This document shows positions 1 to 64,000 of a stretch of 64,000 nt of DNA, piece after piece. Source of the DNA: Sulfuricurvum sp. (GTDB lineage: Bacteria > Campylobacterota > Campylobacteria > Campylobacterales > Sulfurimonadaceae); NCBI RefSeq assembly GCF_030691015.1, contig NZ_JAUYFF010000014.1, positions 1-64,000 of the forward strand, written 5' to 3'. The stretch's first letter is position 1; each line of letters starts with the position of its first letter. Position numbers and translations under genes: made by a program. Below the pieces are notes generated by a model that was not told the origin of the DNA, made no database searches, and saw only the letters and a program-made list of their open reading frames with translations.

Positions 1-652
1 GGCTCATGTTGGCGAGAAACTGGCTCTTGGTCTGGTTGGCTTTTTCAGCGATTCGCTTGGCGATCACCAGTTCGTCGTACTCCTGGCTCATTTTTGTCAT
101 ACGCAGGCCGATCAGGGTGAGCAGCAGGGCAGAGAGGATCAATTCACCTAGCGCGATAAGGATGCCCTGAAGCAGGAGGTCCTGCCTGGCCTTGACGATT
201 CCAGAAAGATTGATGCCGAAATGCAGGACACCCAAGGGTTGTCCTGCATAGGAGACAGATCGAACGACATCGTAGCGTGGCGGAGTTTCTTGCGGGTCGA
301 TGCGGAAGGCAGCATCTGCGGACGGTAACGGCGTATTAGCAGGCCATCCGGCATGGGCGACGAGATGTCCTTGGGAGTCGACGATGGCTGCATAGTCGAT
401 GCCTCGCACCGCAACGCTCTCATCCAGCACGGCTTGTGCCGTGGCGTGATCGTGTTGTGCCAGAGGGGCAACGAGAGCGGCACTTAATACGGGAAGCAGT
501 TGGTCGGCATGTGATTTCACCTGAGTGCTCATGCCGTCATTGAGTAACCGAAGGCTGTTGCCCACGAGTAGGGCCAACATCAATGCTTCTACCAGCAGGG
601 CCAAGACGAGCAAACGCCCCCGAAGGGTGCGCCACGGGGCGAGTGTAATCAT
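1..652 (-). CDS. Membrane sensor histidine kinase, N-terminal part (cut by window edge)
   Basis: The reading frame opens at the ATG at 652 and runs off the window at base 1. I translated it by hand. It starts MITLAPWRTLRGRLL, has a first membrane segment (about residues 14-35), a periplasmic region of roughly 120 residues, a second membrane segment (about 165-190), and then a linker ending in SQFLANMS, the start of an H-box (usually ...MSHEIRTP). The phospho-accepting His and the ATPase domain lie outside the window. Its start codon overlaps the stop of the PhnD-like gene (ATGA), so the two are probably translated together. The periplasmic binding protein may present a ligand to this sensor. 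G+C is higher than in most of the window. Confidence 0.85.
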   Translation of the reverse strand, partial: MITLAPWRTLRGRLLVLALLVEALMLALLVGNSLRLLNDGMSTQVKSHADQLLPVLSAALVAPLAQHDHATAQAVLDESVAVRGIDYAAIVDSQGHLVAHAGWPANTPLPSADAAFRIDPQETPPRYDVVRSVSYAGQPLGVLHFGINLSGIVKARQDLLLQGILIALGELILSALLLTLIGLRMTKMSQEYDELVIAKRIAEKANQTKSQFLANMS

Positions 653-1479
653 GGACGTTTCAGTAATTGGCGGACTTCATTGGCGTAGGGTTCCATTTCA
701 ACAAGCTCTCGTGCTTTGAGAGGGCGATACCCTTCCAGTTTGAAGCGGGTGAAATAGGCTTGGGCTTCGGGGGTTTTTGCGAAGGCCCAAAGTGCGGTTT
801 CAATCGCAGTTTTGCGCATTGATTGACGGGGAGCCAGGGCATAGACTCGACCTGCCATCGGCAGGCTTTCGTCGAGGAAGCGCACTCTGCCTTGCAGGGC
901 GGCAGGCAAGCTGTGATAGTTGGGAAAAGAAATGAAGGCAGCACTTCCCGTGCCCTTGAGCACGAGGGCAACGGTACTGTCCGACGCACTGGTGTAGCTT
1001 AACGTGACATTGGGCACGGCATTGCGATGCAGCCAGTGTTGTCCCCATAACGTGACCAGGGAAGAAGGGGATAACCCGAATACGGTGGTTCCCGCCAAAT
1101 CGGCGGGGCGATGATAGGGAGAATCTGCGGCGACCAGCAGGACGGCGCGGAAGTCTGCCTGGTAGGTGAGCAGGGGAAGATAAGCCGCATCTGACTGGAG
1201 CAGCCGGACCTGATGTCCTGTGGTGACGACCAGATCATATTGCTTCGCCATCGCACGCCGCGCAAACTCCGTGAAGTCTGGTGCGGTCACGATTTCAACA
1301 GGTTGCTGGAGCGTTTTCTCAAGATGGTTACGCAGCGGCTGATACATCTCGATAATGATGCGCGCACTGGTATGGGGAGCCACACCGATGAGGAAGGGTT
1401 TCGCTAAGGGCGTGGCCGCTTGTAATGAGCACATGACTAAAAGGAGTAGGCAGCCCAATATTGAAGAGAGTCGGTTCAT
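649..1479 (-). CDS. PhnD-like periplasmic substrate-binding protein
   Basis: 276 residues. The N-terminus MNRLSSILGCLLLLVMCSLQ is a typical secretion signal ending near QAATPLA. The mature part follows the PhnD (phosphate/phosphonate-binding) fold, with an FLIGVAPHTSARIIIEMYQPL opening strand-helix and a central DLAGTTVFG / VTLWGQHWL region. No ABC permease or ATPase gene lies beside it. Instead it overlaps a sensor kinase gene (ATGA at 649-652), and its own start overlaps the HEPN gene stop (ATGA at 1476-1479). That context suggests a ligand-sensing partner of the kinase rather than a transporter component; this is inference. The ligand cannot be told from sequence. Confidence 0.8.
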   Translation of the reverse strand: MNRLSSILGCLLLLVMCSLQAATPLAKPFLIGVAPHTSARIIIEMYQPLRNHLEKTLQQPVEIVTAPDFTEFARRAMAKQYDLVVTTGHQVRLLQSDAAYLPLLTYQADFRAVLLVAADSPYHRPADLAGTTVFGLSPSSLVTLWGQHWLHRNAVPNVTLSYTSASDSTVALVLKGTGSAAFISFPNYHSLPAALQGRVRFLDESLPMAGRVYALAPRQSMRKTAIETALWAFAKTPEAQAYFTRFKLEGYRPLKARELVEMEPYANEVRQLLKRP

Positions 1480-2006
1480 GGTTTGTCCAGATTGGTTAGA
1501 TGATTGAACGGGGTGATTGAAACATGAATATTGAATTTTTCTGCGTATTTGATTAAACCGAGAAACAGTTCAAGCAACCGAGGAGCTTCGTTGATAATGA
1601 AATTCATTCGATCGAGATGCTTTTGCATTTCTTCCGGATAGTCGTGCATCAACCGGTTTCGGATGATGGCAATGGATGAAAATTCATCCGCAGAGGGCAG
1701 CACGCCCAAGCGTTCCATGAGGTTTGTCTTGTCACGATTACTCATGGTTAATATGGGTTCCCGTTCAATTTCACCAATGGATTTAAAGATGGCATCTTGA
1801 ATATTGGACACCAATGACCCATAGCGGAAGATGTAGGCATCCATGACTTCCATTTCAGCATCGGACAATGAGGCCAGTTTTTCCATGGTTAAGGGAACGA
1901 TTTTCATCGCCTGTGCCCGTGCGATGGAGTAGGCCAGACGATCCGCCACACTGGCAGTCACGTGTAATTTCGATTCAAGTGCTGCGGCTAAACGATCAAC
2001 GTCCAT
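1476..2006 (-). CDS. HEPN-domain RNase toxin of a HEPN-MNT module
   Basis: About 176 residues from the preferred ATG at 2006 (MDVDRLAAALESK), which overlaps the MNT stop by 11 bases and follows a G-rich ribosome site in the end of the MNT gene. An upstream in-frame ATG at 2042 is possible but lies deeper in MNT. The helical protein carries IRNRLMHDYP at its centre, the RX4-6H motif of HEPN ribonucleases (RNRLMH). In the family, HEPN proteins cleave RNA and are silenced by AMP addition from the partner MNT nucleotidyltransferase (HepT/MntA type). The pair sits inside a run of coupled signalling genes, which is unusual for a toxin-antitoxin module. Confidence 0.8.
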   Translation of the reverse strand: MDVDRLAAALESKLHVTASVADRLAYSIARAQAMKIVPLTMEKLASLSDAEMEVMDAYIFRYGSLVSNIQDAIFKSIGEIEREPILTMSNRDKTNLMERLGVLPSADEFSSIAIIRNRLMHDYPEEMQKHLDRMNFIINEAPRLLELFLGLIKYAEKFNIHVSITPFNHLTNLDKP

Positions 2007-2286
2007 TGAGCAGAACCCCCTCCTGATGGGCGATTTCATCAATCAACAAGGGAGATTCTCGCTGAACCCGCAGGTCGACGCGTTCATCTAATCGACGCTC
2101 AACTTCCACCAAAAACGCAATTTCGTCACGATAGGTTGAGCCAGGGGCGACGATTTGAATATCGATGTCGCCGCCTCGGACGAGATCGTTCGTGCGCGAT
2201 CCAAAGAGACGGATAGATGCCGATGCGCCAAAATGAGCACGGGCCAGTTCAGTCAAAACGGACACGGTTTGACTGGAAATGCGCAT
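1996..2286 (-). CDS. MNT nucleotidyltransferase antitoxin
   Basis: 96 residues. The motif IRLFGSRTNDLVRGGDIDIQ gives the GSxxxD...DxD signature of minimal nucleotidyltransferases: GSR at about residue 30 and the metal-binding D-I-D about 12 residues on. Known MntA-type proteins add AMP to a Tyr of the HEPN toxin. The start codon overlaps the stop of the upstream hybrid kinase (TAATG at 2284-2288) and its end overlaps the HEPN start, so expression is coupled to the signalling genes. A later third Asp or Glu (ERVDLRV) is present, consistent with an active enzyme. Confidence 0.82.
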   Translation of the reverse strand: MRISSQTVSVLTELARAHFGASASIRLFGSRTNDLVRGGDIDIQIVAPGSTYRDEIAFLVEVERRLDERVDLRVQRESPLLIDEIAHQEGVLLNGR

Positions 2287-4991
2287 TAAATTACCTTCTC
2301 AAGCGGTTCATTGCCTCTGGAAAGGGGTGCGATTTCCCTGTCGGGTAACCAGCGTGTCAGGCATTCGGCGAGGCTGCCGAGGGTAACGGGTTTGGCGAGG
2401 TAATCATCCATTCCTGCGGTCAGACAGGCTTCGCGATCACCGGCCATGGCATTGGCGGTCATGGCGACGATTCTGAGTTTGGCGTTGTCCGGCCCGGCTT
2501 CACCGTTCCTTATTCGGCGCGTCGCCTCAAACCCATCCATAACCGGCATTTGGCAGTCCATCAGAATGAGATCGAAATGCCACCGATGGAGGAGGTCCAG
2601 TGCTTCCTGGCCGTTGCCCGCGCAGGAGACATTTTGTACCCCCAGTTTTTTCAGCATACTTTCCGCCACTCTTTTATTAACGATGTTGTCTTCGACAAGC
2701 AACAGATGGGCGTGTTTGGGGAGCAACGGGTTGAGGGGGGCGGAGGAGGAGGGTTCGGGTGAGACAGGTAATGGGGTCGCATCGACGGAAAGAGGCAGAA
2801 TCAGCGTGAAGAGGCTTCCTTGTCCGAACGTGGATTCCACCTGCAATTCTCCCCCCATGCGCTCGGCGAGTCGGGCACTGATGGCCAGCCCCAAGCCCGT
2901 GCCCCCGAATCGGCGGGTAATGGAGGCATCGGCCTGGCAGAAGGGGGTAAAGAGCATGTCGACCGCTTCCGGGTTTATGCCGATGCCCGTGTCGCGGATG
3001 TCGAAACGCAATCGGGTTTCCAGTGAGGAAGGGGATGTTTCCTGCGATACGTGCAAGGAAACCGTGCCTTGATTCGTGAATTTGACGGCGTTACCGATCA
3101 GATTATTGAGAATCTGGCGGATTCGTCCCATGTCGCCGATGACGCGAGGCGGTACGTCGTCATCGATAACGGCCTGGAAGGAGATCCCCTTGGCTGTCGC
3201 TATCGGTTTGAACAGGTGAGTCGTCTCTAGCACCAAGGGTGTGATTGAAAAGGGTGCTGTTTCAACGCTCAGATGACCGGCTTCAATTTTTGAAAAGTCG
3301 AGAATGTCGTTGATGACGGTCAAAAGTGAGGCCGCACTCGATTGAATGGTTTGTGCGTAATCTTTCTGTTCTGCCGACAATTCGGTCGCCAGCAGTAAAT
3401 CCGTCATGCCGATAACGCCGTTCATCGGGGTTCGGATTTCATGGCTCATATTGGCGAGAAAATTGCTTTTGGCTTTTGTTGCCCCTTCGGCTACTATTTT
3501 CGCAACTTCAAGTTCATCGCGTTGTTTCAGAAGCGATTCTTGTTGTGAGAGGAGCTCTTCGGTCTGCTCTTCGAGCAAAGATGCTTGCTCCCCTAATTGC
3601 TCATTTATGGTTTCGAGTTGATCGCGACGTGCTTGCAGTTGATAGGTCGAAGCGGCTAATTCCAGCGCTTGCGCTTGAGTCGTACCCAGAAGAGTTCGGG
3701 TGGCAACATTTCCGATGAGAATTTGAAATTTCTCTGCAATGATAGGCAACAAAACATCATAAAAAAGGATTTGCTGTTCATTGAAAGTCGAGAGGGATGC
3801 GATTTCGAGTACTGCTAAGGTCGTATCACGATTTTTGATGGGGGATATCATGAGGGTGCATATCTGTAATTTCCCTAAACCGGTTATCACTTCGAAAGTC
3901 TCTTCCTCTCTAAGCGAGACGATGATACTCTTTTGCTCTTTTAATGCTTGAGACATTAGCCCCTCAGCACGAGCAAACGTTTGAGTAGGTGCCTCTTCCC
4001 CTCCGTAGCCGCCGATACGTTTTAGGGAGGTTCCCTCTTCATCCGGAAGATAGAGTGCCGCATAGACGATACCCATAATCGGGGCAAGGGTACTTGATAA
4101 AGCATCCGCGAACGCTTCATAGGATTCGGCGGATTGGACACTGCGGTGGATGAGGGCTATTTTCTCTTTGATCCAATACTCTCTTTTTAGATTCATCGCC
4201 CCTTGTTGGAGAATAAGGAGAGACGAAGCCATCTGTCCTATTTCATTCTGATAACCGGTATACGGTATCGTTACCTCAAGCTCTCCCGTGGCAAGATTTC
4301 CTATTTTTTTTTCCAATTCTTTCAGCGGTCTGCGTATGGATACGGATACGGCATAGCCTGATGCGCTACCAAGGATTAATCCAAAGAATAATAACCACAA
4401 AGAGACTCTTTGTGCATTTTCGGTGATGAGTATACTCTCCTCCATTGCAAATTTAGCATCGTCTTCTTTGAGTCTGATCATCTCAATGACGGCATCATTC
4501 GCCTCATTTGCACTCTCTTTAAATTCATCACCGTTAATGTATAGTGCCGCTTCATTGTTATTTTTAGATTGCAAAAGGATGGCACGGTCAATTTTTTTAG
4601 CATAGGAATCGAAAAGAAAATCAAAGTGTGACATCTTTGTTTTAGCTTCATTACCGAGAAGATGTTCATGAGAGATCAGGGATTCCTCTTTGACTTTTTT
4701 TTGGGAAGAGGCAAGTAAATTTTTAGCACTGTTGAGTTCCGTGGCATTAGTAGCACGTACTATTTGGCGGAGACCTTGTGCAAGGCGGCTCACACCCTCA
4801 GCGACCGATTCGAGATGGGTAATACCGACGAGATGCATATTGTACATATTGCTTTGAATATTACTTAACTTGCGCATCGTATAAATATTTTGAAAGCCGA
4901 TAAGCAAAGCCAAGAAAATTCCTGCACTCATAACCAGCAATAATTTAGTGTTTAGCTCCATTTTTTCTAAAAAAATCATCACTTTAAACAT
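2286..4991 (-). CDS. Hybrid histidine kinase (membrane sensor, HAMP, GAF, HisKA, ATPase, receiver), compositionally mosaic
   Basis: 901 residues from the ATG at 4991, chosen over 5006 because AGGA lies about 8 bases upstream and the ATG overlaps the previous gene's TAA by 8 bases. Order: membrane segment (about 12-33), periplasmic helical region, second membrane segment (about 195-220), HAMP (after [12 protein letters not shown]), GAF-like region (about 280-425), coiled coil (about 430-505), H-box [12 protein letters not shown] with His517, ATPase with DTGIGI and GGTGLGL, and a receiver with phospho-Asp812 ([13 protein letters not shown]). Base composition changes inside the gene near 3720: G+C is 18/60 at 3721-3780 but 33/60 at 3661-3720 and 42/60 at 2881-2940. 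The C-terminal half therefore resembles the downstream foreign-looking genes. Confidence 0.88.
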
Positions 4992-6168
4992 CGGTGTTTT
5001 CCTCATTGTTGGTGTTGTGAAGAGCGTTTAATTGTTCGATTTTTGCTCTAATATCCGATTCATTATCCATAAAACGTGCCGCAATCGCTTGAAACTCGTC
5101 TTGCAGGGTTAAAAATGCATCGACGATCTCAGGGTCAAAATGTTTTCCTCTCCCCTCAATAATAATTTTGATCGCCTCACCATGAGGCATCGGTTCTTTA
5201 TAGACACGGCGGCTTATAAGGGCATCATAGACATCCGCTAGGGACATCAGCCGTGCGGATATAGGGATATCGTTTCCGCTTGCACCGGTGGGATAGCCGC
5301 TGCCGTCATATTTTTCTTGATGATAGTAGGCGATCTCTTTGGCAATGCGGAGGAACTCCACCTGAAGTCCCAGTTGATTCTCCGCATGCTTGATCGCATC
5401 ACGACCCAGTGTGGTATGGGTTTTCATGATCTCAAACTCATCACGGGTTAACTTTCCCGGTTTGAGTAATATCCGATCGGGGATTCCCACTTTGCCGATA
5501 TCGTGAAGAGGTGCCGATTTATAGAGAGTTTCAATCATAGTTTCTGAGAGAAAATAGCCGAAATTTGGATTGGTTTTGAGTTTTTCGGCGAGCACTTTCA
5601 CGTAATGCTGTGTCCGCCTGATATGGTTGCCTGTTTCCAAATCCCGTGTCTCTGCCAACGATGCCATGGCCAGAATCGTCACATCTTGTATAGCCGATAT
5701 TTCTTTGGTACGTTTGGCAATCTCTGTTTCGAGATAAAGATTTTTATCGTTTAAAAAATCAGAGGCCGCCTTTACATGAAGCTGGGTTTTAATGCGTGTG
5801 AGAAGAATGGAGGGGGATATGGGCTTAGTGATATAGTCTACCGCTCCCAATTCTAGCCCTTTTTTTTCATCTTCAGGTGCGCTCATGGCGGTAAGGAAGA
5901 TGACGGGGATATTACGTGTTTTGGGATCGGATTTGAGGTTGCGAATAACATCGTAGCCTGACATCCCAGGCATCATAATATCCAGTAAAATCAAGTCGGG
6001 TTTGACATTGCCATGGAGGTATTTTAGGGCTTTTTCACCGCTATTAGCTACTTTTATTTTGTAAATATCATTTAATAGAGCACTCATGAGAGTAAGATTG
6101 TCGGTGGTATCATCGACGACTAGGATAGTGGGGCGTAGTAATATGTCAACCATGATTTCGGGTAGCAT
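4984..6168 (-). CDS. Response regulator with receiver and HD-GYP c-di-GMP phosphodiesterase domains
   Basis: 394 residues from the ATG at 6168, which has GGAG six bases upstream. The ATG at 6180 lacks such a site. A receiver domain ([13 protein letters not shown], phospho-Asp in [13 protein letters not shown]) is followed by a coiled linker and an HD-GYP domain with [10 protein letters not shown], the HHEK-like [13 protein letters not shown] and a C-terminal [17 protein letters not shown] proteins hydrolyse cyclic di-GMP, so this regulator probably lowers c-di-GMP in response to phosphorylation. Its stop overlaps the start of the hybrid kinase gene, so that kinase is the likely partner. Confidence 0.93.
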
Positions 6169-6180
6169 CTGTTTCTCCAT

Positions 6181-6419
6181 TAAAACATATTTAGTAATAA
6201 AAAATTAATATATGTTATAGAATGGCACATTGTAGTCCATTAGTCTTAGTTATTTCTTGGCAAATATAATTATTTAAAATCTATATTTTATGATGGAGCA
6301 TCCTTGGCAATATTAATACATTAAAACTTTAAGCAATAATATAAAACAAGTGATCATACTGTCAATCATCGTTTTTTAAAATTAAATTACGATAGATTTA
6401 ATTACAGGCAGGTGATATT
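6181..6419. other. AT-rich divergent intergenic region
   Basis: Separates the minus-strand regulator from the plus-strand lipoprotein gene, so it must hold both promoters. It contains an imperfect direct repeat, CTTGGCAAATAT at about 6258 and CTTGGCAATATT at about 6303, which could be a regulator site. I see no RNA gene or hairpin terminator. Confidence 0.4.
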
Positions 6420-7883
6420 ATGGGAATTTTTAAAAAATATTCCAATAGAATGGTTTGGTTAAGTATGTCGATGTTTGCCGCATTTCTTGTCGGATGCAGC
6501 GGTAGCGGAAGCGGAAGCGGAACTGGGGCAACTGCTGCAGCCGTTGCCCCCACAGTTATCGCAACAACCCCAGACACTAATGTTACAAATGTCCCCTCAA
6601 ATCGTAAAATTGTGGTCACATTTAGCACACCGATGAATGCGGCTACGATCACGACCGGTACATTTACACTGAGTAGCGGAGGAATTCCGGTTGCAGGTAC
6701 TGTGGCTTACTACAATGATAGAACAGCACTCTTTTCTCCGGATGTCAATCTTACGGATAGTTCCGTATATACAGCGACTATTACAACCGGTGCTAAAAAT
6801 GTCGCAGGTACGGCACTGGCCGCAAACTATGTTTGGCACTTTACAACCGGCACCACACCCGATACGACAAATCCTGATGTCAATTTGACAAATCCTCTTG
6901 CAGGGGCTATTAATGTACCGCTAAACCGTACCATAACGGCTACTTTTAATGAAGTAATGGATCCTGCAAATATTAATGCAACAACATTTACTCTCGTCAC
7001 GAGTTTAGGAGGAGTTCCGATTGCAGGTACTGTATCGTATTTGGGTACAACCGCAAGCTTCAATCCGACGAATGATCTCAATACCAGTACAGAATATAAT
7101 GCAACAATTACTACGGGAGTCAAAGACTTGGCAGGTAATACGATGTTAGTCAACGAAGCATGGACTTTTACTACCGGTACAATAATCGCAGCCGGCCCTG
7201 ATCCCGTTAATCTCGGAACCGCAATTAATTACGCTGTTTTGGCTAAAACAGCAGTTTCAACAGTTCCAAATTCTGTTGTAACAGGACACGTGGGGCTAAG
7301 TCCGGCTGCACGAGGTGCCTTAACCGGATGGTCTGAGACGTATGATGGGACAGACACCTATGCTACATCGGCACAAGTGGTTGCCCCGTTCAGACTGTAT
7401 GCGTCTGATTTAGTGGGTGGAACGACTTCGGCTGATTTAACGACCGCAGTTCTCAACATGCAAGCGGCTTATACCGATGCTGCCGGACGTACTGCCACGT
7501 CCGCTGCCACTACGAATGTCGGAAGCGGAACGTTAACGAGTTTAACTTTAGCACCGGGTGTTTATGAATGGGGCAGTGCGGTAACGATCCCTACCGATCT
7601 TACGTTCAGCGGAAATGCAACGGACGTATGGATACTTAAAGTTGCCGGAACACTCGATATGGCGTCAAATAAGGCGGTTATCTTAGGCGGTACCGCATTG
7701 GCGAAAAATATCTTTTGGCAAGTCTCCGGAGGTGTTACTATCGGAGGCGGAACACAGTTTAAAGGGATAATTTTAGGTCAAACCGCCATTACTATGGGGA
7801 ATCTATCAACGATAGAGGGGAGACTCTTAGCGCAATCTGCCGTAACACTCAATGCTACGACCGTTACTCAACCTGCGCCGTAA
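6420..7883 (+). CDS. Surface lipoprotein with two Ig-like (Big_5) repeats and a DUF3494 ice-binding-like domain
   Basis: 487 residues. A lipobox follows the signal segment (FAAFLVGC, Cys26), then a GSGSGSGTG linker. Two repeats of about 105 residues each begin with the pattern TxPxxxxTNVPxNRxI and end with WTFTTGT or WHFTTGT, as in SbsA-type Big_5 domains. The C-terminal 220 residues (LGTAINYAVLAKTAVS ... GVYEWGS ... VWILKVAGTLDM ... FKGIILGQTAI) fit DUF3494, a beta-solenoid family that includes bacterial ice-binding proteins and surface adhesins. RBS GGCAGGTG precedes the ATG. It lies next to the type II secretion genes and could be a substrate, but that is inference. An adhesive role is as likely as ice binding. 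Confidence 0.85.
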   Translation: MGIFKKYSNRMVWLSMSMFAAFLVGCSGSGSGSGTGATAAAVAPTVIATTPDTNVTNVPSNRKIVVTFSTPMNAATITTGTFTLSSGGIPVAGTVAYYNDRTALFSPDVNLTDSSVYTATITTGAKNVAGTALAANYVWHFTTGTTPDTTNPDVNLTNPLAGAINVPLNRTITATFNEVMDPANINATTFTLVTSLGGVPIAGTVSYLGTTASFNPTNDLNTSTEYNATITTGVKDLAGNTMLVNEAWTFTTGTIIAAGPDPVNLGTAINYAVLAKTAVSTVPNSVVTGHVGLSPAARGALTGWSETYDGTDTYATSAQVVAPFRLYASDLVGGTTSADLTTAVLNMQAAYTDAAGRTATSAATTNVGSGTLTSLTLAPGVYEWGSAVTIPTDLTFSGNATDVWILKVAGTLDMASNKAVILGGTALAKNIFWQVSGGVTIGGGTQFKGIILGQTAITMGNLSTIEGRLLAQSAVTLNATTVTQPAP

Positions 7884-7911
7884 TTACTAATTTATGAATG
7901 AGGAGCATAGG

Positions 7912-8340
7912 ATGAAAACGTGTCTGTTTTTACTTTTTTTATCGGTTGCATTGTTCGCTGATGTATCCGACTATGCCCCCTATTTCGAGAAGGCGGGGAG
8001 TTATTACAACATCCCGCCGATCTTACTTCAGAATATTGCCGTGATTGAAAGCGGGGGAAACCCTAGCGCCATTCGGATTAATGATAATGGAACGAAAGAC
8101 TACGGATTGATGCAAATTAATTCCATACACTTTCGACAATTATCCCTATGGGGGATCAATGAGGGCAATATTCTCAATCCTAAAATCAATATTTACGCAG
8201 CCAGCTGGCTCCTCTCTGGGCATATCAAAGAGCGGGGATTTAATCTTCAAGCCATCGGCAATTACCACTCCAAAACGAAACTCCATAAAGATAAATGGCT
8301 CCGACGACTCACGCTAGCCTTAAAATCATCCCAAATTTAA
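7912..8340 (+). CDS. Periplasmic lytic transglycosylase (SLT, lysozyme-like)
   Basis: About 142 residues from the ATG at 7912, preferred to 7894 because GAGGAG precedes it and it opens a clean signal peptide (MKTCLFLLFLSVALFADV). The SLT fold motifs are present: IAVIESGGNPSAI with the catalytic Glu, DYGLMQINSIHF, and AIGNYHS near the C-terminus. Such enzymes cut peptidoglycan glycan strands and often open space for trans-envelope machines. The 3' end overlaps the 3' end of gspF by 15 bases tail to tail, so it may serve the neighbouring secretion system. Confidence 0.9.
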   Translation: MKTCLFLLFLSVALFADVSDYAPYFEKAGSYYNIPPILLQNIAVIESGGNPSAIRINDNGTKDYGLMQINSIHFRQLSLWGINEGNILNPKINIYAASWLLSGHIKERGFNLQAIGNYHSKTKLHKDKWLRRLTLALKSSQI

Positions 8341-9543
8341 CGCAAAGATAGGCAACAGCATGGCGGTCACGATGACGCCGATGATGCTTCCGATAATGAG
8401 CATAAGAGTGGGCTCTAACACAGAGAGGAAGAGGGAAATTTTATCTTTGTTCGTATCGATGTAAAAGGTCGAAAGATGCTCCAACATCGATGCGAGGGTA
8501 CTGGTCTCTTCGCCGATAGCAACCGCTTCGACAAACGACTCGTCTAGTGTATATCCTTCATTGTCCGTCAATGCCCGAGAGAGGGAAGAACCCTCTACTA
8601 CTTTGATTGAAGCGTGCTCAAACAGCTCTTTAATCACTTCGGAGGAGAGGGTGATACAGGAGAGTTTGATGGTATTTACCACGGGGATTCCTGAACGGAT
8701 TAATAACGACGAAATAGTACAAAAGCGTGCTAAGTCGGCTGTCTCCACCATGTTTCCGACTATCGGGAGGTTCAGAATAAATCCATGTACCCTTCTTTTA
8801 AATCGGCTGTTTGTCGCCATCATATACGAAAAATATCCCACTGCACCGAGCACTCCGGTTCCTAAAAGAAACCAATACTGCGCAAACAGATGAGCTGTTG
8901 CGATTACTATCTGCGTTAAAAGGGGGAGACTCTGCCCCGAGGATTCGAAAATAGCGGTGATTTTCGGTACCACTACGGTGAGCATAAAGCTGATCATGAG
9001 AAGTGAAACCCCGATAATAAATGAAGGGTAGATCAATGCCTGTGTCAGTTGCTTTTTAATACTTTCTTGAAGTGCCAAATAGAGCGAGAGTTCGTTTAAC
9101 ACTTCGGCGAGGATACCGCGATCTTCGGAAATTTTGAGGGTTCCTATATAAAAAACGGGGAGAGTATAGTGCTCTTGGGCTGCGAGAGCCTGTGCAAAGC
9201 TTTTCCCTTCGTTGATGAGAGTGATGAGGTTTTCAAAAAAACGCTCCATTCGGAGCCTTTTGTGATTTTGATGTTTTAAGAGATTCAGTGCGCGGCTCAG
9301 TGGAATCCCCGCATTGAGATAGACGGCAAGGTCTCGACTCAATCTCGCTAAGAGGGAGGATGCCATTTTTCGCTCACGAAAAAGGGAGAGGATATCGAGT
9401 AGCGATCCTTTAGACTCAAGTATCTCCGAATAGAAAATCCCCAGTGTTTTGAGTTTCATTTTGGCTTCGTCGATCGAGAGTGCTTCGATGGTGTCGCTGA
9501 GGAGTTCTCCTGTGCTGTTGAGCCCTTTATAGTGAAATTGCAT
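8326..9543 (-). CDS. gspF: Type II secretion inner-membrane platform protein GspF
   Basis: 405 residues. Two homologous T2SSF halves are visible (RLSRDLAVYLNAGIPLSRALNLL and RFCTISSLLIRSGIPVVNTIKL), separated by membrane segments around residues 165-195 and 215-235, with a third near the C-terminus (LEPTLMLIIGSIIGVIVTAMLLPIFAL). GspF is the polytopic platform that contacts the GspE ATPase and GspL. It starts immediately after the gspE stop and is the last gene of the minus-strand operon. Confidence 0.95.
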   Translation of the reverse strand: MQFHYKGLNSTGELLSDTIEALSIDEAKMKLKTLGIFYSEILESKGSLLDILSLFRERKMASSLLARLSRDLAVYLNAGIPLSRALNLLKHQNHKRLRMERFFENLITLINEGKSFAQALAAQEHYTLPVFYIGTLKISEDRGILAEVLNELSLYLALQESIKKQLTQALIYPSFIIGVSLLMISFMLTVVVPKITAIFESSGQSLPLLTQIVIATAHLFAQYWFLLGTGVLGAVGYFSYMMATNSRFKRRVHGFILNLPIVGNMVETADLARFCTISSLLIRSGIPVVNTIKLSCITLSSEVIKELFEHASIKVVEGSSLSRALTDNEGYTLDESFVEAVAIGEETSTLASMLEHLSTFYIDTNKDKISLFLSVLEPTLMLIIGSIIGVIVTAMLLPIFALNLG

Positions 9544-11058
9544 TTAGGCCTCTTTTACCCCGACACGGATGATCTCATCCATCCCGGTGGTGTGATCGAT
9601 GAGGAGTGCGATAAGCTGGTCGGAGAGGAATTGCATCCCACGACTTCGCATAATCTCTCGAATCTCAAAATCGTTTTCACTCGTCTTGAGTAAAGGGCGT
9701 AGCGTGTCATCTACCCTAAAAAATTCACCGACGGCAACACGCCCGTGATAGCCGCTGTAGTTGCAGTGCGGACACCCTTTGGGCTTGGATATGTTAACTC
9801 CGTGTGCAAGGTGTAAATCATCGGCATCCGCATCGGAGAGGGGGGCTTGAACTTTGCATTCCGTGCATAAACATCGAACCAAACGCTGTGCTAATACTCC
9901 CAGCAGTGTAGAGGTGATCAAAAACTTATCGATCCCCATATCGGCTAATCGGGTTAACGCGGCGGTGGAATTGTTGGTGTGAAGCGTCGAGAGAACCAGA
10001 TGCCCAGTCATGGCAGCTTGAATCGCGATATGCGCCGTTTCACTGTCGCGGATCTCTCCAATCATGATAATATCGGGGTCTTGTCGCAGGATGGAGCGTA
10101 AACCGCTTGCAAAGGTGAGTCCTGCTTTGGTGTTTACCGCGATTTGACTCACATGGGGGGCATCGTACTCCACCGGATCTTCGATCGAGATGATATTCTT
10201 CTCTGGGGTTGCGAGTTGCTGTAAAAAGGAGTGGAGCGTCGTCGATTTACCGCTTCCCGTAGGCCCTGTTACCAAGATAATGCCGTGCGAATATTTGAGC
10301 AGCTCCTCAAACTGGGAGGTAGTTTTCGGATCAAACCCCAGTTCACGCAACGAGGGGATCGATTCGGCTTCCATCAACAGACGTAATACGACCCGCTCAC
10401 CGTGATAGGTGGGGAGGACGGAGACACGAACATCGAGATGTTTTCCCGCCACTTTTACCCGTGTTCGTCCATCTTGCGGAAGCCGTTTTTCGGAAATATC
10501 CAACGCGGAAATGACCTTGATACGACTGATAATGAGATCGATGATATTTTTATCCAAATCGATATGTTTGAGAAGTGCTCCGTCAACCCGAAACCGAACT
10601 TCCCCTTTTTTCTCATGGGTTTCGATATGAATATCGCTCGCTTTACGCTTAATCGCCTGATAAAAAATCGTGTTGACAAATTTGATGATCGGTGCCGATT
10701 CTTCACTCATCAAAAGATCCGCCGAATTTTTGATAAAATCGACCAGTGACAACTCTTCATCGATGGTCTCGATTGTACTCGGAGCCTCATGGGAGATGGC
10801 AATGTCGGTCTTTAACTCCAAAAATTTCAAATAAAGATTTTCATACCCCGCTAAAGAGAGATGGGCAATCGGATAGGTGAGGGCGAGGCGGTTGTAGAGC
10901 TGTAATGCCCCTAGATACTCCCTCTGGGGGATAAGGGCATAGGGTTCCCCCTTATAGAGACAAAACAAAAGAGAGTGACGGATACACAATGAAATATCGA
11001 TATTCTCTGGTGGATAAAAATCGATCTCTTTATCCTCCAATACGGCAAAGGTGATCAC
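9544..11058 (-). CDS. gspE: Type II secretion ATPase GspE
   Basis: 504 residues. The Walker A is GPTGSGKSTTLHSF, the Asp box is ISIEDPVEY, the Walker B is PDIIMIGEIRDSETA, and the His box is GHLVLSTLHTN. The C-terminal zinc module has CLCTEC and CPHC, the CxxC-Xn-CxxC pattern of GspE and PilB. It powers pseudopilus assembly from the cytoplasmic face, docked to GspL and GspF. Its ATG overlaps the gspD stop (ATGA at 11055-11058). Confidence 0.96.
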   Translation of the reverse strand: MITFAVLEDKEIDFYPPENIDISLCIRHSLLFCLYKGEPYALIPQREYLGALQLYNRLALTYPIAHLSLAGYENLYLKFLELKTDIAISHEAPSTIETIDEELSLVDFIKNSADLLMSEESAPIIKFVNTIFYQAIKRKASDIHIETHEKKGEVRFRVDGALLKHIDLDKNIIDLIISRIKVISALDISEKRLPQDGRTRVKVAGKHLDVRVSVLPTYHGERVVLRLLMEAESIPSLRELGFDPKTTSQFEELLKYSHGIILVTGPTGSGKSTTLHSFLQQLATPEKNIISIEDPVEYDAPHVSQIAVNTKAGLTFASGLRSILRQDPDIIMIGEIRDSETAHIAIQAAMTGHLVLSTLHTNNSTAALTRLADMGIDKFLITSTLLGVLAQRLVRCLCTECKVQAPLSDADADDLHLAHGVNISKPKGCPHCNYSGYHGRVAVGEFFRVDDTLRPLLKTSENDFEIREIMRSRGMQFLSDQLIALLIDHTTGMDEIIRVGVKEA

Positions 11059-12656
11059 GGAGTCTCCTCTTTTTTCGTATCGAGTTTTTGGGTGATATTG
11101 GCAATATATCGCTCTTGCAGGGCATCCAGCTCATTGAGTTGGGCACGCAGTGTGCTCAAATCGCCGCTTTTCTCGATGATGTAGGGGGTCAGCATAATGA
11201 CGAGATTGATCCGATCATGTGCCGTTGCTTTGCTTTTAAAGAGATTGCCAAAGAGGGGGATGTCTCCTAAGAACGGGACTTTTGTATTCGTTTCATCGCT
11301 TTTCTCTCGAATCAACCCCCCGATAATGACACTTTCTCCATTATTGACGATGGCGGAGGTGAACACTTCGCGCTTGGTGGTGCTGGGACGATTGGCGATG
11401 GAATTGGGTTCGATATCTTCGAGTTTTGTGGTGACCCCTAGGAGTACTTTGTTGTCATTCGAGAGGCGAGGTTTGATCTTTAGGGTGAGTCCGATATCTT
11501 GGCGGGTGAAATTTTCTTGCGTTATTCCGACTCCCAGCGTCGTTCCGGAGCTGATCGATACGGTTTTTCCCACATAAATCGAAGACTCTTGGTTGTCGAT
11601 GCACAAAATAGAGGGTTCAGAGAGGATGTTCGCGGCACCGTTGGAGCTAAGGAGCGCTATATTAACACCTAATGCTATCCCCTCGGTAAGGGCAGGGAGG
11701 CTTATTACCCCAGCCATAAGCGGATCGAGTGATATGGCGGAGGTCGTACCGTCTCCTAGCATAGAGTCAAAAGTAAAGAGTCCTTTCGAACTGGCTCTTC
11801 CGCCGGAGAGTCCATATTTAATCCCTATTTCTTGGGATCTGTTTTCGCTGATTTCGATAATTTTAGCCCGCACATAGACCTGCTGGCGATTATGATCGAG
11901 TTGTTGAATGGTTGTCTCAAGAGTTTTGAAGAGTTCATCACTGGTAATGACGATGAGAGAGTTGGTGGCATCGTCGCTGGTTATACTGGGGGGTTGTTGT
12001 CCCGGCATAAGGGTCATTTTACCGATAATGGTATTGAGCATGGTGACGATCGATTTGGCGTCGGCGTTTTTAAGGGGGATGACATGAGTGGTATTGGCGA
12101 TCGTCTCATCTCGAGCATCGAGTATGCTCATTGCTTTTTGAATCGTAGCGATATTGGCGGGAAAGTCGGTGACTATGATTGAATTGGACTCTTTGGATGC
12201 CGTTATTTTGCCGTTTTTACTGGTGAAATGTTTGATTTTGGCTCCCATAGATTCGCTGGGTGCAAAACGAAACGTAAAAATATGGGTTTGCATCTGTACA
12301 ATCTCGCTTTTTTCCATAAACGGGAGGTTCATTTGTATCGCATCAGCACTTTTGACCACACTCAAATATCCGCCGCCCGTATCGATGAGGGTATAGCCTC
12401 GCGCATCAAGGGTACTTTGTAAAATACTATAGAGATCTTTTTTATGGATCGGCTTATTGCCTGCGTAGCTGATGGTTCCGGGGATCTCTTCGCCGATAAA
12501 GATATTTTTATGGGTTGTAGCGGCGACTAATTTGATTAAATCACTAATCCCCATCCCGTCAATCGAGAGGGATATTTTTTCATTATGGAGGGGGGCAGCG
12601 GTTAAGACAGCGGCGAGGGCAATAGATAAGAGCAATGCTTTAGCGGATGATTTCAT
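11055..12656 (-). CDS. gspD: Type II secretion outer-membrane secretin GspD
   Basis: 533 residues from the ATG at 12656, preferred to 12692 because AAAGGAT lies upstream and MKSSAKALLLSIALAAVLTA is a good signal peptide. Order: N0 domain (ISLSIDGMGISDLIKLVAA), N1/N2 repeats (residues about 110-260), then the secretin domain with VYVRAKIIEI and the signature VPFLGDIPLFGNLFKS near residue 490. Secretins form the multimeric outer-membrane channel. It overlaps the end of gspC by 17 bases. No GspS pilotin gene is seen in the window. Confidence 0.95.
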   Translation of the reverse strand: MKSSAKALLLSIALAAVLTAAPLHNEKISLSIDGMGISDLIKLVAATTHKNIFIGEEIPGTISYAGNKPIHKKDLYSILQSTLDARGYTLIDTGGGYLSVVKSADAIQMNLPFMEKSEIVQMQTHIFTFRFAPSESMGAKIKHFTSKNGKITASKESNSIIVTDFPANIATIQKAMSILDARDETIANTTHVIPLKNADAKSIVTMLNTIIGKMTLMPGQQPPSITSDDATNSLIVITSDELFKTLETTIQQLDHNRQQVYVRAKIIEISENRSQEIGIKYGLSGGRASSKGLFTFDSMLGDGTTSAISLDPLMAGVISLPALTEGIALGVNIALLSSNGAANILSEPSILCIDNQESSIYVGKTVSISSGTTLGVGITQENFTRQDIGLTLKIKPRLSNDNKVLLGVTTKLEDIEPNSIANRPSTTKREVFTSAIVNNGESVIIGGLIREKSDETNTKVPFLGDIPLFGNLFKSKATAHDRINLVIMLTPYIIEKSGDLSTLRAQLNELDALQERYIANITQKLDTKKEETP

Positions 12657-13464
12657 AGACGATATCCTTTTGGAGATTATTTCGTTGCACACTAAGGCGG
12701 ATACTTCTAAGCTGCGGCATGCGGCCGTAGATCATGAGGACATCTGCGAAGGATTCAAGCTTTTGGTTGTTGAAGGATTGGATGACATCTCCCCTCTGGA
12801 GTCCGAGTTGTGAAAATAACGAATTAGGAGCAATCGCATTGATCCGATAACCCATAAATTTCGATCCACTTCTACTCTCCGAGATATCAATCGATTTATG
12901 AATGTTTTGCATATCATTCACCTGATTCATAACACTCTGATAGGCAATGGTATGCGGTTGATTCTCTTGGGACGGTTTTTCTAAGGGATTACTCACAATG
13001 CGGGTTACTCGCTCTAAACGACTTAAATTATCATCCTTCCCCAATCGGAGGCGATATTTTTTCCCGTGTCCTTGAAAGATGGCCGAGGTATCATTCAGCC
13101 CGATCAGATGAAACGCCCCCTTGTAGGTTCCCTTCAACGGAACAATAAGGGTCTCTTTACCATCATAAATACTCGCATACGAACCGGTATCGGCACGGTA
13201 AAGTCCCTTAAGACGATGGGGATAGGGTACCAATGTCGTGAGGGTTATTGTTTTGGTTTGCAGCGCTGATGAATGAACGCTTAGGGCTAATTTTTCTCCC
13301 AAATGAAAGATTTCAAAAAACGGTTCGTAAGGATAGGTTAATCGTTCATAGGTGCACGTGGGTAAAAAGATCGCTCCGCACAGCGAGATACTCCAGAGAA
13401 AAACCAGTGGAAATGCAAAGGTGTTGAAGCGTTGCAGGGAATATTCATTAAAAAATTTGTTCAT
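12640..13464 (-). CDS. gspC: Type II secretion protein GspC with C-terminal PDZ domain
   Basis: 274 residues. One membrane segment (about residues 15-33), a periplasmic homology region, and a C-terminal PDZ-like domain (MGYRINAIAPNSLFSQLGLQ ... GDVIQSFNNQKLESFADVL). GspC links the inner-membrane platform to the GspD N-domains and helps select substrates. The order gspN-gspC-gspD with overlaps of 17 bases on both sides supports the call. Identity rests on context, size and PDZ; overall sequence is divergent from enterobacterial GspC. Confidence 0.85.
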   Translation of the reverse strand: MNKFFNEYSLQRFNTFAFPLVFLWSISLCGAIFLPTCTYERLTYPYEPFFEIFHLGEKLALSVHSSALQTKTITLTTLVPYPHRLKGLYRADTGSYASIYDGKETLIVPLKGTYKGAFHLIGLNDTSAIFQGHGKKYRLRLGKDDNLSRLERVTRIVSNPLEKPSQENQPHTIAYQSVMNQVNDMQNIHKSIDISESRSGSKFMGYRINAIAPNSLFSQLGLQRGDVIQSFNNQKLESFADVLMIYGRMPQLRSIRLSVQRNNLQKDIVYEIIR

Positions 13465-13960
13465 ACACTAGCCCCCCTTTTTCTTGATGGAGTTTATTGA
13501 CGAGAAGAGGATACGCTCGAAGCTCGGTCGTCGGATCAAAAAGAACCCTCAACTTATCGTTCATCAGATCGTATGTACCGCTGCAGTGACCGAAATCTCC
13601 CTCTGCGAATATAGTGATACGCAAAGGATTCAGAAGAGAATAGGTGAGGGTGATTGCATCAATTTTGCCGGGGAAAATGTTTTGAAAGAGGGGTGAAAAA
13701 ACGATGTTGCTGAGGGTAAATCGGTTGAGAAATATCCACGGCGCGATTCTCATATGCTCAATCTTCGCAAACTCTTGATTATCCAGTAATACGTCAGCAT
13801 TATCGATATTCACATAAAAAAGTCGGTTGGTAAACGCTTCGTTATTGATAAAAAGATGATGTTGACTGAGAAACGACTCAAAAGCGAAGTAGAGTTTTTC
13901 TTTTGGTATCACGATAATGATGATGAGAAAAATATAGAAAATGTAGACTAAGCGTTTCAT
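13448..13960 (-). CDS. gspN: GspN-like accessory type II secretion protein
   Basis: 170 residues with an N-terminal membrane anchor (MKRLVYIFYIFLIIIIVIP) and a periplasmic body of short beta strands (LRITIFAEGDFGHCSGTYDL, LSNIVFSPL). This matches the AsmA-like, single-pass pattern of GspN. It is shorter than the usual 250-residue GspN. It overlaps gspM (4 bases, ATGA) and gspC (17 bases). The assignment depends mainly on position and topology. Confidence 0.65.
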   Translation of the reverse strand: MKRLVYIFYIFLIIIIVIPKEKLYFAFESFLSQHHLFINNEAFTNRLFYVNIDNADVLLDNQEFAKIEHMRIAPWIFLNRFTLSNIVFSPLFQNIFPGKIDAITLTYSLLNPLRITIFAEGDFGHCSGTYDLMNDKLRVLFDPTTELRAYPLLVNKLHQEKGGLVYEQIF

Positions 13961-14349
13961 GACTCAATCTCCACGATGATACTCCCTTTTGATTCGCCAT
14001 TGCGTTTTAGGGTTATTTTTTTAATCACAAGCATCGAATTAAGTATTTTGTTTGATAGGGCGTTAAACTCATTTGATGAAAGGTTGTCAAATTCAAAATA
14101 GAGATTACCGCCCCGTTTTTCATGCTTTACGAGGCTCTGATGATGTTTCAAATACTCAATATCGCTTTTGGATTCTTCCGTAGACCACCGTTTTTTATAA
14201 CGATTAATTGCCTGCGTCTGATGGATGAGCGTCGCGTGGTTATATCGTAACTCAGTCACGGCAGAATTTTCCAACAACGCACCTGTTGCAACAACGAAGA
14301 TAAGGGCTAGCGTAATCCACAGTGTGAGGATAAAGGGTTCTGTTTTCAT
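13957..14349 (-). CDS. gspM: Type II secretion protein GspM
   Basis: 130 residues: a short cytoplasmic start, one membrane segment (about residues 9-28), a coiled region (NHATLIHQTQAINRYKKRW) and a ferredoxin-like periplasmic domain with FEFDNLSSNEFNALSNKILN. GspM pairs with GspL in the inner membrane. It overlaps gspL and gspN by ATGA junctions. Assigned from topology, size and position rather than strong motifs. Confidence 0.75.
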   Translation of the reverse strand: MKTEPFILTLWITLALIFVVATGALLENSAVTELRYNHATLIHQTQAINRYKKRWSTEESKSDIEYLKHHQSLVKHEKRGGNLYFEFDNLSSNEFNALSNKILNSMLVIKKITLKRNGESKGSIIVEIES

Positions 14350-15434
14350 GGTAATCGCACCTCCAGTTGGGTATCTCGTTCATTGATATGCGCTTTTTTA
14401 AATCGTTTGGTAATTTCGTGTTTGAGTTTTTCTTTCAAGGACGAATCGCCCACATCCCAAATGAGGGTGATGGCGTCTCCCTCATAACGTATCTCCTGAA
14501 TCCATGTTCCTCTGATGAGAGGTGCGACGTACGACGTGTTTCCGAGTAATAATCGGTTCGCTTCATTTGGCTTAGAACCCGGGATAAGGACGATTCCCTC
14601 CTCGGAAGAACTCGCAATGACGGGGGGAAGGGGGATAAGGCTGCTTTTGGAGGTCTCTATAGGGATATCGCTGATCTTTTTATAGCGGTGGCGCAGATAG
14701 AGCTGTTTGATCTCTTTTGTTTTGAGTGCAGCGAGAATGGCTTCGCGTTCGAGAGAGGTTTCGGGGAGCTTTGAGAATTTTAGTGAGCGCTCCATCTCTT
14801 TTTGAAGTTGAGAGGCCTCTTGATAGTTACGCAGTGCGGTTATACTAAGGTTTCCCAGAAGTATCAACAAAATAATGAGGGTTGTTTTGAGTGTTTTGGA
14901 GGTGAATGCAGAGGTGATTAACTCTTTGCGCTGTAGCGTTTTGAGGAAAAATTTCGGATGTTCTAACGCCTCAGCGAGGGTGATTGAGTCATCTCCTCGA
15001 ACATAGGGTGCATCGATTTCAATCACGATCCCCTCAACCGTTGTCAGGAATTTGCCGTTGTTCAATGCGATAGGGGTGGTCTCTTCGGCAAATACCCACT
15101 GTGCAAAGGTGATTTTCTCAATCTGTGAGAGGTTTGGGAGGAGATTCAGCTTTTTAGATATCAGCTCAGGCTCGTAGGCGATGAGGATATAGCTGTTTTT
15201 CTCCGCTTTTTGCGCTTCGTAGCGGTATGATCCGCTCAGCTCAAATAACCCCGGACCATACTGCGCCGCCTCTTTTGACGTTTTTACGGGGAGTACAACC
15301 TTGAGTACCCAATAATCACTTGGGGAGAGAATAAAAATCGCTTCGGATGGGAGCACCGTCTGGGTATTACCGTAGACTAATCTAAGGGGACGGCGTAAAA
15401 GGGAGAGCCATTTCATCTTAAAGAAATTCAACAT
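14346..15434 (-). CDS. gspL: Type II secretion protein GspL
   Basis: 362 residues. The first 170 form the actin-like cytoplasmic part that binds GspE (AIFILSPSDYWVLKVVLPV), then a single membrane segment (TLIILLILLGNLSITAL, about 182-200), a coiled stretch, and a C-terminal ferredoxin-like domain (EGDAITLIWDVGDSSLKEKL). This is the standard GspL plan. The start at 15434 overlaps gspK by 17 bases; a second ATG at 15416 lacks a clear ribosome site. Confidence 0.85.
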   Translation of the reverse strand: MLNFFKMKWLSLLRRPLRLVYGNTQTVLPSEAIFILSPSDYWVLKVVLPVKTSKEAAQYGPGLFELSGSYRYEAQKAEKNSYILIAYEPELISKKLNLLPNLSQIEKITFAQWVFAEETTPIALNNGKFLTTVEGIVIEIDAPYVRGDDSITLAEALEHPKFFLKTLQRKELITSAFTSKTLKTTLIILLILLGNLSITALRNYQEASQLQKEMERSLKFSKLPETSLEREAILAALKTKEIKQLYLRHRYKKISDIPIETSKSSLIPLPPVIASSSEEGIVLIPGSKPNEANRLLLGNTSYVAPLIRGTWIQEIRYEGDAITLIWDVGDSSLKEKLKHEITKRFKKAHINERDTQLEVRLP

Positions 15435-16326
15435 GGTGTACTCGCTTCTCTAAAAGATTGTATTGAAACGTTATATGTTCTACATGGGTGTTTTCCGTAA
15501 TCACGGCATCACACAACAACGTATAGGAGACCCCCGGTGCGTATATAAAAAAATAGGTATCGAACACGCTTCCCAGTGCCGGTTCTGCCGCAATGACTTC
15601 CTCTTTTGTGGAGAACGCTTTGGTTCTAAAGCGCGTAAGAGAACGAATTTTTTCAGGAGAGCTTTTTGTGAGAATCAGAGAGAGTGTTTCCGCGTTAAGG
15701 GCATTGAAGTCCATTTTATCTCCGTCGAATCCGATATAACGCCCCCATGGAATCGATAAAACAGCACGATCTTGTGTCAGATGTAGATAGCGTTCAATGA
15801 TACGGTTAAACTCTCTTTCATTGGCAATTGAGCCGTTTTTAGCATTGGGACGTGTCAGTGAAATCTCCGTATCCACTCCGCGCTCGGCGGTGTCGATATC
15901 GATCGTATCGAGGAGAAGATTGAGAAAAATATCGGGACTCTCTATAGGATAATGTGAAAAAATTCGCATAAATGCGGCAACGTTTGGTGTCTTGATAGTT
16001 CCATTTTGATCGAGAAGGGTATTGACATTAAGGGAAGTGTAGGGGGATGATAGTTTCATTTTTAAAATAAAATCTCTCTTTCGTGTTTCAATCTGCAACG
16101 GTAAACGCAATGCCAAATCGAGTTGTTCGGCTCCGGTAACACCTAAGAGCAAGATAGGAAGGTGCTGTTGTAAATCGTTCACGATACTTTGTGAGGTACT
16201 CTGAAAATACACAGTTCCCCCTAATCGCGACAATCTTCCACTCTGAGCCAACACCAATGCGACAATACCCATCAAAAGAGTAATCAGCATGAGTGTCATT
16301 AATAAAACGATTCCAGATCTTCTCAT
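15418..16326 (-). CDS. gspK: Minor pseudopilin GspK
   Basis: 302 residues. A class III prepilin leader MRRSG precedes a hydrophobic helix (IVLLMTLMLITLLMGIVALVLAQ) that lacks Glu at position +5, as expected for GspK only. The following 240 residues form the large globular domain, with FLNLLLDTIDIDTAERG and a SPEKIRSLTRF helix-turn. GspK caps the pseudopilus tip with GspI and GspJ. It is the first gene of the minus-strand operon, divergent from gspG across about 70 bases. Confidence 0.88.
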   Translation of the reverse strand: MRRSGIVLLMTLMLITLLMGIVALVLAQSGRLSRLGGTVYFQSTSQSIVNDLQQHLPILLLGVTGAEQLDLALRLPLQIETRKRDFILKMKLSSPYTSLNVNTLLDQNGTIKTPNVAAFMRIFSHYPIESPDIFLNLLLDTIDIDTAERGVDTEISLTRPNAKNGSIANEREFNRIIERYLHLTQDRAVLSIPWGRYIGFDGDKMDFNALNAETLSLILTKSSPEKIRSLTRFRTKAFSTKEEVIAAEPALGSVFDTYFFIYAPGVSYTLLCDAVITENTHVEHITFQYNLLEKRVHHVEFL

Positions 16327-16396
16327 TTTCTTTAAGCCATCTTTTTAGTGAGTTGGATACAATGGCCACAGTATATCAGATAACAGGAACAATTAA

Positions 16397-16828
16397 ATGA
16401 AATTAAAAAAAGTTAACAAAGGGTTCACGTTGATTGAGCTCATGGTCGTTATTATGATCCTTGGTCTTTTAGCCGCATTTGTCATTCCCAACATCACAGG
16501 AAAGAGCGGTGAAGCGAAACAAAAGCTAGTTTGCATACAGATGAAGAGTTTGAATGAGAGTCTGAAAATGTTCAAAATTGACAACGGAGAGTATCCGACA
16601 ACCGAAGAGGGGTTAAGTGCACTCATCCTCAATCCAAACCCCGATACCTATACGTCGTATGCCTCTAGCGCTTATATCGAAGGGAAAAATCTCCCCAAAG
16701 ATCCGTGGAATAAACCCTATTTGTATCTCAATGTCGAGGGTGCCGTTGAGCTGATCTCTTTAGGAAGCGATGGAAAAGAGGGGGGGAGCGAGGAAGAGAA
16801 AGATCACCTCCTCTCACAGTGTCGATAA
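16397..16828 (+). CDS. gspG: Major pseudopilin GspG
   Basis: 143 residues. Leader MKLKKVNKG is cut before FTLIELMVVIMILGLLAAFV, with Glu at +5. The C-terminal part has the GspG pattern DNGEYPTTEEGLSALI, DPWNKPYLYLN and SLGSDGKEGG, where the last stretch normally binds calcium. GspG forms the pseudopilus shaft. First gene of the plus-strand pseudopilin operon; its TAA shares bases with the gspH ATG (TAATG). Confidence 0.96.
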   Translation: MKLKKVNKGFTLIELMVVIMILGLLAAFVIPNITGKSGEAKQKLVCIQMKSLNESLKMFKIDNGEYPTTEEGLSALILNPNPDTYTSYASSAYIEGKNLPKDPWNKPYLYLNVEGAVELISLGSDGKEGGSEEEKDHLLSQCR

Positions 16829-17379
16829 TGAAACCGCGGCGCAGTGGTATGAGCCTCTTTGAGCTGATCGTGGTGGTGATCATTGTCGGTGTTGTCTATT
16901 CTCTCGCCATTTTCAGCCTCAAAAAAGAGAAAGCGGTCCCCTCTATCATGAGTCTCTCCACTATTAAAACAACCCTTCTCTCCTTTTCGCAGCAAAGTGA
17001 GATCAGGATGGTGTGCGACCTCTCGTGCGAAGAGTGTCGCCTATTCGACCATGATGAAAAGGTGCTTACGACATTAACACTGGCATCGGATACTCCGGTA
17101 TATCGTTACGGATTCAACCGTTTCGGTGAGTTGCAACGATGGGGTAACGCGGTTGTTTCCAGTGAGGGGAGATTGAGCGAAGGGTGTTTTGACGTAACCC
17201 TCTCTCCTGATGGGCTCATTACCCCGTTTATTTTAAAGAGTGAGAGTACCTATTATGTCTATACACCGCTGGGAGATGCCAAGCCTTATATTAGCACCAG
17301 TGAAGAGGCAGTGCGAAAATTTGTATTTGATGAATCGACCTATCCTCTAAGCGGAGATACATTTTATGGGGCACTCTAG
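16828..17379 (+). CDS. gspH: Minor pseudopilin GspH
   Basis: 183 residues from the ATG at 16828, overlapping the gspG stop. An in-frame GTG at 16819 is less likely. Leader MKPRRSG is followed by MSLFELIVVVIIVGVVYSLAIF with Glu at +5. The globular domain is beta-rich and has an unusual Cys cluster near residue 60 (CDLSCEECRLF), not typical of GspH. Order and spacing identify it as GspH. Confidence 0.85.
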   Translation: MKPRRSGMSLFELIVVVIIVGVVYSLAIFSLKKEKAVPSIMSLSTIKTTLLSFSQQSEIRMVCDLSCEECRLFDHDEKVLTTLTLASDTPVYRYGFNRFGELQRWGNAVVSSEGRLSEGCFDVTLSPDGLITPFILKSESTYYVYTPLGDAKPYISTSEEAVRKFVFDESTYPLSGDTFYGAL

Positions 17380-17755
17380 GGGCTTTTCGTTGATTGAAAC
17401 CTTGGTGGCGGTTGCTATCGCTTCGCTTGCGACTATGGCATTGATGCATGTCGTTTCGTACGCAACCGCGACCTCTGCAAATGCGTTGAAGCATTTTGAT
17501 TCCTCTATTATGATGAGTTTGGCACTGGAGAGCATTGATAAACCCACTACGATGCGTATCAGCGACGCACTAAACAAACGTTATTCTATCGATCATCCCC
17601 TCATCCGTGACGCGCTTCAATCCGTGACGTATGAGATTCACCTCCAACCCCAAGAGAATATCTCCCTTCTTGATTCCATAGCCTTGCAAAAAGTGATCCT
17701 CAAAAGTTCTCAAGAGAATAGATCCTTTTTTCGTATCACCGCTCATACTAGATGA
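17366..17755 (+). CDS. gspI: Minor pseudopilin GspI
   Basis: 129 residues. Short leader MGHSRG, then FSLIETLVAVAIASLATMAL with Glu at +5. The small C-terminal domain fits GspI size. It overlaps gspH by 14 bases and gspJ by 4 (ATGA). GspI starts tip-complex assembly with GspJ and GspK in studied systems. Confidence 0.87.
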   Translation: MGHSRGFSLIETLVAVAIASLATMALMHVVSYATATSANALKHFDSSIMMSLALESIDKPTTMRISDALNKRYSIDHPLIRDALQSVTYEIHLQPQENISLLDSIALQKVILKSSQENRSFFRITAHTR

Positions 17756-18255
17756 AACGCAACGCTTTTACCCTTATCGAATTGTTGGTCTCGATAGCTC
17801 TTTTTGGGTTGATAAGTGTTTTTATGTTCGGGGCAATTGACGAACTGCGAAAACAGCACACGTTTTTCCAAGAAAAAGAGGGAGTTATTTCAAAAAAAAA
17901 TCAGATTCTTTCGCTGCTGCGGCATGATCTCACTCTCGCACCTTCGGTGAGTGTTCGTGCTAGCAGTAGCCGTGATTTTGACACGGTTACGATTCTCAGA
18001 TCGGATCAATCTTTATACGGAACCGATCGCCCTTATGTCGTATGGCTCATCCTTAAATCGGAGAATACGCTTCTTCGGCTCGAATCGCTCGCTCCTATAA
18101 CGCTACCGATTAAACCTGAAGCCCTCTATCGTATTCACAGTGATCAGATTGAAAAAAATTGCGAACAGTTTCGTATTTACGATTCTTTGCACCATCGACT
18201 CATCTATGTGAAATTTGCCGATCAATCACCGCTTATTCTTGAAGTAATGAAGTAG
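17752..18255 (+). CDS. gspJ: Minor pseudopilin GspJ
   Basis: 167 residues. Leader MKRNA is followed by FTLIELLVSIALFGLISVFM with Glu at +5, then a beta-rich domain including LRHDLTLAP, the usual GspJ stretch after the helix. Last gene of the gspGHIJ operon. Prepilin peptidase (GspO) must be encoded elsewhere. Confidence 0.88.
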   Translation: MKRNAFTLIELLVSIALFGLISVFMFGAIDELRKQHTFFQEKEGVISKKNQILSLLRHDLTLAPSVSVRASSSRDFDTVTILRSDQSLYGTDRPYVVWLILKSENTLLRLESLAPITLPIKPEALYRIHSDQIEKNCEQFRIYDSLHHRLIYVKFADQSPLILEVMK

Positions 18256-18336
18256 AAAAGTATTATATTATTATTTCATTGTTTTGGTTAAGTATTGTTA
18301 GTGTATAGTGGAGTAAAATCAATACAAAGTGAAAAC

Positions 18337-18867
18337 ATGAAAAAGTTACTTTTGCTAGCAGTATTCGCAAGTGCTCTAATATCGGCTGAAAAAGGGTGGT
18401 ATGTCGGTATAGACGGTTATAAAACACGTTCCAATATAACGGTATCCAATGGTGGCGTAAGTGAAAAACAAAACCTGAAACGTAACTCCAAAACATTAAA
18501 AGCAGGATATTACGTCTCTCAACAAGGTCGTGCCAATATCTATTACCAGCGCAGTGACACGATGGACGACACCAACGGATATTTATTCGGTATGGGTTAC
18601 GACTATCTTATCGGAAGCTATCCGTTGAAACCCTATTTTGGAGTGCTGTTGGGGTATTCGAAATATTCCCAACCTGATTTAACAATGGATGGGGGATTTA
18701 TTGGAGCGAATATGGGAATAAATTATGCGTTTGGAGAAAATTTTTCGGTGGAGGGGGGGTATCGGTATATGCGCTCCAATGCCAGCGGTGATTTTAGCTC
18801 CTCAGCCTCAAAAGCAAAAGTCGATGCTTTAAAAAATTGGTATGTGGGTGCTAACTATAAGTTCTAA
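18337..18867 (+). CDS. Small outer-membrane beta-barrel protein
   Basis: About 176 residues from the ATG at 18337, chosen because it opens a signal peptide (MKKLLLLAVFASALISAEKG); an upstream in-frame ATG at 18295 gives a non-signal extension. The mature part alternates in short strands (TLKAGYYVSQQ, GYLFGMGYDYLIG, NWYVGANYKF) and ends in Phe, the outer-membrane sorting signal. It resembles OmpA/OprF-like eight-stranded barrels without a C-terminal peptidoglycan domain. Function unknown. Confidence 0.8.
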   Translation: MKKLLLLAVFASALISAEKGWYVGIDGYKTRSNITVSNGGVSEKQNLKRNSKTLKAGYYVSQQGRANIYYQRSDTMDDTNGYLFGMGYDYLIGSYPLKPYFGVLLGYSKYSQPDLTMDGGFIGANMGINYAFGENFSVEGGYRYMRSNASGDFSSSASKAKVDALKNWYVGANYKF

Positions 18868-18905
18868 TTCTCAAGCGACATTTTGATAGATTTAAATCAT
18901 TATAA

Positions 18906-18922
18906 GTAAATAAATATTTTAC
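18906..18922. promoter_or_regulatory. 17-bp palindrome upstream of selD (site 1)
   Basis: GTAAATAAATATTTTAC, extended by AA on the left and TT on the right. It shares the GTWAA-N7-TTWAC pattern with four other exact-pattern sites and one near-copy in this window, all near selenium or formate genes. It lies 70 bases before the selD start, a suitable operator position. Confidence 0.6.
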
Positions 18923-18991
18923 TTTTTCAGTCTAAATTCAATTTTAACCATTACAATTCTTGAATAAGTAATAAAAAGAATAGGGAATTGT

Positions 18992-20041
18992 ATGATGATG
19001 AATACCGATGCTAAACTCACAAAATTTGTCCGTGCTTCAGGGTGTGCCGCCAAGCTTTCACCCGGATCTTTAGCGGAATCGACATGTCACATCCAATCGT
19101 TTCACAAAGACTTGATTGTCGGTTTTGAAGGAAATGAAGATGCGGGAGTCTATAAAATCAATGATGATTTGGCTATTGTCCAGACCGTTGATTTTATTAC
19201 TCCTGTTGTGGATGATCCCTATATCTATGGGCAAATCGCCGCTGCGAATTCACTCAGTGATGTATTTGCGATGGGAGCAGATGCCAAAACGGCGCTCAAT
19301 GTGGTTGGGTTTGACTCTAAAAATCACTCTCCTGAAATTCTCTCCGAAATTATGCGTGGTGGACAGGATAAAGCGACGGAATGCGGAGCCGTTATTGTCG
19401 GGGGACATACGATTCAAACACCTGAAATGGTCTATGGACTCTCATGTACGGGATTTGTCCATCCGCAAAAAGTACTGCGCAATAATACCCCGAAGATCGG
19501 TGATGTCTTGATTTTGACCAAACCTCTGGGGATGGGAATCTTGATTACGGCGATAAAAGCCGATCTTCTTGATCCGGTACTTGCTATGAAAGTAGCCGAG
19601 AATCTCCGAACTCTGAACTATAAAGCCTCATTGATCGCCAGAGAGTCCCATGCTTCGGCGTGTACGGATGTAACGGGATTCGGTTTTATGGGGCACATGC
19701 GGGAGATGAGTGCGGGAAATGTGACGATGCGGGTTGATCTTGCTAAGGTTCCTTATTTTCCCGAAGCGATTGAAATTGCCTCTATGGGAATTATCCCCGC
19801 AGGTTCGCATGCTAACCGTGATTACAATAAACCGCATGTCTATTTAGCCTCGTCGATTGAATTTGAGCGGGAAATGATTTTGTTTGATGCACAGACATCG
19901 GGTGGGTTGTTAGTAAGTGTACCTCAGGAATTTGCACAACAAATGGTAGAAAAATGCATCGATTCAGGTTTAAATGCCGCTATTGTCGGTGATGTTGTAG
20001 CCTATGAGGGGTATGATATTGTAGTCACCGATAGTAATTAA
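18992..20041 (+). CDS. selD: Selenide, water dikinase (selenophosphate synthetase) SelD
   Basis: 349 residues. SelD makes selenophosphate from selenide and ATP, the selenium donor for Sec-tRNA synthesis by SelA. The active-site loop reads ASGCAAKLSPG with Cys18 and Lys21, matching the essential Cys and Lys of E. coli SelD; some homologues use Sec at this Cys, but here the codon is TGT. Gly-rich ATP-site motifs DAGVYKI, DFITPVVDDPY, GGHTIQTPE and DVTGFGFMGH are present. RBS AGGGAATTGT precedes the first of three Met codons. Together with selA, selB and tRNA-Sec nearby it completes the Sec pathway. Confidence 0.97.
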   Translation: MMMNTDAKLTKFVRASGCAAKLSPGSLAESTCHIQSFHKDLIVGFEGNEDAGVYKINDDLAIVQTVDFITPVVDDPYIYGQIAAANSLSDVFAMGADAKTALNVVGFDSKNHSPEILSEIMRGGQDKATECGAVIVGGHTIQTPEMVYGLSCTGFVHPQKVLRNNTPKIGDVLILTKPLGMGILITAIKADLLDPVLAMKVAENLRTLNYKASLIARESHASACTDVTGFGFMGHMREMSAGNVTMRVDLAKVPYFPEAIEIASMGIIPAGSHANRDYNKPHVYLASSIEFEREMILFDAQTSGGLLVSVPQEFAQQMVEKCIDSGLNAAIVGDVVAYEGYDIVVTDSN

Positions 20042-20062
20042 GTCTACTGTAAAGATAAAAAA

Positions 20063-20079
20063 GTTAAAATATTTTTAAC
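20063..20079. promoter_or_regulatory. 17-bp palindrome between selD and the diiron operon (site 2)
   Basis: GTTAAAATATTTTTAAC, within a perfect 21-base dyad (9-base arms, 3-base centre, 20061-20081). It lies about 90 bases before the diiron gene start. It could act as a weak hairpin after selD, but the shared pattern with other promoter-region copies favours a protein-binding site. Confidence 0.6.
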
Positions 20080-20169
20080 TTAATTTTTGGCGCTATAAGG
20101 TCTAAGGCTTAGACAAACAACAGCCGTCGCTTTGATCATGCTGTTGTTCCTGCCTCTATCGGAGACGTT

Positions 20170-21390
20170 ATGGAACGACAAGACCTCTTTTTAATGAACA
20201 CGTATGTCGCAGAATATACGATACGTTCTTCTTCCCTCACTCAGGCTTGGCTTTTGCGCCTTAATGCACTTCTTCCGACACTTCGGATGGGGGAACTCTT
20301 TAAAGTTACCGTTCTCCAGCGCTCCGTCTCTTTTGAATTTGAAGGGTGGGTACAGGTCAATCGATGCTCTTTAGTAGCCACCAGTTCCGATCTTGAAGGT
20401 TTCTCGTATCTCGTGAGAAAAGATTTTGAATCGCATACCCTATCGGATGAACACGGATTTGACGGTCGGAGCGAACCGACGCTTGATGTCGCGCCGAAAC
20501 TTTTTGGTTTAATGCCCCGCGGTGCCCATATCGAGAACTCTTCTCCTCTGTATCCTTTTGAACTGAGCGAAAAAGAGTTTCTTTGGGCGAAAAATGTCAC
20601 ACGGCTTTATGAAGAAGCGAAGCAGAATCAATGGAGTGCCGATATCGATATCGATTGGGCGGCGATTCCCGATCTTGATCCTGTGATTGAAACGGCGATA
20701 TGTCAGGTGATGACCTATTTAGCGGAAAATGAGTTCTCTGCTTTGTATATTCCCGGAAAATTTTTGTCCAAGATTTCCCCCTATTATATGGAATTGGTGA
20801 TGTTTTTGGGAACGATCATTTATGATGAAGCGCGTCATATCGAAGCGTTTTCACGCCGTGCCAATGCAAAAAAAATAGGACTGCAATACTCGACGACCGC
20901 AACACAGCGTTCCCTCTACTCTCTTTTTATCGAAAAAGACTATTTCAAAACCTCGTTTTTACTTCATGTATTGGGAGAGGGGACCTTTTTGGATCTGCTC
21001 GATTTTCTGATCAAATACGCACCCGATCCGGTCACGAAAAAAATTGTCACCCTTGCCAAAAAAGATGAACAGCGTCATGTCAATTACGGATTGGTACATG
21101 TCAAAGCACTTGTCCAAGCCAATCCTAAAAGAATAGCGTACCTGAAAGAGGCGGTAGATAGTCGAAAAGTGTATTTGGATGAGATGAATCAAGATAATGA
21201 ACTTTTGCTCTCCTCTTTAGCCATTTTAGCCGGAGGAAGTGATGAAGAGGGGTATGCTCTCGGCTATGAGCGGGTGCAGCAACTTAAAAAAAGGATGGGA
21301 GAAAACCGAGTGCGCCGCATGATTGAATGCGGATTTGATGAAGAAACAGCCAAAGAGATATCCATGTCTCACACCGCGAATTTTATGTAA
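20170..21390 (+). CDS. Diiron ferritin-like (R2-type) protein of unknown function
   Basis: 406 residues; RBS GGAG five bases before the ATG. The C-terminal 230 residues show the two-times (Glu + ExxH) ligand set of a carboxylate-bridged diiron site: Glu186 or Glu188 (LAENEF), E220-A-R-H223, Glu270 (LGEGTF) and E300-Q-R-H303. This is the ligand pattern of R2 proteins, R2-like oxidases and N-oxygenases. The first 150 residues form a separate alpha/beta domain I do not recognise. No ribonucleotide reductase large subunit is nearby. It heads an operon with an acyl-CoA-dehydrogenase-like protein (10-base gap) and a PhnD-like protein (15-base gap), suggesting an oxidative reaction on a small substrate. 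Confidence 0.8.
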   Translation: MERQDLFLMNTYVAEYTIRSSSLTQAWLLRLNALLPTLRMGELFKVTVLQRSVSFEFEGWVQVNRCSLVATSSDLEGFSYLVRKDFESHTLSDEHGFDGRSEPTLDVAPKLFGLMPRGAHIENSSPLYPFELSEKEFLWAKNVTRLYEEAKQNQWSADIDIDWAAIPDLDPVIETAICQVMTYLAENEFSALYIPGKFLSKISPYYMELVMFLGTIIYDEARHIEAFSRRANAKKIGLQYSTTATQRSLYSLFIEKDYFKTSFLLHVLGEGTFLDLLDFLIKYAPDPVTKKIVTLAKKDEQRHVNYGLVHVKALVQANPKRIAYLKEAVDSRKVYLDEMNQDNELLLSSLAILAGGSDEEGYALGYERVQQLKKRMGENRVRRMIECGFDEETAKEISMSHTANFM

Positions 21391-21400
21391 GGACAAATGA

Positions 21401-22525
21401 ATGGGATTATTTGAAGAAGTGAGCACTTTTGCACAATGTCATGTCGCGCCGTATACGGTGCAAGTCGATAGAGAAGGTGTATTTCCGAAAGAAGCCTATG
21501 CGGCTCTTAAAAAAGAGGGGTATACGGGATTGCTGGTCCCCAAGGAGTACGGCGGAGGCTCTGGGAGTATTGTCGATCACGTCGAAACATGTATGGCTCT
21601 GGGAAGTGTCTGTGCAACGACCGCACTGTGTTACATGATGCATAACGTTGCGACAATGTCCATTGTTGCTTTCGGAACATCGGAACAAAAAGAGTTTTAT
21701 CTGCCGAAAATCGCTTCAGGTGAGTTGGCTTTGGCCCTTGCTTTTAGTGAAACAGGGACGGGAACCCATTTTTACAATCCCGAAATTAAAGCGGTAAAAA
21801 CGGAGAACGGATATCTTCTCAACGGTAAAAAAAGCTTTGTGACCTCGGCGCATCATGCCGATTATTATCTTGTTTTAGCCGCAAATCCCGAAGGAGAAGG
21901 GCTGAGCGTTTTCGCAACTCCCAATACGATGGAAGGGATGCGTCATGACGATAGTGCTTGGGACGGATTAGGGATGCGAGGAAATGCCAGTGTCCCTGTC
22001 TATTATGAGAATGTGCCCGTCTGCGACGATCATCTCATAGGGGCTCACGGAGACGGAGTCGGAATCGTCTTTAATGTGGTTGCTCCGTTCTTTATTCTGG
22101 GGCTTGCATCGGTCTATACTGGATTGTCGCTTGCGGCAAGTGCATGCGTAATCGATCATGCGGCGTCACGCACGTATACGGACGGCTCGACCCTCTCACA
22201 AATCGAAACCGTACAGCTGCATATTGCTTCTATATTCTCTTCGGCCAGTGCTTCCAAAGCGTTAACGCTCAATGCGGCACAAGCCGCGCTGGAAGGACGA
22301 AGCGATGCTCTGGCGTTGATTATATCGGCTCGATTGGAAGCGAGTACCAATGCGGTGGACGTATGCAGCCGTGCAATGAAAATCGGAGGAGGGCACGCAT
22401 ACAGCAAACGGCTTCCGCTTGAGCGCTATTTGAGAGATGCGTATGCCGCTGCAATCATGGCTCCCTCAACCGATGTCCTCAGCGTATGGCTCGGTAAAGC
22501 GTTAACCGGACAACAAATACCCTAA
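21401..22525 (+). CDS. Acyl-CoA-dehydrogenase-family flavoprotein lacking the usual catalytic Glu
   Basis: 374 residues. The family plan is complete: helical N-domain, FAD-contact segment LALAFSETGTGTH, beta domain with GKKSFVTSAHHADYY and GLGMRGNAS, and a helical C-domain with KIGGGHAYSKRLPLERYLRDA. Where MCAD-type enzymes carry the catalytic Glu in YEGT, this protein reads IMAPSTDVL, so that base is absent. Several relatives without it (DszC, SfnB types) are flavin monooxygenases acting on organosulfur compounds; whether this one is such an enzyme is inference. It sits between the diiron and PhnD-like genes in one operon. Confidence 0.85.
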   Translation: MGLFEEVSTFAQCHVAPYTVQVDREGVFPKEAYAALKKEGYTGLLVPKEYGGGSGSIVDHVETCMALGSVCATTALCYMMHNVATMSIVAFGTSEQKEFYLPKIASGELALALAFSETGTGTHFYNPEIKAVKTENGYLLNGKKSFVTSAHHADYYLVLAANPEGEGLSVFATPNTMEGMRHDDSAWDGLGMRGNASVPVYYENVPVCDDHLIGAHGDGVGIVFNVVAPFFILGLASVYTGLSLAASACVIDHAASRTYTDGSTLSQIETVQLHIASIFSSASASKALTLNAAQAALEGRSDALALIISARLEASTNAVDVCSRAMKIGGGHAYSKRLPLERYLRDAYAAAIMAPSTDVLSVWLGKALTGQQIP

Positions 22526-22540
22526 ATAAAAGGAATTAAC

Positions 22541-23347
22541 ATGGCATCATTAATGGTAGGTGTGGTCGCGTATGACCCGAAAGTAGTCCTCATTTGGGAG
22601 ATCATCCGTGATTATGCCAAAGAGAAAAAGTTTGATCTCGATTATGTATTGTTTTCCAATTATGAGACACAGGTACAGGCGCTATTGGATAAAAAAGTGG
22701 ACTTGGCATGGAATACGAATGTCGCGTGGCTTCGGACGAAAAAACGTGCTCCGTTTGCGGAAGCACTCTTGATGCGCGATAGCGATGTCGATTTTACCTC
22801 GATGTTTATCGCCCATGAAGATTCCAATATCCAAACATTGGAAGATTTGAAAAATAAACGGGTCTGTTTCGGCAGTGGTGACTCGGCACAGGCGTTTATC
22901 CTCCCAGCGTATTATTTAAAAGAGCAAGGGTTAGAGCCTAATCGCGATTATACGATGAATCGTGTGGACAGTGATTTAGGGAAACACGGCGATACCGGAC
23001 GAAGCGAATACGATATTTTGGAAAAACTCAAAAATAACGAATATGACGCTATCGCCCTTGCCACATCGACATGGATGCGGATGATCGAGCTGGGACTGAG
23101 CGGTTCGTCGCTCAGACCGTTTTACAAAAGTCGAGGGTATTCGCATTGCAATTTCACCAACATTACCCCTAACGTATCTTATGTCAATGAATTTGTCGAA
23201 TTTATGCTGGGGATGGATACTCAGCGCAGCGACATCACCAAAATGATGGAGATGGAAGCTTTGTCCAAATGGGTGAAAACGGGAGAGTATGAGCTACAAG
23301 GGTATAATGAGCTTGAGCAGGCAATGGAGTGGTTGAATCTGTTTTAA
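22541..23347 (+). CDS. PhnD-like binding protein without signal peptide
   Basis: 268 residues starting MASLMVGVVAYDPKVVLIWE with no leader or membrane segment; RBS AAGGAATTAAC precedes the ATG. The PhnD fold is recognisable: YETQVQALLDKKVDLAWNTN (substrate-contact loop), a TSMFIAHEDSNIQTLEDLKNKRVCFG strand-helix cut here into its parts, and a hinge at GDSAQAFILPAYYL. A cytoplasmic location is expected, so it cannot feed an ABC transporter. It may be a substrate carrier or sensor for the two enzymes upstream. The 3' end overlaps the opposing regulator gene by 4 bases. Confidence 0.78.
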   Translation: MASLMVGVVAYDPKVVLIWEIIRDYAKEKKFDLDYVLFSNYETQVQALLDKKVDLAWNTNVAWLRTKKRAPFAEALLMRDSDVDFTSMFIAHEDSNIQTLEDLKNKRVCFGSGDSAQAFILPAYYLKEQGLEPNRDYTMNRVDSDLGKHGDTGRSEYDILEKLKNNEYDAIALATSTWMRMIELGLSGSSLRPFYKSRGYSHCNFTNITPNVSYVNEFVEFMLGMDTQRSDITKMMEMEALSKWVKTGEYELQGYNELEQAMEWLNLF

Positions 23348-24012
23348 GATGCAATCCCACTTTTCTCACTGTTTGATGAGGCATTTACGCGGTAGATTTT
23401 ATTTTTAAGCTTGGTGACAATACCGACCTCAATCAACTGTCTAAACGTTGAAACAACGGTCGGTTTACTGACGTTGAGCGCCGCCATAATATCTTCATAG
23501 GAGCCGTAAAAGACATTTTCTGCGTCGACATGCTCGAAGAGATAGCGGATAATCTCTATTTTTTTCCCTCCGACAAACGCCCCGATCCCCTCAAGCATCC
23601 GGTCTTTGAGCCATAATTCATCTTCTTTCGCTTTCAGGGCAATCGATTTATCGATCAATTCGAGCATTTCATCTGCCATAATCGGTTTAAGCAGATACCC
23701 GTCAACACGGAGTTTGATTGCATCAAGAAGATAGTTTGTTTCCGAATGGGCTGTTGTGATAATAACGGCAGCCAGCGGAATATTTCGTTTTTTTATTTCG
23801 GAGATGAGCGCTATTCCATTCATATTCGGCATTAAGATATCGGTAATAACAATATCGATTTTGTGGTTGGAAAGTTGCTCTAGCGCAGTGATTCCATCGG
23901 TTGCCGTATAGACTTTGGCCACAAAGTCTTCTAAAATAAATGACATTTGATTTAAAATAGGTACTTCATCGTCGACGATTAGGACACTGTATTTACTAAG
24001 TGCGTGGTTCAT
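23344..24012 (-). CDS. Response regulator with receiver and winged-helix-like DNA-binding domain
   Basis: 222 residues. Receiver domain residues 8-125 with acidic pair D14-D15 and phospho-Asp58 (IVITDILMPNMNG), then a C-terminal domain (about 150-210) in which YEDIMAALNVSKPTVVSTFRQLIE has the turn of a helix-turn-helix followed by a wing (GIVTKLKNKIYRV). It is not an OmpR or NarL type. The ATG overlaps the kinase stop (ATGA at 24009-24012). It is a candidate regulator for the nearby GTWAA-N7-TTWAC sites. Confidence 0.88.
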   Translation of the reverse strand: MNHALSKYSVLIVDDEVPILNQMSFILEDFVAKVYTATDGITALEQLSNHKIDIVITDILMPNMNGIALISEIKKRNIPLAAVIITTAHSETNYLLDAIKLRVDGYLLKPIMADEMLELIDKSIALKAKEDELWLKDRMLEGIGAFVGGKKIEIIRYLFEHVDAENVFYGSYEDIMAALNVSKPTVVSTFRQLIEVGIVTKLKNKIYRVNASSNSEKSGIAS

Positions 24013-25625
24013 GTTTTACTCTCAATCTCGAATAGGGGTATAGTGATTTTAAAAGAAGCACAATTATAATAGGTTTCATTAAAAAGCAATCTGATATTTC
24101 TCGCACTGATAATACCCTGAAACTGGTCCGCTATGATTTTTTGCGTCATATACAATCCGATTCCGGTTCCGGCTGATTGATGTTTTGTCGTAAAATAGGG
24201 TTCGAATATTCTTTTAAGGACGGAGGGGGAAATACCCCCTCCATTGTCAATGATGCGGATAATCAAGAGTGACTTTTCCGGTTTATGGGTGATATGGATT
24301 CGTATAATTTTGAGTTTGTTGGGTGAGTTTAATAATGCGTCTTTTGCATTATTGAGCAGATTGATAATGATTTGGGAGAAATCGTTCGGATAGCCTGAAA
24401 TCATGATCTCCGCTTTAGTATTGATTTCAACACTAATATTCGCATGATGTAATATCCCCTCAATCAAGCTAACCGTATGGCGAATCGTCTCGAGGAGGGG
24501 GAAAACGGTTTTGGCTTTATTCGGCTTAAAGTAGTTTTGGAAACTCTCTATCGTATCGGACATGGTGTTTGCGATACGAAGACCTTCGGTGACTTGGGAA
24601 TCGATAAACTCCGGCGTCAATTTATTACTGCGGCTTTTGAGTCGGAATGTTTGTATCAGGATGGTTAATGCGTTTAGCGGCTGTCTCCACTGATGGGCAA
24701 TATTAGAGATCATCTCTCCCATTGACGCTAATTTAGCCTGCTGGTGAAGCATCTCGTCTTTTAGACGGCTTTGGCGAATCTCATGAACGATACGAAGTTC
24801 AAGGGAAGTGTTCAGATCGATAAGTTCTTTGGTTTTCTCGCGTACTCGCGCTTCCAAGGATTGGTGTAATGTTTTTATATGTTCTAATATGAAGTATGCC
24901 AAAAAGACAGAAAATCCTAAAACAAGAAACATCATGACAAAAATGATCCAAGAAGTCGCTCCGAATAGACGATCCGTTTTCTCTTTTTCATAGATTGAAC
25001 ATTGCAGATGAAAGGCCGTGAGCTGTTCTAAATAAATGTTCGTCGTATCTAAAATCGGGTAGAGATCGCTTTTGATAAGTGCATCGGCCTGCGGACGTTG
25101 ATTATTTTTGTAAAGGAGCGTTATCGTATCGATGGTTTTTAAGAGACGATGGATGTTGAGGTCCGCTTTCGCATAGATTTCGTCTTCATCGATCATAATA
25201 GTGTTGGGAATAGGAGAAAGAAATGTGGATAGTATCGTTTCATCCATCGTATCAAAAAAATTGGTTTGTAGGTCGTGTCGTGACAAAGAGTATTCATTCC
25301 AACGCAAATCGAGATTTTTTTTAAGGATATTGAGGACTTCATAGGTCTTCTCAACATCGGTGTGGTTATCGATGATGTCTCGGTAGGTATTGAGTATGTT
25401 GAGGGAATGAACGTCTTTGATCGTCTGGAGGCGGGCGATTGAGAGGGTGCGCAGATGAAAGGAATTATCGAAGCTGTTTTTCATTCCATACAGGGTCAAT
25501 GTCGCGATGAATCCGATGATCAAAATTCCTAATGCGGTAACAGCGATCAATATTCGAGTCTTCATCCCCAATGAAAGTTGATAAAAGACATTCAAAAAAC
25601 GGCACTGTTTACTCATCGACATCAC
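24009..25625 (-). CDS. Membrane sensor histidine kinase (HQWRQPL type)
   Basis: 538 residues at most; alternative in-frame Met codons lie at 25622 and 25616. Membrane segments at about residues 24-46 and 222-245 enclose a periplasmic helical sensor. The H-box is SNIAHQWRQPLNALTILI, a form common in Campylobacterota. ATPase motifs follow: NLLNNAKDAL (N box), DNGGGI (G1) and GTGIGLYM (G2). It overlaps the binding-protein gene by 17 bases, so the anchored binding protein probably delivers the signal to its periplasmic part. Confidence 0.92.
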   Translation of the reverse strand: MMSMSKQCRFLNVFYQLSLGMKTRILIAVTALGILIIGFIATLTLYGMKNSFDNSFHLRTLSIARLQTIKDVHSLNILNTYRDIIDNHTDVEKTYEVLNILKKNLDLRWNEYSLSRHDLQTNFFDTMDETILSTFLSPIPNTIMIDEDEIYAKADLNIHRLLKTIDTITLLYKNNQRPQADALIKSDLYPILDTTNIYLEQLTAFHLQCSIYEKEKTDRLFGATSWIIFVMMFLVLGFSVFLAYFILEHIKTLHQSLEARVREKTKELIDLNTSLELRIVHEIRQSRLKDEMLHQQAKLASMGEMISNIAHQWRQPLNALTILIQTFRLKSRSNKLTPEFIDSQVTEGLRIANTMSDTIESFQNYFKPNKAKTVFPLLETIRHTVSLIEGILHHANISVEINTKAEIMISGYPNDFSQIIINLLNNAKDALLNSPNKLKIIRIHITHKPEKSLLIIRIIDNGGGISPSVLKRIFEPYFTTKHQSAGTGIGLYMTQKIIADQFQGIISARNIRLLFNETYYNCASFKITIPLFEIESKT

Positions 25626-26769
25626 CTCCGGTTTCGGAGTTTAACGGTAAAAGGTAGACATTTTGCAGTCCTTGATGTTGTCTCTTGCTATAACGGATCA
25701 TTTGTCGATCAACAAGAGAAAATTCAAGTTTCGAGAGGGCACGTTCAAATGAAGAGCGTGATACCGTTGAGGAGTTGCTCAGTGCTTTAAGTATGACTTG
25801 GGATGCTAGATATCCCTCAAATGATATGGATGTCGGTTCTTTTGAGGGATAATAGTGCTTATAAAGACGTTTGAAAAGGGCAATTTCAGGGAGATTTTTA
25901 CTCAAGGGAGGGACGGTTTGAGTCATGTACATCGGCACATTCTTCAAATTTTCCGACAGTAGCGCTTTGCGGAGAGGTTCATAGCCGACAAAAGAATAGG
26001 TGTAAAAGGTAAGATTCGGGTTAAACTGTGCCGTTTTTCGGATAAACTCGACGGTCGGCTTTAAGGCACCACCGATTACAACGGCATCTGGATGTGCTTT
26101 GGTAATCTCATTAAATGCATAATGGATGGAGAGGGTATTACGATTGTAGACCCCCTCGGCAATTACTTTAATGGATGTAGGACGAACTGCTTCTTGCAGG
26201 GCGTATAATGATGCAAGGCCATAGCTATCGTTTTGATAAAAAATTGCAATTTTTTGAATATTTTCTCTTTGCATATGATGAACCATTCGACGTGCTTCAT
26301 CAGCATAGCTCGGACGGAGAGTAAAGAGATGCTCATAAGGGTAGTTATATAAAAACTCGGCACCGCTGAGAGGCATTAAAAAAGGGATTTGCATTCTGGC
26401 CGTAATTTTGAGTGCCTCTTCCGAGGGGGGAGTCCCGACAACCCCTATAATCCCGAATAAATCAGGATCTTTCATTAAAGAAATAATATTTTTCCTCGTG
26501 ATGAAAGGCTCGTATTGATCATCCAGTACACGTAGCTTGACGTGGCGATTTTGTATTCCGCCGGCATCATTGAATGCCTTAAATCCGCACACTATTCCAT
26601 TCGTATAATCGATGCCGTTTTCTTGCAATGGACCCGAAAGTGCGGCACTGCTACCAAACACGATGTCGTTTTTATTTTCGCGTTCAAAAGGGAATAGAAA
26701 ATAGAGTACGATCAGTGTGATGAGAAGCAATAGGAGAGATATGGGTTTAACATTTTTTTGCATCATCAC
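25609..26769 (-). CDS. Membrane-anchored periplasmic ligand-binding protein (LivK/Peripla_BP_6 type)
   Basis: 386 residues. An N-terminal anchor (ISLLLLLITLIVLYFLFPF) has no obvious cleavage site. The body follows the branched-chain-amino-acid/amide receptor family: FGSSAALSGPLQENG, YTNGIVCGFKAFNDAGG and LRVLDDQYEP at the N-lobe, and FEGYLASQVILKAL near the C-terminus. No permease or ATPase genes adjoin. Gene order binding protein-kinase-regulator marks a three-component sensory system. It follows selB by 74 bases on the same strand, so it may be co-transcribed with selAB. The ligand is unknown; formate or an amide is possible. Confidence 0.85.
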   Translation of the reverse strand: MMMQKNVKPISLLLLLITLIVLYFLFPFERENKNDIVFGSSAALSGPLQENGIDYTNGIVCGFKAFNDAGGIQNRHVKLRVLDDQYEPFITRKNIISLMKDPDLFGIIGVVGTPPSEEALKITARMQIPFLMPLSGAEFLYNYPYEHLFTLRPSYADEARRMVHHMQRENIQKIAIFYQNDSYGLASLYALQEAVRPTSIKVIAEGVYNRNTLSIHYAFNEITKAHPDAVVIGGALKPTVEFIRKTAQFNPNLTFYTYSFVGYEPLRKALLSENLKNVPMYMTQTVPPLSKNLPEIALFKRLYKHYYPSKEPTSISFEGYLASQVILKALSNSSTVSRSSFERALSKLEFSLVDRQMIRYSKRQHQGLQNVYLLPLNSETGGDVDE

Positions 26770-26784
26770 ACTTTAAGAATAAAA

Positions 26785-26801
26785 ATAAAAAAATAGTTTA
26801 C
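26785..26801. promoter_or_regulatory. Near-copy of the 17-bp palindrome before the sensory operon (site 6)
   Basis: ATAAAAAAATAGTTTAC differs from the site at 30341-30357 by its first base only, so the left arm is imperfect. It lies 16 bases before the binding-protein start codon, a position that would block translation initiation or transcription if bound. Confidence 0.45.
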
Positions 26802-26843
26802 TTTATATTCGATAAATTTGGTTTAAAATAGGATAGTTTTCAA

Positions 26844-28676
26844 TCATGCCGTCTTCAAAGATCGGCGAGTACCCTCGCATTGTATATCTTCAAATCGGTC
26901 AAGATACTCGAGATAGGCTATCAAATACTTTCGGCTTAGAGCTGTTTTCGCTTTAGCCAGCTCTATATCGACATATCCATATTCGCTAATCACTCCGCGC
27001 AGATACTGCATAGTGCGAGATAGGTGAGGTGCGCTGATAAAAAGGTTATGCGCCAATCGGATCACTTTTCCGGCACTGCAGAGCCGTTTCATAGTCTCAT
27101 CTCCGTGAATACGATCAAGATCGAGACTCTCATAAATCACATACGGTGCCTGAGGTGCCCACTCCTGTGTCTCTAAAATACCATAGAGAGACTCTTCCAT
27201 ATACTGCGGCATATCTTCAATATCACAATGGATACTGCGGTATAACCCCTCACTGAAGATAAGCTCATCATTCGATTCGAGCTGAGTGAGGACTTCTTGG
27301 CAAAGATTGGCAGATGCCCAAGTAAACCGTAAATGGAGTGAGTTTTTAGAGAGGAGGGCACGTCTGTTTTTTTTATAAATCGCTCGAACATACTCTTTAA
27401 GCATCTCTAACGTGCTAGAGGGGTAGAGTACTTTTTCATCATGATCGAGGTAAGAATTTGCAACTCCCATTGCTAATTCAAGCGCAGATGCATGATCCAT
27501 CCCGAAACGCTGATAGGCTCCGATCAAACCGAAACCTTTCTTATGAATCTCCATCAGCATAGCAAACGCTTCGGAGAGTTTTTTCTGCTGTAGTAAAAGA
27601 AGAAATTCATTTTTTTGTTTTCGTTTCATAGGATCGGCTATCGGATTAAGAACTTCCCCTCCGCCGAGTGTCCCTTGCGCATCACGCAGAATGAATTTTT
27701 CACGATACAAGGCGTAAATAGGAGTCGTACTTTCAAAAATGGCAATAGCGTAAGAGTCATGTTCGGAGATAATTTTTAATATGACGTTGTGGCGGGCTGA
27801 ACCTATGTAGAGCGTCGCTTCACTTTGATGTTTCAGGCTAACCCCTTTGAGGGGAGTGATCATGACGTCAATCTGCATGAAGCCGCGGAGAAAATTAGGG
27901 GTACAGAGGATATCTCCCCGTTTAAGATCATGCGATTTTACTCCGGAGAGGTTAAGGGCTATACGCTCATTCGGAAGGGCTGTGGGAACATGGTGCAATC
28001 CCGAATGGATCGTTCTGACAATCGCTGAAGTTTTGAGTCGCGGGATCGTGATTTTATCTTTGGTTTTTAACGACCCGCCTAAAACGGTTCCGGTGACAAT
28101 AGTTCCATAACCGTCTTTGGAAAAACTACGATCTATATAATAACGAAAATAAGGCTCTTGCGGACGTTGAGGTAAATCATACGTGAAGAGTTTATGTTTG
28201 AGCTGTTCATAGGATGAGGGATCATGTCGTCCGACATGGGCAGAAAACAGGCTCTCCAAACCGATTTTTTCGATGAGGTTTAAAATATCTTTTTCGACGA
28301 TTGCCGCAACGCGGGATTCTACCAGATCACATTTGGTTAGAACCAAAATAACACTTTTAACGCCGGCGAGATGAGCCAGTTCGAGATGCTCAATACTTTG
28401 TTTGCAAATCCCTTCATTAGCCGCGACAATCAGTAGAAGAACGTCGAAACCGAAAACCCCAGCCAAATAGTGTTTGACAAATTTTTCATGCCCGGGAACA
28501 TCGACTAAAAATATCCGTTTTTCCTCTTCATCCATCAGGGTAAAGCTGAGATCCATCGTCAAACCGCGCCGTTTTTCTTCGCTGGTCTGATCCCCGTCAA
28601 AACCGTTTAGTGCACGAATAAGGGATGTTTTTCCGTGATCGACATGTCCGGCGAGACCGACTATAGAGGTTTTCAT
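26844..28676 (-). CDS. selB: Selenocysteine-specific elongation factor SelB
   Basis: 610 residues. The GTPase domain has GHVDHGKTSLIRAL (G1), DVPGHEKF (G3) and LTKCDL (G4). EF-Tu-like domains 2 and 3 follow, including GTIVTGTVLGGSL and LNLSGVKSHDLKRGDILC. The C-terminal 230 residues hold the winged-helix repeats that bind the SECIS hairpin of the mRNA. SelB delivers Sec-tRNA to UGA codons such as the one in fdhA. It overlaps selA by 4 bases (ATGA at 28673-28676). Confidence 0.97.
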   Translation of the reverse strand: MKTSIVGLAGHVDHGKTSLIRALNGFDGDQTSEEKRRGLTMDLSFTLMDEEEKRIFLVDVPGHEKFVKHYLAGVFGFDVLLLIVAANEGICKQSIEHLELAHLAGVKSVILVLTKCDLVESRVAAIVEKDILNLIEKIGLESLFSAHVGRHDPSSYEQLKHKLFTYDLPQRPQEPYFRYYIDRSFSKDGYGTIVTGTVLGGSLKTKDKITIPRLKTSAIVRTIHSGLHHVPTALPNERIALNLSGVKSHDLKRGDILCTPNFLRGFMQIDVMITPLKGVSLKHQSEATLYIGSARHNVILKIISEHDSYAIAIFESTTPIYALYREKFILRDAQGTLGGGEVLNPIADPMKRKQKNEFLLLLQQKKLSEAFAMLMEIHKKGFGLIGAYQRFGMDHASALELAMGVANSYLDHDEKVLYPSSTLEMLKEYVRAIYKKNRRALLSKNSLHLRFTWASANLCQEVLTQLESNDELIFSEGLYRSIHCDIEDMPQYMEESLYGILETQEWAPQAPYVIYESLDLDRIHGDETMKRLCSAGKVIRLAHNLFISAPHLSRTMQYLRGVISEYGYVDIELAKAKTALSRKYLIAYLEYLDRFEDIQCEGTRRSLKTA

Positions 28677-30025
28677 GGACGCTCCTTCAAAACGGTATTT
28701 AAAATCGTCATGACGTGTGAGAGCTCATCATCATCGATACTGCGTAAGTCGAGAAGAACCTTATCTTTTTCGATTCGGGCAATGAGACCTTGGTCACGGA
28801 GTGCTTTGATTAACCGTTCGGCATTTTTAGGATGATCTTCGATAATCAAGGCGAGACTCTCTAGCAAATGCTGCGGAAGTGATCCCCCTCCTGCATAGGT
28901 GGATGTTTTGCCTATAGAAAGTTTATGTGGGTACTCAATACCTGAGAGGATAGCATCAGATTGTATTTGCATCTCACTAAGTGTTTTAGATAAGAGTTTA
29001 TGGGTTTTGATCGCTTGAGGCCCTTTTTGGATATAACGTGTCAGAGTTTTTTCCAATACGGCCATCGTGAGTTTATCCACTCGAAGCATCCGCAAGAGTT
29101 GATTTTTTTTGATGGCATCAATCAACTCTTTTTTTCCGGCGATGATTCCGGCTTGAACGGAGCCCAGCAGCTTGTCTCCGCTGAAACTGACCAGAGAAGG
29201 GGCATGTTCAAACAACGATTTTGCGCACACTTCATTTCCAAGATAAGGAGCCTCAAAAAGATTCAAACTGCCGGCATCATAGTAGTCGATTACATTATGG
29301 GACTGAGCAATCGGTATCAGCTCTTCAAACGCTACCTCATGGGTAAAACCGACAACGGAGAAATTGGAGCGGTGAACCTTCATCATAATGGCACTTTGCG
29401 GAGTGATCGCCGCCGTGTAATCGGAGGCTTTGGTTTTGTTGGTTGTCCCTATCTCTTTGAGTAGGGTACCGCTCTCTCTCATCACATCGGGAATTCTAAA
29501 GGAACCGCCGATCTCTACCAGCTCTCCTCGCGATACGATCGTCTCTTTTCCTTTGGCGAAGGTATTAAGGATCAAAAAGACGGCTGCCGCATTGTTGTTG
29601 ACGACGATGGCATCTTCGCACCCCAGTAGAAATGAGAGTTTTTTAGTCAAATGTCCGTAGCGTTCCCCCCGTTTTCCGCTATCAATATCAAATTCAAGAT
29701 TGCAGTAGCTCCCGATGCTCTCCTGCATTTCATCAAGTATTGATTTTTCGATGGGGCTTCGCCCGAGATTGGTATGCAAAACTATCCCTGTCGCGTTGAT
29801 GAGAGGAATCAATGAATCATGACACAGCGTATCCAGTCGTGATAAGACTATTTGTACCAAAACGGACTCATCGGTACCGTTTTCGATATCGATTTTACCG
29901 TGACGAATCTCTTCAAAGAGTTGACGAGCCAAGAAGGTTAGTGTTTGGCGATTCAGGCTGATAAACTCAGTTCGATCCAAAAATCTTCCCAGTTGAGGGA
30001 TGGCAGGTCTGCTATGGGTCTCCAT
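28673..30025 (-). CDS. selA: L-seryl-tRNA(Sec) selenium transferase SelA
   Basis: 450 residues, the usual SelA length. It converts Ser-tRNA-Sec to Sec-tRNA using selenophosphate and PLP. The PLP lysine is Lys285 in SFSGDKLLGSVQAGII. Other family motifs: INATGIVLHTNLGRSPI, VVNNNAAAVFLIL and YDAGSLNLF. It begins the minus-strand run selA-selB, perhaps continuing into the sensory trio, and is divergent from tRNA-Sec and fdh. Confidence 0.97.
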   Translation of the reverse strand: METHSRPAIPQLGRFLDRTEFISLNRQTLTFLARQLFEEIRHGKIDIENGTDESVLVQIVLSRLDTLCHDSLIPLINATGIVLHTNLGRSPIEKSILDEMQESIGSYCNLEFDIDSGKRGERYGHLTKKLSFLLGCEDAIVVNNNAAAVFLILNTFAKGKETIVSRGELVEIGGSFRIPDVMRESGTLLKEIGTTNKTKASDYTAAITPQSAIMMKVHRSNFSVVGFTHEVAFEELIPIAQSHNVIDYYDAGSLNLFEAPYLGNEVCAKSLFEHAPSLVSFSGDKLLGSVQAGIIAGKKELIDAIKKNQLLRMLRVDKLTMAVLEKTLTRYIQKGPQAIKTHKLLSKTLSEMQIQSDAILSGIEYPHKLSIGKTSTYAGGGSLPQHLLESLALIIEDHPKNAERLIKALRDQGLIARIEKDKVLLDLRSIDDDELSHVMTILNTVLKERP

Positions 30026-30043
30026 CGTAGTGCTCCGATACAG

Positions 30044-30060
30044 GTTAAAAAATATTTAAC
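30044..30060. promoter_or_regulatory. 17-bp palindrome upstream of selA (site 3)
   Basis: GTTAAAAAATATTTAAC, 18 bases before the selA start on minus and 30 bases before tRNA-Sec on plus, so it could control either. Same GTWAA-N7-TTWAC pattern as the other sites. Confidence 0.6.
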
Positions 30061-30089
30061 TTTTATTTAGCTAGAATGGTATTTCGAGA

Positions 30090-30188
30090 TGGGAGGTATG
30101 TGACCCTGGTGGGCACCATGGACTTCAAACCCATTGTTCGGGCAGGTGTCTGTTCGAAGGAAGGTTCAATTCCTTCACCTTCTCGCCA
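30090..30188 (+). tRNA. selC: tRNA-Sec (anticodon TCA)
   Basis: About 99 bases, folded by hand. Acceptor TGGGAGGT pairs with ACCTTCTC (one terminal T-C mismatch and two G-T pairs), then G and an encoded CCA. The D arm has GTG(A)CCC / GGGCAC around TGGT with one bulged A. Anticodon loop CTTCAAA carries TCA at 30125-30127. The long variable arm is a 9-bp stem (TTCGGGCAG / CTGTTCGAA) with loop GTGT, and the T arm is GAAGG-TTCAATT-CCTTC. The 8-bp acceptor, 5-bp T stem and long variable arm are the hallmarks of bacterial tRNA-Sec. The exact 5' end is uncertain by a base or two. Confidence 0.93.
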
Positions 30189-30229
30189 ACTCCTCTTTTT
30201 TCTCTACATCTATTCCGCAAAATCATAAA

Positions 30230-30250
30230 AGGTTAAAAATATTTTAACCT
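30230..30250. promoter_or_regulatory. Perfect 21-base palindrome between tRNA-Sec and fdh (site 4)
   Basis: AGGTTAAAA-ATA-TTTTAACCT: 9-base arms around a 3-base centre; the 17-base core is 30232-30248. It begins 42 bases after tRNA-Sec and lies 185 bases before the first fdh gene. No T-tract follows, which argues against a simple terminator. Confidence 0.6.
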
Positions 30251-30340
30251 AACTATCTTATATTTCGCTTGATTTTTCTATAATATTAAATAAACAACTT
30301 TAATATTAATTTAAGCTACAATGAAGAATAATTACAAAAC

Positions 30341-30357
30341 GTAAAAAAATAGTTTAC
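30341..30357. promoter_or_regulatory. 17-bp palindrome upstream of the fdh operon (site 5)
   Basis: GTAAAAAAATAGTTTAC, 78 bases before the first fdh gene. Sixteen of 17 bases match the site before the sensory operon at 26785-26801. Confidence 0.6.
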
Positions 30358-30371
30358 TTATTGCCCAAAAA

Positions 30372-30386
30372 GATACAGGCTGTATC
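30372..30386. promoter_or_regulatory. Perfect dyad in the fdh leader
   Basis: GATACAGGCTGTATC has 7-base arms around a single central base, so it is a protein-binding dyad rather than a hairpin. It is enclosed by TTGCC (30361-30365) and GGCAA (30397-30401). It could serve a second regulator of formate dehydrogenase, for example a molybdate or redox regulator. Confidence 0.4.
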
Positions 30387-30434
30387 GCTACACGTTGGCA
30401 AAAATCTGATCGTAACACACGACAAAGGATTTTT

Positions 30435-31937
30435 ATGACCGATTATAGCGCTATGACATACGCCTGTATGTATTTATTAGAAAACTCACCTGATACCGAT
30501 AAAGATAAACTGATTCGTATTCAACAAACAGTGGATGACACTTTATTTGATAATACGCTTGATTTCTCTTATCCTCTCAATGATCAACATTCTATTGTTA
30601 TGATAAACGACGGTACGTATAGTGTAATAGGATCATTAGACGAAGGGTTCAAGGTACAAGTTGTCGATGCTTCTAAAATTGTTAGGATTGAAGGACGTGC
30701 CGGCGATTATCAAGTAAACGTTCGAGCGGGCAACGAGATCGTTAAATATCCTGCAGCATCTTTGATTTACTGCGGAGATAACAATCCATGGATTAAATAC
30801 GATGCGATTGAGATTCACGGCAATCTCTCCCGTGTGGCTTCCCAACTTACTGCCAGAGCAACCAAAAACACCTTCACCAAAAGCCTTCTTTTCACGGAAG
30901 GACAATGCGATTACGCTTCCAAAGATACACCTGCATGCCGCGCATGTCTGGAGAGCTGTGAGTATTCCGCTCTCGTCGAAGACACAGAGGCAAAAACCAT
31001 CCATTTACGTCTAAGCGACTGTACCGAATGCGGTTCATGTGTTGCGGTATGCCCATCCGGAGCGATCCAAAATTCCCGTTTTAATGTTGCGGGATTAATT
31101 GCAGCGTTGGAAAATACGGAAGGTTACGGTGTTCTTGTCGCAACCGATGCAGACTTGATGAAACTCTCTTCACCACTCTACCGCGAAACGGTGATACTCA
31201 CTATTCCGAATTATTCTCTTCTTAATGAACTCTATCTCTCATTATTGGTTCTCAAATCAGGGGGAGACGTTTACTTCCCTGATATGACAACACTGCCGGT
31301 ATCCACCCAAGCAGCTATTTGCAACGTAAACCGCATCTTCGAACGCTTCGGTGGAGATGTGATCGGCGATATAGTCTCAGCGTCTCGCCATCCCAAACGT
31401 TTTGCACCGATTGCTCGACGATTGGACAATATGCCGCTTCGTATGGCGGTGAGCGAAGGATTGGCATCTCTAAAAGGATATAGCAACAACGTCTATACTT
31501 TGCCAAATTCACTTTTCAGTGATCTGCACATCGATGATAAATGTACTTTGTGCATGGGATGTGCCTATGTGTGCAAAAGCGGTGCATTTCAAGCGCAACC
31601 GGAGAATCAATCTCTGGCTCTTAATCCTGCATTGTGTACCGGATGCGGTCATTGTGAGAGTATCTGTCCTGAACACTCTATTACTTTGGCACCGGGGCGT
31701 TTTAGAGAAGAGGAAACTTATGTAACCTTTTCGGCGGTTGCCAAAGATGACGTTTTTTGCTGTGTCGAATGCGGAAAACCGTTTGCAACGGAAAAAGCCA
31801 TTGCGAAAGTAGCGGGTATGTTTGCTTCATTGATGTGGGACGATGTTAAAACTCGAACGCTCTATTGCTGCGGCGAGTGCAAACCGAAGTTGATGCTCAA
31901 AGATCACTTTGATAATACGGCTAAGGGAGGATATTAA
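30435..31937 (+). CDS. Formate-dehydrogenase-associated polyferredoxin-like Fe-S protein
   Basis: 500 residues, no signal peptide. The N-terminal 150 residues are not recognised. Two regions carry ferredoxin-type Cys groups: CRACLESC with CTECGSCVAVCP (about residues 165-210) and CTLCMGCAYVC with CTGCGHCESICP (about 370-415). The C-terminus has two further Cys pairs (CCVECGKPF and CCGECKPK). Between them is a domain of about 150 residues without Cys motifs. First gene of the fdh operon; its stop is 1 base into the chaperone start. A role in electron transfer or in maturing FdhA is inferred from position only. Confidence 0.75.
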   Translation: MTDYSAMTYACMYLLENSPDTDKDKLIRIQQTVDDTLFDNTLDFSYPLNDQHSIVMINDGTYSVIGSLDEGFKVQVVDASKIVRIEGRAGDYQVNVRAGNEIVKYPAASLIYCGDNNPWIKYDAIEIHGNLSRVASQLTARATKNTFTKSLLFTEGQCDYASKDTPACRACLESCEYSALVEDTEAKTIHLRLSDCTECGSCVAVCPSGAIQNSRFNVAGLIAALENTEGYGVLVATDADLMKLSSPLYRETVILTIPNYSLLNELYLSLLVLKSGGDVYFPDMTTLPVSTQAAICNVNRIFERFGGDVIGDIVSASRHPKRFAPIARRLDNMPLRMAVSEGLASLKGYSNNVYTLPNSLFSDLHIDDKCTLCMGCAYVCKSGAFQAQPENQSLALNPALCTGCGHCESICPEHSITLAPGRFREEETYVTFSAVAKDDVFCCVECGKPFATEKAIAKVAGMFASLMWDDVKTRTLYCCGECKPKLMLKDHFDNTAKGGY

Positions 31938-32518
31938 TGGAATCGCTTGTTGGCGCTAGAGCCTCAATCTATAGTGTCCTAGGTTCGTTATACCGAAACG
32001 AAGGGGTAGAGAAAGATTCAGAATCGATCCTCACGGTACTTCGTGCTGTGAGTGAATCGCCGTTTGCCGAGGGGATCACGGAGTACACTGATCGGATGAT
32101 CACCGCATTGCAAGATCATAAAGACGAGGTAGCGCGGGAAGCGCATGTTTTGTTTAATCTCCCGTTCGGCGATTTTATCAATTCTTCTATGTCTTATTAT
32201 CATGATCAACGTGAACTCGGGATGCCGACGATTATGACCAAAGAGATTATGTGTGAAGCCGGATACATTAAAGCCGATTTCGTGAGTGTCGGGGAAGATG
32301 AAGCCGGTATAGTATTGGGTCTTTCCGCCAGCTTGCTTAACGATGGACATATTGAGTTGCATAAAAAACTCTTCCAAAATGTTATTGAGCCTTATATCGG
32401 AGGATTTATCGATGCGCAGTTTAACAGTGATCGAGCTGATTTTTACCAAGAGTGTGCTTCGTTTTTAGCCCTTTTTATCGCATTCGAAAAATCGTATTTT
32501 GAATTCTATTTATCTTAG
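31937..32518 (+). CDS. TorD-family molybdoenzyme chaperone
   Basis: 193 residues, all helical, with the TorD/DmsD signature region FNLPFGDFINSSMSYYHDQR followed by the AGYIKADFVSVGEDEAGI stretch. Such chaperones bind the TAT leader of a molybdoenzyme and hold it until cofactor loading is complete. Its place two genes before fdhA makes FdhA the likely client. It overlaps the Fe-S gene stop by one base. Confidence 0.85.
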   Translation: MESLVGARASIYSVLGSLYRNEGVEKDSESILTVLRAVSESPFAEGITEYTDRMITALQDHKDEVAREAHVLFNLPFGDFINSSMSYYHDQRELGMPTIMTKEIMCEAGYIKADFVSVGEDEAGIVLGLSASLLNDGHIELHKKLFQNVIEPYIGGFIDAQFNSDRADFYQECASFLALFIAFEKSYFEFYLS

Positions 32519-32532
32519 GAAAGGAGGTAACA

Positions 32533-32748
32533 ATGGACACTAACGGACGACGAGATTTTCTCAAACGGTTAGGGATCGGAGGCGTTGTTGCGGCGGGAAG
32601 TTTAGGCTTGATCACCGCGACGCATCCCAGTCGCAATCGGGGTGAACACACCGAAGGTGATGGGGTTGCTGTCGGGAATTCCCGCAAAGATGAAACACTC
32701 TATACAAAAACGGAATATTGGGACAAATTTTATAAATCTGCCCTCTAA
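32533..32748 (+). CDS. Small TAT-leader protein of the fdh region
   Basis: 71 residues. A twin-arginine leader (GRRDFLKRLGIGGVVAAGSL) is followed by a short hydrophilic tail ending in WDKFYKSAL. It matches the short TAT-target proteins commonly found immediately before formate dehydrogenase alpha genes. RBS AAAGGAGG is strong. It may be an inner-membrane-anchored accessory subunit; no catalytic feature is visible. Confidence 0.85.
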   Translation: MDTNGRRDFLKRLGIGGVVAAGSLGLITATHPSRNRGEHTEGDGVAVGNSRKDETLYTKTEYWDKFYKSAL

Positions 32749-32769
32749 TTTTTATGAAAAGGAGAACGA

Positions 32770-35610
32770 ATGAGTCCAAGAAACTCAACGGAATTGTTGA
32801 ATTCGAAGATGGGACGCCGATCATTTTTAAAAATGGGCGCGCTCACTTCGGTCGGTGCGGTTGCGGTTTGCTCAGCAAGTGAACCGATAGTCAAAGCAAC
32901 GCCGCAACAACTGAAAGAAGCCTATCCGGGTTCAAAAAAAGTGAAAACTATTTGTACCCACTGCTCGGTCGGATGCGGAATTATTGCGGAAGTAAAAGAC
33001 GGTGTCTGGGTAAGACAAGAGGTCGCTCAAGAGCATCCTGTAAGTCTCGGCGGTCATTGCTGTAAAGGTGCCGACCTGATCGATAAAGTACGCTCAACGA
33101 ACCGTTTGCGCTATCCGACAGTTAAAAAAGACGGTGTCTGGGAACGTATCGGATGGGATGAAGCGCTTGATTCGGTGAGTGCTCAAATCCAAGCTCTACA
33201 AAAAAAATATGGACCTGATAGCATCATGATGCTTGGGTCAGCAAAAGTTTCGAACGAACAATCGTACTATATCCGCAAGTTTGCCGCGTTTATGGGAACG
33301 AATAATATCGATCATCAGGCTCGTATCTGACATAGCCCTACAGTCGCCGGTGTGGCGAATACACTTGGGTATGGCGGTATGACCAACCATCTGGGAGATA
33401 TGCAAAATTCGAAAGTCATTTTGATTATGGGAGCTAATCCTGCGGTCAATCACCCTGTCGGAATGCAACACATTCTAAAAGGGAAAGAGAACGGTGCGAA
33501 AATTATTTCGATCGATCCTCGATATACTAAAACATCTGCACATGCGGATTTGTTTGCACGTATTCGAACCGGAACCGATATCGCATTTTTATACGGAATG
33601 ATCCGTTACATTGTTAAAAATAACTTGCATGACAAGCAGTATTTGGATGAGCGTGTTTTCGATTGGGAATCCATTGTTGTCGAAGCAGAGCAGTATACGC
33701 CGGACGTTGTTGCAAATGTGTGCGGATGTACAGCGGAAAAATTCCTAGAAGTGGTGAAGCTTTTTGCTGAAAACTCTCCGGGTTGTTTGATCTGGAATCA
33801 GGGATGGACACAGCATACGATCGGAACCAGTAACACCCGTTTAGGGCCGATTATGCAAATGTTCCTCGGAAATATCGGAAAAGTGGGTGGCGGATGTAAC
33901 ATTCTTCGCGGACATGACAATGTTCAAGGGGCGAGTGACATGGCCAACCTATCCGACATTTTGCCGGGATACTACCCGATCAATGAGGGGTCTTGGAAAT
34001 ATTATTCAGGACAATGGCAAGTCGATTACGAATGGTTAAAAGGTCGATTTAAAACCAAAGATATGATGGAGAAAAAAGGGTTTGCCCTCTCTACATGGCC
34101 ATGGGGAGTTATTGATGATGAGAATGCTGAAAACAATGCAGGAACGCCTCTTAAAGCGTTGATTTGTATCGGTAACGGTATTTCAACGATTACAATGACC
34201 CATAAAACGAAAGAAGCGTTGGACAAACTTGATTTGGTCGTCTTTATCGATCCGTATGTCAATGATGCGGCGGTTATTACCGATCGTACCGATAATATGT
34301 TCTTGCTTCCGGCAGCCAGCCAAGTGGAAAGTTCAGGTTCGGTAGCGGCGACAAATCGCAGTTATCAATGGCGTTCACAGGTTGTCAAGCCTCTTTATGA
34401 AGCAAAAGAAGACCACGACATTTTATTTGAATTTGCAAAACGTCTCGGATTCTATGAGGAATTTACCCGTTCGTTGAAAAATGGCAAACCGAGTTACGAA
34501 TGGCCTGAAGATGCGACGAGAGAATTTAATCGTGCCGTCAAAACAATTGGTCTACAAGGGGTAACACCGGAACGTATGAAACGCCAACAAGAGAATTGGG
34601 CGCTGTTTGATCCACTTACTCTAAGAGGCTCCGGTGTGGTTGAGGGCGAATATTACGGATTGCCGTGGCCGTGCTGGAGTGATAAACATCCGGGAACTCC
34701 GATCATGTACCGAACCGATGTATCGGTTATGGAAGGTGGTATGGGATTCCGTGCAGGATGGACGGACAAGGGACCAGATGGCAAACCGGTGGTTGTCGCT
34801 GAGAAAAACGGACAAACATTGCTTGCGGTTAATGAACCGATCGGTTCACGATTCAAAGGCGGACATCTTGAGATTACCGCAGACAATATCGAATCTTTCG
34901 GCATCACATTAACGGCTGAAGAAAAAGAGAAAGTCAAAGGTAAAAACTGGAAAAACGATAATACGTATATTCTGGTTAACAAAGCGTTGGAAGCAGGACT
35001 TTGTCCATACGGAAACGGAAAAGCGAGAGCGCGTGCATGGGATTGGGCTGACCAACTTCCTAAACATCGTGAACCGCTTCACAGCTTCCGTCAGGATTTG
35101 GTTGCCAAATATCCGACGTTTGAAGACAAAAAAGATCACTATCGTACGAATATTCGTTACGCCAGTGAGCAAAATAAACAAAACTGGGTTGCGGATTTCC
35201 CGATCAATGTTGTCACAGGACGTATCGTTGAACACATGGGTACGGGAACCGAAACTCGAGCCTCAAAATATTTGGCCGAACTTTCAGGGGAGATGTACGC
35301 ACATATCCATCCGACACTCGCCAAAAAATATGGGGTTGATAACGGTGACATGATTTGGGTACATGGAACGGGCGAAGGTAAGATTAAAGTGAAGGCGGTC
35401 TACAGTTATTCGGTCGCTGAAACGGATATTTTCATGCCGCAAAACTTTTCGGGTCTATGGAGCGGTAAAAGCCTCGTAGACAAATATCCGAAGGGGACTG
35501 CACCGTATGCGCTCGGAGAAAACTCGAATCAGGTTACAAGTTACGGGTATGACATTGTCACCGCTTGCCCTGAAACTAAATGTACGCTCGTGCGTATTGA
35601 AAAAGCGTAG
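32770..35610 (+). CDS. fdhA: Formate dehydrogenase catalytic subunit FdhA, selenocysteine-containing
   Basis: 946 residues when the TGA at 33328-33330 is read as Sec187. TAT leader MGRRSFLKMGALTSVGAVAV, then the [4Fe-4S] motif CTHCSVGC...GGHCCKGADL, the molybdopterin domain with QARI-U-HSPT (Sec followed by His, the known catalytic pair), and GANPAVNHPVG and WNQGWTQHT contacts. It oxidises formate at a Mo/W bis-pterin guanine cofactor in the periplasm and passes electrons to FdhB and FdhC. Reading the TGA as a stop would give a useless 186-residue fragment. The SECIS hairpin directly downstream and the full Sec gene set support decoding. Confidence 0.96.
33328..33358 (+). promoter_or_regulatory. 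UGA (Sec) codon and bacterial SECIS hairpin in fdhA
   Basis: Counting the U of UGA as 1, the hairpin TCGCC-GGTGT-GGCGA lies at 33344-33358. The bases at positions 17, 23 and 24 are U, G and U, the same three that SelB needs in the E. coli fdhF SECIS (from established knowledge). The spacing and GGU apical loop also match. Confidence 0.88.
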
Positions 35611-35622
35611 GGGGGCTGATAA

Positions 35623-36219
35623 ATGTCACGTATGAAATTTTATTGTGACGATTACCGATGCATCGATTGTAACGGGTGTGTCGTCGCGTGTAAAGAAGCG
35701 CATGAAATTCCTGTCGGCGTCAATCGCCGACGGGTTATAACCATCAACGAGGGGATCGAAGGTAAACAGAAATCTCTCTCAGTGGCATGTATGCATTGTT
35801 CCGATGCACCGTGTCAAAAAGTGTGTCCGACGGATTGTTTTTATATCCGAACGGACGGAATCGTATTGCATGACAAAGATAAATGTATCGGATGCGGCTA
35901 TTGCCTTTATGCATGTCCTTTCGGTGCTCCGCAGTTTGGACATGAAGGTATCTTCGGTGTCAAAGGGGTCATGGATAAATGTACCTTTTGTGCCGGTGGA
36001 CCGGATGAAACGCTCAGCGAGAATGAATTTGAACATTACGGACAAAACCGTATCGCCGAGGGGAAAATCCCGATGTGTGCATCGATGTGTTCAACCAAAG
36101 CGCTCATTGCCGGCGATGCCTCTGAAGTCGATAAGATTTATGAGTATCGCACTGCTAAACGCGGTGATAATACATCGTTGAAACCATACGGATGGGAGGC
36201 ATACAACAATGGAAAGTAA
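35623..36219 (+). CDS. fdhB: Formate dehydrogenase iron-sulfur subunit FdhB
   Basis: 198 residues. Four ferredoxin-type Cys groups are visible: CIDCNGCVVACKE, CMHCSDAPCQKVCP, CIGCGYCLYACP and the split CTFC...CASMC. This is the standard four-cluster subunit that wires FdhA to the membrane cytochrome. No leader of its own, so it is probably exported with FdhA. It overlaps fdhC by 11 bases. Confidence 0.96.
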   Translation: MSRMKFYCDDYRCIDCNGCVVACKEAHEIPVGVNRRRVITINEGIEGKQKSLSVACMHCSDAPCQKVCPTDCFYIRTDGIVLHDKDKCIGCGYCLYACPFGAPQFGHEGIFGVKGVMDKCTFCAGGPDETLSENEFEHYGQNRIAEGKIPMCASMCSTKALIAGDASEVDKIYEYRTAKRGDNTSLKPYGWEAYNNGK

Positions 36220-37156
36220 AACTTTTTGGGAGTGTAATAAAGCCTACATTCTAACGGCTCTTGGGCTTGGTGTAGTCGGATTCGTTTTTGTCGGATTTTT
36301 GATGATTATGGATTGGGGTTACCTGATCCAATATACGATGCATGCACTGATCGGTGATACCAGCGGTGTACTTACTGCTCCCGCTTCAGAGTTGGAGCAA
36401 ATGGTGAATGCCGCTTTCGGTCCGGCTTACAATAGCGTTGCTCCTGAAATTATTCGTGCGAGCAATGAGCGTCAAGAGTATATATGGTACGTATTCTTTG
36501 CCGAGATTATGATTTTTGTCTTTTTGTACATTAAAAACGGTCGAGTCACGCCGACGATTACACGTCCTAACGATACGGTTCAAGTATTGACATCGTTCCA
36601 ACGAGCGGTGATTTGGCTGAATATCGGGATGATTTCCATACTCGTATTGACCGGATTTAATATTACATGGGGTTTACGCTCTGAGGGGGGAGATATTCCT
36701 CGTATCTTGAGAGAATTCCATGAATTAACCGGTTTGGCATGGATCGGTGTTTGGCTCGTCTTTACCGTTATTGCGGCTAAAGATATGAAAGGGTGGAGAA
36801 AAAACAGCACGTTCCGCCATTTCTTGCCGGGAAGCTTTAAACCTTCCAAGCGAGTTATCTGGTTTTTCTATGCCGCTATGGGGGCAGCACTGTGTTTCAG
36901 CGGTGCGATGATTATTACATTGCATCCGAGTTCATTGACCCATGCTGATGTGATTCAATTCCGACGTGTATTGCTCTATCTACACTTCGGTGCCAGTGTT
37001 TTGATCATGTTCTTTATCCTTGATTTTGTCTACGCCTCGGCGGTTTCAGTCAAAGGATATCTAAAAGGGCTATGGAGCGGTAACTATCCGAGAGAATATC
37101 TTGAACAGGTAGCTCCGGACGTATTGGAAGATTTGAAAAAAGCGGGACGCGCATAA
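36209..37156 (+). CDS. fdhC: Formate dehydrogenase cytochrome b subunit FdhC
   Basis: 315 residues. Membrane segments at about 14-35, 90-105, 130-152, 178-195, 222-240 and 265-285. Conserved His residues fall in the helix ends (FHELTGLAWIGVWLVF and LYLHFGASVLIMFF), fitting di-heme cytochrome b that reduces menaquinone. A loop of about 50 residues precedes the second membrane segment. Last gene before a hairpin terminator. Confidence 0.93.
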   Translation: MESKTFWECNKAYILTALGLGVVGFVFVGFLMIMDWGYLIQYTMHALIGDTSGVLTAPASELEQMVNAAFGPAYNSVAPEIIRASNERQEYIWYVFFAEIMIFVFLYIKNGRVTPTITRPNDTVQVLTSFQRAVIWLNIGMISILVLTGFNITWGLRSEGGDIPRILREFHELTGLAWIGVWLVFTVIAAKDMKGWRKNSTFRHFLPGSFKPSKRVIWFFYAAMGAALCFSGAMIITLHPSSLTHADVIQFRRVLLYLHFGASVLIMFFILDFVYASAVSVKGYLKGLWSGNYPREYLEQVAPDVLEDLKKAGRA

Positions 37157-37175
37157 CGTCTGGCATTGGTTCGAA

Positions 37176-37195
37176 GCGGAGGAGTTCTCCTCCGC
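37176..37195 (+). terminator. Intrinsic terminator or attenuator after fdhC
   Basis: GCGGAGGAG-TT-CTCCTCCGC, a 9-bp GC-rich stem (a 4-base loop is more realistic), followed by AATTTTATATATAG. It separates the structural fdh genes from fdhD and may lower fdhD expression. Confidence 0.75.
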
Positions 37196-37218
37196 AATTT
37201 TATATATAGGGTATCGAC

Positions 37219-38073
37219 ATGTCACAAGAAGTTCTTAAAAAATTGATTATCGAAAAAGTGTATCGTAACGGCTCCGTGATGATCGAAGAAGATGAGATTA
37301 TTGCCGAAGAGCGAATCGACTTTTATCTAAATGGAATGAAACTCCTCTCCGTCATGGGGATCGCACAGGATCAAGATGCCCATATCGTCGGATTTTTGAT
37401 GAGTGAAGGGGTTATTACGCATGTGGAAGATATCCATTCTTTAAGAATTTCCGATAACGGTTTATCGGTTTATATTGACGCATCGGTTAATGAAGATAAT
37501 ATTCAGAACCTTTTTAAAGAGAAGACCCTTACCACAGGATGCTGCGTCGGTGTGACGGGAAATGTGGAAGATAAAATCGTCAAAGAGTTTAACCGCTCTA
37601 CCGTGAGCTATAACGTTGATATGCTGTTTGACGAAGTGGATCGTTTTTACGGCAGCAGTGCACTGTTCCGCCAAAGCGGATGCGTCCATAAAGCACGATT
37701 GGTACTGAAAGAGGGTGAAGCGATCGAAGCGGAAGATGTCGGTCGTCATAACGCTATCGATAAAGTGATCGGGAAAGCCAGGTTGTCTCACGCCGATACC
37801 CAAGACGCTTTCTTGATTGTAAGCGGCAGACTCTCGATGGAGATGGTTGTCAAATGTGTCATGCACGGTATCACGATGGTGATTTCTAAAGCGGCTCCGA
37901 CACGGTTGGGGATTAAAACCGCCCAACTTCACGGTATAACGTTGATCGGATTCGCACGAGAGGGGAAAATGAATCTCTATACCCACTCCTCACGCGTCGA
38001 TACCGCGCATACGGTAATTCAAGCCGATTCGACCTCTTGTATCATAGAAGAGGTGTGTGTTGCAGCCTCTTAA
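37219..38073 (+). CDS. fdhD: FdhD, sulfurtransferase for formate dehydrogenase maturation
   Basis: 284 residues. FdhD passes sulfur from a cysteine desulfurase to the molybdenum cofactor of formate dehydrogenase. Here the usual CxxC is an adjacent pair Cys108-Cys109 (LTTGCCVGVTGN), followed by SGCVHKA, EDVGRHNAIDKVIG and SGRLSMEMVVKC, which are family motifs. It follows the fdhC terminator and overlaps the desulfurase-like gene by 17 bases. Confidence 0.94.
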   Translation: MSQEVLKKLIIEKVYRNGSVMIEEDEIIAEERIDFYLNGMKLLSVMGIAQDQDAHIVGFLMSEGVITHVEDIHSLRISDNGLSVYIDASVNEDNIQNLFKEKTLTTGCCVGVTGNVEDKIVKEFNRSTVSYNVDMLFDEVDRFYGSSALFRQSGCVHKARLVLKEGEAIEAEDVGRHNAIDKVIGKARLSHADTQDAFLIVSGRLSMEMVVKCVMHGITMVISKAAPTRLGIKTAQLHGITLIGFAREGKMNLYTHSSRVDTAHTVIQADSTSCIIEEVCVAAS

Positions 38074-39112
38074 AAAGCTCTATTGTCTCGATGTCAACCA
38101 CGCACCGAGCTTTCAGCCGTTTGATTCTGCACCCATAGGGATACGTTTACGCAGCGGTGACGGTGAAAGTCTTGAACTCTTAAAAAATCTAAACCGCTCC
38201 TTCGCAGCGGCTTTCGGATATTCCGAAGCGGTGTTTTGCAATTTTTCGCCTGCTGCTTTGAGTTTTTTTATCGATCAGGCTGTTCCTTCAAAAGAGATCA
38301 TTGCCTTCTCTTCAAAACTCCCTCATAATCTGTATCATGCCGGACAATTTCTCGAAAAATCAGGACGCACTATTCTCTGGATAGAGGCTGATGCCGAAGG
38401 GAGACTCAGTGAGGATTCTTTGGCTTCGGCAAAAGAGCGCGGAGCTCGCTATTTGGTGTGCAGTGCGGTTGATGAAGATACGTTTTATGTTGAGTCGATG
38501 AAAAGAGTTAACCGATATTTTGACATGAAACATCTGATTCTGGATTTGAGCAATGCGTTGAAACTAGAAAATATCCCCAAAGTATTTGCCGCATTCGTCT
38601 GGGGCTACAAAGTTGGTTCGTTTAAACATTCGGGTATTTTCCTTTGCAGTAAATGTTCCTTTACTGACATGATCCCCTCCATCGACTTAACGGTGTATGA
38701 CCATTTTTATAATACGTATATGAAAACGGCAAATGATTCGTATGAGAACATCGAAGAGATACGAGATTGTTTTGTGCAGCAGATTACGGATGCTCTGGGG
38801 TGCAGAGTAAAGTTGATGATAAATCCTAGCTTGACTCTGCCGAATTCCTGTTATATCGGATTTGACGGTGTATTTGCCCGAGATTTGATCCGATCCATGG
38901 CAATTGAAGGGATCTTTTTAACCAATGGAGAGCTTTGCTCTCTGGGATTGTCTCAACCCTCGCGTATTCTAAAGGCTATAGGATATTCAACGGAAGAAGC
39001 CAGTACGGCGATCAGTTTTTCATTTGGAAAAATGACGCAGGAAGAGGTAGAGAGTATCGGTGAAAAAATAATCTATAAATATAGACAGTTGAGGGCAATT
39101 CTCGTTGATTAA
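38057..39112 (+). CDS. Cysteine-desulfurase-like (NifS/IscS fold) PLP protein
   Basis: 351 residues from a GTG start that overlaps fdhD, so the exact start is uncertain. The aminotransferase class V fold is recognisable: LILDLSNAL with Asp163, GYKVGSFKHSG with the PLP Lys185, and ELCSLGLSQPSRILKAIGYS with Cys294 where IscS has its catalytic Cys. A C-terminal ISFSFGKMTQEEVE matches the IscS family end. Because IscS supplies sulfur to FdhD in E. coli, coupling to fdhD suggests a dedicated sulfur (or selenium) donor. The sequence is divergent and activity is unproven. Confidence 0.75.
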   Translation: MLQPLKKLYCLDVNHAPSFQPFDSAPIGIRLRSGDGESLELLKNLNRSFAAAFGYSEAVFCNFSPAALSFFIDQAVPSKEIIAFSSKLPHNLYHAGQFLEKSGRTILWIEADAEGRLSEDSLASAKERGARYLVCSAVDEDTFYVESMKRVNRYFDMKHLILDLSNALKLENIPKVFAAFVWGYKVGSFKHSGIFLCSKCSFTDMIPSIDLTVYDHFYNTYMKTANDSYENIEEIRDCFVQQITDALGCRVKLMINPSLTLPNSCYIGFDGVFARDLIRSMAIEGIFLTNGELCSLGLSQPSRILKAIGYSTEEASTAISFSFGKMTQEEVESIGEKIIYKYRQLRAILVD

Positions 39113-39186
39113 ATAAAGTAGCCTGTCCTCTTTTCTCAATGAGAGATAATGAGTTATAGGTATTACCTGACCCTTTTTCTTGAGGC

Positions 39187-39996
39187 TTATATGAGATTGT
39201 TAAGCTGATATCCGCATGCCTTCAATTCTTTGGCAATTTCGTTTTTCCATGCCCCATGTGGGTCTAAACTTACATATACAACACCACTGATATCATTTGG
39301 TGTTTCAATATCCCCCCTGACTAAGGAGCATACATTTTCTCTCCCAAGTTTTGCCATAAGGTAACCATGTTCAAAAACTACATTTTGGCGTGCCCTATTT
39401 TTAGGAGAGATACCCGATTCATGAACTCCTCGTCCAAGATCACATGCTGTATATAGAACAAGAGCAAAATCAGCATCATTTGAGTAGTGCTCAATTTTTT
39501 CTATGATTGTCATTCCTGCGCTGGCTTGTTCATGTAAAATAATTGCTTCTAATCCAAGCTTTTCTATAAATCTGCTAACTTCTTGCTTTGCTTCATTGTC
39601 GCGTCCATGAACGATGAACACTTTTCGCTTATTTCTTGCAACAACTTTTGACTGAAGCATAGACACATTTTGAAGTGTGCTAGTTGCTTGCGTTTGTTGG
39701 ATAGGTTGTCCAAATTCAAGAACATCAAGAATCGGTGTAAATTCTTCTGATATAAAAGTTCGTCGTTCAGCGTAAGTCCCAAATTTTTGTTTGATAAATT
39801 CCCAGAATGTATCAAGACTACGATGTTGTTTTAACCATGTTGGTAATAAAGGCGAAATATTTGGATTGCTTAATAGTTCATGACGTAATATTTCAAATTC
39901 ACGTGAATCAGCAACGAGTCCAGTTGCTCTGGAAGTTAAAAGATTTGCTAGATAGCTAGCTTTATCAAAATCAGTCTCTAAGAATTTAATACTCAA
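39187..39996 (-). CDS. TIR-like nucleotide-binding effector with AbiJ-like N-terminal domain
   Basis: 269 residues. The C-terminal half is the CAP12/Pycsar-type TIR family: RKVFIVHGRDNEAKQEVSRF, ASAGMTIIEKIEHY, FALVLYTACDLG and RARQNVVFEHGYLMAKLG, the last holding the Glu expected to act on NAD. The N-terminal half (LPTWLKQHRSLDTFWEFIKQ then FGTYAERRTFI) resembles the N-terminal domain found in AbiJ-type abortive-infection proteins. A phage-defence effector is the natural reading, but no partner gene is next to it. It is AT-rich and lies in an accessory patch. Confidence 0.75.
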   Translation of the reverse strand: MSIKFLETDFDKASYLANLLTSRATGLVADSREFEILRHELLSNPNISPLLPTWLKQHRSLDTFWEFIKQKFGTYAERRTFISEEFTPILDVLEFGQPIQQTQATSTLQNVSMLQSKVVARNKRKVFIVHGRDNEAKQEVSRFIEKLGLEAIILHEQASAGMTIIEKIEHYSNDADFALVLYTACDLGRGVHESGISPKNRARQNVVFEHGYLMAKLGRENVCSLVRGDIETPNDISGVVYVSLDPHGAWKNEIAKELKACGYQLNNLI

Positions 39997-40092
39997 TTTT
40001 ATAGACCCTTTCTTAAATCAATATCAAACAAAATGACATATTTTTATTGATTTTACTATGAAATGTGGAAGATTACAAGAGAAAAGAAAATG

Positions 40093-40150
40093 GATTCAAG
40101 TACGGGATGACGAAGAACTGGATTCCCAATCGAGTTGGGAATGACGGAAG
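40093..40150. repeat. REP-like palindromic repeat
   Basis: TGGATTCCCAATCGAGTTGGGAATGACGG contains a hairpin ATTCCCAA-TCGAG-TTGGGAAT at 40124-40144. A degenerate half-copy (TGGATTCAAGTACGGGATGACGA) precedes it at about 40093. It resembles short interspersed palindromes found in many bacterial genomes. No second full copy is seen in the window. Confidence 0.5.
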
Positions 40151-40193
40151 GTGTTTCGTTTGTGGTGGGCTGGGATAAATGTAAGCTAGGGTG

Positions 40194-41033
40194 TTATTTA
40201 ATCTTCTTTCGTTCTGTGGCTTCCAATACAGCTTTTGCATTCAAGCTCGTCACCACTTTTTTACCTGTTTGCGCTTCCAACTCTTGGAGGGCCACTTTGG
40301 CAACTTTTCCACCTTGGGCTGCTACTTTTTTGCTTTCTTCAAACGTTTCAGGGCTTAGTGCTTGTGAAATATCTTTTGTAGAAGCTTCAGCCAACATATT
40401 TAAAATAAGTTCGGTGTTGGTCATGTTATCCCGTAGGTTTTCTTTTTTTAACCCTTTTAGAATTTTATACTCTTTGGTGGTTTTGTCTGCCCATGTTTTG
40501 GTGATAATATCGGTGAGAGTTGCGAACTGCATCCCCTCTCTTATCCCTCTTGATTTCCACTCATCGGTAAGTTCTTTGCGGATTTCGATACTTTTTAGCC
40601 GTTGGTTGATCCAGTTTTCACTGTATCCTAGTTCTAAATATTGTTTTAATGCTCTATCTATACTTAGCTCAGGGTCTTGCATTTCATCTAACCGCTCACT
40701 AGCGATTTGTGCTAACCAAAGTTTAAAGGGTTCTGCTTTTGGGCTTGGAATAGACTGGATCAGTCTGAAAATTTGTTCGGTATCGGCAACATCGGTTTTA
40801 TAAAATTTGCCGTCTGTAGATTTCATTTTCAGTTGACTACAATTTGTAGCCAACTGACTTCCTTCTGCTTTGAGTCTCGTTTTTAAAACACTCCAATATT
40901 TTCTCGCATTTGGACTTTCAGTAAGTATTTCAACTACATCAACAATAGAGATATACCACTTTTCGTTTTCCTCATCCCAGAGGGTGCGTACTTTTTTAGT
41001 GTCAAAAATTTGAATACTATCGTGAGTATTCAT
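40194..41033 (-). CDS. Phage antirepressor-like protein
   Basis: 279 residues. The N-terminal part (VRTLWDEENEKWYISIVDVV ... SPNARKYWSVLKTRL) matches the BRO-type N-terminal domain of phage antirepressors. The rest is helical (FRLIQSIPSPKAEPFKLWLA, SIEIRKELTDEWKSRGI, LSPETFEESKKVAAQGG). Stand-alone copies of this family are frequent remnants in bacterial genomes. No other phage gene adjoins, so I treat it as part of a small accessory patch. Confidence 0.75.
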   Translation of the reverse strand: MNTHDSIQIFDTKKVRTLWDEENEKWYISIVDVVEILTESPNARKYWSVLKTRLKAEGSQLATNCSQLKMKSTDGKFYKTDVADTEQIFRLIQSIPSPKAEPFKLWLAQIASERLDEMQDPELSIDRALKQYLELGYSENWINQRLKSIEIRKELTDEWKSRGIREGMQFATLTDIITKTWADKTTKEYKILKGLKKENLRDNMTNTELILNMLAEASTKDISQALSPETFEESKKVAAQGGKVAKVALQELEAQTGKKVVTSLNAKAVLEATERKKIK

Positions 41034-41182
41034 CTCAATACTTCAGCACAAATTTCAAGCTTCATTTTTAATGTTCCTCATTTGGCGCATATTCGATTTG
41101 TTTTTTATTCTATCTAAACCACGTTAAAATGGATCGATAAGTTGGCAATTTGACATATTTTCAATCTTCATTTTTCCAGTCT

Positions 41183-41722
41183 TTAGCGAAACCTTTTGAC
41201 ATATGCGTGACAATAGGGCTGTTTAGCCTTTTTGGCGTAGTAATCTTGATGATAGATTTCGGCAGGATAAAATGCAGAGAGCGGGAGGAGTTTTGTCGCG
41301 ACTTTATAACCATTAGCGTTCAACTCTTTTATCAAAGAGCGGACAATTCGGCGTTCTTTTTCATCGTTTACAAATATGGCAGATAGATACTGCTCTCCGA
41401 TGTCGGGCCCTTGACCGTCTTGCTGGGTAGGATCGTGAATCTCGAAAAAAGCTTTTGTCAGTGTTTCATACGAGATAAGTGAGGAATCATAGATCACTTC
41501 GACCGTCTCTAAATGACCTGTGTTATGACGTACTACCTGTGCATAGGTAGGATTTTTAACATGACCGCCCATGTATCCTGATTGTACCTTTTTAACCCCT
41601 TTGAGTTTTTCAAGATGATATTCAACACCCCAAAAACACCCTCCTGCATAATAGGCTTTTGACAAAGTCGAAGCATGCACCATCACAGAAGTAAAGATGA
41701 GCAGAATCCATAACGCTTTCAT
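41183..41722 (-). CDS. msrA: Peptide methionine sulfoxide reductase MsrA, exported
   Basis: 179 residues with a leader MKALWILLIFTSVMVHAST. The catalytic motif GGCFWGVEYHLEKL holds the active Cys; SGYMGG, HNTGHLETVEV and HDPTQQDGQGPDIGEQY are the usual family blocks. It reduces methionine-S-sulfoxide in oxidised proteins. The leader places it in the periplasm. Confidence 0.96.
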   Translation of the reverse strand: MKALWILLIFTSVMVHASTLSKAYYAGGCFWGVEYHLEKLKGVKKVQSGYMGGHVKNPTYAQVVRHNTGHLETVEVIYDSSLISYETLTKAFFEIHDPTQQDGQGPDIGEQYLSAIFVNDEKERRIVRSLIKELNANGYKVATKLLPLSAFYPAEIYHQDYYAKKAKQPYCHAYVKRFR

Positions 41723-41781
41723 AGTATCACCCCCCGAAAGATATTCATATTATGCACTCATGACACTGGTATCTCGGTAAA

Positions 41782-42345
41782 ATGTCGAATAAAATTCATG
41801 TAGACACCGATGGAGAACACTTGATCATTCTTGACTTTGAAACCAACTCCGCCAATATCCATGACGTGATTGAAGTTGCGGCATTTCGGATTAAAAGAGA
41901 AGAGGGGGCTTATGTCATTGCTGACACGTTTCATCGCTACTACTTTTCAGAATACGAAGTGAATCCTCACGCACTTGCCGTCCATAAACTCTCCCCCGAT
42001 CGAATCGAGCGACTACGAGCCAATGTCGATTATGCAGAGTATTTCGTAGAAGATCAGGAATTTGCAGAGTTTTGTCGGGGAGCTAAAACACTTATAGCTC
42101 ACAATATAGCGTTTGAACTGCGCCATATCGGTGAACTTGTCCGATTCGAGAAACACTTCTGCACGATGAAAACCAACAAGAAGATTGTAGGGGCTCTCAA
42201 TATCAGAGGGAGTCTCAAAAATCCGAAACTATTAGAAACCTGCCGATATTACCGAATTGACTTCGATGAAAATCAGTATCACAGCGCCGTGTATGATGTC
42301 ACAAAAACACTTGAGATACTCAACCGCATGGATGTAGAGATTTGA
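41782..42345 (+). CDS. DEDDh 3'-5' exonuclease (DnaQ-like)
   Basis: 187 residues. Exo motifs: ILDFETNS (Exo I, D-x-E), HNIAFELRHIGEL (Exo II) and HSAVYDVTKTLEIL (Exo IIIh, His...Asp). This fits a stand-alone DNA exonuclease such as an epsilon-subunit homologue or ExoX type. The start is the ATG at 41782 after AACTCATGACACTGG; no strong ribosome site is seen. Confidence 0.88.
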   Translation: MSNKIHVDTDGEHLIILDFETNSANIHDVIEVAAFRIKREEGAYVIADTFHRYYFSEYEVNPHALAVHKLSPDRIERLRANVDYAEYFVEDQEFAEFCRGAKTLIAHNIAFELRHIGELVRFEKHFCTMKTNKKIVGALNIRGSLKNPKLLETCRYYRIDFDENQYHSAVYDVTKTLEILNRMDVEI

Positions 42346-42657
42346 TTTTATTCAATACATCCAAAAGCCATATTGGTGATATGGTATTCTTTATGGCTTC
42401 TACGACGAAAATTAAACAATCGTTTGAGTAAACGTATCATAGTGAACCTTTCATGCAAAAATTTGCATATATCGAAGGATGATTTTTCGAGGACTAAAGG
42501 AGTATGCCACTATACCCATGAGAGTTTTATAAGCATTTTTTTGCGCTTGATTCTTTTCAGTTTTGTCTTTGTTAAATCAGATTTATGTTTAGTTGATAAT
42601 TACCGATTTAATAGGTAAGAGAAAGTATTAAAAATATTAATAGAAAGCGGGTTCATT
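42346..42657. other. Intergenic region with inverted repeats, no convincing gene
   Basis: 312 bases. CCATAT-TGGTG-ATATGG at about 42369-42385 lies inside a wider AAGCCATA...TATGGCTT repeat. An 81-codon open frame (42373-42618) has no ribosome site or recognisable product and is not called. Confidence 0.4.
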
Positions 42658-43869
42658 TTGAATAGAGTATATTTAGCTAAACAAAAAATTTTTAATCGGC
42701 AAGGGAAGTTATTTGCCTATGAACTGCTTTTTAGAGACCATGCCTACGGGATCAAAGAGTTTCCAACCAATATCCGGGCTACCTCGCAAGTTCTTTTAAA
42801 TACGCTGACCAATATAAAAATCAATGAGCTGTTGGGAGATAATGGAGTTGCATTTATCAATATGGATGAGCATGCGTTGATCTCCGGGATTATTGATCTT
42901 TTAGATAAAGATCGGTTTGTTATCGAGATTTTAGAGACAACGGATTTGAATGATAAAGTTCTAGCAAAAATTAAACAGTACCATAAACGAGGTTTCAAAA
43001 TCGCGATTGATGATTTTGATTGCAGTGTTGAAATGATAAAAAAGTTTACACCCATCCTCAAATATATTCATATTATTAAAATTGATGTCCTTGCCGCAGA
43101 ACAAGAAAATTTGAAAAAGGTTATGGGTAAGATCAAACAACTTGGGATAAAAGTTCTGGCTGAGAAGGTAGAAACAGAAGAAGAATATAAAAGTTACTTG
43201 GCAATGGGATTTGACTTGTTTCAAGGATACCATCTTCACAAACCCGAAGTAGTAGAGATGGACAGGTTTAAAGACGCAACCCAAATGATCATTTTAACCT
43301 TGATAAAATTGGTCAAAAATGATGGACAAACATCAGAAATAGAGTCATTTATTAAACAACGAGCGGATCTCTCCTATAAATTGGTTAAATTTATCAATAA
43401 TCATGGCAAATTTGAGACGAGAGTCGAATCGATTACGCAGATCATTACGCTTCTTGGCAGGGATAAGCTTTTGCGTTGGCTCCTTTTGTATCTTTATGCC
43501 GAAGTCTCTGAAAATCCGATTTCTGAGACGATCATGAGCATTGCGGTTCGAAGAGCGGAGAGAATGGAAGAGGAGGCGCATCACAGTGATAAAGACAAAG
43601 CCTATCTAGCCGGAATGTTCACAATGCTAGGCGCACTTTTTGAAACAGATATCAAAAATGTGATGAAAGATATTAAAATGGACAAAGATATTACCGATCT
43701 CGTCGTTGCAAAAAAAGGGAAATTCTTATCCAGTTTTAAAAAAGCGGAACACTCTGAGAGAGAATATTTAAAGTCACTTTTATGCAACAGTTTTGATAAA
43801 ATCGATATTACACTGATACTCTATGCGTTAGAACTCAGCAATATACATATCGATGAAAATAGATTATAA
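42658..43869 (+). CDS. EAL-HDOD signalling protein (YuxH type)
   Basis: 403 residues from a TTG start. The first 200 residues form an EAL-like domain (FAYELLFR in place of EAL, IKIAIDDFD-type core FKIAIDDFD, LAEKVET, FQGYHLHKP). The last 200 form an HDOD domain (LSYKLVKFINNH, ITLLGRDKLLRWLLLYLYAE). In this family the EAL part is often enzymatically altered and acts in c-di-GMP-linked regulation. The weak TTG start implies low expression. Confidence 0.88.
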   Translation: MNRVYLAKQKIFNRQGKLFAYELLFRDHAYGIKEFPTNIRATSQVLLNTLTNIKINELLGDNGVAFINMDEHALISGIIDLLDKDRFVIEILETTDLNDKVLAKIKQYHKRGFKIAIDDFDCSVEMIKKFTPILKYIHIIKIDVLAAEQENLKKVMGKIKQLGIKVLAEKVETEEEYKSYLAMGFDLFQGYHLHKPEVVEMDRFKDATQMIILTLIKLVKNDGQTSEIESFIKQRADLSYKLVKFINNHGKFETRVESITQIITLLGRDKLLRWLLLYLYAEVSENPISETIMSIAVRRAERMEEEAHHSDKDKAYLAGMFTMLGALFETDIKNVMKDIKMDKDITDLVVAKKGKFLSSFKKAEHSEREYLKSLLCNSFDKIDITLILYALELSNIHIDENRL

Positions 43870-43922
43870 AATTCTTTACAGATGAATAAAAAATGCATTT
43901 ATAGATTCAAAAAGGATCTAGT

Positions 43923-44120
43923 ATGTCAGAGATGAATGAAGCAGAACACAAAAAAGAGCTGGCAAAACTCAAACGTTTAGCCGTAGAGGTCGCCTCTGAA
44001 ATCCACGATATCGTCGAAGATACCGTATGGACAAATCACGTAAAAATGCCTGAATTGGCTCAAAAATTGTATGAAGCGGTTGAAAAAGCTAACGCCTATA
44101 AAGCGGAGCACTCCCTCTAA
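43923..44120 (+). CDS. Small nif-associated helical protein (CCE_0567-like)
   Basis: 65 residues, two predicted helices (EAEHKKELAKLKRLAVEVAS and PELAQKLYEAVEKANAYKAE). It resembles the small Rop-like family usually found in nitrogenase gene clusters. RBS AAAGGATCT is present. The next gene starts 10 bases downstream. Its function in nitrogen fixation is not established; a metal-binding role has been proposed for the family. Confidence 0.75.
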   Translation: MSEMNEAEHKKELAKLKRLAVEVASEIHDIVEDTVWTNHVKMPELAQKLYEAVEKANAYKAEHSL

Positions 44121-44130
44121 GGGGTGATGT

Positions 44131-44409
44131 ATGGCAACAAAAGAAGAGGTCTTAGCACTCGAAGTGTGTGAATGCGGCAACAAGAGCGTTGCCGAAGCGA
44201 TCACTATTTTTCAAGAAACCTCACTTCCCTATAAAAAAGCGAAAAAACTGGTGACAGAGTGTGACAAAAGCTGCTGTCGTGCAGCTCTTTTGCGACTCTT
44301 CGATATGGCGTATTTCGGGAAATTCGATTACGATGAAATAGAGCGATTGATTCAACTGCGTCACGATAAGCTCGGAGAGTTGCTCGAGCGGATGAAAACG
44401 GGACGATGA
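44131..44409 (+). CDS. Small Cys-containing (BFD-like) protein near nif
   Basis: 92 residues. The first half has VCECGNKSVAEAITIFQ and a later CDKSCC, the C-x-C ... C-x3-CC arrangement of bacterioferritin-associated-ferredoxin-like [2Fe-2S] modules. The second half is helical (YDEIERLIQLRHDKLGELLE). It overlaps the following GNAT gene by 4 bases. A redox or cluster-carrier role is inferred from motif and from its place next to nitrogenase. Confidence 0.6.
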   Translation: MATKEEVLALEVCECGNKSVAEAITIFQETSLPYKKAKKLVTECDKSCCRAALLRLFDMAYFGKFDYDEIERLIQLRHDKLGELLERMKTGR

Positions 44410-44843
44410 TGATCCGAAGAGCTTGTTATGATGATATTGATGCAATGGCAGGGTTGCTGAGCGAACTTTTTGCCATCGAAGATGACTTTAGTATCGATAT
44501 CGAAAAACAATCTCGCGGATTGAAACTTTTACTCGATACACCGAGCGCGATTCTTCTTGTCGTAGAATCGAAAGAGGGTGTTATCGGTATGGCGACTCTC
44601 CAAACACTTATCTCTACGGCGATGGGTGAGAAGGTCGGGCTAATAGAAGATGTTATCGTCACGGAAGCTTATCGGGGATCGGGGATCGGTAAAGCGTTAC
44701 TTGAAGCACTGATAGCAGAATCTGAAGGTGCGGGACTGAAACGTTTAGCCCTCGGAGCCGATCACCGAAATCATAAAGCGATAGCTTTTTACCAAAAACA
44801 GAGATTTTCCATCAGCAACATGGGATTGATGTATCGCCTCTAA
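44406..44843 (+). CDS. GNAT-family N-acetyltransferase
   Basis: 145 residues. The acetyl-CoA pocket motif is VIVTEAYRGSGIGKALLEAL (motif A, R-G-S-G-I-G), with RNHKAIAFYQKQRF as motif B. Substrate unknown. Starts ATGATG, overlapping the previous gene, so the first or second Met could be used. Confidence 0.88.
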   Translation: MMIRRACYDDIDAMAGLLSELFAIEDDFSIDIEKQSRGLKLLLDTPSAILLVVESKEGVIGMATLQTLISTAMGEKVGLIEDVIVTEAYRGSGIGKALLEALIAESEGAGLKRLALGADHRNHKAIAFYQKQRFSISNMGLMYRL

Positions 44844-44946
44844 TTTTTTCTCACACTATTCCCTTCTATAACTTAAGCAGATTATCCTACTAACTATCGC
44901 TCAAAATAGAATATGTATGCTCCTGCAAAAGCTATTCCTACAAATT

Positions 44947-44990
44947 TGTCACCAAAATCCTATTTTGTCGCTCTCTTTGAGTAAATGTCG
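44947..44990 (+). promoter_or_regulatory. Three direct TGTC repeats upstream of nifH
   Basis: TTGTCACC (TGTC at 44947), TTGTCGCT (44966) and ATGTCGCA (44986) recur every 19-20 bases on the same strand, about two helix turns. This face-aligned spacing suggests binding of an activator. They do not fit the NifA site TGT-N10-ACA. Confidence 0.45.
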
Positions 44991-45000
44991 CAAAAAACCA

Positions 45001-45016
45001 TAGAACACCCCTTGCA
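45001..45016 (+). promoter_or_regulatory. Possible sigma-54-type promoter of nifH
   Basis: TAGAAC-ACCCC-TTGCA resembles TGGCAC-N5-TTGCA. The -12 part is perfect and the spacing exact, but the normally invariant GG of -24 reads AG. It lies 36 bases before the nifH ATG. Confidence 0.4.
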
Positions 45017-45042
45017 TCAACCTAAGTGAAGTTCAAAAATAA

Positions 45043-45966
<924 letters not shown>

Positions 45967-45985
45967 TTAGTCACGTTACCCCGTG

Positions 45986-46005
45986 GGTTCCTCTTTTGAG
46001 GAATC
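45986..46005 (+). terminator. Stem-loop after nifH
   Basis: GGTTCCTC-TTTT-GAGGAATC, an 8-bp stem with one G-T pair and no clear T-tract. Such hairpins after nifH often stabilise or process the transcript so that NifH is made in excess of NifDK; that role here is inference. Confidence 0.55.
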
Positions 46006-46080
46006 TTCAATGGTCGTCATGAAAATGACAAATAACATCTTGTTAATAATGAAAAGAAAACAACAGAAAAAGGAGATTAG

Positions 46081-46440
46081 ATGTTTGTATTAGGTTTTCA
46101 CTTCCCAGCAGATATGGGGAATCAAATTCCAGACGAATTAGTTGCAGAAAAAATTGCCGGTGTTGATATCAGTGACGTTAAAGAGATCAAATTGTTGATG
46201 GGTACAAAAGACAAAGATAAAGAGTGGATCAGCTATACCAACAACTCTACATTTTTGTTCCGTGCATTGGTTCATTACTTCAAAGAAGAGAACCCTGATA
46301 AAGCTCAAAAATACATGATCTACATGAACCGTTACCAAATGTCTGCTATCTCTAAACGTGTAGATGCAGCGGATGATGAAACAATGAAATTGTGTCACAA
46401 CTTAGATTCGATGGAACAATTCCGTATCGAAGTCGCGTAA
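46081..46440 (+). CDS. Unknown 119-residue protein between nifH and nifD
   Basis: I do not recognise a family. It begins [20 protein letters not shown] and contains [32 protein letters not shown] and [15 protein letters not shown]; no signal peptide, one Cys ([10 protein letters not shown]). Strong RBS AAAAGGAGATTAG precedes it. It lies where the PII-like nifI genes sit in archaea and clostridia, but it has no PII T-loop or ATP motif. Its place inside nifHDK suggests a nitrogenase-linked role. Confidence 0.75.
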
Positions 46441-46454
46441 GGAAGGGGTGTATT

Positions 46455-47924
46455 ATGGGTCCAGAAACACTAGAAGCTAAACAAAAAGCGGCCATTGAAG
46501 AGATCTTAAAAGCGTATCCTGAGAAAGCGGCAAAAAACCGTGAAAAACATCTCGGTGTCGGATCTCCAAATGATGAAAATCAAAAAACCTGCGGTGATGT
46601 CCGCTCAAACAAAAAAACCGTTCCGGGTGTTATGAGTCAACGCGGTTGTGCTTATGCAGGGTCTAAAGGGGTTGTATGGGGTCCGATCAAAGATATGATC
46701 CATATCAGTCACGGTCCTATCGGATGCGGTCAATACAGCCGTGCAGGTCGTCGTAACTATTACATCGGGGTAACCGGTGTTGATACTTTCGTAACGATGA
46801 ACTTCTGTTCGGATTTCCAAGAAAACAACATCGTTTTCGGCGGAGATAAAAAATTGGGTAAATGTATCGATGAAATCGAAGTACTTTTCCCACTCAATAA
46901 CGGTATCACGGTTCAATCCGAGTGTCCGATCGGTTTGATCGGGGATGATATCAATGCGGTTGCTAAAACCAAAGCAAAAGAGATTGGTAAAACGATCGTT
47001 CCGGTAAACTGTGAAGGTTTCCGTGGGGTATCTCAATCATTGGGTCACCACATCGCAAATGACGCGGTTCGTGACTATATCTTTGACGGTGATATGAGCC
47101 ATATTGATACTACGAATGTTACTCCGACTGAGTACGACGTAGCGATCATCGGAGACTATAACATCGGTGGTGACACTTGGTCAAGCCGTATCCTTTTAGA
47201 GGAAATGGGTCTTCGTGTCGTTGCACAATGGTCAGGAGATGCTACTCTTAAAGAGATGGCATTGACGCCGAAAGTAAAATTGAACTTGCTTCACTGCTAC
47301 CGTTCAATGAACTACATCAGCCGTCACATGGAAAAAGAGTTCGGGATTCCTTGGATCGAGTATAACTTCTTCGGACCGAGTCAAACGATTAAATCACTTC
47401 GCAAAATTGCTGCTTTCTTCGACGAAAGTATCCAAGCAAAATGTGAAGAGGTTATCGCGAAGTATCAGCCGATGATCGATGCGGTTATCGCAAAATACAA
47501 ACCACGTCTTGATGGTAAAACCGTTATGTTGTTCGTCGGCGGACTTCGCCCTCGTCACGTTATCGGTGCCTATGAAGATTTGGGTATGGAAGTAATCGGA
47601 ACCGGTTATGAGTTCGCTCATGATGACGACTACAAACGTACCAAAGAAGAGATCTATCGCTCAACCGTTATCTACGATGACGTCAATGAGTATGAGCTTG
47701 AAGCATTCGTTAAAAAACTTCAACCTGACCTTGTAGCTTCAGGGATCAAAGAGAAGTATGTATTCCAAAAAATGGGTCTCCCATATCGCCAAATGCACTC
47801 TTGGGATTACAGCGGACCTTACCACGGATACGACGGATTCGCGATTTTCGCACAAGATATGGATTTAGCAATTAATTCACCTGTATGGGCTCACAGTAAA
47901 GCACCATGGGAAAAGGAAGGTTGA
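46455..47924 (+). CDS. nifD: Nitrogenase molybdenum-iron protein alpha chain NifD
   Basis: 489 residues from the ATG at 46455 (RBS GGAAGGGG); an upstream in-frame ATG at 46392 lies inside the previous gene. P-cluster Cys regions: [19 protein letters not shown] and [11 protein letters not shown]. FeMo-cofactor surroundings are intact: [17 protein letters not shown] (Gln and His near the cofactor) and [15 protein letters not shown] with the homocitrate-side His. This marks a molybdenum nitrogenase rather than VnfD or AnfD. NifK begins 4 bases after. Confidence 0.97.
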
Positions 47925-47928
47925 GACG

Positions 47929-49473
47929 ATGCAAGAAGTAGAAAAAATCGTAAACGGGAAAGACCTGTTTAAACGCCCAGAGTACGCTGAAGTACTCGCA
48001 AACAAAAAACAATTCGAATCTTCTATGCTCGCAATCAACCCTGCGAAAGTAGATGAAATCGCTGAGTGGACTAAATCATGGGATTACCGTGAGAAAAACC
48101 TTGCTCGTGAAGCGGTTACCGTCAATCCTGCAAAAGCATGTCAGCCTCTTGGGGCTGTCATGGTTGCACTCGGGTTTGAGGGGACTATGCCTTACGTTCA
48201 CGGTTCACACGGTTGTGTAGCCTATTTCCGATCCTACTTTACCAAACACTTCAAAGAGCCGACTCCATGTGTTTCTGACTCTATGACTGAAGATGCTGCG
48301 GTATTCGGTGGATTGGTAAATATGAAAGAGGGTCTTAAAAACTGTGCGGCAGTTTATAAACCTAAAATGATCGCCGTTTCTACCACATGTATGGCAGAAG
48401 TTATCGGTGATGATTTACAAGCGTTTATCATTGCGGCAAAAGAAGAAGATAAAGGTGAGTTTTTACCTGAAGAATATCCGATTCCTTATGCGCACACTCC
48501 TTCATTTGTAGGAAGCCATATCACGGGTTATGACAACATGATGCACGGTATCATGTCTCAGCTTACTGAAGGTCAAAAAGGTGAAACGAAACAACGTATC
48601 AACATCATCCCTGGTTTTGAAACGTATATCGGAAGCCTCCGTTCGATCAAAAGCATCGTAGAAGCGTTCGGCACAGACTATATCATGTTGGGTGACCACT
48701 CTGATCAATGGGATATGCCTGCCGGTAACTACGAAATGTTCTCAGGCGGAACAAAATTGGATGATGCAAAAGATTGTATCAACTCTAGTGCAACGATCTC
48801 ATTGCAAAAATATTCAACAACTAAAACCATGAAAATGGTCGAAAAACGTTGGAAACACGCTGGTGGACATAGTAACCCTATCGGTCTCAAAGGGACGGAT
48901 GAGTTCGTTATGAAACTCGCAGAACTTACTGGTACAGAAGTACCACAGAAACTCAAAATCGAGCGCGGCCGTTTAGTGGATGCTATGCAAGACAGCTATC
49001 CGTACATGCACGGCAAAAAATTCGCTATCTGGGGTGATCCTGACTTCCTTCTAGGTCTCGTTTCATTCTTGTTAGAGATGGGTGCTGAGCCGACTCACGT
49101 TCTTTGTCACAATGCACCAAACGGTTGGGAAGCTGAGATGAGAGCATTGCTCGATACCTCTCCTGCAAAAGACAGTTTGAATGTATGGGCAGGTAAAGAC
49201 TTGTGGCACATGCGTTCACTCCTCTTTACTGAACCTGTCGATTTCATGATCGGTAACAGCTACGGTAAAGAGTTGATGCGCGATACCGGTACTCCGTTGA
49301 TCTACATCGGATTCCCGATTTTCGACCGTCACCACCTACACCGCTACTCTATCAGCGGATACGATGGAGCGTTGAATCTTCTTACTTGGATCACGAACAA
49401 AGTTCTTGACCAATTGGATGAAGATACTAAGCAAATCGCTACCACTGACTATTTCTTCGACCTCGTCCGCTAA
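47929..49473 (+). CDS. nifK: Nitrogenase molybdenum-iron protein beta chain NifK
   Basis: 514 residues. P-cluster Cys groups: KACQPLGAVMVALGFEGTMP, HGSHGCVAYFR and STTCMAEVIGDDLQAF. RSYFTKHFKEPTPCVSDSMTEDAAVFGG follows, here given in two parts in the family block. With NifD it forms the alpha2-beta2 catalytic protein. No nifE, nifN or nifB is present in the window. Confidence 0.97.
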   Translation: MQEVEKIVNGKDLFKRPEYAEVLANKKQFESSMLAINPAKVDEIAEWTKSWDYREKNLAREAVTVNPAKACQPLGAVMVALGFEGTMPYVHGSHGCVAYFRSYFTKHFKEPTPCVSDSMTEDAAVFGGLVNMKEGLKNCAAVYKPKMIAVSTTCMAEVIGDDLQAFIIAAKEEDKGEFLPEEYPIPYAHTPSFVGSHITGYDNMMHGIMSQLTEGQKGETKQRINIIPGFETYIGSLRSIKSIVEAFGTDYIMLGDHSDQWDMPAGNYEMFSGGTKLDDAKDCINSSATISLQKYSTTKTMKMVEKRWKHAGGHSNPIGLKGTDEFVMKLAELTGTEVPQKLKIERGRLVDAMQDSYPYMHGKKFAIWGDPDFLLGLVSFLLEMGAEPTHVLCHNAPNGWEAEMRALLDTSPAKDSLNVWAGKDLWHMRSLLFTEPVDFMIGNSYGKELMRDTGTPLIYIGFPIFDRHHLHRYSISGYDGALNLLTWITNKVLDQLDEDTKQIATTDYFFDLVR

Positions 49474-49520
49474 GGACATCGCCTCCATTCGGGGGCAAAC
49501 TTCATTGTTTCTCGTCATTT

Positions 49521-49543
49521 TTCCCCTTCGGGGGAATTTTTTT
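49521..49543 (+). terminator. Strong intrinsic terminator after nifK
   Basis: TTCCCC-TTCG-GGGGAA stem-loop with a stable TTCG tetraloop, followed by seven T. It ends the nifHDK transcript. Confidence 0.92.
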
Positions 49544-49589
49544 GGTTGAGTTTTTTACGAATGACTTAGTCAAACAAACAGGATGATTT

Positions 49590-49778
49590 ATGGCCGGTGT
49601 ACAGGATAAACTAAAAGCGGAGTTGATGGTCGATATTTATGCGAGTATTGATCGTATTTACGATTCGATCGAACAGCATTTTGACCTCGATGAAATTCGT
49701 CGTACGAATGTCATCAAAAGCCTCAATACGCTCAAAGACGAACTCTATTTCGTCGTTCAGAGCACACCGCTCTCCTGA
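49590..49778 (+). CDS. Small conserved-looking helical protein after nifK
   Basis: 62 residues (MAGVQDKLKAELMVDIYASI ... EQHFDLDEIRRTNVIKSLNT), entirely helical, RBS AGGATGATTT. It has an upstream terminator, so it is probably transcribed from its own promoter. It resembles the small helical genes on the other side of nifH in character but I cannot name it. The end abuts the opposing diguanylate cyclase gene. Confidence 0.55.
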   Translation: MAGVQDKLKAELMVDIYASIDRIYDSIEQHFDLDEIRRTNVIKSLNTLKDELYFVVQSTPLS

Positions 49779-50552
49779 TTAGTCTGTAGTTGTTTTATTT
49801 TTGTACATTGCTTGATCGGCCGCTTGGATAATCGTATCGATATTCGTACCGTTTGTAAACGGAGCCATTCCGTACGCAAAATTGATTTTAAATTCGTTTT
49901 GTTCGACTTTGAAATGTATGTGATTACAGTATTCCAAAATCGCTTCCATTTTTGTTCTAATGTCTTTTGGTGAAACTTTTGCATCGAATATAAGCAAAAA
50001 TTCATCTCCGCCGTAGCGAACGACACGCCCTCCGCTCTCTTTGAGCTTGAATGCAATGTGGATAAGTACTTTATCCCCGACAACATGTCCGTAGGTATCA
50101 TTGATATGTTTAAATTTATTCAAATCGACCATAACAAGGGTACCGCTATCGCGGATGGATATATGATCGACATCGCAGAGTGTATCTTCGAACCATTTAC
50201 GATTATAACTTTTCGTTAGACCGTCTTCATATACTATCTTTTGAAGTTCATGAATCTCTTCTTGCAGCGATTGCGTCTGTTTAAGTACTGCTTTTAAAAT
50301 TTCTTTGTCTTCGGTTTCGATCGCATGTATTGCTTCGTCAGTACATTTTGAGAGAGTTATGAGATGGCGAACCATTTTTTCATCGAGCATTTCGGAGCTA
50401 AGTACTTGGTTGGGTTTAAGTTCAACGTTATGGGATCGTGCTTTTTCAGTGTAGATCCGATTGTATTCAGCGGGAAAAACAATTTTTAGCTTTTGGATAC
50501 TCTCTTTGACCTCATTTGTAATGTCAATATGTTCTTTATATAAATCGCCCAT
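49779..50552 (-). CDS. Diguanylate cyclase (GGDEF)
   Basis: 257 residues. A helical N-terminal part (residues 1-100) is followed by a GGDEF domain with DLNKFKHINDTYGHVVGD and RVVRYGGDEFLLIF. The signature GGDEF is intact, so it should make cyclic di-GMP; an RxxD inhibitory site is not obvious. 14 bases downstream of the GGDEF-EAL gene on the same strand. Confidence 0.92.
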   Translation of the reverse strand: MGDLYKEHIDITNEVKESIQKLKIVFPAEYNRIYTEKARSHNVELKPNQVLSSEMLDEKMVRHLITLSKCTDEAIHAIETEDKEILKAVLKQTQSLQEEIHELQKIVYEDGLTKSYNRKWFEDTLCDVDHISIRDSGTLVMVDLNKFKHINDTYGHVVGDKVLIHIAFKLKESGGRVVRYGGDEFLLIFDAKVSPKDIRTKMEAILEYCNHIHFKVEQNEFKINFAYGMAPFTNGTNIDTIIQAADQAMYKNKTTTD

Positions 50553-50565
50553 GTATCCTCATTTC

Positions 50566-52140
50566 CTATATTTCTCGTATTAAGTGTCCAAAAGATTCGT
50601 TACTCATCGGTTTATAATAATAAAATCCCTGAATACAATCGACACCGCATTCGCGTAAAAATACCATCTCTTCAACACTTTCCACTCCCTCGGCAACAGT
50701 CGTCATCCCCAACCCTTTTGCCAAAGCGATGATGGTTTTGACGATGGTTTGGTTTTTCGGTTCCATCGTAATATTGCGGATAAAAGAGATATCGATTTTG
50801 AGTTTATCGATGGGGAGATGTTTGAGATAGGAGAGAGACGAATAGCCGGTTCCGAAATCATCGATCGAAATTTTAAACCCTTTGCTTTTGATTACCCCAA
50901 GTAAAGCGATTATTTTTTCAGGATATTCGAGAATTGAACTCTCAGTAATTTCAAGTTCAATCCAAGCGGGATTACACCCTGTTTTATGGAGCAGTTCATC
51001 GAGTTGAAGTAAAAAGTTTTGGTGAATAAGTTGTTTGGCTGATACATTGATAGAGATTCGCCCTTTTAGTATCCCGTTTTGTACCCATTCAGTTGCCATC
51101 TTAAAACCTTCTTCAAGGACAAATGCACCTAATTCAATAATTAAGCCGCGCTCTTCAGCGATCGGAATGAAGAGGGAAGGAGGAACCATCCCCTCCGGTG
51201 TAGGCCATCGTAAAAGGGCTTCCGCACCCACCATCATTCCTGAAATCGGATTGATTTGAGGCTGATAATACAAGGAAAGATCACGATTAGAAATCGCTTT
51301 TTTAAGATTGGAAGCAAGGGTAGTACGTTCTAATACCTCTTGGGTTAAACCGTCATTATAGAAACTATAGGTGTTGCGTCCTTGATTTTTGGCTTTATAC
51401 ATTGCTGCGTCGGCTTTTTGTAGAAGCTCCTCAGCGTTGGAAGAGTCCACAGGGTAGAGAGAGATTCCTATACTTGCCGTAATGAAGACCTCAATCTGAT
51501 CGATATTAAAAGGATCATTGAGGGCTTGTATCAGACGGTTTAGACGGATCTGGATAGAGTGCTGATCTATTTTTGATTCAAGAAGTATAACAAATTCATC
51601 TCCTCCCGTACGAAGTATCAATGTATCTTTTGGAAAAAGATCTTGCAGCAGTTTTGCAAAGAGAATCAGTATCTGATCTCCGAAGCGATGGCCATAAGAA
51701 TCATTGATCTCTTTAAAACCGTCCAAATCGATAAAAAATAGGGAGAATGGATGATCTTCCAAACGATTTGTTTTTATTTGCAGTATTTCAATGAGACTAA
51801 GACGGTTTGGAAGTCCTGTGAGGGGGTCATGATGAGCCAATCGGTCAAATCTTTTTTTACTTTCCAAAATAGTTTGTTCATGTTGTATTTGTTGATTGAG
51901 ATGTTTTTGATAGGTTAAAGAGAGGCTATAAAAAAAACGGTAGCTCAGTAAAAAAAGAAAAAAAGTAGTAATGGTGATAAAAAACCACCCTTTATAGGTT
52001 TGAAGTGTGCTCAGTTGACGGCTATCTGAAGCAATCGATTCGACAACACTATCGGAAAAGTAAATCCATAGTAATCCGAAGATAAAGTATATAATGGAAA
52101 TCCAAATGGCATTTTTAAGGCTTTGATTTTTAGTAAGCAC
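50566..52140 (-). CDS. Membrane GGDEF-EAL protein
   Basis: 524 residues. Two membrane segments (about 11-29 and 49-67), then GGDEF (LRTGGDEFVILLE) and EAL (GAEALLRW) domains. Both motifs look intact, including IDDFGTGYSSLSYLKHL and LKIDISFI and TVAEGVE. It may make or break c-di-GMP; such tandem proteins are usually biased to one activity. It forms a small operon with the GGDEF gene downstream. Confidence 0.93.
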   Translation of the reverse strand: MLTKNQSLKNAIWISIIYFIFGLLWIYFSDSVVESIASDSRQLSTLQTYKGWFFITITTFFLFLLSYRFFYSLSLTYQKHLNQQIQHEQTILESKKRFDRLAHHDPLTGLPNRLSLIEILQIKTNRLEDHPFSLFFIDLDGFKEINDSYGHRFGDQILILFAKLLQDLFPKDTLILRTGGDEFVILLESKIDQHSIQIRLNRLIQALNDPFNIDQIEVFITASIGISLYPVDSSNAEELLQKADAAMYKAKNQGRNTYSFYNDGLTQEVLERTTLASNLKKAISNRDLSLYYQPQINPISGMMVGAEALLRWPTPEGMVPPSLFIPIAEERGLIIELGAFVLEEGFKMATEWVQNGILKGRISINVSAKQLIHQNFLLQLDELLHKTGCNPAWIELEITESSILEYPEKIIALLGVIKSKGFKISIDDFGTGYSSLSYLKHLPIDKLKIDISFIRNITMEPKNQTIVKTIIALAKGLGMTTVAEGVESVEEMVFLRECGVDCIQGFYYYKPMSNESFGHLIREI

Positions 52141-52261
52141 TTAGCGTCACTTTTTATTGAGGTTGTTAGAAAACATTATACTACAAGAAAACCATAGAAT
52201 GTTAGACAACTCTGGAACACACTATGCAGTTTAAAAAATATCAATTCAAAAGGAGTATAGT

Positions 52262-52483
52262 ATGGAACATCATGTTGTTATTGAAAAGCTATGCAGCTGT
52301 GCAAAAAAAGAGGAGATGTCTCAAATAACTACCTACGATACGAAAGAGAATGCGTATGAAGCGGCTGAAACACAATTGGCCTATATGCAGGGACATTTTT
52401 GCGGTAAGCACGAATTCCAGCTTGTAGAGGTAGGGGATAATTACGTCATCGGAATGGCCAGCGGCTGCGGCTGTAAAGGATAA
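52262..52483 (+). CDS. Tiny Cys-containing protein, first of a tandem pair
   Basis: 73 residues beginning MEHHVVIEKLCSCAKKEEMS, with a C-x-C near residue 11-13, FCGKHEFQLVEV in the second half and a terminal CGCKG. RBS AAAGGAG. It is a paralogue of the next gene, which starts 4 bases after its stop. No known domain; possibly a metal or redox protein, since the Cys-x-Cys and FCG are shared. Confidence 0.7.
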   Translation: MEHHVVIEKLCSCAKKEEMSQITTYDTKENAYEAAETQLAYMQGHFCGKHEFQLVEVGDNYVIGMASGCGCKG

Positions 52484-52486
52484 ATT

Positions 52487-52699
52487 ATGGAATACCACGT
52501 AGTAGTAGAGAAATTGTGTAAATGTGCAATCCGTAAAAATATGCCTCAAATTAAAACATTTGACGACAAAGAAAATGCTTATAGAATCGCACGTGCTTGG
52601 GCGCAGGAGTTAAATGAGAGTTTTTGCGGACAACATTCATTTGAGGTTGTAGAGGTGGATGAGAACTTTGTTATTACGGTCGGTGAGGGGAGCTACTGA
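52487..52699 (+). CDS. Tiny Cys-containing protein, second of a tandem pair
   Basis: 70 residues beginning MEYHVVVEKLCKCAIRKNMP. It lines up with the preceding protein along its length: the KLCxCA motif, TxDxKENAYxxA, FCGxHxFxxVEV and a VI strand near the end are shared. It lacks the terminal CGC. The pair arose by duplication. Confidence 0.7.
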   Translation: MEYHVVVEKLCKCAIRKNMPQIKTFDDKENAYRIARAWAQELNESFCGQHSFEVVEVDENFVITVGEGSY

Positions 52700-52764
52700 A
52701 GTTTGATAAAAGACAATATTAAGTAGAATAAAACAATTCTATTTTTTTGAAGGTATTGGCTGGG

Positions 52765-54912
52765 ATGAAAAAATACTATTACGGTGCCGTAGCATTTTAT
52801 CTGATGGCTGTAATTGCGTATATCGGATATCAATATACGCAGCAGCGCTCGGCACTCGTAGCGGAGATTGATCAGCGATTAATACAGTGTGCACGTGTAA
52901 CCGATCAGCTTTTGCCCCCATCGGTGCATACTCCCGTGATGAATGCGGGAAGCGTCTCTCCTGAACACGATCGTCAAAATCGTCTGGTACTATCTCGATT
53001 TGCTGAAACTATGAGTGTGAAATATGTGTATTCCTTTGTTTTAGAAAAGGGGAAAATCTATTTTACCTCCAGCAGTGCAACGAGCGAAGAACTTAAAAGC
53101 GGTGAGGATATCAGCTACTTTTTTGATGAGTATGCAGATGCTTCACCGATATTGTTCAAAGCGTTTAAAACCGGAAAAATACAGTTCGATGAAACAATCG
53201 ATCAGTGGGGGCATTTTCGGTCTGTTTTTTTGCCTCATATCTCTCCGAGCGGACGTATATATATCACGGCGGCTGATATAGAAGTGAGCAATATCAATGC
53301 TCAATTAAATGCGCTTTTACTCCGTTCAATGGGGGAAGCCCTTTTTTATATGCTAATTTTATTCCCTTTTTTCATTGCTTATCGTATGCATAATCTAACC
53401 ATACAAAAAGAACTGACCGCTCAAGTTGATGAGCGTACAGCGGATTTGAGAGAGCGTTCTGTCGCGGTAAAGCGTTTACTGGATAATGCCAATCAGGGAT
53501 TTTTAACCTTTTCGGCATCGTTGGCTGTTGATAATGAGTATTCTCAAAAATGTGTCGAAATTTTTCAAGAGAAGATTGAAGGCAAAAATATCGGAGAGCT
53601 TTTATACCCCGATGATGCAGGTAAAAAAATGTTCTTTGATGAAACCGTCCGAGCCGTTTTCGACGAAGAAGATGATGTTAAAACTGAAGCGATCTTATCG
53701 CTTCTTCAACACGAGTTTATCCTCCACCATAAAGCGATTAATGTCGTCTATAAACAGATAGAGAAGAGCCGATTTATGTTGATTCTTACTGATGTTACCG
53801 ACAAAAAGAATTTGGAAAAAAATATTGAAAGAGAACGTAATAGACTTAAAATGATCGTATCGGCTATCAGTAACAGTGATGAGCTTTTTGAACTTTTAGA
53901 AGGATATCAATCTTTTTTATCGCAGAGGGAATTCTTCGTTACATTTGAGCATACACCGCTTCAAAATCTTACAGAACTGTATCGCACAGTACACACCTAT
54001 AAAGGTCTTTTTGCCCAAAAAGATTTTATTACGACGCAGGAGGGATTGCATAAAGTGGAATCCAGGCTCTCCCTATGGCTTCAGGAGGGGACAATATCGA
54101 ATAAAACCATTCAAACGATGCTCAATAAAATCGATTTTGAGTTATGGCTTAAAAAAGATATCGATATCTTGCGTGACACACTGGGTGATGACTTTATGGA
54201 CAAAAAGTCGACGATTACAATCGATGAACCTACTTTTGAAAAACTGCAGGCAAAAATTGTAGAGTTAATTGATGCTCAGCCGGATGAATGTCATGAATTG
54301 TTGGAACTTCTTGAGGTTATTAAAAGACTAAAATACAAACCGATCGGAGAGTATTTCACCTCATTAGCCAAATACGTTGAATTGCTTGGTGAACGTCTTG
54401 AAAAATCGCTTAATCCGATGGAGATACGGGATGAAACGACTTTTACGGTGGGAGATGAGTTCCGAGGATTTGCAAAATCGTTGATTCACGTTATCCGAAA
54501 TAGTGTGGATCATGGGATTGAATCCCCTGAAAAAAGAGTTGAAAACGACAAAGAAGAATATGGAAACATTCTCTTCATTATCAGTGAAACAGATGATTCG
54601 CTCATTTTAGAGATCAGTGATGACGGACGTGGAATCGATAGAGAAAAACTCAAACAAAAAGCGATTGAAGGAGGATTTAGAACTTCCGCAGAGCTTGAGA
54701 ATGATGAAGCCGTGATCGAACTGTTGTTTGAAGATTACCTCTCAACCAAAGAAGAGATCAGCGATCTCTCGGGTAGAGGTGTAGGTTTGGCATCGGTACG
54801 TTCGGAAGTATTAAAATTGGGAGGGAGCTATCGGGTGACTTCTGAGTTGGGAAGAGGAACACGATTTACATTTATTATCCCGAAAAAATCGCTTATTAAG
54901 GCAATTGTATGA
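52765..54912 (+). CDS. Membrane CheA-like histidine kinase (sensor, Hpt, CheA-type ATPase)
   Basis: 715 residues from the ATG at 52765; a TTG at 52747 is an alternative. Membrane segments at about 5-22 and 190-207 enclose a periplasmic domain. A PAS-like region (about 235-365) is followed by an Hpt-like helix bundle with TVHTYKGLFAQ (His410). The C-terminal ATPase is CheA-type: SLIHVIRNSVDHGIE, DDGRGID and SGRGVGLASVRSEV. No CheW-like domain follows. The CheX and CheY-like genes overlap its end, so it forms a compact signalling module with its own sensor. Confidence 0.87.
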   Translation: MKKYYYGAVAFYLMAVIAYIGYQYTQQRSALVAEIDQRLIQCARVTDQLLPPSVHTPVMNAGSVSPEHDRQNRLVLSRFAETMSVKYVYSFVLEKGKIYFTSSSATSEELKSGEDISYFFDEYADASPILFKAFKTGKIQFDETIDQWGHFRSVFLPHISPSGRIYITAADIEVSNINAQLNALLLRSMGEALFYMLILFPFFIAYRMHNLTIQKELTAQVDERTADLRERSVAVKRLLDNANQGFLTFSASLAVDNEYSQKCVEIFQEKIEGKNIGELLYPDDAGKKMFFDETVRAVFDEEDDVKTEAILSLLQHEFILHHKAINVVYKQIEKSRFMLILTDVTDKKNLEKNIERERNRLKMIVSAISNSDELFELLEGYQSFLSQREFFVTFEHTPLQNLTELYRTVHTYKGLFAQKDFITTQEGLHKVESRLSLWLQEGTISNKTIQTMLNKIDFELWLKKDIDILRDTLGDDFMDKKSTITIDEPTFEKLQAKIVELIDAQPDECHELLELLEVIKRLKYKPIGEYFTSLAKYVELLGERLEKSLNPMEIRDETTFTVGDEFRGFAKSLIHVIRNSVDHGIESPEKRVENDKEEYGNILFIISETDDSLILEISDDGRGIDREKLKQKAIEGGFRTSAELENDEAVIELLFEDYLSTKEEISDLSGRGVGLASVRSEVLKLGGSYRVTSELGRGTRFTFIIPKKSLIKAIV

Positions 54913-55406
54913 AAAATAGTGACGTATTAAAAGAAGTTCTCACAGCCATTGTTCATCAAGTAGAATTATTTATGCAGGATGAGATGAAAATTGAAACCAA
55001 ATTTGACGGTGAGTATCGGACGGTTGATAAAGTTGAATTAAAAAAATATACGACTACGATAGGGATCGGAGGGACGCTGAACCTTTTGTTCTATGCGACA
55101 TACGATGAAATTCTTCTTGATAATTTGACCAGAGCTTTCGTGTACGGAGAGATACATGAAGATGAATTTACTGAATTACGCGACAGTGCCGCAGGAGAAA
55201 TCGCAAACGTGATTATAGGGCACTCACTTAATTCTTTTCCCAATAGCGGACGAGGTGTGACGATTACCCCGCCCGTAACGATCGAAGATGCCAAATCGAT
55301 CGTAAAAACAAATGGAGCAGAGATTATCAGTGCGATAGTGTTAACCCCTTATGGAATTATTGAACTCAATGTCATCGGTTTGGCTAAAGGAGAATGGAAT
55401 GCTTAA
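54909..55406 (+). CDS. CheX/CheC-type CheY phosphatase
   Basis: 165 residues. DSAAGEIANVIIGHSLNSFP carries the ExxN motif of the CheC/CheX/FliY phosphatases (E-I-A-N). The rest forms the expected alpha/beta fold. It should dephosphorylate the response regulator encoded next. It overlaps the kinase (ATGA at 54909-54912) and the regulator (8 bases). Confidence 0.85.
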   Translation: MKNSDVLKEVLTAIVHQVELFMQDEMKIETKFDGEYRTVDKVELKKYTTTIGIGGTLNLLFYATYDEILLDNLTRAFVYGEIHEDEFTELRDSAAGEIANVIIGHSLNSFPNSGRGVTITPPVTIEDAKSIVKTNGAEIISAIVLTPYGIIELNVIGLAKGEWNA

Positions 55407-55848
55407 TGTTTTAGTAGTAGATGATTCGTTGATCATGAGACGTAATATTTCAAAAATAATAGAATCATTAGGACATAGAATAGTCGGAGAAGCAAAAGAC
55501 GGGTTAGAGTCAATAACTCTTTATATGAAACTTAAGCCTGATTTGGTGACGATGGATATTACAATGCCGGAGATGGATGGAATAACAGCGGTTAAAGAGC
55601 TAAAAAAGATCGATAAGCATGCCAAAATCATTATGGTCACATCGCATGGTCAGGAAGAGATGGTTATAAACGCTATCCGTTGCGGGGCGAGCGGATATCT
55701 TCTTAAACCGATCAACGTGGTAAAACTGCGTGATTCGATACGGAAGGTTTTTCCCTCTATTGTCGATGAAACAACCTTGATGCATAGAGAGACGGCATTA
55801 CTGGAGTGTGATGAAATTTGTTTACCTGAAATAGAGGACATCTCCTAA
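55399..55848 (+). CDS. CheY-like single-domain response regulator
   Basis: 149 residues from the ATG at 55399, inside the end of the cheX-like gene. LVVDDSLIMRRNISKI, phospho-Asp53 (VTMDITMPEMDG), MVTSHG and LLKPI (Lys) are all present. A C-terminal tail of about 25 residues follows the receiver. It is the output of the kinase above; no DNA-binding domain. Confidence 0.92.
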   Translation: MLNVLVVDDSLIMRRNISKIIESLGHRIVGEAKDGLESITLYMKLKPDLVTMDITMPEMDGITAVKELKKIDKHAKIIMVTSHGQEEMVINAIRCGASGYLLKPINVVKLRDSIRKVFPSIVDETTLMHRETALLECDEICLPEIEDIS

Positions 55849-55959
55849 AAAGATCAATGTACTCTGCTATTTAACGTAATTTATAGCTATTTTCTTTTAT
55901 AATTCCCTAATTTTTTTTAGCTATATTCACAAACTTTTAATGTAATACAAGGAGACGAC

Positions 55960-57654
55960 ATGCAAATCAGCGGTGCACAGATGGTTATCGAAGCACTCAT
56001 CGCCGAGGAAGTCGAAGTCGTATTCGGCTACCCGGGCGGGGCGATCATGAACGTCTATGATGAGATTTACAAACAGCGATCATTTCAACATATTTTGACA
56101 CGCCATGAACAAGCAGCGGTACACGCAGCGGAGGGGTATGCGAAGGCGACCGGAAAAGTAGGGGTGGCTATGATCACTTCGGGACCTGGTTTTACCAATG
56201 GCGTGACCGGCTTGGCGGATGCCTATATGGACTCTATCCCTCTTGTTCTTATCAGCGGTCAGGTGCCGATGTCGTTGATCGGTACCGATGCGTTTCAGGA
56301 GATCGATGCGGTCGGTATCAGCCGCCCGTGTACAAAACATAACTATCTCGTTACCGATGCGGCCGATTTGCCTCGTATTCTAAAAGAGGCATTTTATATT
56401 GCACGTACCGGACGTCCGGGACCTGTCCATGTCGATATTCCCAAAGACGTAACGGCACAAATCGCAACATTCGATTACAGCAAAGAGGTTGAGTTAGAGA
56501 CGTATAAGCCGACGACGAAAGGTAACACTCGTCAGATAAAAAAAGCGATTGATGCGATCGCGGCGGCTAAACGACCTCTTTTGTATCTTGGTGGCGGAAT
56601 TATCAACGCCAATGCCGCAGAGCTGGTGCGTGAATTCTCTCGAATGACACAAATCCCTGCCGTTGAAACGTTTATGGCTCGTGGAACCCTTCGGTATGAT
56701 GATCCGTTGTTGATCTCTATGCTCGGTATGCACGGCTCGTACGCGGCGAATATGGCAATGAGCGAGACCGATTTGGTGATCGGTTTGGGTGCCCGTTTCG
56801 ATGACCGTGTTACGGGAAAACTCTCTGAATTTGCGAAGAATGCGCAGATTATCCACGTCGATATCGATCCGGCAAGTATCTCAAAACTGGTAAATGCCCA
56901 TTTCCCGATTGTCGGAGATGTGAAAAATGTTCTTGAACAGATGATTCCGTTGGCAAAAGAGCAGGTTGATCCTGCTCGTTATGAGTCATGGCACAATACG
57001 ATTGCAAATTTTAACAAGCTTCATCCGCTCTCTTATACCGAAGAGGGGGACCGTCTCAAACCGCAATGGGTTGTTGAGCGTATCGGACAATTGTTGGGTG
57101 ATGATGCCAATATCTCAACCGATGTCGGGCAGCATCAAATGTGGACGGCACAGTTCTACCCTTTCACCCGTCCGCGTCAATGGGTTAGCTCAGGAGGGCT
57201 TGGAACAATGGGCTTCGGTTTTCCGGCAGCTCTTGGAGTAAAACGTGCCGATATGGATCGTGTCAGTATCAATATCACGGGTGACGGCTCAATTTTGATG
57301 AATATTCAGGAGTTGATGACGGCGGTTGAGTATAAACTCCCGGTTATCAATGTTATCTTGAATAATAACTTTTTGGGAATGGTTCGTCAGTGGCAAACAC
57401 TCTTTTATGACAAGCGCCACTCCTCGACTGATCTTTCGATACAGCCCGATTTCGTCAAGCTCGCTGAAGCATTCGGAGGAGTAGGATACCGAGTCAATAC
57501 CAAAGAAGAGTTTGATGCGGCACTCAAAGATGCGGTTGAGAAAAATGTCGTCGCGATTATCGATGTTGTCGTTAACCGATTCGAAAACGTTTTACCGATG
57601 GTTCCGGCGGGCGGATCGTTGTTTAATATGATGTTAGAGTACAAGGAGAAATAA
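55960..57654 (+). CDS. ilvI: Acetolactate synthase large subunit
   Basis: 564 residues. ThDP enzyme: FGYPGGAIMNVYDEI with HEQAAVHAAEGYA (catalytic Glu), and the ThDP-Mg motif TGDGSILMNIQEL...NNNFLGMV. First step of branched-chain amino-acid synthesis (pyruvate to acetolactate). RBS AAGGAGACGAC. It overlaps ilvH (TAATG). Confidence 0.97.
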   Translation: MQISGAQMVIEALIAEEVEVVFGYPGGAIMNVYDEIYKQRSFQHILTRHEQAAVHAAEGYAKATGKVGVAMITSGPGFTNGVTGLADAYMDSIPLVLISGQVPMSLIGTDAFQEIDAVGISRPCTKHNYLVTDAADLPRILKEAFYIARTGRPGPVHVDIPKDVTAQIATFDYSKEVELETYKPTTKGNTRQIKKAIDAIAAAKRPLLYLGGGIINANAAELVREFSRMTQIPAVETFMARGTLRYDDPLLISMLGMHGSYAANMAMSETDLVIGLGARFDDRVTGKLSEFAKNAQIIHVDIDPASISKLVNAHFPIVGDVKNVLEQMIPLAKEQVDPARYESWHNTIANFNKLHPLSYTEEGDRLKPQWVVERIGQLLGDDANISTDVGQHQMWTAQFYPFTRPRQWVSSGGLGTMGFGFPAALGVKRADMDRVSINITGDGSILMNIQELMTAVEYKLPVINVILNNNFLGMVRQWQTLFYDKRHSSTDLSIQPDFVKLAEAFGGVGYRVNTKEEFDAALKDAVEKNVVAIIDVVVNRFENVLPMVPAGGSLFNMMLEYKEK

Positions 57655-58130
57655 TGATGGAACAAACAGAACGTCGCGTTATTTCCGTAATTGTTATGAA
57701 TGAAGCAAGCGTACTCTCACGCATCGCAGGATTATTCTCAGGTCGCGGCTACAATATCGAGTCTTTGACGGTAGCACCGATCCCTGAATCAAAATATTCT
57801 CGAATCACCATTGTTACGGCGGGTTCCGTTCGTGTGGTGGAACAGATTACCAAACAGCTGCATAAGTTGATTCCGGTACTCAGAGTGTATGAACATGCCG
57901 ATTTGGTCGAAACAGAGATGGCATTAGTGAAAATTCCTATGAATGAATCTCTGGGTGATATTGAAGCGCTGACCCATGCATATAACGGACGTATCGTGAA
58001 TGTCGGTAGTGATACGATGATTGTTATGATCTCAGATGAGCCGATGAGAGTGAATCACTTTCTCGAAGCGATTAAACGTTTTCATCCGAAAGAGATCGTT
58101 CGAAGCGGTTCTGTCGCGTTAGAGAGATAA
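57654..58130 (+). CDS. ilvH: Acetolactate synthase small (regulatory) subunit
   Basis: 158 residues. N-terminal ACT domain (VISVIVMNEASVLSRIAGLF ... GYNIESLTVAP) that binds valine in this family, and a C-terminal domain (HPKEIVRSGSVAL). It activates and gives feedback control to the large subunit. Starts ATGATG at the ilvI stop. Confidence 0.97.
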   Translation: MMEQTERRVISVIVMNEASVLSRIAGLFSGRGYNIESLTVAPIPESKYSRITIVTAGSVRVVEQITKQLHKLIPVLRVYEHADLVETEMALVKIPMNESLGDIEALTHAYNGRIVNVGSDTMIVMISDEPMRVNHFLEAIKRFHPKEIVRSGSVALER

Positions 58131-58136
58131 GTGGAT

Positions 58137-59084
58137 ATGAAACTTTATGAAATAGCGGCATTCCTTGGATGCAAAGAGATCACTGACACTATCGAAATCA
58201 GCGGATTAAATACACTTCGTGAGGCAGTGGAGGGGCAAATATCGTTTCTCTCCGATTCCAAATACGAAAAAGAACTTTCAGATACGCGTGCCTCAGCCGT
58301 TGTTCTTCCTTTATCTAAAGCACATCTTCTTCCCAAAGGTGTTATCGCATTGGAATCGGATGAGCCGTATATGTCGGTAGCGCTCCTTTCTAAACATTTT
58401 GCGAAGCCGATACGCAGCAGTGACAGTGCTCCTGTGATCGGAGAGGGAACACATATTTATCCCACAGCGTATATCGAAAACGGAGCACGAATCGGTGCAA
58501 ACTGTACGATTATGAGCGGTGTCTATATCGGCGCAGAGAGCGTTATAGGGGATAACGTTATACTCTATCCCAACGTCACGGTTTATCGCGATTGTGTGAT
58601 CGGAAGTCGTGTCATGATTCACGCCGGAACGGTTATCGGAAGTGACGGGTTCGGATATGCACACACGAAAATGGGTGAGCATATCAAGCTTTACCAAAAC
58701 GGTAACGTCCTCATCGAAGATGATGTGGAAATAGGGGCAAACTCAACGGTTGATTGTGCGGTATTCGGTTCAACGATTATCAAACAAGGCTCTAAAATAG
58801 ATAATTTGGTTCAAATCGGGCATAACTGTGTGGTCGGAGAACACTCTATTTTAGTTTCACAATCCGGGCTTGCAGGCTCTACAACATTGGGTCGAAATGT
58901 TGTCATGGGAGGGCAAAGTGCTACGGCAGGTCATCTTAGTATAGCTCCGTTTACGACCCTTGCCGCACGCTCAGGTGTTACTAAAAGTATCACAAATAAA
59001 GGTGTCTATAGCGGCTTCCCGTTGATGGAACATAAATTGTGGCTGAGAATGCAGGCTAAATTGGCTAAAATAGTAGAATCTTAA
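58137..59084 (+). CDS. lpxD: UDP-3-O-acyl-glucosamine N-acyltransferase LpxD
   Basis: 315 residues from the ATG at 58137 (a GTG at 58131 is in frame). N-terminal uridine-binding domain (LSDSKYEKEL), then a hexapeptide-repeat beta-helix (IYPTAYIENGARIGANCTIM ... VLIEDDVEIGANSTVD) and NLVQIGHNCVVGEHS with the catalytic His. It adds the N-linked acyl chain in lipid A synthesis. Probably co-transcribed with ilvIH. Confidence 0.97.
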   Translation: MKLYEIAAFLGCKEITDTIEISGLNTLREAVEGQISFLSDSKYEKELSDTRASAVVLPLSKAHLLPKGVIALESDEPYMSVALLSKHFAKPIRSSDSAPVIGEGTHIYPTAYIENGARIGANCTIMSGVYIGAESVIGDNVILYPNVTVYRDCVIGSRVMIHAGTVIGSDGFGYAHTKMGEHIKLYQNGNVLIEDDVEIGANSTVDCAVFGSTIIKQGSKIDNLVQIGHNCVVGEHSILVSQSGLAGSTTLGRNVVMGGQSATAGHLSIAPFTTLAARSGVTKSITNKGVYSGFPLMEHKLWLRMQAKLAKIVES

Positions 59085-59099
59085 ACTAAGGGATAAGAA

Positions 59100-59639
59100 A
59101 TGAGAATTATCATTGTAAGTTTATTTCTTGCTGTGTCACTGCTTCGTGCAGAGGGAGAGCTTACAACTGATATTCGAATGCCTGATATTGTTCTCGATGC
59201 GATTAAGCATTGTGAATGTCTCAAAGAAGAGGGGCAATGTATCCCTCATGTTATTCGTATCAATGCTATTGAAGAAGCGGAGCGAGCGAAAGCGGCAGGT
59301 TTTGCCGTTAACGGACACTTGATCAAATGCGGATCAACCGAACAATGCAGTGCTCAAGCTCAAGCCTTAATCGAAGGCGGGATTGTTAATCTCGATCTCG
59401 GACCCTACCAAATCAATTACAAATATCATCCTAATCCTATGGTCCATGAATATTTTGAAGAGAATTCCGCACGAGAAAAAGCCAATGCTATTTTAACCCG
59501 TTTGGTCAAAAGTTTTGGATATTCGTGGGAAACGTTAGGTCGTTACCACCATTTCAGCGCGGTTGATCGAACACGAAACGAGCGCTATTATCGTAAAATG
59601 TACGCGTATATTTACGGAAACAATGCGAGCGCTCAATAA
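59100..59639 (+). CDS. Exported lysozyme-fold (transglycosylase-like) protein
   Basis: 179 residues, leader MRIIIVSLFLAVSLLRAEG. The body has LGPYQINYKYHPNPMVHEYF and GRYHHFSAVDRTRNERYYRK, the pattern of VirB1/SLT-type lysozyme-like proteins. Four Cys (CECL, EGQC, IKCG) in the first half suggest disulfides. The catalytic Glu is not clear to me. RBS AAGGGATAAGAA follows lpxD by 15 bases. Confidence 0.78.
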   Translation: MRIIIVSLFLAVSLLRAEGELTTDIRMPDIVLDAIKHCECLKEEGQCIPHVIRINAIEEAERAKAAGFAVNGHLIKCGSTEQCSAQAQALIEGGIVNLDLGPYQINYKYHPNPMVHEYFEENSAREKANAILTRLVKSFGYSWETLGRYHHFSAVDRTRNERYYRKMYAYIYGNNASAQ

Positions 59640-59709
59640 AGGACTTTTTTAAGATTACTTTAGCCAAAATCGGCTAAACTCTTTACTATACAGTCAAATA
59701 GGAGAGAAT

Positions 59710-59934
59710 ATGAGTTCTGGTGTAACGGTAATAAAAGAGATCCCTTTGGATGGGACAAAAAAAGGGATTATTTCTATCAGTAAAGTAGATGAGCCTTATG
59801 GGACAGGAAGCGATAGTGTTGCGAGTATCGGAATTTCACTGGCAGGTGATGCTAAAAATCCTGAATGGAAAGTTCATTTACCGATGGGAAATATTGACGC
59901 TGTTATTGAAGCGTTAAAAAGCATTAAAAAGTAG
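59710..59934 (+). CDS. Small unknown protein
   Basis: 74 residues (MSSGVTVIKEIPLDGTKKGI ... NIDAVIEALKSIKK), beta-rich with a C-terminal helix, RBS AGGAGAGAATA. I do not recognise it. Reads as a genuine short gene from its ribosome site and codon pattern. Confidence 0.6.
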   Translation: MSSGVTVIKEIPLDGTKKGIISISKVDEPYGTGSDSVASIGISLAGDAKNPEWKVHLPMGNIDAVIEALKSIKK

Positions 59935-59942
59935 TTTGTTTT

Positions 59943-59963
59943 TTTCCCCGCATAGCGGGGAAA
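59943..59963. terminator. Hairpin between convergent genes
   Basis: TTTCCCCGC-ATA-GCGGGGAAA, a 9-bp stem between the plus-strand small gene and the minus-strand aspC. No T-tract follows on either strand, so termination efficiency is uncertain. Confidence 0.55.
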
Positions 59964-59975
59964 CGTCTAGAATCA

Positions 59976-61142
59976 TTATTTTTTTGAAGCTACGAAAAGA
60001 GCAATACGTTTAATACCTTCACGAATACTCTCGATATCCGTTGCAAAACTAAATCTAAAATATCCCTCAGAACCGAATCCTACGCCCGGAACGACTGCAA
60101 TCCCTTGCTCTTCAAGTAACTCTTTACAAAATTGCATTGAATCGTTGCTTACCTCTTTGATATTGACGAAGAGGTAAAAAGCACCTGCAGGGGAAAGTAC
60201 GGAGAGACCGTCAATCTCATTAAACAATTTTACCGCTTCGTCTCGTCGAGCTTTGAATGCGACTCTCATTGCTTCGATGTCAGCATCTGCAGAGCCGTTA
60301 AGCCCTGCAATTGCCGCTTTTTGGGTAATACTATTGATGTTTGACGTACTTTGACTTTGTAGTTTTTTGGTTGCTTGGATGATTTCGGTATTGGCCGCGG
60401 CCATATACCCAAAACGCCATCCTGTCATGGCTACCGATTTTGAAAGGCCGTTGATGGTAATAGTGCGTTGGAACATATCATCACTGACCGCGGCTGCAGA
60501 GGTAAACTCACCGTCATAAATCAGTTTTTCATACATCTCATCACTGGCAACGATAACATTGCTCCCTTCCAGCACTTTACCAAGAGCGATAAGCTCTTCA
60601 CGTGAGTAGACGGCACCTGTCGGATTAGACGGTGAAGTGAGGATTAACATTTTTGTTTTAGGCGTCAATGCCGCTTTGAGCTGCTCAGGGGTAATTTTAA
60701 ACCCGCTTGCATCGTCTGTCATGATCTCTACTACCGTTCCGCCACAGTACATGACGAGTTCCGGGTAAGTGACCCAATAGGGTGCGGGAATGATCACTTC
60801 ATCACCACCTTGGATGGTACATGCAAAAAGGTTGTACAACGAGTGCTTCGCACCGTTGTTTGTAATAATTTGGTTTGCTTTGTATTCAAGAGAGTTGTCA
60901 CGTTTGAGTTTCAAAGCAATAGCAGCTTTTAGTTCAGGAATACCGTCAACGGCAGTATATTTGGTAAATCCCTCATTGATTGCTTTGATCGCAGCATCTT
61001 TGATCACTTGAGGAGTGTCAAAATCAGGTTCACCGGCGGAGAAGCTGAGGATGTTTTTTCCTTGTGCTTTAAGCTCTTGTGCTAACGTTGAGATAGCGAT
61101 GGTAATCGATTCGGAGAGTATATTGACGCGATCGGTTAACAT
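59976..61142 (-). CDS. aspC: Class I aspartate aminotransferase
   Basis: 388 residues. ILSFSAGEPDFDTPQVI at the N-terminus, NGAKHSLYNLFAC, LTSPSNPTGAVYSREEL, and the PLP site TINGLSKSVAMTGWRFGYMA with the Schiff-base Lys. The C-terminal FRFSFATDIESIREGI holds the substrate Arg. It makes aspartate or related amino acids from 2-oxo acids; a broader specificity is possible. Convergent with the small gene upstream. Confidence 0.93.
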   Translation of the reverse strand: MLTDRVNILSESITIAISTLAQELKAQGKNILSFSAGEPDFDTPQVIKDAAIKAINEGFTKYTAVDGIPELKAAIALKLKRDNSLEYKANQIITNNGAKHSLYNLFACTIQGGDEVIIPAPYWVTYPELVMYCGGTVVEIMTDDASGFKITPEQLKAALTPKTKMLILTSPSNPTGAVYSREELIALGKVLEGSNVIVASDEMYEKLIYDGEFTSAAAVSDDMFQRTITINGLSKSVAMTGWRFGYMAAANTEIIQATKKLQSQSTSNINSITQKAAIAGLNGSADADIEAMRVAFKARRDEAVKLFNEIDGLSVLSPAGAFYLFVNIKEVSNDSMQFCKELLEEQGIAVVPGVGFGSEGYFRFSFATDIESIREGIKRIALFVASKK

Positions 61143-61194
61143 GGGTGTACCCTTATAAAAAATTTCGGAATTATAACATGCAAGGCTTTAAATT

Positions 61195-63123
61195 TTACAT
61201 CAGTTGTTGATTTAAAAACTGTGGTTTTCCCGTATGAAATCCTTGGGCATAGGTAATGCCCAAATCGGTTACATTTTGTAAAATTTCTTCAGAAGATACA
61301 AACTCGGCTACCGTGTCGATTCCGATGCGGTGAGCAAAATCGACAATAGCCTCAACAACAATACGATTACGAGGATTTTCATTTATGGATTTAATGAGTG
61401 AACCGTCAATTTTTAGGATATCGACGTTCAGTTTGAGAATATTTTCAAAGTTAGAGTAGCCGGTTCCGAAATCATCGATGGCAAATTTTACTCCAAGGGC
61501 TTTCATTCGGGCTATAAACGATGCAGCTTCGTCAAAATTTTCAATCCCTTCCGATTCCAAAATTTCAAAAATAACTCGATTGGCCGTTCCGGTTTGACGG
61601 AGTATATTTTCAATAGTAGTAACGGTACGACCATCTAACATATCACTGATGGATAGATTGATCGAAAATTGTTCATTCCGTGTTATGAAGAGGTGGCAGG
61701 CCTGATAGACAACTTCTTGGGTAATGTGGTGATAGAGTTTGGTTTTTTGTGCAATTGGTAAAAAATCATAGGGTGCGATCAGCGAGCCGTCTTCATTTTG
61801 GATACGCACCAGCGTCTCATATTTTGCAATTTTCCCGCTTTCACATGAGACAATCGGTTGATATTGGCAGACAATACGGTGCTCAACTAAGGCTTGACGG
61901 ATTTGAGCCGACATAGCAATATTGGTTTGGTATTGTTGTTCAATTCCTTCTGAGCGATCGTAAACAGAGTAGGGATGTTTGGCACTTCGTGCTTTGTTCA
62001 ATGCAACATCGGCATGGATCAGCGGTTTGTCACTGTCTATCGCGATTCCTACGGTTGCCCTTACATGGACTGTCTCCTCTGCGATCATGAAGAACTTCTC
62101 GCTTAGTAAGGCGAGAAGCATTTCGATGTCATGACGAAATTCGGCGTGGCTGCTCTCTTCTCTCATCCGAAATGCGAATTCATCTCCGCCGATACGGTAT
62201 GGTTTGAGTTTCATTTCACTGAGCCAATGGGCAATCTGGGTCAAGAGCCAATCTCCGGCATCAATACCGAAGAAATCATTGATCTCTTTAAAATCATCAA
62301 TATTTAAAATTGCAACGGTATTTATATCTTTTAGCTGTAAATCTTCTTGGAGTTTGATTCGATTTGGGAGGGCGGTAAGATTGTCGTAATACAAATGGCG
62401 TATTGCTTCTCGGGTTTGTTCCGTAATTTTAATTTCAAGATTTTTGTTAATAGATTCAATTTCCTCTGCGTAGGTAATAACGCTCTCTTGCATGGCTTCA
62501 AATGAATGAATGATTTGGGTAAATTCTCGCTGAGTATAGGGGATATCAAAGATTATTTTTTTTCCGGGTTTAAAGTTTCGTACTTTTTGAGCAATCAATT
62601 TAATTGGCAATAAAAGACGATTTATCCATAGCATCATAAGCCAAAGAACCGTGAATACACTTAAAGTTATCCAGCCGTATAACGTATAGAAGCGATTCAT
62701 TGTTTTAGTGAATTCTTCTCCGGAATAGGTGAGCGTGATGGTTCCGATTACTTTAAGGGAGGAAGGTTCCATAAGGTTTTCGGTAATTTGAATGGTATCA
62801 TACGAGGAAGAGGCATCATATTGCTGATAGTTAAGAATTACTTTGCCTTTTGCATCGGAAACTTTTAATGCAATAACTTCATTTCGCTGAGTAATAGTTG
62901 AGAGTTTCTCTCCCAAGTCGTGTATTCCCAAGAACAAAGCAAGAGAAACCGTAGGATTAACCGTATCAATCAGGAGAGTAGCTTTCTCTTTTTGTGAAGT
63001 TATGGTCAAATCTCGAACAATAAAAAAAGTTACTAAGGTTATTGTCGTGAAAATAATGAGGGTTACAAGGGTAAGTGCCGCAAAAAGTTTAGTGGAAAGG
63101 CGGGCATTTTTAAAACGGTTCAT
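61195..63123 (-). CDS. Membrane GGDEF-EAL protein with periplasmic sensor
   Basis: 642 residues. Membrane segments at about 14-36 and 150-168 with a periplasmic CHASE-like domain, a HAMP-like stretch, then GGDEF (YRIGGDEFAFRM) and EAL domains. The EAL motif reads ETL (YETLVRIQN); the other metal and catalytic residues are visible (SINLS, FEILESEG, AIDDFGTGYS, LKIDGS, TVAEFV, YAQGF). Its start overlaps the YfiR-like gene (ATGA), suggesting that the periplasmic partner regulates it. Confidence 0.92.
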   Translation of the reverse strand: MNRFKNARLSTKLFAALTLVTLIIFTTITLVTFFIVRDLTITSQKEKATLLIDTVNPTVSLALFLGIHDLGEKLSTITQRNEVIALKVSDAKGKVILNYQQYDASSSYDTIQITENLMEPSSLKVIGTITLTYSGEEFTKTMNRFYTLYGWITLSVFTVLWLMMLWINRLLLPIKLIAQKVRNFKPGKKIIFDIPYTQREFTQIIHSFEAMQESVITYAEEIESINKNLEIKITEQTREAIRHLYYDNLTALPNRIKLQEDLQLKDINTVAILNIDDFKEINDFFGIDAGDWLLTQIAHWLSEMKLKPYRIGGDEFAFRMREESSHAEFRHDIEMLLALLSEKFFMIAEETVHVRATVGIAIDSDKPLIHADVALNKARSAKHPYSVYDRSEGIEQQYQTNIAMSAQIRQALVEHRIVCQYQPIVSCESGKIAKYETLVRIQNEDGSLIAPYDFLPIAQKTKLYHHITQEVVYQACHLFITRNEQFSINLSISDMLDGRTVTTIENILRQTGTANRVIFEILESEGIENFDEAASFIARMKALGVKFAIDDFGTGYSNFENILKLNVDILKIDGSLIKSINENPRNRIVVEAIVDFAHRIGIDTVAEFVSSEEILQNVTDLGITYAQGFHTGKPQFLNQQLM

Positions 63124-63650
63124 TCGACAAGTCTCGCAATCTGAAATAAGGTATCATTAAAACGAAATTTACCCTCTTTTAGGGTGTTTTTATTGATATA
63201 AACAATGGTAGAGCGCTCAACGCTAATCGAGCCTAAAATACCGAATTCTAAATCATTGACATCATAGGAAAAGGTGGGAACGGTGTTAGCGATTCCCCAA
63301 GCAGCGACTTTTTTAACCGATTGAGAATTACATTGTTGAATGAGGTAAACAAATGCGGTCTCTTTACGAACCATCAGCTCTTCGACGGAAAGTGCGACGG
63401 CAGTAAAAGAGATAGTTGAAATTTTTCCGTTATGAACTCTATTCATTTCATCTGCTATTGATTGCGCATTAGCTTTTTTATTTGAATCGTATACAATCGC
63501 AAATATGATTTTAGAAGAAGCTGCTTTGGATGCTAAATGTGTATCCAGTGCCATAATTTTAGGGAGCATCCGAATATGGGTATTTACTAAAAAGGATTGA
63601 TCGGCTTCCGCGATAAAAAATCCGATGAAGAAAAGAAACAAAATCCGCAT
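63120..63650 (-). CDS. YfiR-like periplasmic regulator (DUF4154)
   Basis: 176 residues from the ATG at 63650, which shares bases with the receptor stop (TGATG) and opens a leader MRILFLFFIGFFIAEADQS; an upstream Met at 63677 is less likely. The fold pattern KIIFAIVYDSNKKANAQSIA ... VALSVEELMVRKETAFVYL ... RFRFNDTLFQ-like end fits DUF4154/YfiR. In Pseudomonas YfiR restrains a membrane diguanylate cyclase, and here the adjacent gene is a GGDEF-EAL protein. Confidence 0.8.
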   Translation of the reverse strand: MRILFLFFIGFFIAEADQSFLVNTHIRMLPKIMALDTHLASKAASSKIIFAIVYDSNKKANAQSIADEMNRVHNGKISTISFTAVALSVEELMVRKETAFVYLIQQCNSQSVKKVAAWGIANTVPTFSYDVNDLEFGILGSISVERSTIVYINKNTLKEGKFRFNDTLFQIARLVE

Positions 63651-64000
63651 CAAAATTTCCAACCGCTTCTTATCCAAAAAGTTCGACCCTCAATTGGATA
63701 GTCATCGGGATACGTAGCCGGAGTTGAGGGGTAACGGTAGGTGGCATTCGTAATATTTTTTAGGGCGCCTTGGAGATACAATCCGCTACTATCTTCCCAC
63801 CCTAAAATCAAATCAAGAGCTGCGAAGGATTCCATTGCTTTTTTACGTGAATCATTAGGCCGTCGATCTTTTTCACTGCTGTAGCGCCCGACAACTCCTG
63901 CATTGATCTCGGGAGTAAGGGCATAGGAAAACGCCCCTTTAAGCATATGGGATGATGCGTAAGGGAGATAGTCGGTTATTTCAGAACCTTTGTATGTTTT
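63650..64000 (-). CDS. TonB-dependent receptor, C-terminal part (cut by window edge)
   Basis: The frame is open from the window end to 63650. I read about 115 residues: alternating strands (MLKGAFSYALTPEINAGVVG, AALDLILGWEDSSGLYLQGA) and the typical last strand TNATYRYP...FWIRSGWKF ending in Phe. This is the C-terminal barrel end of a TonB-dependent outer-membrane transporter. With YfiR and GGDEF-EAL downstream it may sense a ligand taken up by the receptor. Confidence 0.85.
   Translation of the reverse strand, partial: KTYKGSEITDYLPYASSHMLKGAFSYALTPEINAGVVGRYSSEKDRRPNDSRKKAMESFAALDLILGWEDSSGLYLQGALKNITNATYRYPSTPATYPDDYPIEGRTFWIRSGWKF

Follow-up and report, generated by a model that had tools for sequence, protein, structure and literature searches.

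The selenocysteine (Sec) genes of this Sulfuricurvum sp. (Campylobacterota; genome, 2.33 Mb) lie close to a formate dehydrogenase operon, a sensory operon and a three-gene operon with a diiron protein, and palindromes of similar sequence precede these units. The question raised by the locus is whether the palindromes are operators of one regulator and, if so, which regulator binds them. We analyzed a window comprising a 64-kb stretch of this genome (64,000 nucleotides). An earlier note on this DNA had listed five 17-bp sites and a sixth, variant site and had proposed a shared regulon. The features concerned are as follows, with the palindromes given without strand.

18906 to 18922: palindrome GTAAATAAATATTTTAC, an exact match, predicted operator upstream of selD
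18932 to 18948: degenerate second palindrome CTAAATTCAATTTTAAC, lying 26 bp farther downstream than the selD site
18992 to 20041, plus strand: selD, selenide water dikinase (TIGR00476 selD, 357 bits)
20063 to 20079: palindrome GTTAAAATATTTTTAAC, an exact match, conserved, predicted operator upstream of the three-gene diiron operon
20170 to 21390, plus strand: R2lox-like diiron protein, gene 1 of the three-gene operon (weak matches to NCBIfam R2-like ligand-binding oxidase and to R2/R2lox in the PDB)
21401 to 22525, plus strand: acyl-CoA dehydrogenase-like protein (nearest family, Rv1679/FadE16)
22541 to 23347, plus strand: PhnD-like binding protein (nearest family, Rv1680), without an obvious signal peptide
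23344 to 24012, minus strand: response regulator with a receiver domain and a RepL/Crp-like winged helix, proposed as the binding factor from its co-distribution with the sites
24009 to 25625, minus strand: membrane sensor histidine kinase (domain match)
25609 to 26769, minus strand: Peripla_BP_6 binding protein (domain match), proposed signal receptor
26785 to 26801: variant palindrome ATAAAAAAATAGTTTAC, predicted autoregulatory site upstream of the binding-protein/kinase/regulator operon
26844 to 28676, minus strand: selB, Sec-specific elongation factor (from sequence and relatives)
28673 to 30025, minus strand: selA, selenocysteine synthase (from sequence and relatives)
30044 to 30060: palindrome GTTAAAAAATATTTAAC, an exact match, conserved, predicted operator between the divergent selA and selC
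30091 to 30184, plus strand: selC, tRNA-Sec, divergent from selA
30232 to 30248: palindrome GTTAAAAATATTTTAAC, an exact match, conserved, distal fdh site between selC and fdh
30341 to 30357: palindrome GTAAAAAAATAGTTTAC, an exact match, conserved, proximal fdh site
30435 to 37156, plus strand: fdh operon, encoding a 4Fe-4S protein, a chaperone-like protein, FdhA, FdhB and FdhC (from sequence, domains and relatives)
32770 to 35610, plus strand: fdhA, with an in-frame TGA, following ...NNIDHQARI, that is read through in the translation

Counts of the pattern were compared with those expected by chance. GTWAA-N7-TTWAC matched the window exactly five times, at 18906, 20063, 30044, 30232 and 30341, in agreement with the coordinates noted before; shuffles of the window gave a mean of 0.27, and none of 100 reached five. 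Allowing one mismatch yielded 15 matches versus 9.4 expected, a number reached in 5 of 100 shuffles. As this relaxed pattern barely exceeded chance, the sixth site at 26785, which departs from the consensus only in its first base and matches the 30341 site at 16 of 17 positions, rests on its position and conservation rather than on a count. All six sites are intergenic. The earlier note's scan of the intergenic DNA by eye had given no other copy, which agrees with the count of exact matches but omits the degenerate seventh copy at 18932, in which the right half-site is conserved and is followed by a conserved, −10-like TACAAT. Similarly, the 30044 site, described as preceding selA, is also upstream of the divergent selC, and the 30232 site does lie upstream of fdh but has selC on its other side. 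A scan of the whole genome, which the earlier note had called for, detected 25 copies of the loose GTWAA-N7-TTWAC form versus 17 of a reversed control, so that this consensus alone is unspecific genome-wide; the form with an all-A/T centre, GTWAA-W7-TTWAC, occurred four times in the genome, and all four copies were at the present locus. Three loose copies (C4:77039, C11:169194 and C6:25054), located within unrelated open reading frames or at their margins, were not counted as targets.

Conservation of the sites was examined among congeners. selA was present in only 5 of the 41 Sulfuricurvum genomes searched, including that of the window. These five genomes contained four or five strict sites each, mostly at this locus, compared with zero to two per genome in the 20 sel-negative genomes scanned. 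The response regulator was found in all five sel-positive genomes and was absent from the sel-negative genomes checked. Wherever the relevant stretch could be compared, each site adjoined the same gene in the relatives, and 58 of 60 columns in the site arms were invariant versus 299 of 531 other intergenic columns (Fisher P = 1e-11). In the alignment, the sites appeared as islands of identity within changing flanks. The selD site was retained in three relatives with diverging flanks; the 26785 site read ATAAA-N7-TTTAC in all four relatives, with arms unchanged across five genomes; and the two fdh sites were 109 bp apart, centre to centre, in five of five genomes. This pattern of sequence change indicates that the sites are under selection. 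With respect to predicted −10 positions, the selD and selC sites precede a −10-like box, and the site at the sensory operon overlaps a putative start. A call of activation or repression from these predicted positions was dropped, as the answers were mixed between promoters. Some sites are near start codons; hence, the direction of control may vary between promoters.

Several other features of these genes were recorded. A SECIS_3 match at 33325 to 33383 within fdhA was below the gathering score (E = 6e-6), and the named relatives of the diiron gene were all from Sulfuricurvum assemblies. The diiron and fdh operons have conserved 5′ leaders, which matched no Rfam family and had unremarkable folding energies. 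The strongly conserved diiron leader (20095 to 20169) contains a 15-bp palindrome, GTCTAAGGCTTAGAC, and a stem, ACAACAGC...GCTGTTGT, without an Rfam match, and the fdh leader has a conserved palindrome, GATACAGGCTGTATC, at 30372 to 30386, downstream of the proximal operator. The gene after fdhD (38057 to 39112) encodes a divergent relative of NifS-like cysteine desulfurases, possibly serving selenium delivery, and is in the same place in a second genome (G002). In at least two Sulfuricurvum relatives (L092, 11788 to 15026; L038, 3648 to 6800), an additional cassette separates the PhnD-like gene from that of the regulator; it encodes a 4Fe-4S protein as well as a molybdopterin oxidoreductase that apparently contains Cys rather than Sec.

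In order to extend the comparison, the regulator was searched for across the class and its loci were fetched, giving about 70 related loci. Three of the families, f9, f14 and f20, resemble Arcobacteraceae, Campylobacteraceae and Sulfurospirillaceae, a tentative assignment. In several families the binding protein-kinase-regulator genes are divergent from fdh, often with selA-selB directly downstream of them. The palindrome at these loci was GTAAA-N6-TTTAC, which at 16 bp is one base shorter than the Sulfuricurvum form. Spacings of 0 to 12 were counted in non-coding DNA, lineage by lineage. The N6 form was found 54 times in f9 and 11 and 18 times for the two paralogues of f20, with about one or less expected in each case, and six times in f1; the Sulfuricurvum loci had 20 copies of the N7 form versus 0.1 expected. 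Each lineage exhibited one main spacing peak, and the remaining spacings were near background.

The N6 form was then sought locus by locus with the arms GTHAA/TTDAC. Of 48 clade A loci, 45 had it upstream of the sensory operon (0.44 expected), as did 19 of 19 loci with the unlinked clade B sensory operon of f20, a second copy far from sel and fdh (0.14 expected); species within each family are related, and the counted loci are not independent. The form also preceded selD in 20 of 20 cases, selA in 10 of 34, with many of these genes located immediately after the regulator, and the diiron operon, there located away from sel, in 6 of 14. The links among the Sec machinery, the selenoenzyme, the sensory operon and the three-gene operon are thus conserved both within Sulfuricurvum and, with a spacer one base shorter and with unlinked genes included, in other families, which supports the proposal that they have one regulator in common. 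A predicted operator that is conserved between species and precedes several operons of linked function is what a regulon presents, and, from its sequence, the locus looks like a real one with a testable regulator. In f1 and f9, the N6 site before selA includes the likely selA start codon (L086 7819, L214 5189 and L115 15354; e.g., GTAAAAATGTCTTTAC). In some f9 genomes, the DNA preceding the sensory operon or fdh contains one N7 and one N6 site, separated by about 55 bp (L119 13346/13401; L125 13170/13226 and 18101/18156).

Two explanations that do without a shared regulator were weighed. AT-rich promoter furniture, such as A-tracts and −10-like or UP-like elements, might be palindromic by accident; the site centres are indeed nearly all A/T, and the genome has 25 copies of the loose consensus versus 17 of its control. 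However, the arms are better conserved than the flanks, the sites are missing from sel-negative congeners, and above all the enrichment of a single spacing in each lineage is difficult to obtain from such elements, making this explanation very improbable. Descent or duplication of a promoter region, producing alike sites without shared regulation, would agree with the near identity of the 26785 and 30341 sites, but the flanks of the sites are unrelated and other families have the N6 form at the same genes in different genomic positions; we regard this explanation as still more remote. Computation established the palindromes, how well they are conserved and that they are linked both to these genes and to the regulator family. 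We consider it likely that the response regulator at 23344 to 24012 uses them as its operators, controlling the sel, fdh and diiron targets.

The regulator is encoded by the last gene of the binding-protein/kinase/regulator operon. Its receiver domain (Response_reg, 2.8e-26) has the phospho-acceptor D58 within an invariant TD motif, and its output domain is a winged helix closest to RepL (1.5e-6), with a weak match to HTH_Crp_2 (0.01); it is, therefore, a DNA-binding two-component response regulator by composition. The kinase gene overlaps the regulator gene and encodes an HATPase_c domain (5e-16) and an HQWRQP motif, as expected of a cognate kinase. The regulator does not belong to the Crp/Fnr family, since its N terminus is a receiver rather than a sensor domain of the cyclic-nucleotide-binding type, nor to the OmpR/PhoB type, as no Trans_reg_C domain was detected at E 0.001 in the full-length protein or at E 1 in the C-terminal part. 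The sequence of the recognition helix, SKPT(V/L), is maintained between regulator clades. An AlphaFold model of the regulator, built from five close sequences, was of poor quality (pLDDT 51) and was left unused.

By architecture, the system resembles TorT-TorS-TorR of Escherichia coli, in which a molybdoenzyme operon is controlled by a binding protein, a response regulator and a membrane kinase whose periplasmic domain is helical. The winged helix of TorR is of the OmpR type, and TorR recognizes sites other than the palindromes described here. NssR and other Crp/Fnr proteins of Campylobacterota have a Crp-like winged helix, no receiver domain and short, palindromic AT-rich sites, which differ in having their arms in the reverse order (TTAAC-N4-GTTAA). 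BumSR of Campylobacter jejuni was set aside as kin of the regulator, as its BumS component is a sensor phosphatase of the PAS type (PMC11796366) and the kinase here is a membrane protein.

The alternative with most in its favour is that the palindromes are operators of another factor encoded elsewhere, of LysR_Se/HrsM type, Crp/Fnr type or a metal regulator, and that the sensory operon is a mere target, which would likewise show a site upstream of it. For Sec genes, the candidate regulator put forward in the literature is a LysR subfamily (PMC5322559). As in the present case, the LysR_Se/HrsM gene adjoins the Sec genes that it is proposed to control; it differs in having a LysR fold and a proposed cytoplasmic effector, where the locus here has a response regulator and a periplasmic sensor. 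No LysR gene was seen between positions 15 and 38 kb of the window by inspection of open reading frames and Pfam analysis of the main ones. Moreover, the sites track the response regulator across families. In f20 the only constant strict site in the genome is that at the unlinked operon copy: in 5 of 12 genomes (2.6 to 3.0 Mb), the sole GTAAA-W6-TTKAC sequence was upstream of the clade B operon. Six selA-positive genomes without the regulator (at E 1e-25) had no site near sel or fdh. As the unlinked copy carries the site and the regulator-less genomes do not, the regulator, which the earlier note had proposed to test for binding, is a better choice of binder than another factor, which we consider unlikely; from these sequence comparisons the cluster's response regulator is the best candidate. 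The other known candidate for selenium-linked control, FdhTU of C. jejuni, affects the selenium-dependent formate dehydrogenase, but these accessory proteins are reported to act after transcription (PMC6682613) and are not DNA-binding regulators; neither LysR_Se nor FdhTU fits. We found no description of the binding protein-kinase-regulator/palindrome system in the open-access literature.

Control by the response regulator could operate as follows. The periplasmic binding protein would detect a ligand, and the membrane kinase, which has a periplasmic helical domain, would pass the signal on. A phosphorylated dimer of the regulator would then bind two GTWAA half-sites via its RepL/Crp-like winged helices upstream of selD, selA-selB, selC, the operon for the Sec-containing formate dehydrogenase and the diiron/acyl-CoA-dehydrogenase-like/PhnD-like operon, as well as at a site in its own promoter. 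Binding, phosphorylation, ligand sensing and coordinate control are inferred; the label selenium/formate describes the genes of the regulon and not its signal. The regulator family is tied to the 16-bp GTAAA-N6-TTTAC form in most relatives and to the 17-bp N7 form in the Sulfuricurvum lineage.

This difference in spacing was compared with the phylogeny of the regulators. Trees placed the Sulfuricurvum regulator in clade B with those of G093 and f14, a clade different from that usually located beside selA; the deep split in these trees joins long branches. As it falls in this paralogue clade, its function is not transferable by orthology alone. For the clade B regulators of f14, which are nearer kin, the operon encoding them lacked such a site. 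G093 contains the nearest regulator outside the genus, and the single N7 site found there precedes selA. Upstream of the G093 kinase gene is an apparent frameshifted remnant of a binding-protein gene (L207, ~9500 to 9950). The clade B placement and the N7 site of G093 suggest, therefore, that targets are common with clade A loci and that regulator lineage and spacing differ, an attractive reading with few lineages behind it and weakened by the f14 operons and by a few N7 sites next to N6 sites in f9. We give roughly even chances to the broader proposal that a dedicated periplasm-sensing two-component system controls the entire Sec supply chain and its client enzyme in Campylobacterota and that one lineage was swapped to a paralogous regulator as its operators lengthened from 16 to 17 bp.

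Little is known of how bacteria match selenocysteine synthesis to demand; the publications found are limited to a predicted LysR subfamily and the posttranscriptional FdhTU. This locus provides a named candidate regulator, precise predicted operators and a conserved list of targets, and it ties to the regulon an uncharacterised diiron operon with kin in the mycobacterial Rv1679-Rv1680 families. The N6/N7 difference between paralogue lineages offers a natural case of co-change of operator and regulator and, if the proposed swap is true, would represent a wholesale shift in operator spacing that is traceable gene by gene.

Follow-up and report, generated by a model that had tools for sequence, protein, structure and literature searches.

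The window analyzed here is a stretch of 64,000 nucleotides from Sulfuricurvum sp., in which selD is followed by three genes encoding a diiron protein, an acyl-CoA-dehydrogenase-like flavoprotein, and a PhnD-like protein. The three-gene unit that the preliminary description had recognized after selD is intact, with all genes on the plus strand and intergenic gaps of 10 and 15 bases. The features of the locus are as follows.

18992..20041, plus strand: selD (TIGR00476, 357 bits versus a curated cut-off of 125)
20061..20081, no strand assigned: 21-bp palindrome AAGTTAAAATATTTTTAACTT, upstream of the triplet (presumably the "palindrome site 2" of the preliminary description)
20170..21390, plus strand: diiron protein gene, 406 aa (list of open reading frames)
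21401..22525, plus strand: gene of an acyl-CoA-dehydrogenase-fold flavoprotein without the catalytic Glu (Ala354), 374 aa (Pfam domains, residue counts)
22541..23347, plus strand: gene of a leaderless PhnD/PtxB/AioX-fold protein, 268 aa (Pfam Phosphonate-bd)
26844..28676, minus strand: selB (TIGR00475, 265 bits versus a cut-off of 242)
28673..30025, minus strand: selA (TIGR00474, 484 bits versus a cut-off of 268)
30042..30062, no strand assigned: second palindrome copy, between the selA start and tRNA-Sec
30091..30184, plus strand: tRNA-Sec (Rfam RF01852, 51.2 bits versus a gathering threshold of 47)
30230..30250, no strand assigned: third palindrome copy, between tRNA-Sec and the fdh region
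32770..35610, plus strand: formate dehydrogenase alpha subunit, split into two reading stretches by an in-frame TGA at 33328-33330

Both halves of the formate dehydrogenase alpha subunit match the Fdh-alpha model TIGR01591, and the in-frame TGA is presumed to be a Sec codon. A two-component system, recognized by Pfam, adjoins the triplet in the window, its response regulator being encoded at 23344-24012.

A common operator site in front of the triplet had been proposed from the sequence, and the same palindrome is indeed located at selA/tRNA-Sec and at fdh. Its three copies in the window compare with 0.11 expected, and with up to one mismatch it is found at only three places of the 2.33-Mb genome (triplet, selA/tRNA-Sec, and fdh) and at three matching positions in the sibling genome G133; the counts are partly non-independent, because the pattern was derived from these same copies and G133 is a close relative. 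Two genomes of the same genus (G176 and G217) lack the triplet, selA, and the operator. Another palindrome, GTCTAAGNNTTAGAC, was rejected as an operator, with 9 matches at up to three mismatches versus 13 expected. An RNA leader at the inverted repeats 20100-20148, which are partly kept in the sibling, was rejected as well, its fold being no better than those of shuffled sequences (z = -1.25). The Rfam search of the window returned only tRNA-Sec and no leader RNA, and the stem sequence of the repeats did not recur in the window above chance.

The diiron protein appears to combine a TusA-like N-terminal domain with a helical diiron domain of the AurF/VlmB/ADO type. The site postulated in the preliminary description is highly conserved, as E186, E188, H223, E270, E300, and H303 are invariant in all 73 aligned homologues (the complete list after removal of similar sequences) and E220 is present in 72 of them; judged by sequence, the protein thus has the general ligand set of ferritin-like diiron oxygenases (E, ExxH, E, ExxH). 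The HTxNFM tail is also invariant. The best profile match is a VlmB homologue, and the predicted structure (pLDDT 92.9) resembles those of VlmB (Z 22.5), ADO (Z 21.4), and R2lox (Z 20.9). Family models place the protein less clearly: it scores 18.4 against AurF (PF11583; gathering threshold 29.6), which the homologues L124 (35.9) and L069 (34.0) exceed, and 45.4 bits against the NCBIfam model for R2-like ligand-binding oxidases, below the cut-off of 194. The TusA Pfam model is passed by the homologue L033 (29.5 versus a gathering threshold of 28.6), with L124 and L069 below it and the window protein unlisted. TusA sulfur carriers have a conserved active-site Cys-Pro; the window protein is without this Cys, and any single column aligned to residues 14-33 contains a Cys in at most 6 of the 73 homologues. 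Position 296 (Ala), four residues before the last Glu, is presumably the site of the third His ligand of AurF, and this His is absent from the 73 sequences (Ala in 55, Thr in 11, Ser in 4, Val in 2, and Ile in 1). A plasmid search with the diiron protein gave no match.

In the flavoprotein, the N, M, and C domains of acyl-CoA dehydrogenases all exceed their Pfam cut-offs. Ala354 occupies what we take, by comparison with MCAD, to be the place of the catalytic Glu, and the earlier observation that this Glu is missing extends to the 44 aligned homologues (44 of the 78 listed sequences were used), with Ala in 41, Gly in 2, and Ser in 1. Glu was also not among the common residues of these 44 homologues at positions 228-234, presumably the alternative place in helix G. 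The best NCBIfam match is the Rv1679 family (NF049984), reached with 265.8 bits versus a cut-off of 600, and matches to models of SfnB and DszC, which represent flavin-dependent monooxygenases of this fold that act with reduced flavin and O2, and of 3-sulfinopropanoyl-CoA desulfinase are all far under their cut-offs.

The third protein had been described as leaderless, and its model (pLDDT 94.4) agrees, since the first predicted beta strand lies already at residues 4-9 and would leave no space for a leader. The model has a type II periplasmic-binding fold, matching PhnD (7s6g; Z 24.6, rmsd 3.6 over 253 residues) and AioX (Z 21.3, within a range of Z 21-24 for AioX/ArrX). The leader and ABC transporter genes that belong to PhnD/PtxB transporters were not found, the three triplet genes alone being recurrent at most of the 34 own-phylum loci. 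H149, H202, and C203 are invariant in 68 of 68 homologues. Of the 84 listed sequences, 71 and then 68 entered the alignments, and L045 was excluded because of a stop within the extended frame. From the lists for all three proteins, similar sequences had been taken out beforehand, as had the degenerate L061. The protein reaches 269.2 bits with the Rv1680 family (NF049985; cut-off 400) and 86.2 bits with the putative selenate-binding family TIGR04553 (cut-off 250), and its SsuA match is far under the cut-off. Secreted relatives located by selD pass TIGR04553 (L082, 368 bits; L173, 417 bits), and the cytosolic triplet protein has HCNF where the secreted TIGR04553 relative has DYNW.

The three genes are inherited largely together. 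All of them are present at 33 of 34 other own-phylum loci and, by tblastn, at 66 of the 83 loci of other phyla, and the pairwise distances of the three proteins correlate with r values of 0.96-0.97. A fourth partner was not found, as all further families reach at most 8 of the 34 loci of the own phylum. The unit is not entirely fixed, however: flavoprotein and PhnD-like pairs without the diiron gene are located on actinobacterial plasmids, with selA and selD located about 6-7 kb from the pair in L068, and in some Caulobacteraceae the flavoprotein gene does not adjoin the other two.

The search for the triplet and its co-occurrence with selD, suggested in the preliminary description, showed that the triplet is distributed across phyla and tracks SelD. 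In the own phylum, selA is present in 35 of 35 diiron-positive versus 180 of 263 negative genomes (Fisher P = 4.7e-6, with kinship ignored), in an actinobacterial order SelD is encoded in 13 of 13 genomes with the triplet versus 61 of 137 without it (P = 5.7e-5), and among named genomes of many phyla SelD was found in 66 of 70 carriers. This is the opposite of a triplet confined mostly to Sec-less genomes. SelD was missed in L072, L108, L124, and L125, the last three of which have SelA (searched in 50 of 80 named genomes). Ten named loci outside the SelD search, all from Variovorax (L070, L071, L073, L074, L075, L081, L082, L093, L099, and L114), contain selA and selB in 10 of 10 and selD in 8 of 10 cases within the locus, and in Variovorax the triplet sits between selA and selB. 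Two other groups permit no such conclusion: SelD is near-universal in Burkholderiaceae (228 of 250), so that its presence in 9 of 9 triplet genomes (P = 0.43) is uninformative, and of the 185 genomes sampled at class level around G319 only 2, including G319, have the diiron protein, which is insufficient for a contrast.

Physical linkage is variable. Within the fetched flanks, a sel gene was found by tblastn at 25 and fdhA at 17 of the 83 named loci, a sel gene at only 1 of the 34 other own-phylum loci (the sibling L032), and in G888 and G944 of the actinobacterial order the diiron gene lies 19 bases before selD. In the own phylum, 180 of 215 selA genomes lack the triplet, which is therefore dispensable for Sec synthesis. 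Some SelA-less carriers keep SelD beside mnmH (L164 and L167) or beside senB and egtD (L173). The selenium link proposed earlier thus holds in that the triplet tracks selenium genes, but these carriers, with SelD next to selenouridine or selenoneine genes, indicate that the partner is SelD and not Sec as such.

A description of the triplet in print, or of a characterized pathway to which it would belong, was not found in the open-licence PMC literature; most subscription papers lie outside this scope, and absence is therefore unproven. Several known systems are comparable in part. Methyl-selenium scavenging next to sel genes has been reported for anaerobes, whose type I mlp clusters with corrinoid methyltransferases are, in the relevant parts of that report, thought to release selenide from methylated selenium (PMC10418091). 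As far as described there, these clusters are likewise accessory units of Sec/SelD genomes, at times located by sel genes (PMC10418091), but they consist of corrinoid proteins and methyltransferases, whereas none of the triplet products (flavoprotein, protein of the diiron oxygenase type, and PhnD-like protein) has a Pfam match to a corrinoid protein or methyltransferase. TIGR04553 proteins ("putative selenate ABC transporter") share the PhnD-like family and a place by selD in L082 and L173, but in the members examined the protein has a leader and is accompanied by genes of a transporter. The Rv1679 (FadE16) and Rv1680 families are the best NCBIfam matches of the flavoprotein and the PhnD-like protein, both under cut-off, and relatives of the two adjoin each other on a mycobacterial plasmid (L066); unlike in the triplet, the pair there follows a hypothetical protein gene and precedes a radical SAM gene, and the locus lacks a diiron gene. 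VlmB azoxy synthase, AurF N-oxygenases, aldehyde-deformylating oxygenase, and R2lox have the same helical diiron fold, but identity is only 13-19% in the fold comparisons and the triplet protein carries a TusA-like domain in front. AioX and ArrX resemble the PhnD-like protein in fold but are periplasmic sensors; the part of the AioX study considered here describes a pocket Cys, Cys106, that binds a metalloid oxyanion and corresponds to PhnD Gly65, a site different from that of C203 (PMC5908839). Finally, YedE, YedF, LysR_Se, and DUF3343 are uncharacterized genes that were also tied to selenium by neighborhood and co-occurrence, but they are different families, and the relevant parts of that study name none of the three triplet families (PMC5322559).

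Overall, a selenium-linked role of the three genes is very likely, and the triplet is probably an oxygen-using side route for supplying or handling selenium. That it acts in supply or handling upstream of SelD is a reading to which we incline slightly; the SelA-less carriers with SelD beside selenouridine or selenoneine genes make selenium supply the likely point of action. The tracking of SelD with or without SelA would also suit a module downstream of SelD for making or recycling a small molecule that contains selenium, as the sen genes make selenoneine. Flavoprotein and diiron oxygenase are the kinds of protein typically seen among tailoring enzymes, the best fold match is to VlmB, and the diiron gene directly precedes selD in G888 and G944. 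We nevertheless regard this as unlikely, given that the operator common to selA/tRNA-Sec and fdh and the selA-selB placement in Variovorax are a better fit to Sec supply, and that no scaffold-building enzyme is conserved nearby, only the three genes recurring in the own phylum.

A service to formate dehydrogenase or its molybdenum cofactor, independent of selenium, could account for the fdh genes near the triplet in the window and at 17 of the 83 named loci, for the third operator copy, and for the radical SAM gene of the mycobacterial plasmid, presumably MoeX in M. tuberculosis naming; it seems rather improbable in view of the copies adjoining selD in the actinobacterial order and of the SelA-less carriers with SelD by mnmH or senB, in whose stretches no fdh was noticed. 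The distant resemblances to SfnB, DszC, desulfinase, and SsuA would be expected of an organosulfur scavenging module present in selenium genomes through shared history, an improbable explanation considering that SelD or SelA accompanies the triplet in several unrelated groups and that the operator is common only to sel and fdh units. A role in sensing or detoxification of an oxyanion of selenium or arsenic, with the PhnD-like protein as a cytosolic AioX-like receptor, is very improbable: AioX and ArrX share its fold, AioX is described in part of the cited work as holding arsenite through Cys (PMC5908839), and a two-component system lies next to the triplet in the window, but two redox proteins are co-inherited with the PhnD-like protein, no kinase is conserved nearby in the own phylum, and resistance genes have no need to track SelD.

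With respect to selenium supply, the proposed module would act upstream of or together with SelD, with capture by the PhnD-like protein and oxidation or cleavage by the flavoprotein and the diiron protein, an explanation that, as a whole, we consider plausible but slightly on the doubtful side. The cytosolic PhnD-like protein may bind a small selenium compound via H149 and the H202-C203 pair. Candidate ligands are selenite and alkylseleninates, for example methylseleninate, which is similar to the phosphite and methylphosphonate bound by PtxB and PhnD. The flavoprotein, which could not be a classical dehydrogenase, may act on the ligand together with the diiron oxygenase, which would dock through its TusA-like domain, and both might use O2 to oxidize the ligand or cut its C-Se bond. 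Inorganic selenium freed in this way would be reduced to selenide and handed to SelD, which would make the triplet an O2-using parallel to the corrinoid systems that anaerobes have for methyl selenides. That the triplet cleaves an organoselenium compound oxidatively is only a tentative proposal. Equally doubtful is its most specific version, a dedicated O2-dependent acquisition system in which the binding protein captures organic or oxidized selenium, possibly held as a selenenyl sulfide on Cys203, the flavoprotein and the TusA-docked diiron oxygenase cut the C-Se bond, and SelD would pass the freed selenium to selenocysteine, selenouridine, or selenoneine.

According to parts of a 2026 review, prokaryotes are without an identified specific high-affinity selenium transport system (PMC13188914). 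The triplet would provide a direct genetic handle on the acquisition of trace selenium in air, because the unit tracks SelD across phyla, has the operator of the Sec and fdh genes, and encodes a diiron site of the O2-activating type. Relatives of two orphan NCBI families, of the Rv1679 and Rv1680 kinds, and likewise an uncharacterized family of TusA-AurF proteins would thereby be brought into a testable pathway.

A genome search for the conserved triplet, as the preliminary description had proposed, detected the diiron protein in 35 of 298 sampled Campylobacterota genomes, and 33 of the 34 stretches fetched from the carriers other than the window's own genome contain the full triplet in the identical order diiron-flavoprotein-PhnD. 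Any other family is confined to 8 or fewer of these 34 stretches. The remaining one (L061, from genome G242) holds remnants only: the PhnD-like frame is shortened, the flavoprotein frame absent and the diiron frame broken, while selA is kept. When the PhnD-like alignment was run against named genomes, 450 relatives emerged; the best 80 plus 3 plasmid loci form a set of 83 loci, spread over Proteobacteria, Actinomycetota, Planctomycetota, Myxococcota, Acidobacteria and other groups. By tblastn, all 83 loci (best 80 of 450 relatives plus 3 plasmid loci) contain the PhnD-like gene, 75 the flavoprotein, 74 the diiron protein and 66 the whole triplet. The diiron gene is missing from nine loci: five that are cut, or nearly cut, by contig ends (L072, L103, L136, L141 and L147), the plasmid loci L066, L067 and L068, and L090; the flavoprotein does not adjoin the other two genes in seven loci of Caulobacter kin, among which L106 begins at the PhnD-like gene, and in L092. 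The commonest order among the named loci is flavoprotein-PhnD-diiron, and L140 and L142 have PhnD-flavoprotein-diiron. Compared as distance matrices, the three proteins correlate at 0.96-0.97 across 39 loci and at 0.67-0.71 across the 28 loci from other phyla only; none of 2000 permutations reached such values.

Around the triplet, the window also carries selB, selA, tRNA-Sec and the genes of a formate dehydrogenase, with an in-frame TGA interrupting its alpha subunit; from selD to fdh, everything lies within about 20 kb (18992-38073).

Features of the triplet and its surroundings (window coordinates)
18992-20041, selD, preceding the triplet
20170-21390, + strand, diiron protein gene, first of the triplet
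21401-22525, + strand, flavoprotein gene (acyl-CoA-dehydrogenase fold), 10 bases after the diiron gene
22541-23347, + strand, PhnD-like gene (product without leader), 15 bases after the flavoprotein gene
23344-26769, - strand, response regulator (winged-helix-like C-terminus), histidine kinase and Peripla_BP_6 binding protein, between triplet and selB
38057-39112, + strand, weak class V aminotransferase/NifS-like protein, after fdhD

Neither the diiron protein nor selA is present in G176 and G217, two genomes of the same genus, which gives the block from selD to fdh the look of an island acquired or lost in one piece. The NifS-like protein may be either a selenocysteine lyase of divergent type or a cysteine desulfurase. 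Frames at 45052-49473 bear what we take, by eye, to be a resemblance to nifH, nifD and nifK. The palindrome upstream of the triplet (20061-20081), previously described as a shared operator, indeed recurs at 30042-30062 and 30230-30250, flanking tRNA-Sec. At ≤1 mismatch, the pattern RGGTTAAANNNNNTTTAACYT has only these three sites in the whole genome and three at corresponding positions in the sibling genome G133; none was found in G176, G217, G254 and G117. From this restriction to the triplet and both sides of tRNA-Sec, the triplet appears to be co-regulated with Sec synthesis and formate dehydrogenase. The response regulator/kinase set is a candidate regulator of the palindrome; these genes and the Peripla_BP_6 gene are also present in the sibling's locus (L032). 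Two inverted repeats between operator and triplet start (20100-20148) are mostly retained in the sibling and fold as RNA no better than shuffles.

Of the 298 Campylobacterota genomes, 215 have selA (detected by TIGR00474), among them all 35 diiron carriers (Fisher p 4.7e-6, ignoring shared ancestry). The co-occurrence with selD envisaged in the preliminary description was borne out in the order of G320 (Actinomadura), where 13 of 150 genomes encode the diiron protein and 74 SelD, including 13/13 carriers (p 5.7e-5, ignoring shared ancestry), and in the named genomes, with SelD above cut-off in 66 of 70 (19/20 and 47/50) and SelA in 38 of 50. The Burkholderiaceae sample (diiron 9/250, SelD 228/250 and 9/9 carriers; p 0.43, ignoring shared ancestry) says nothing on this link. 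A sel gene lies within 25 of the 83 named loci, but in the fetched flanks of only 1 of the 34 other Campylobacterota loci, that of the sibling. In Variovorax the genes run fdh genes, fdhE, selA, flavoprotein, PhnD-like, diiron and selB, with selD mostly beyond. Further linked loci include Luteimonas (L140, L142), Peristeroidobacter (L098), Azoarcus (L104, L109) and an Eremiobacterota bin (L134); in G888 and G944, the diiron gene stops 19 bases before selD.

Among 50 named genomes, 12 gave no SelA match, 11 of them nonetheless with SelD, whose neighbourhoods were fetched. Selenouridine synthase (MnmH) adjoins selD in L164 and L167 (NCBIfam) and, judged by reading, in L162, L165 and L166. Two of the 12 probably have Sec after all: G339 has one SelD with an in-frame TGA, and G340 an FdhA-like N-terminal stretch close to selD (by eye), so SelA may just be absent from these assemblies. 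The triplet accompanies SelD whatever the product, consistent with its acting at selenophosphate formation or earlier. Set beside the MnmH neighbourhoods, a role in formate dehydrogenase or its cofactor is improbable. That the triplet serves a selenium-containing metabolite is rather unlikely. In the Rhodoferax locus L173 (5955-10787), selD stands with senB and egtD. Close by in L173 lies a secreted protein of TIGR04553 ('putative selenate ABC transporter') with, by reading, apparent ABC transporter genes, plausibly a selenium importer judging from sequence; a TIGR04553-type protein likewise follows selD in Variovorax L082.

The diiron protein model (pLDDT 92.9) matches in its helical domain VlmB azoxy synthase (Z 22.5, rmsd 3.1, 257 residues), aldehyde-deformylating oxygenase (Z 21.4, rmsd 2.6, 213 residues) and R2lox (Z 20.9, rmsd 3.2, 240 residues), and a VlmB homologue ranks first in the profile search (E 3e-6). 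Homologues exceed Pfam cut-offs for TusA (L033) and AurF (L124, L069). The diiron protein lacks the TusA cysteine, and alanine stands at the position of the third AurF histidine. A sulfur role is quite improbable. As initially noted, the flavoprotein is without the classical catalytic Glu; all 44 aligned homologues share this absence, which makes classical dehydrogenation unlikely. The PhnD-like model (pLDDT 94.4) resembles PhnD (Z 24.6, rmsd 3.6, 253 residues), ArrX (Z 23.6, rmsd 3.3, 247 residues) and AioX (Z 21.3, rmsd 4.2, 247 residues). Oxyanion sensing, to which the last two might point, is very improbable beside the association with SelD. The pocket His (H149) is shared with the secreted TIGR04553 proteins, whereas their Asp-Tyr is replaced by an invariant His-Cys (H202, C203). 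In E. coli PhnD, Asp D205 is described as contacting the ligand (PMC5908839); in our reading of alignments it would correspond to H202.

The selenium reading does not explain flavoprotein/PhnD-like pairs without the diiron gene, found after a DoxX-family gene on a rhodococcal plasmid and before a radical SAM gene on a mycobacterial one. Either the chemistry of the pair is more general and the diiron protein contributes the selenium-linked step, or the pair was taken over for another element. These actinobacterial plasmid loci are L066 and L067; L066, the mycobacterial one, has radical SAM and deiodinase-like genes nearby. On the Miltoncostaea plasmid (L068, 1-11850), selA and selD precede the pair by about 6-7 kb, with glycosyltransferase and DUF2064 genes in the interval; DUF2515 and radical SAM/SPASM genes follow the pair.

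The combination of a diiron oxygenase-type protein, a non-dehydrogenase flavoprotein and a cytosolic relative of oxyanion and alkylphosphonate binders suggests that a small selenium compound would be attacked in an O2-dependent way, held by the PhnD-like protein while the other two act on it. Methylated selenium is known to serve methanogens as a selenium source, and a corrinoid system has been proposed to free it in anaerobes (PMC11097638, PMC10418091); in aerobic life, the triplet might fill the corresponding place.
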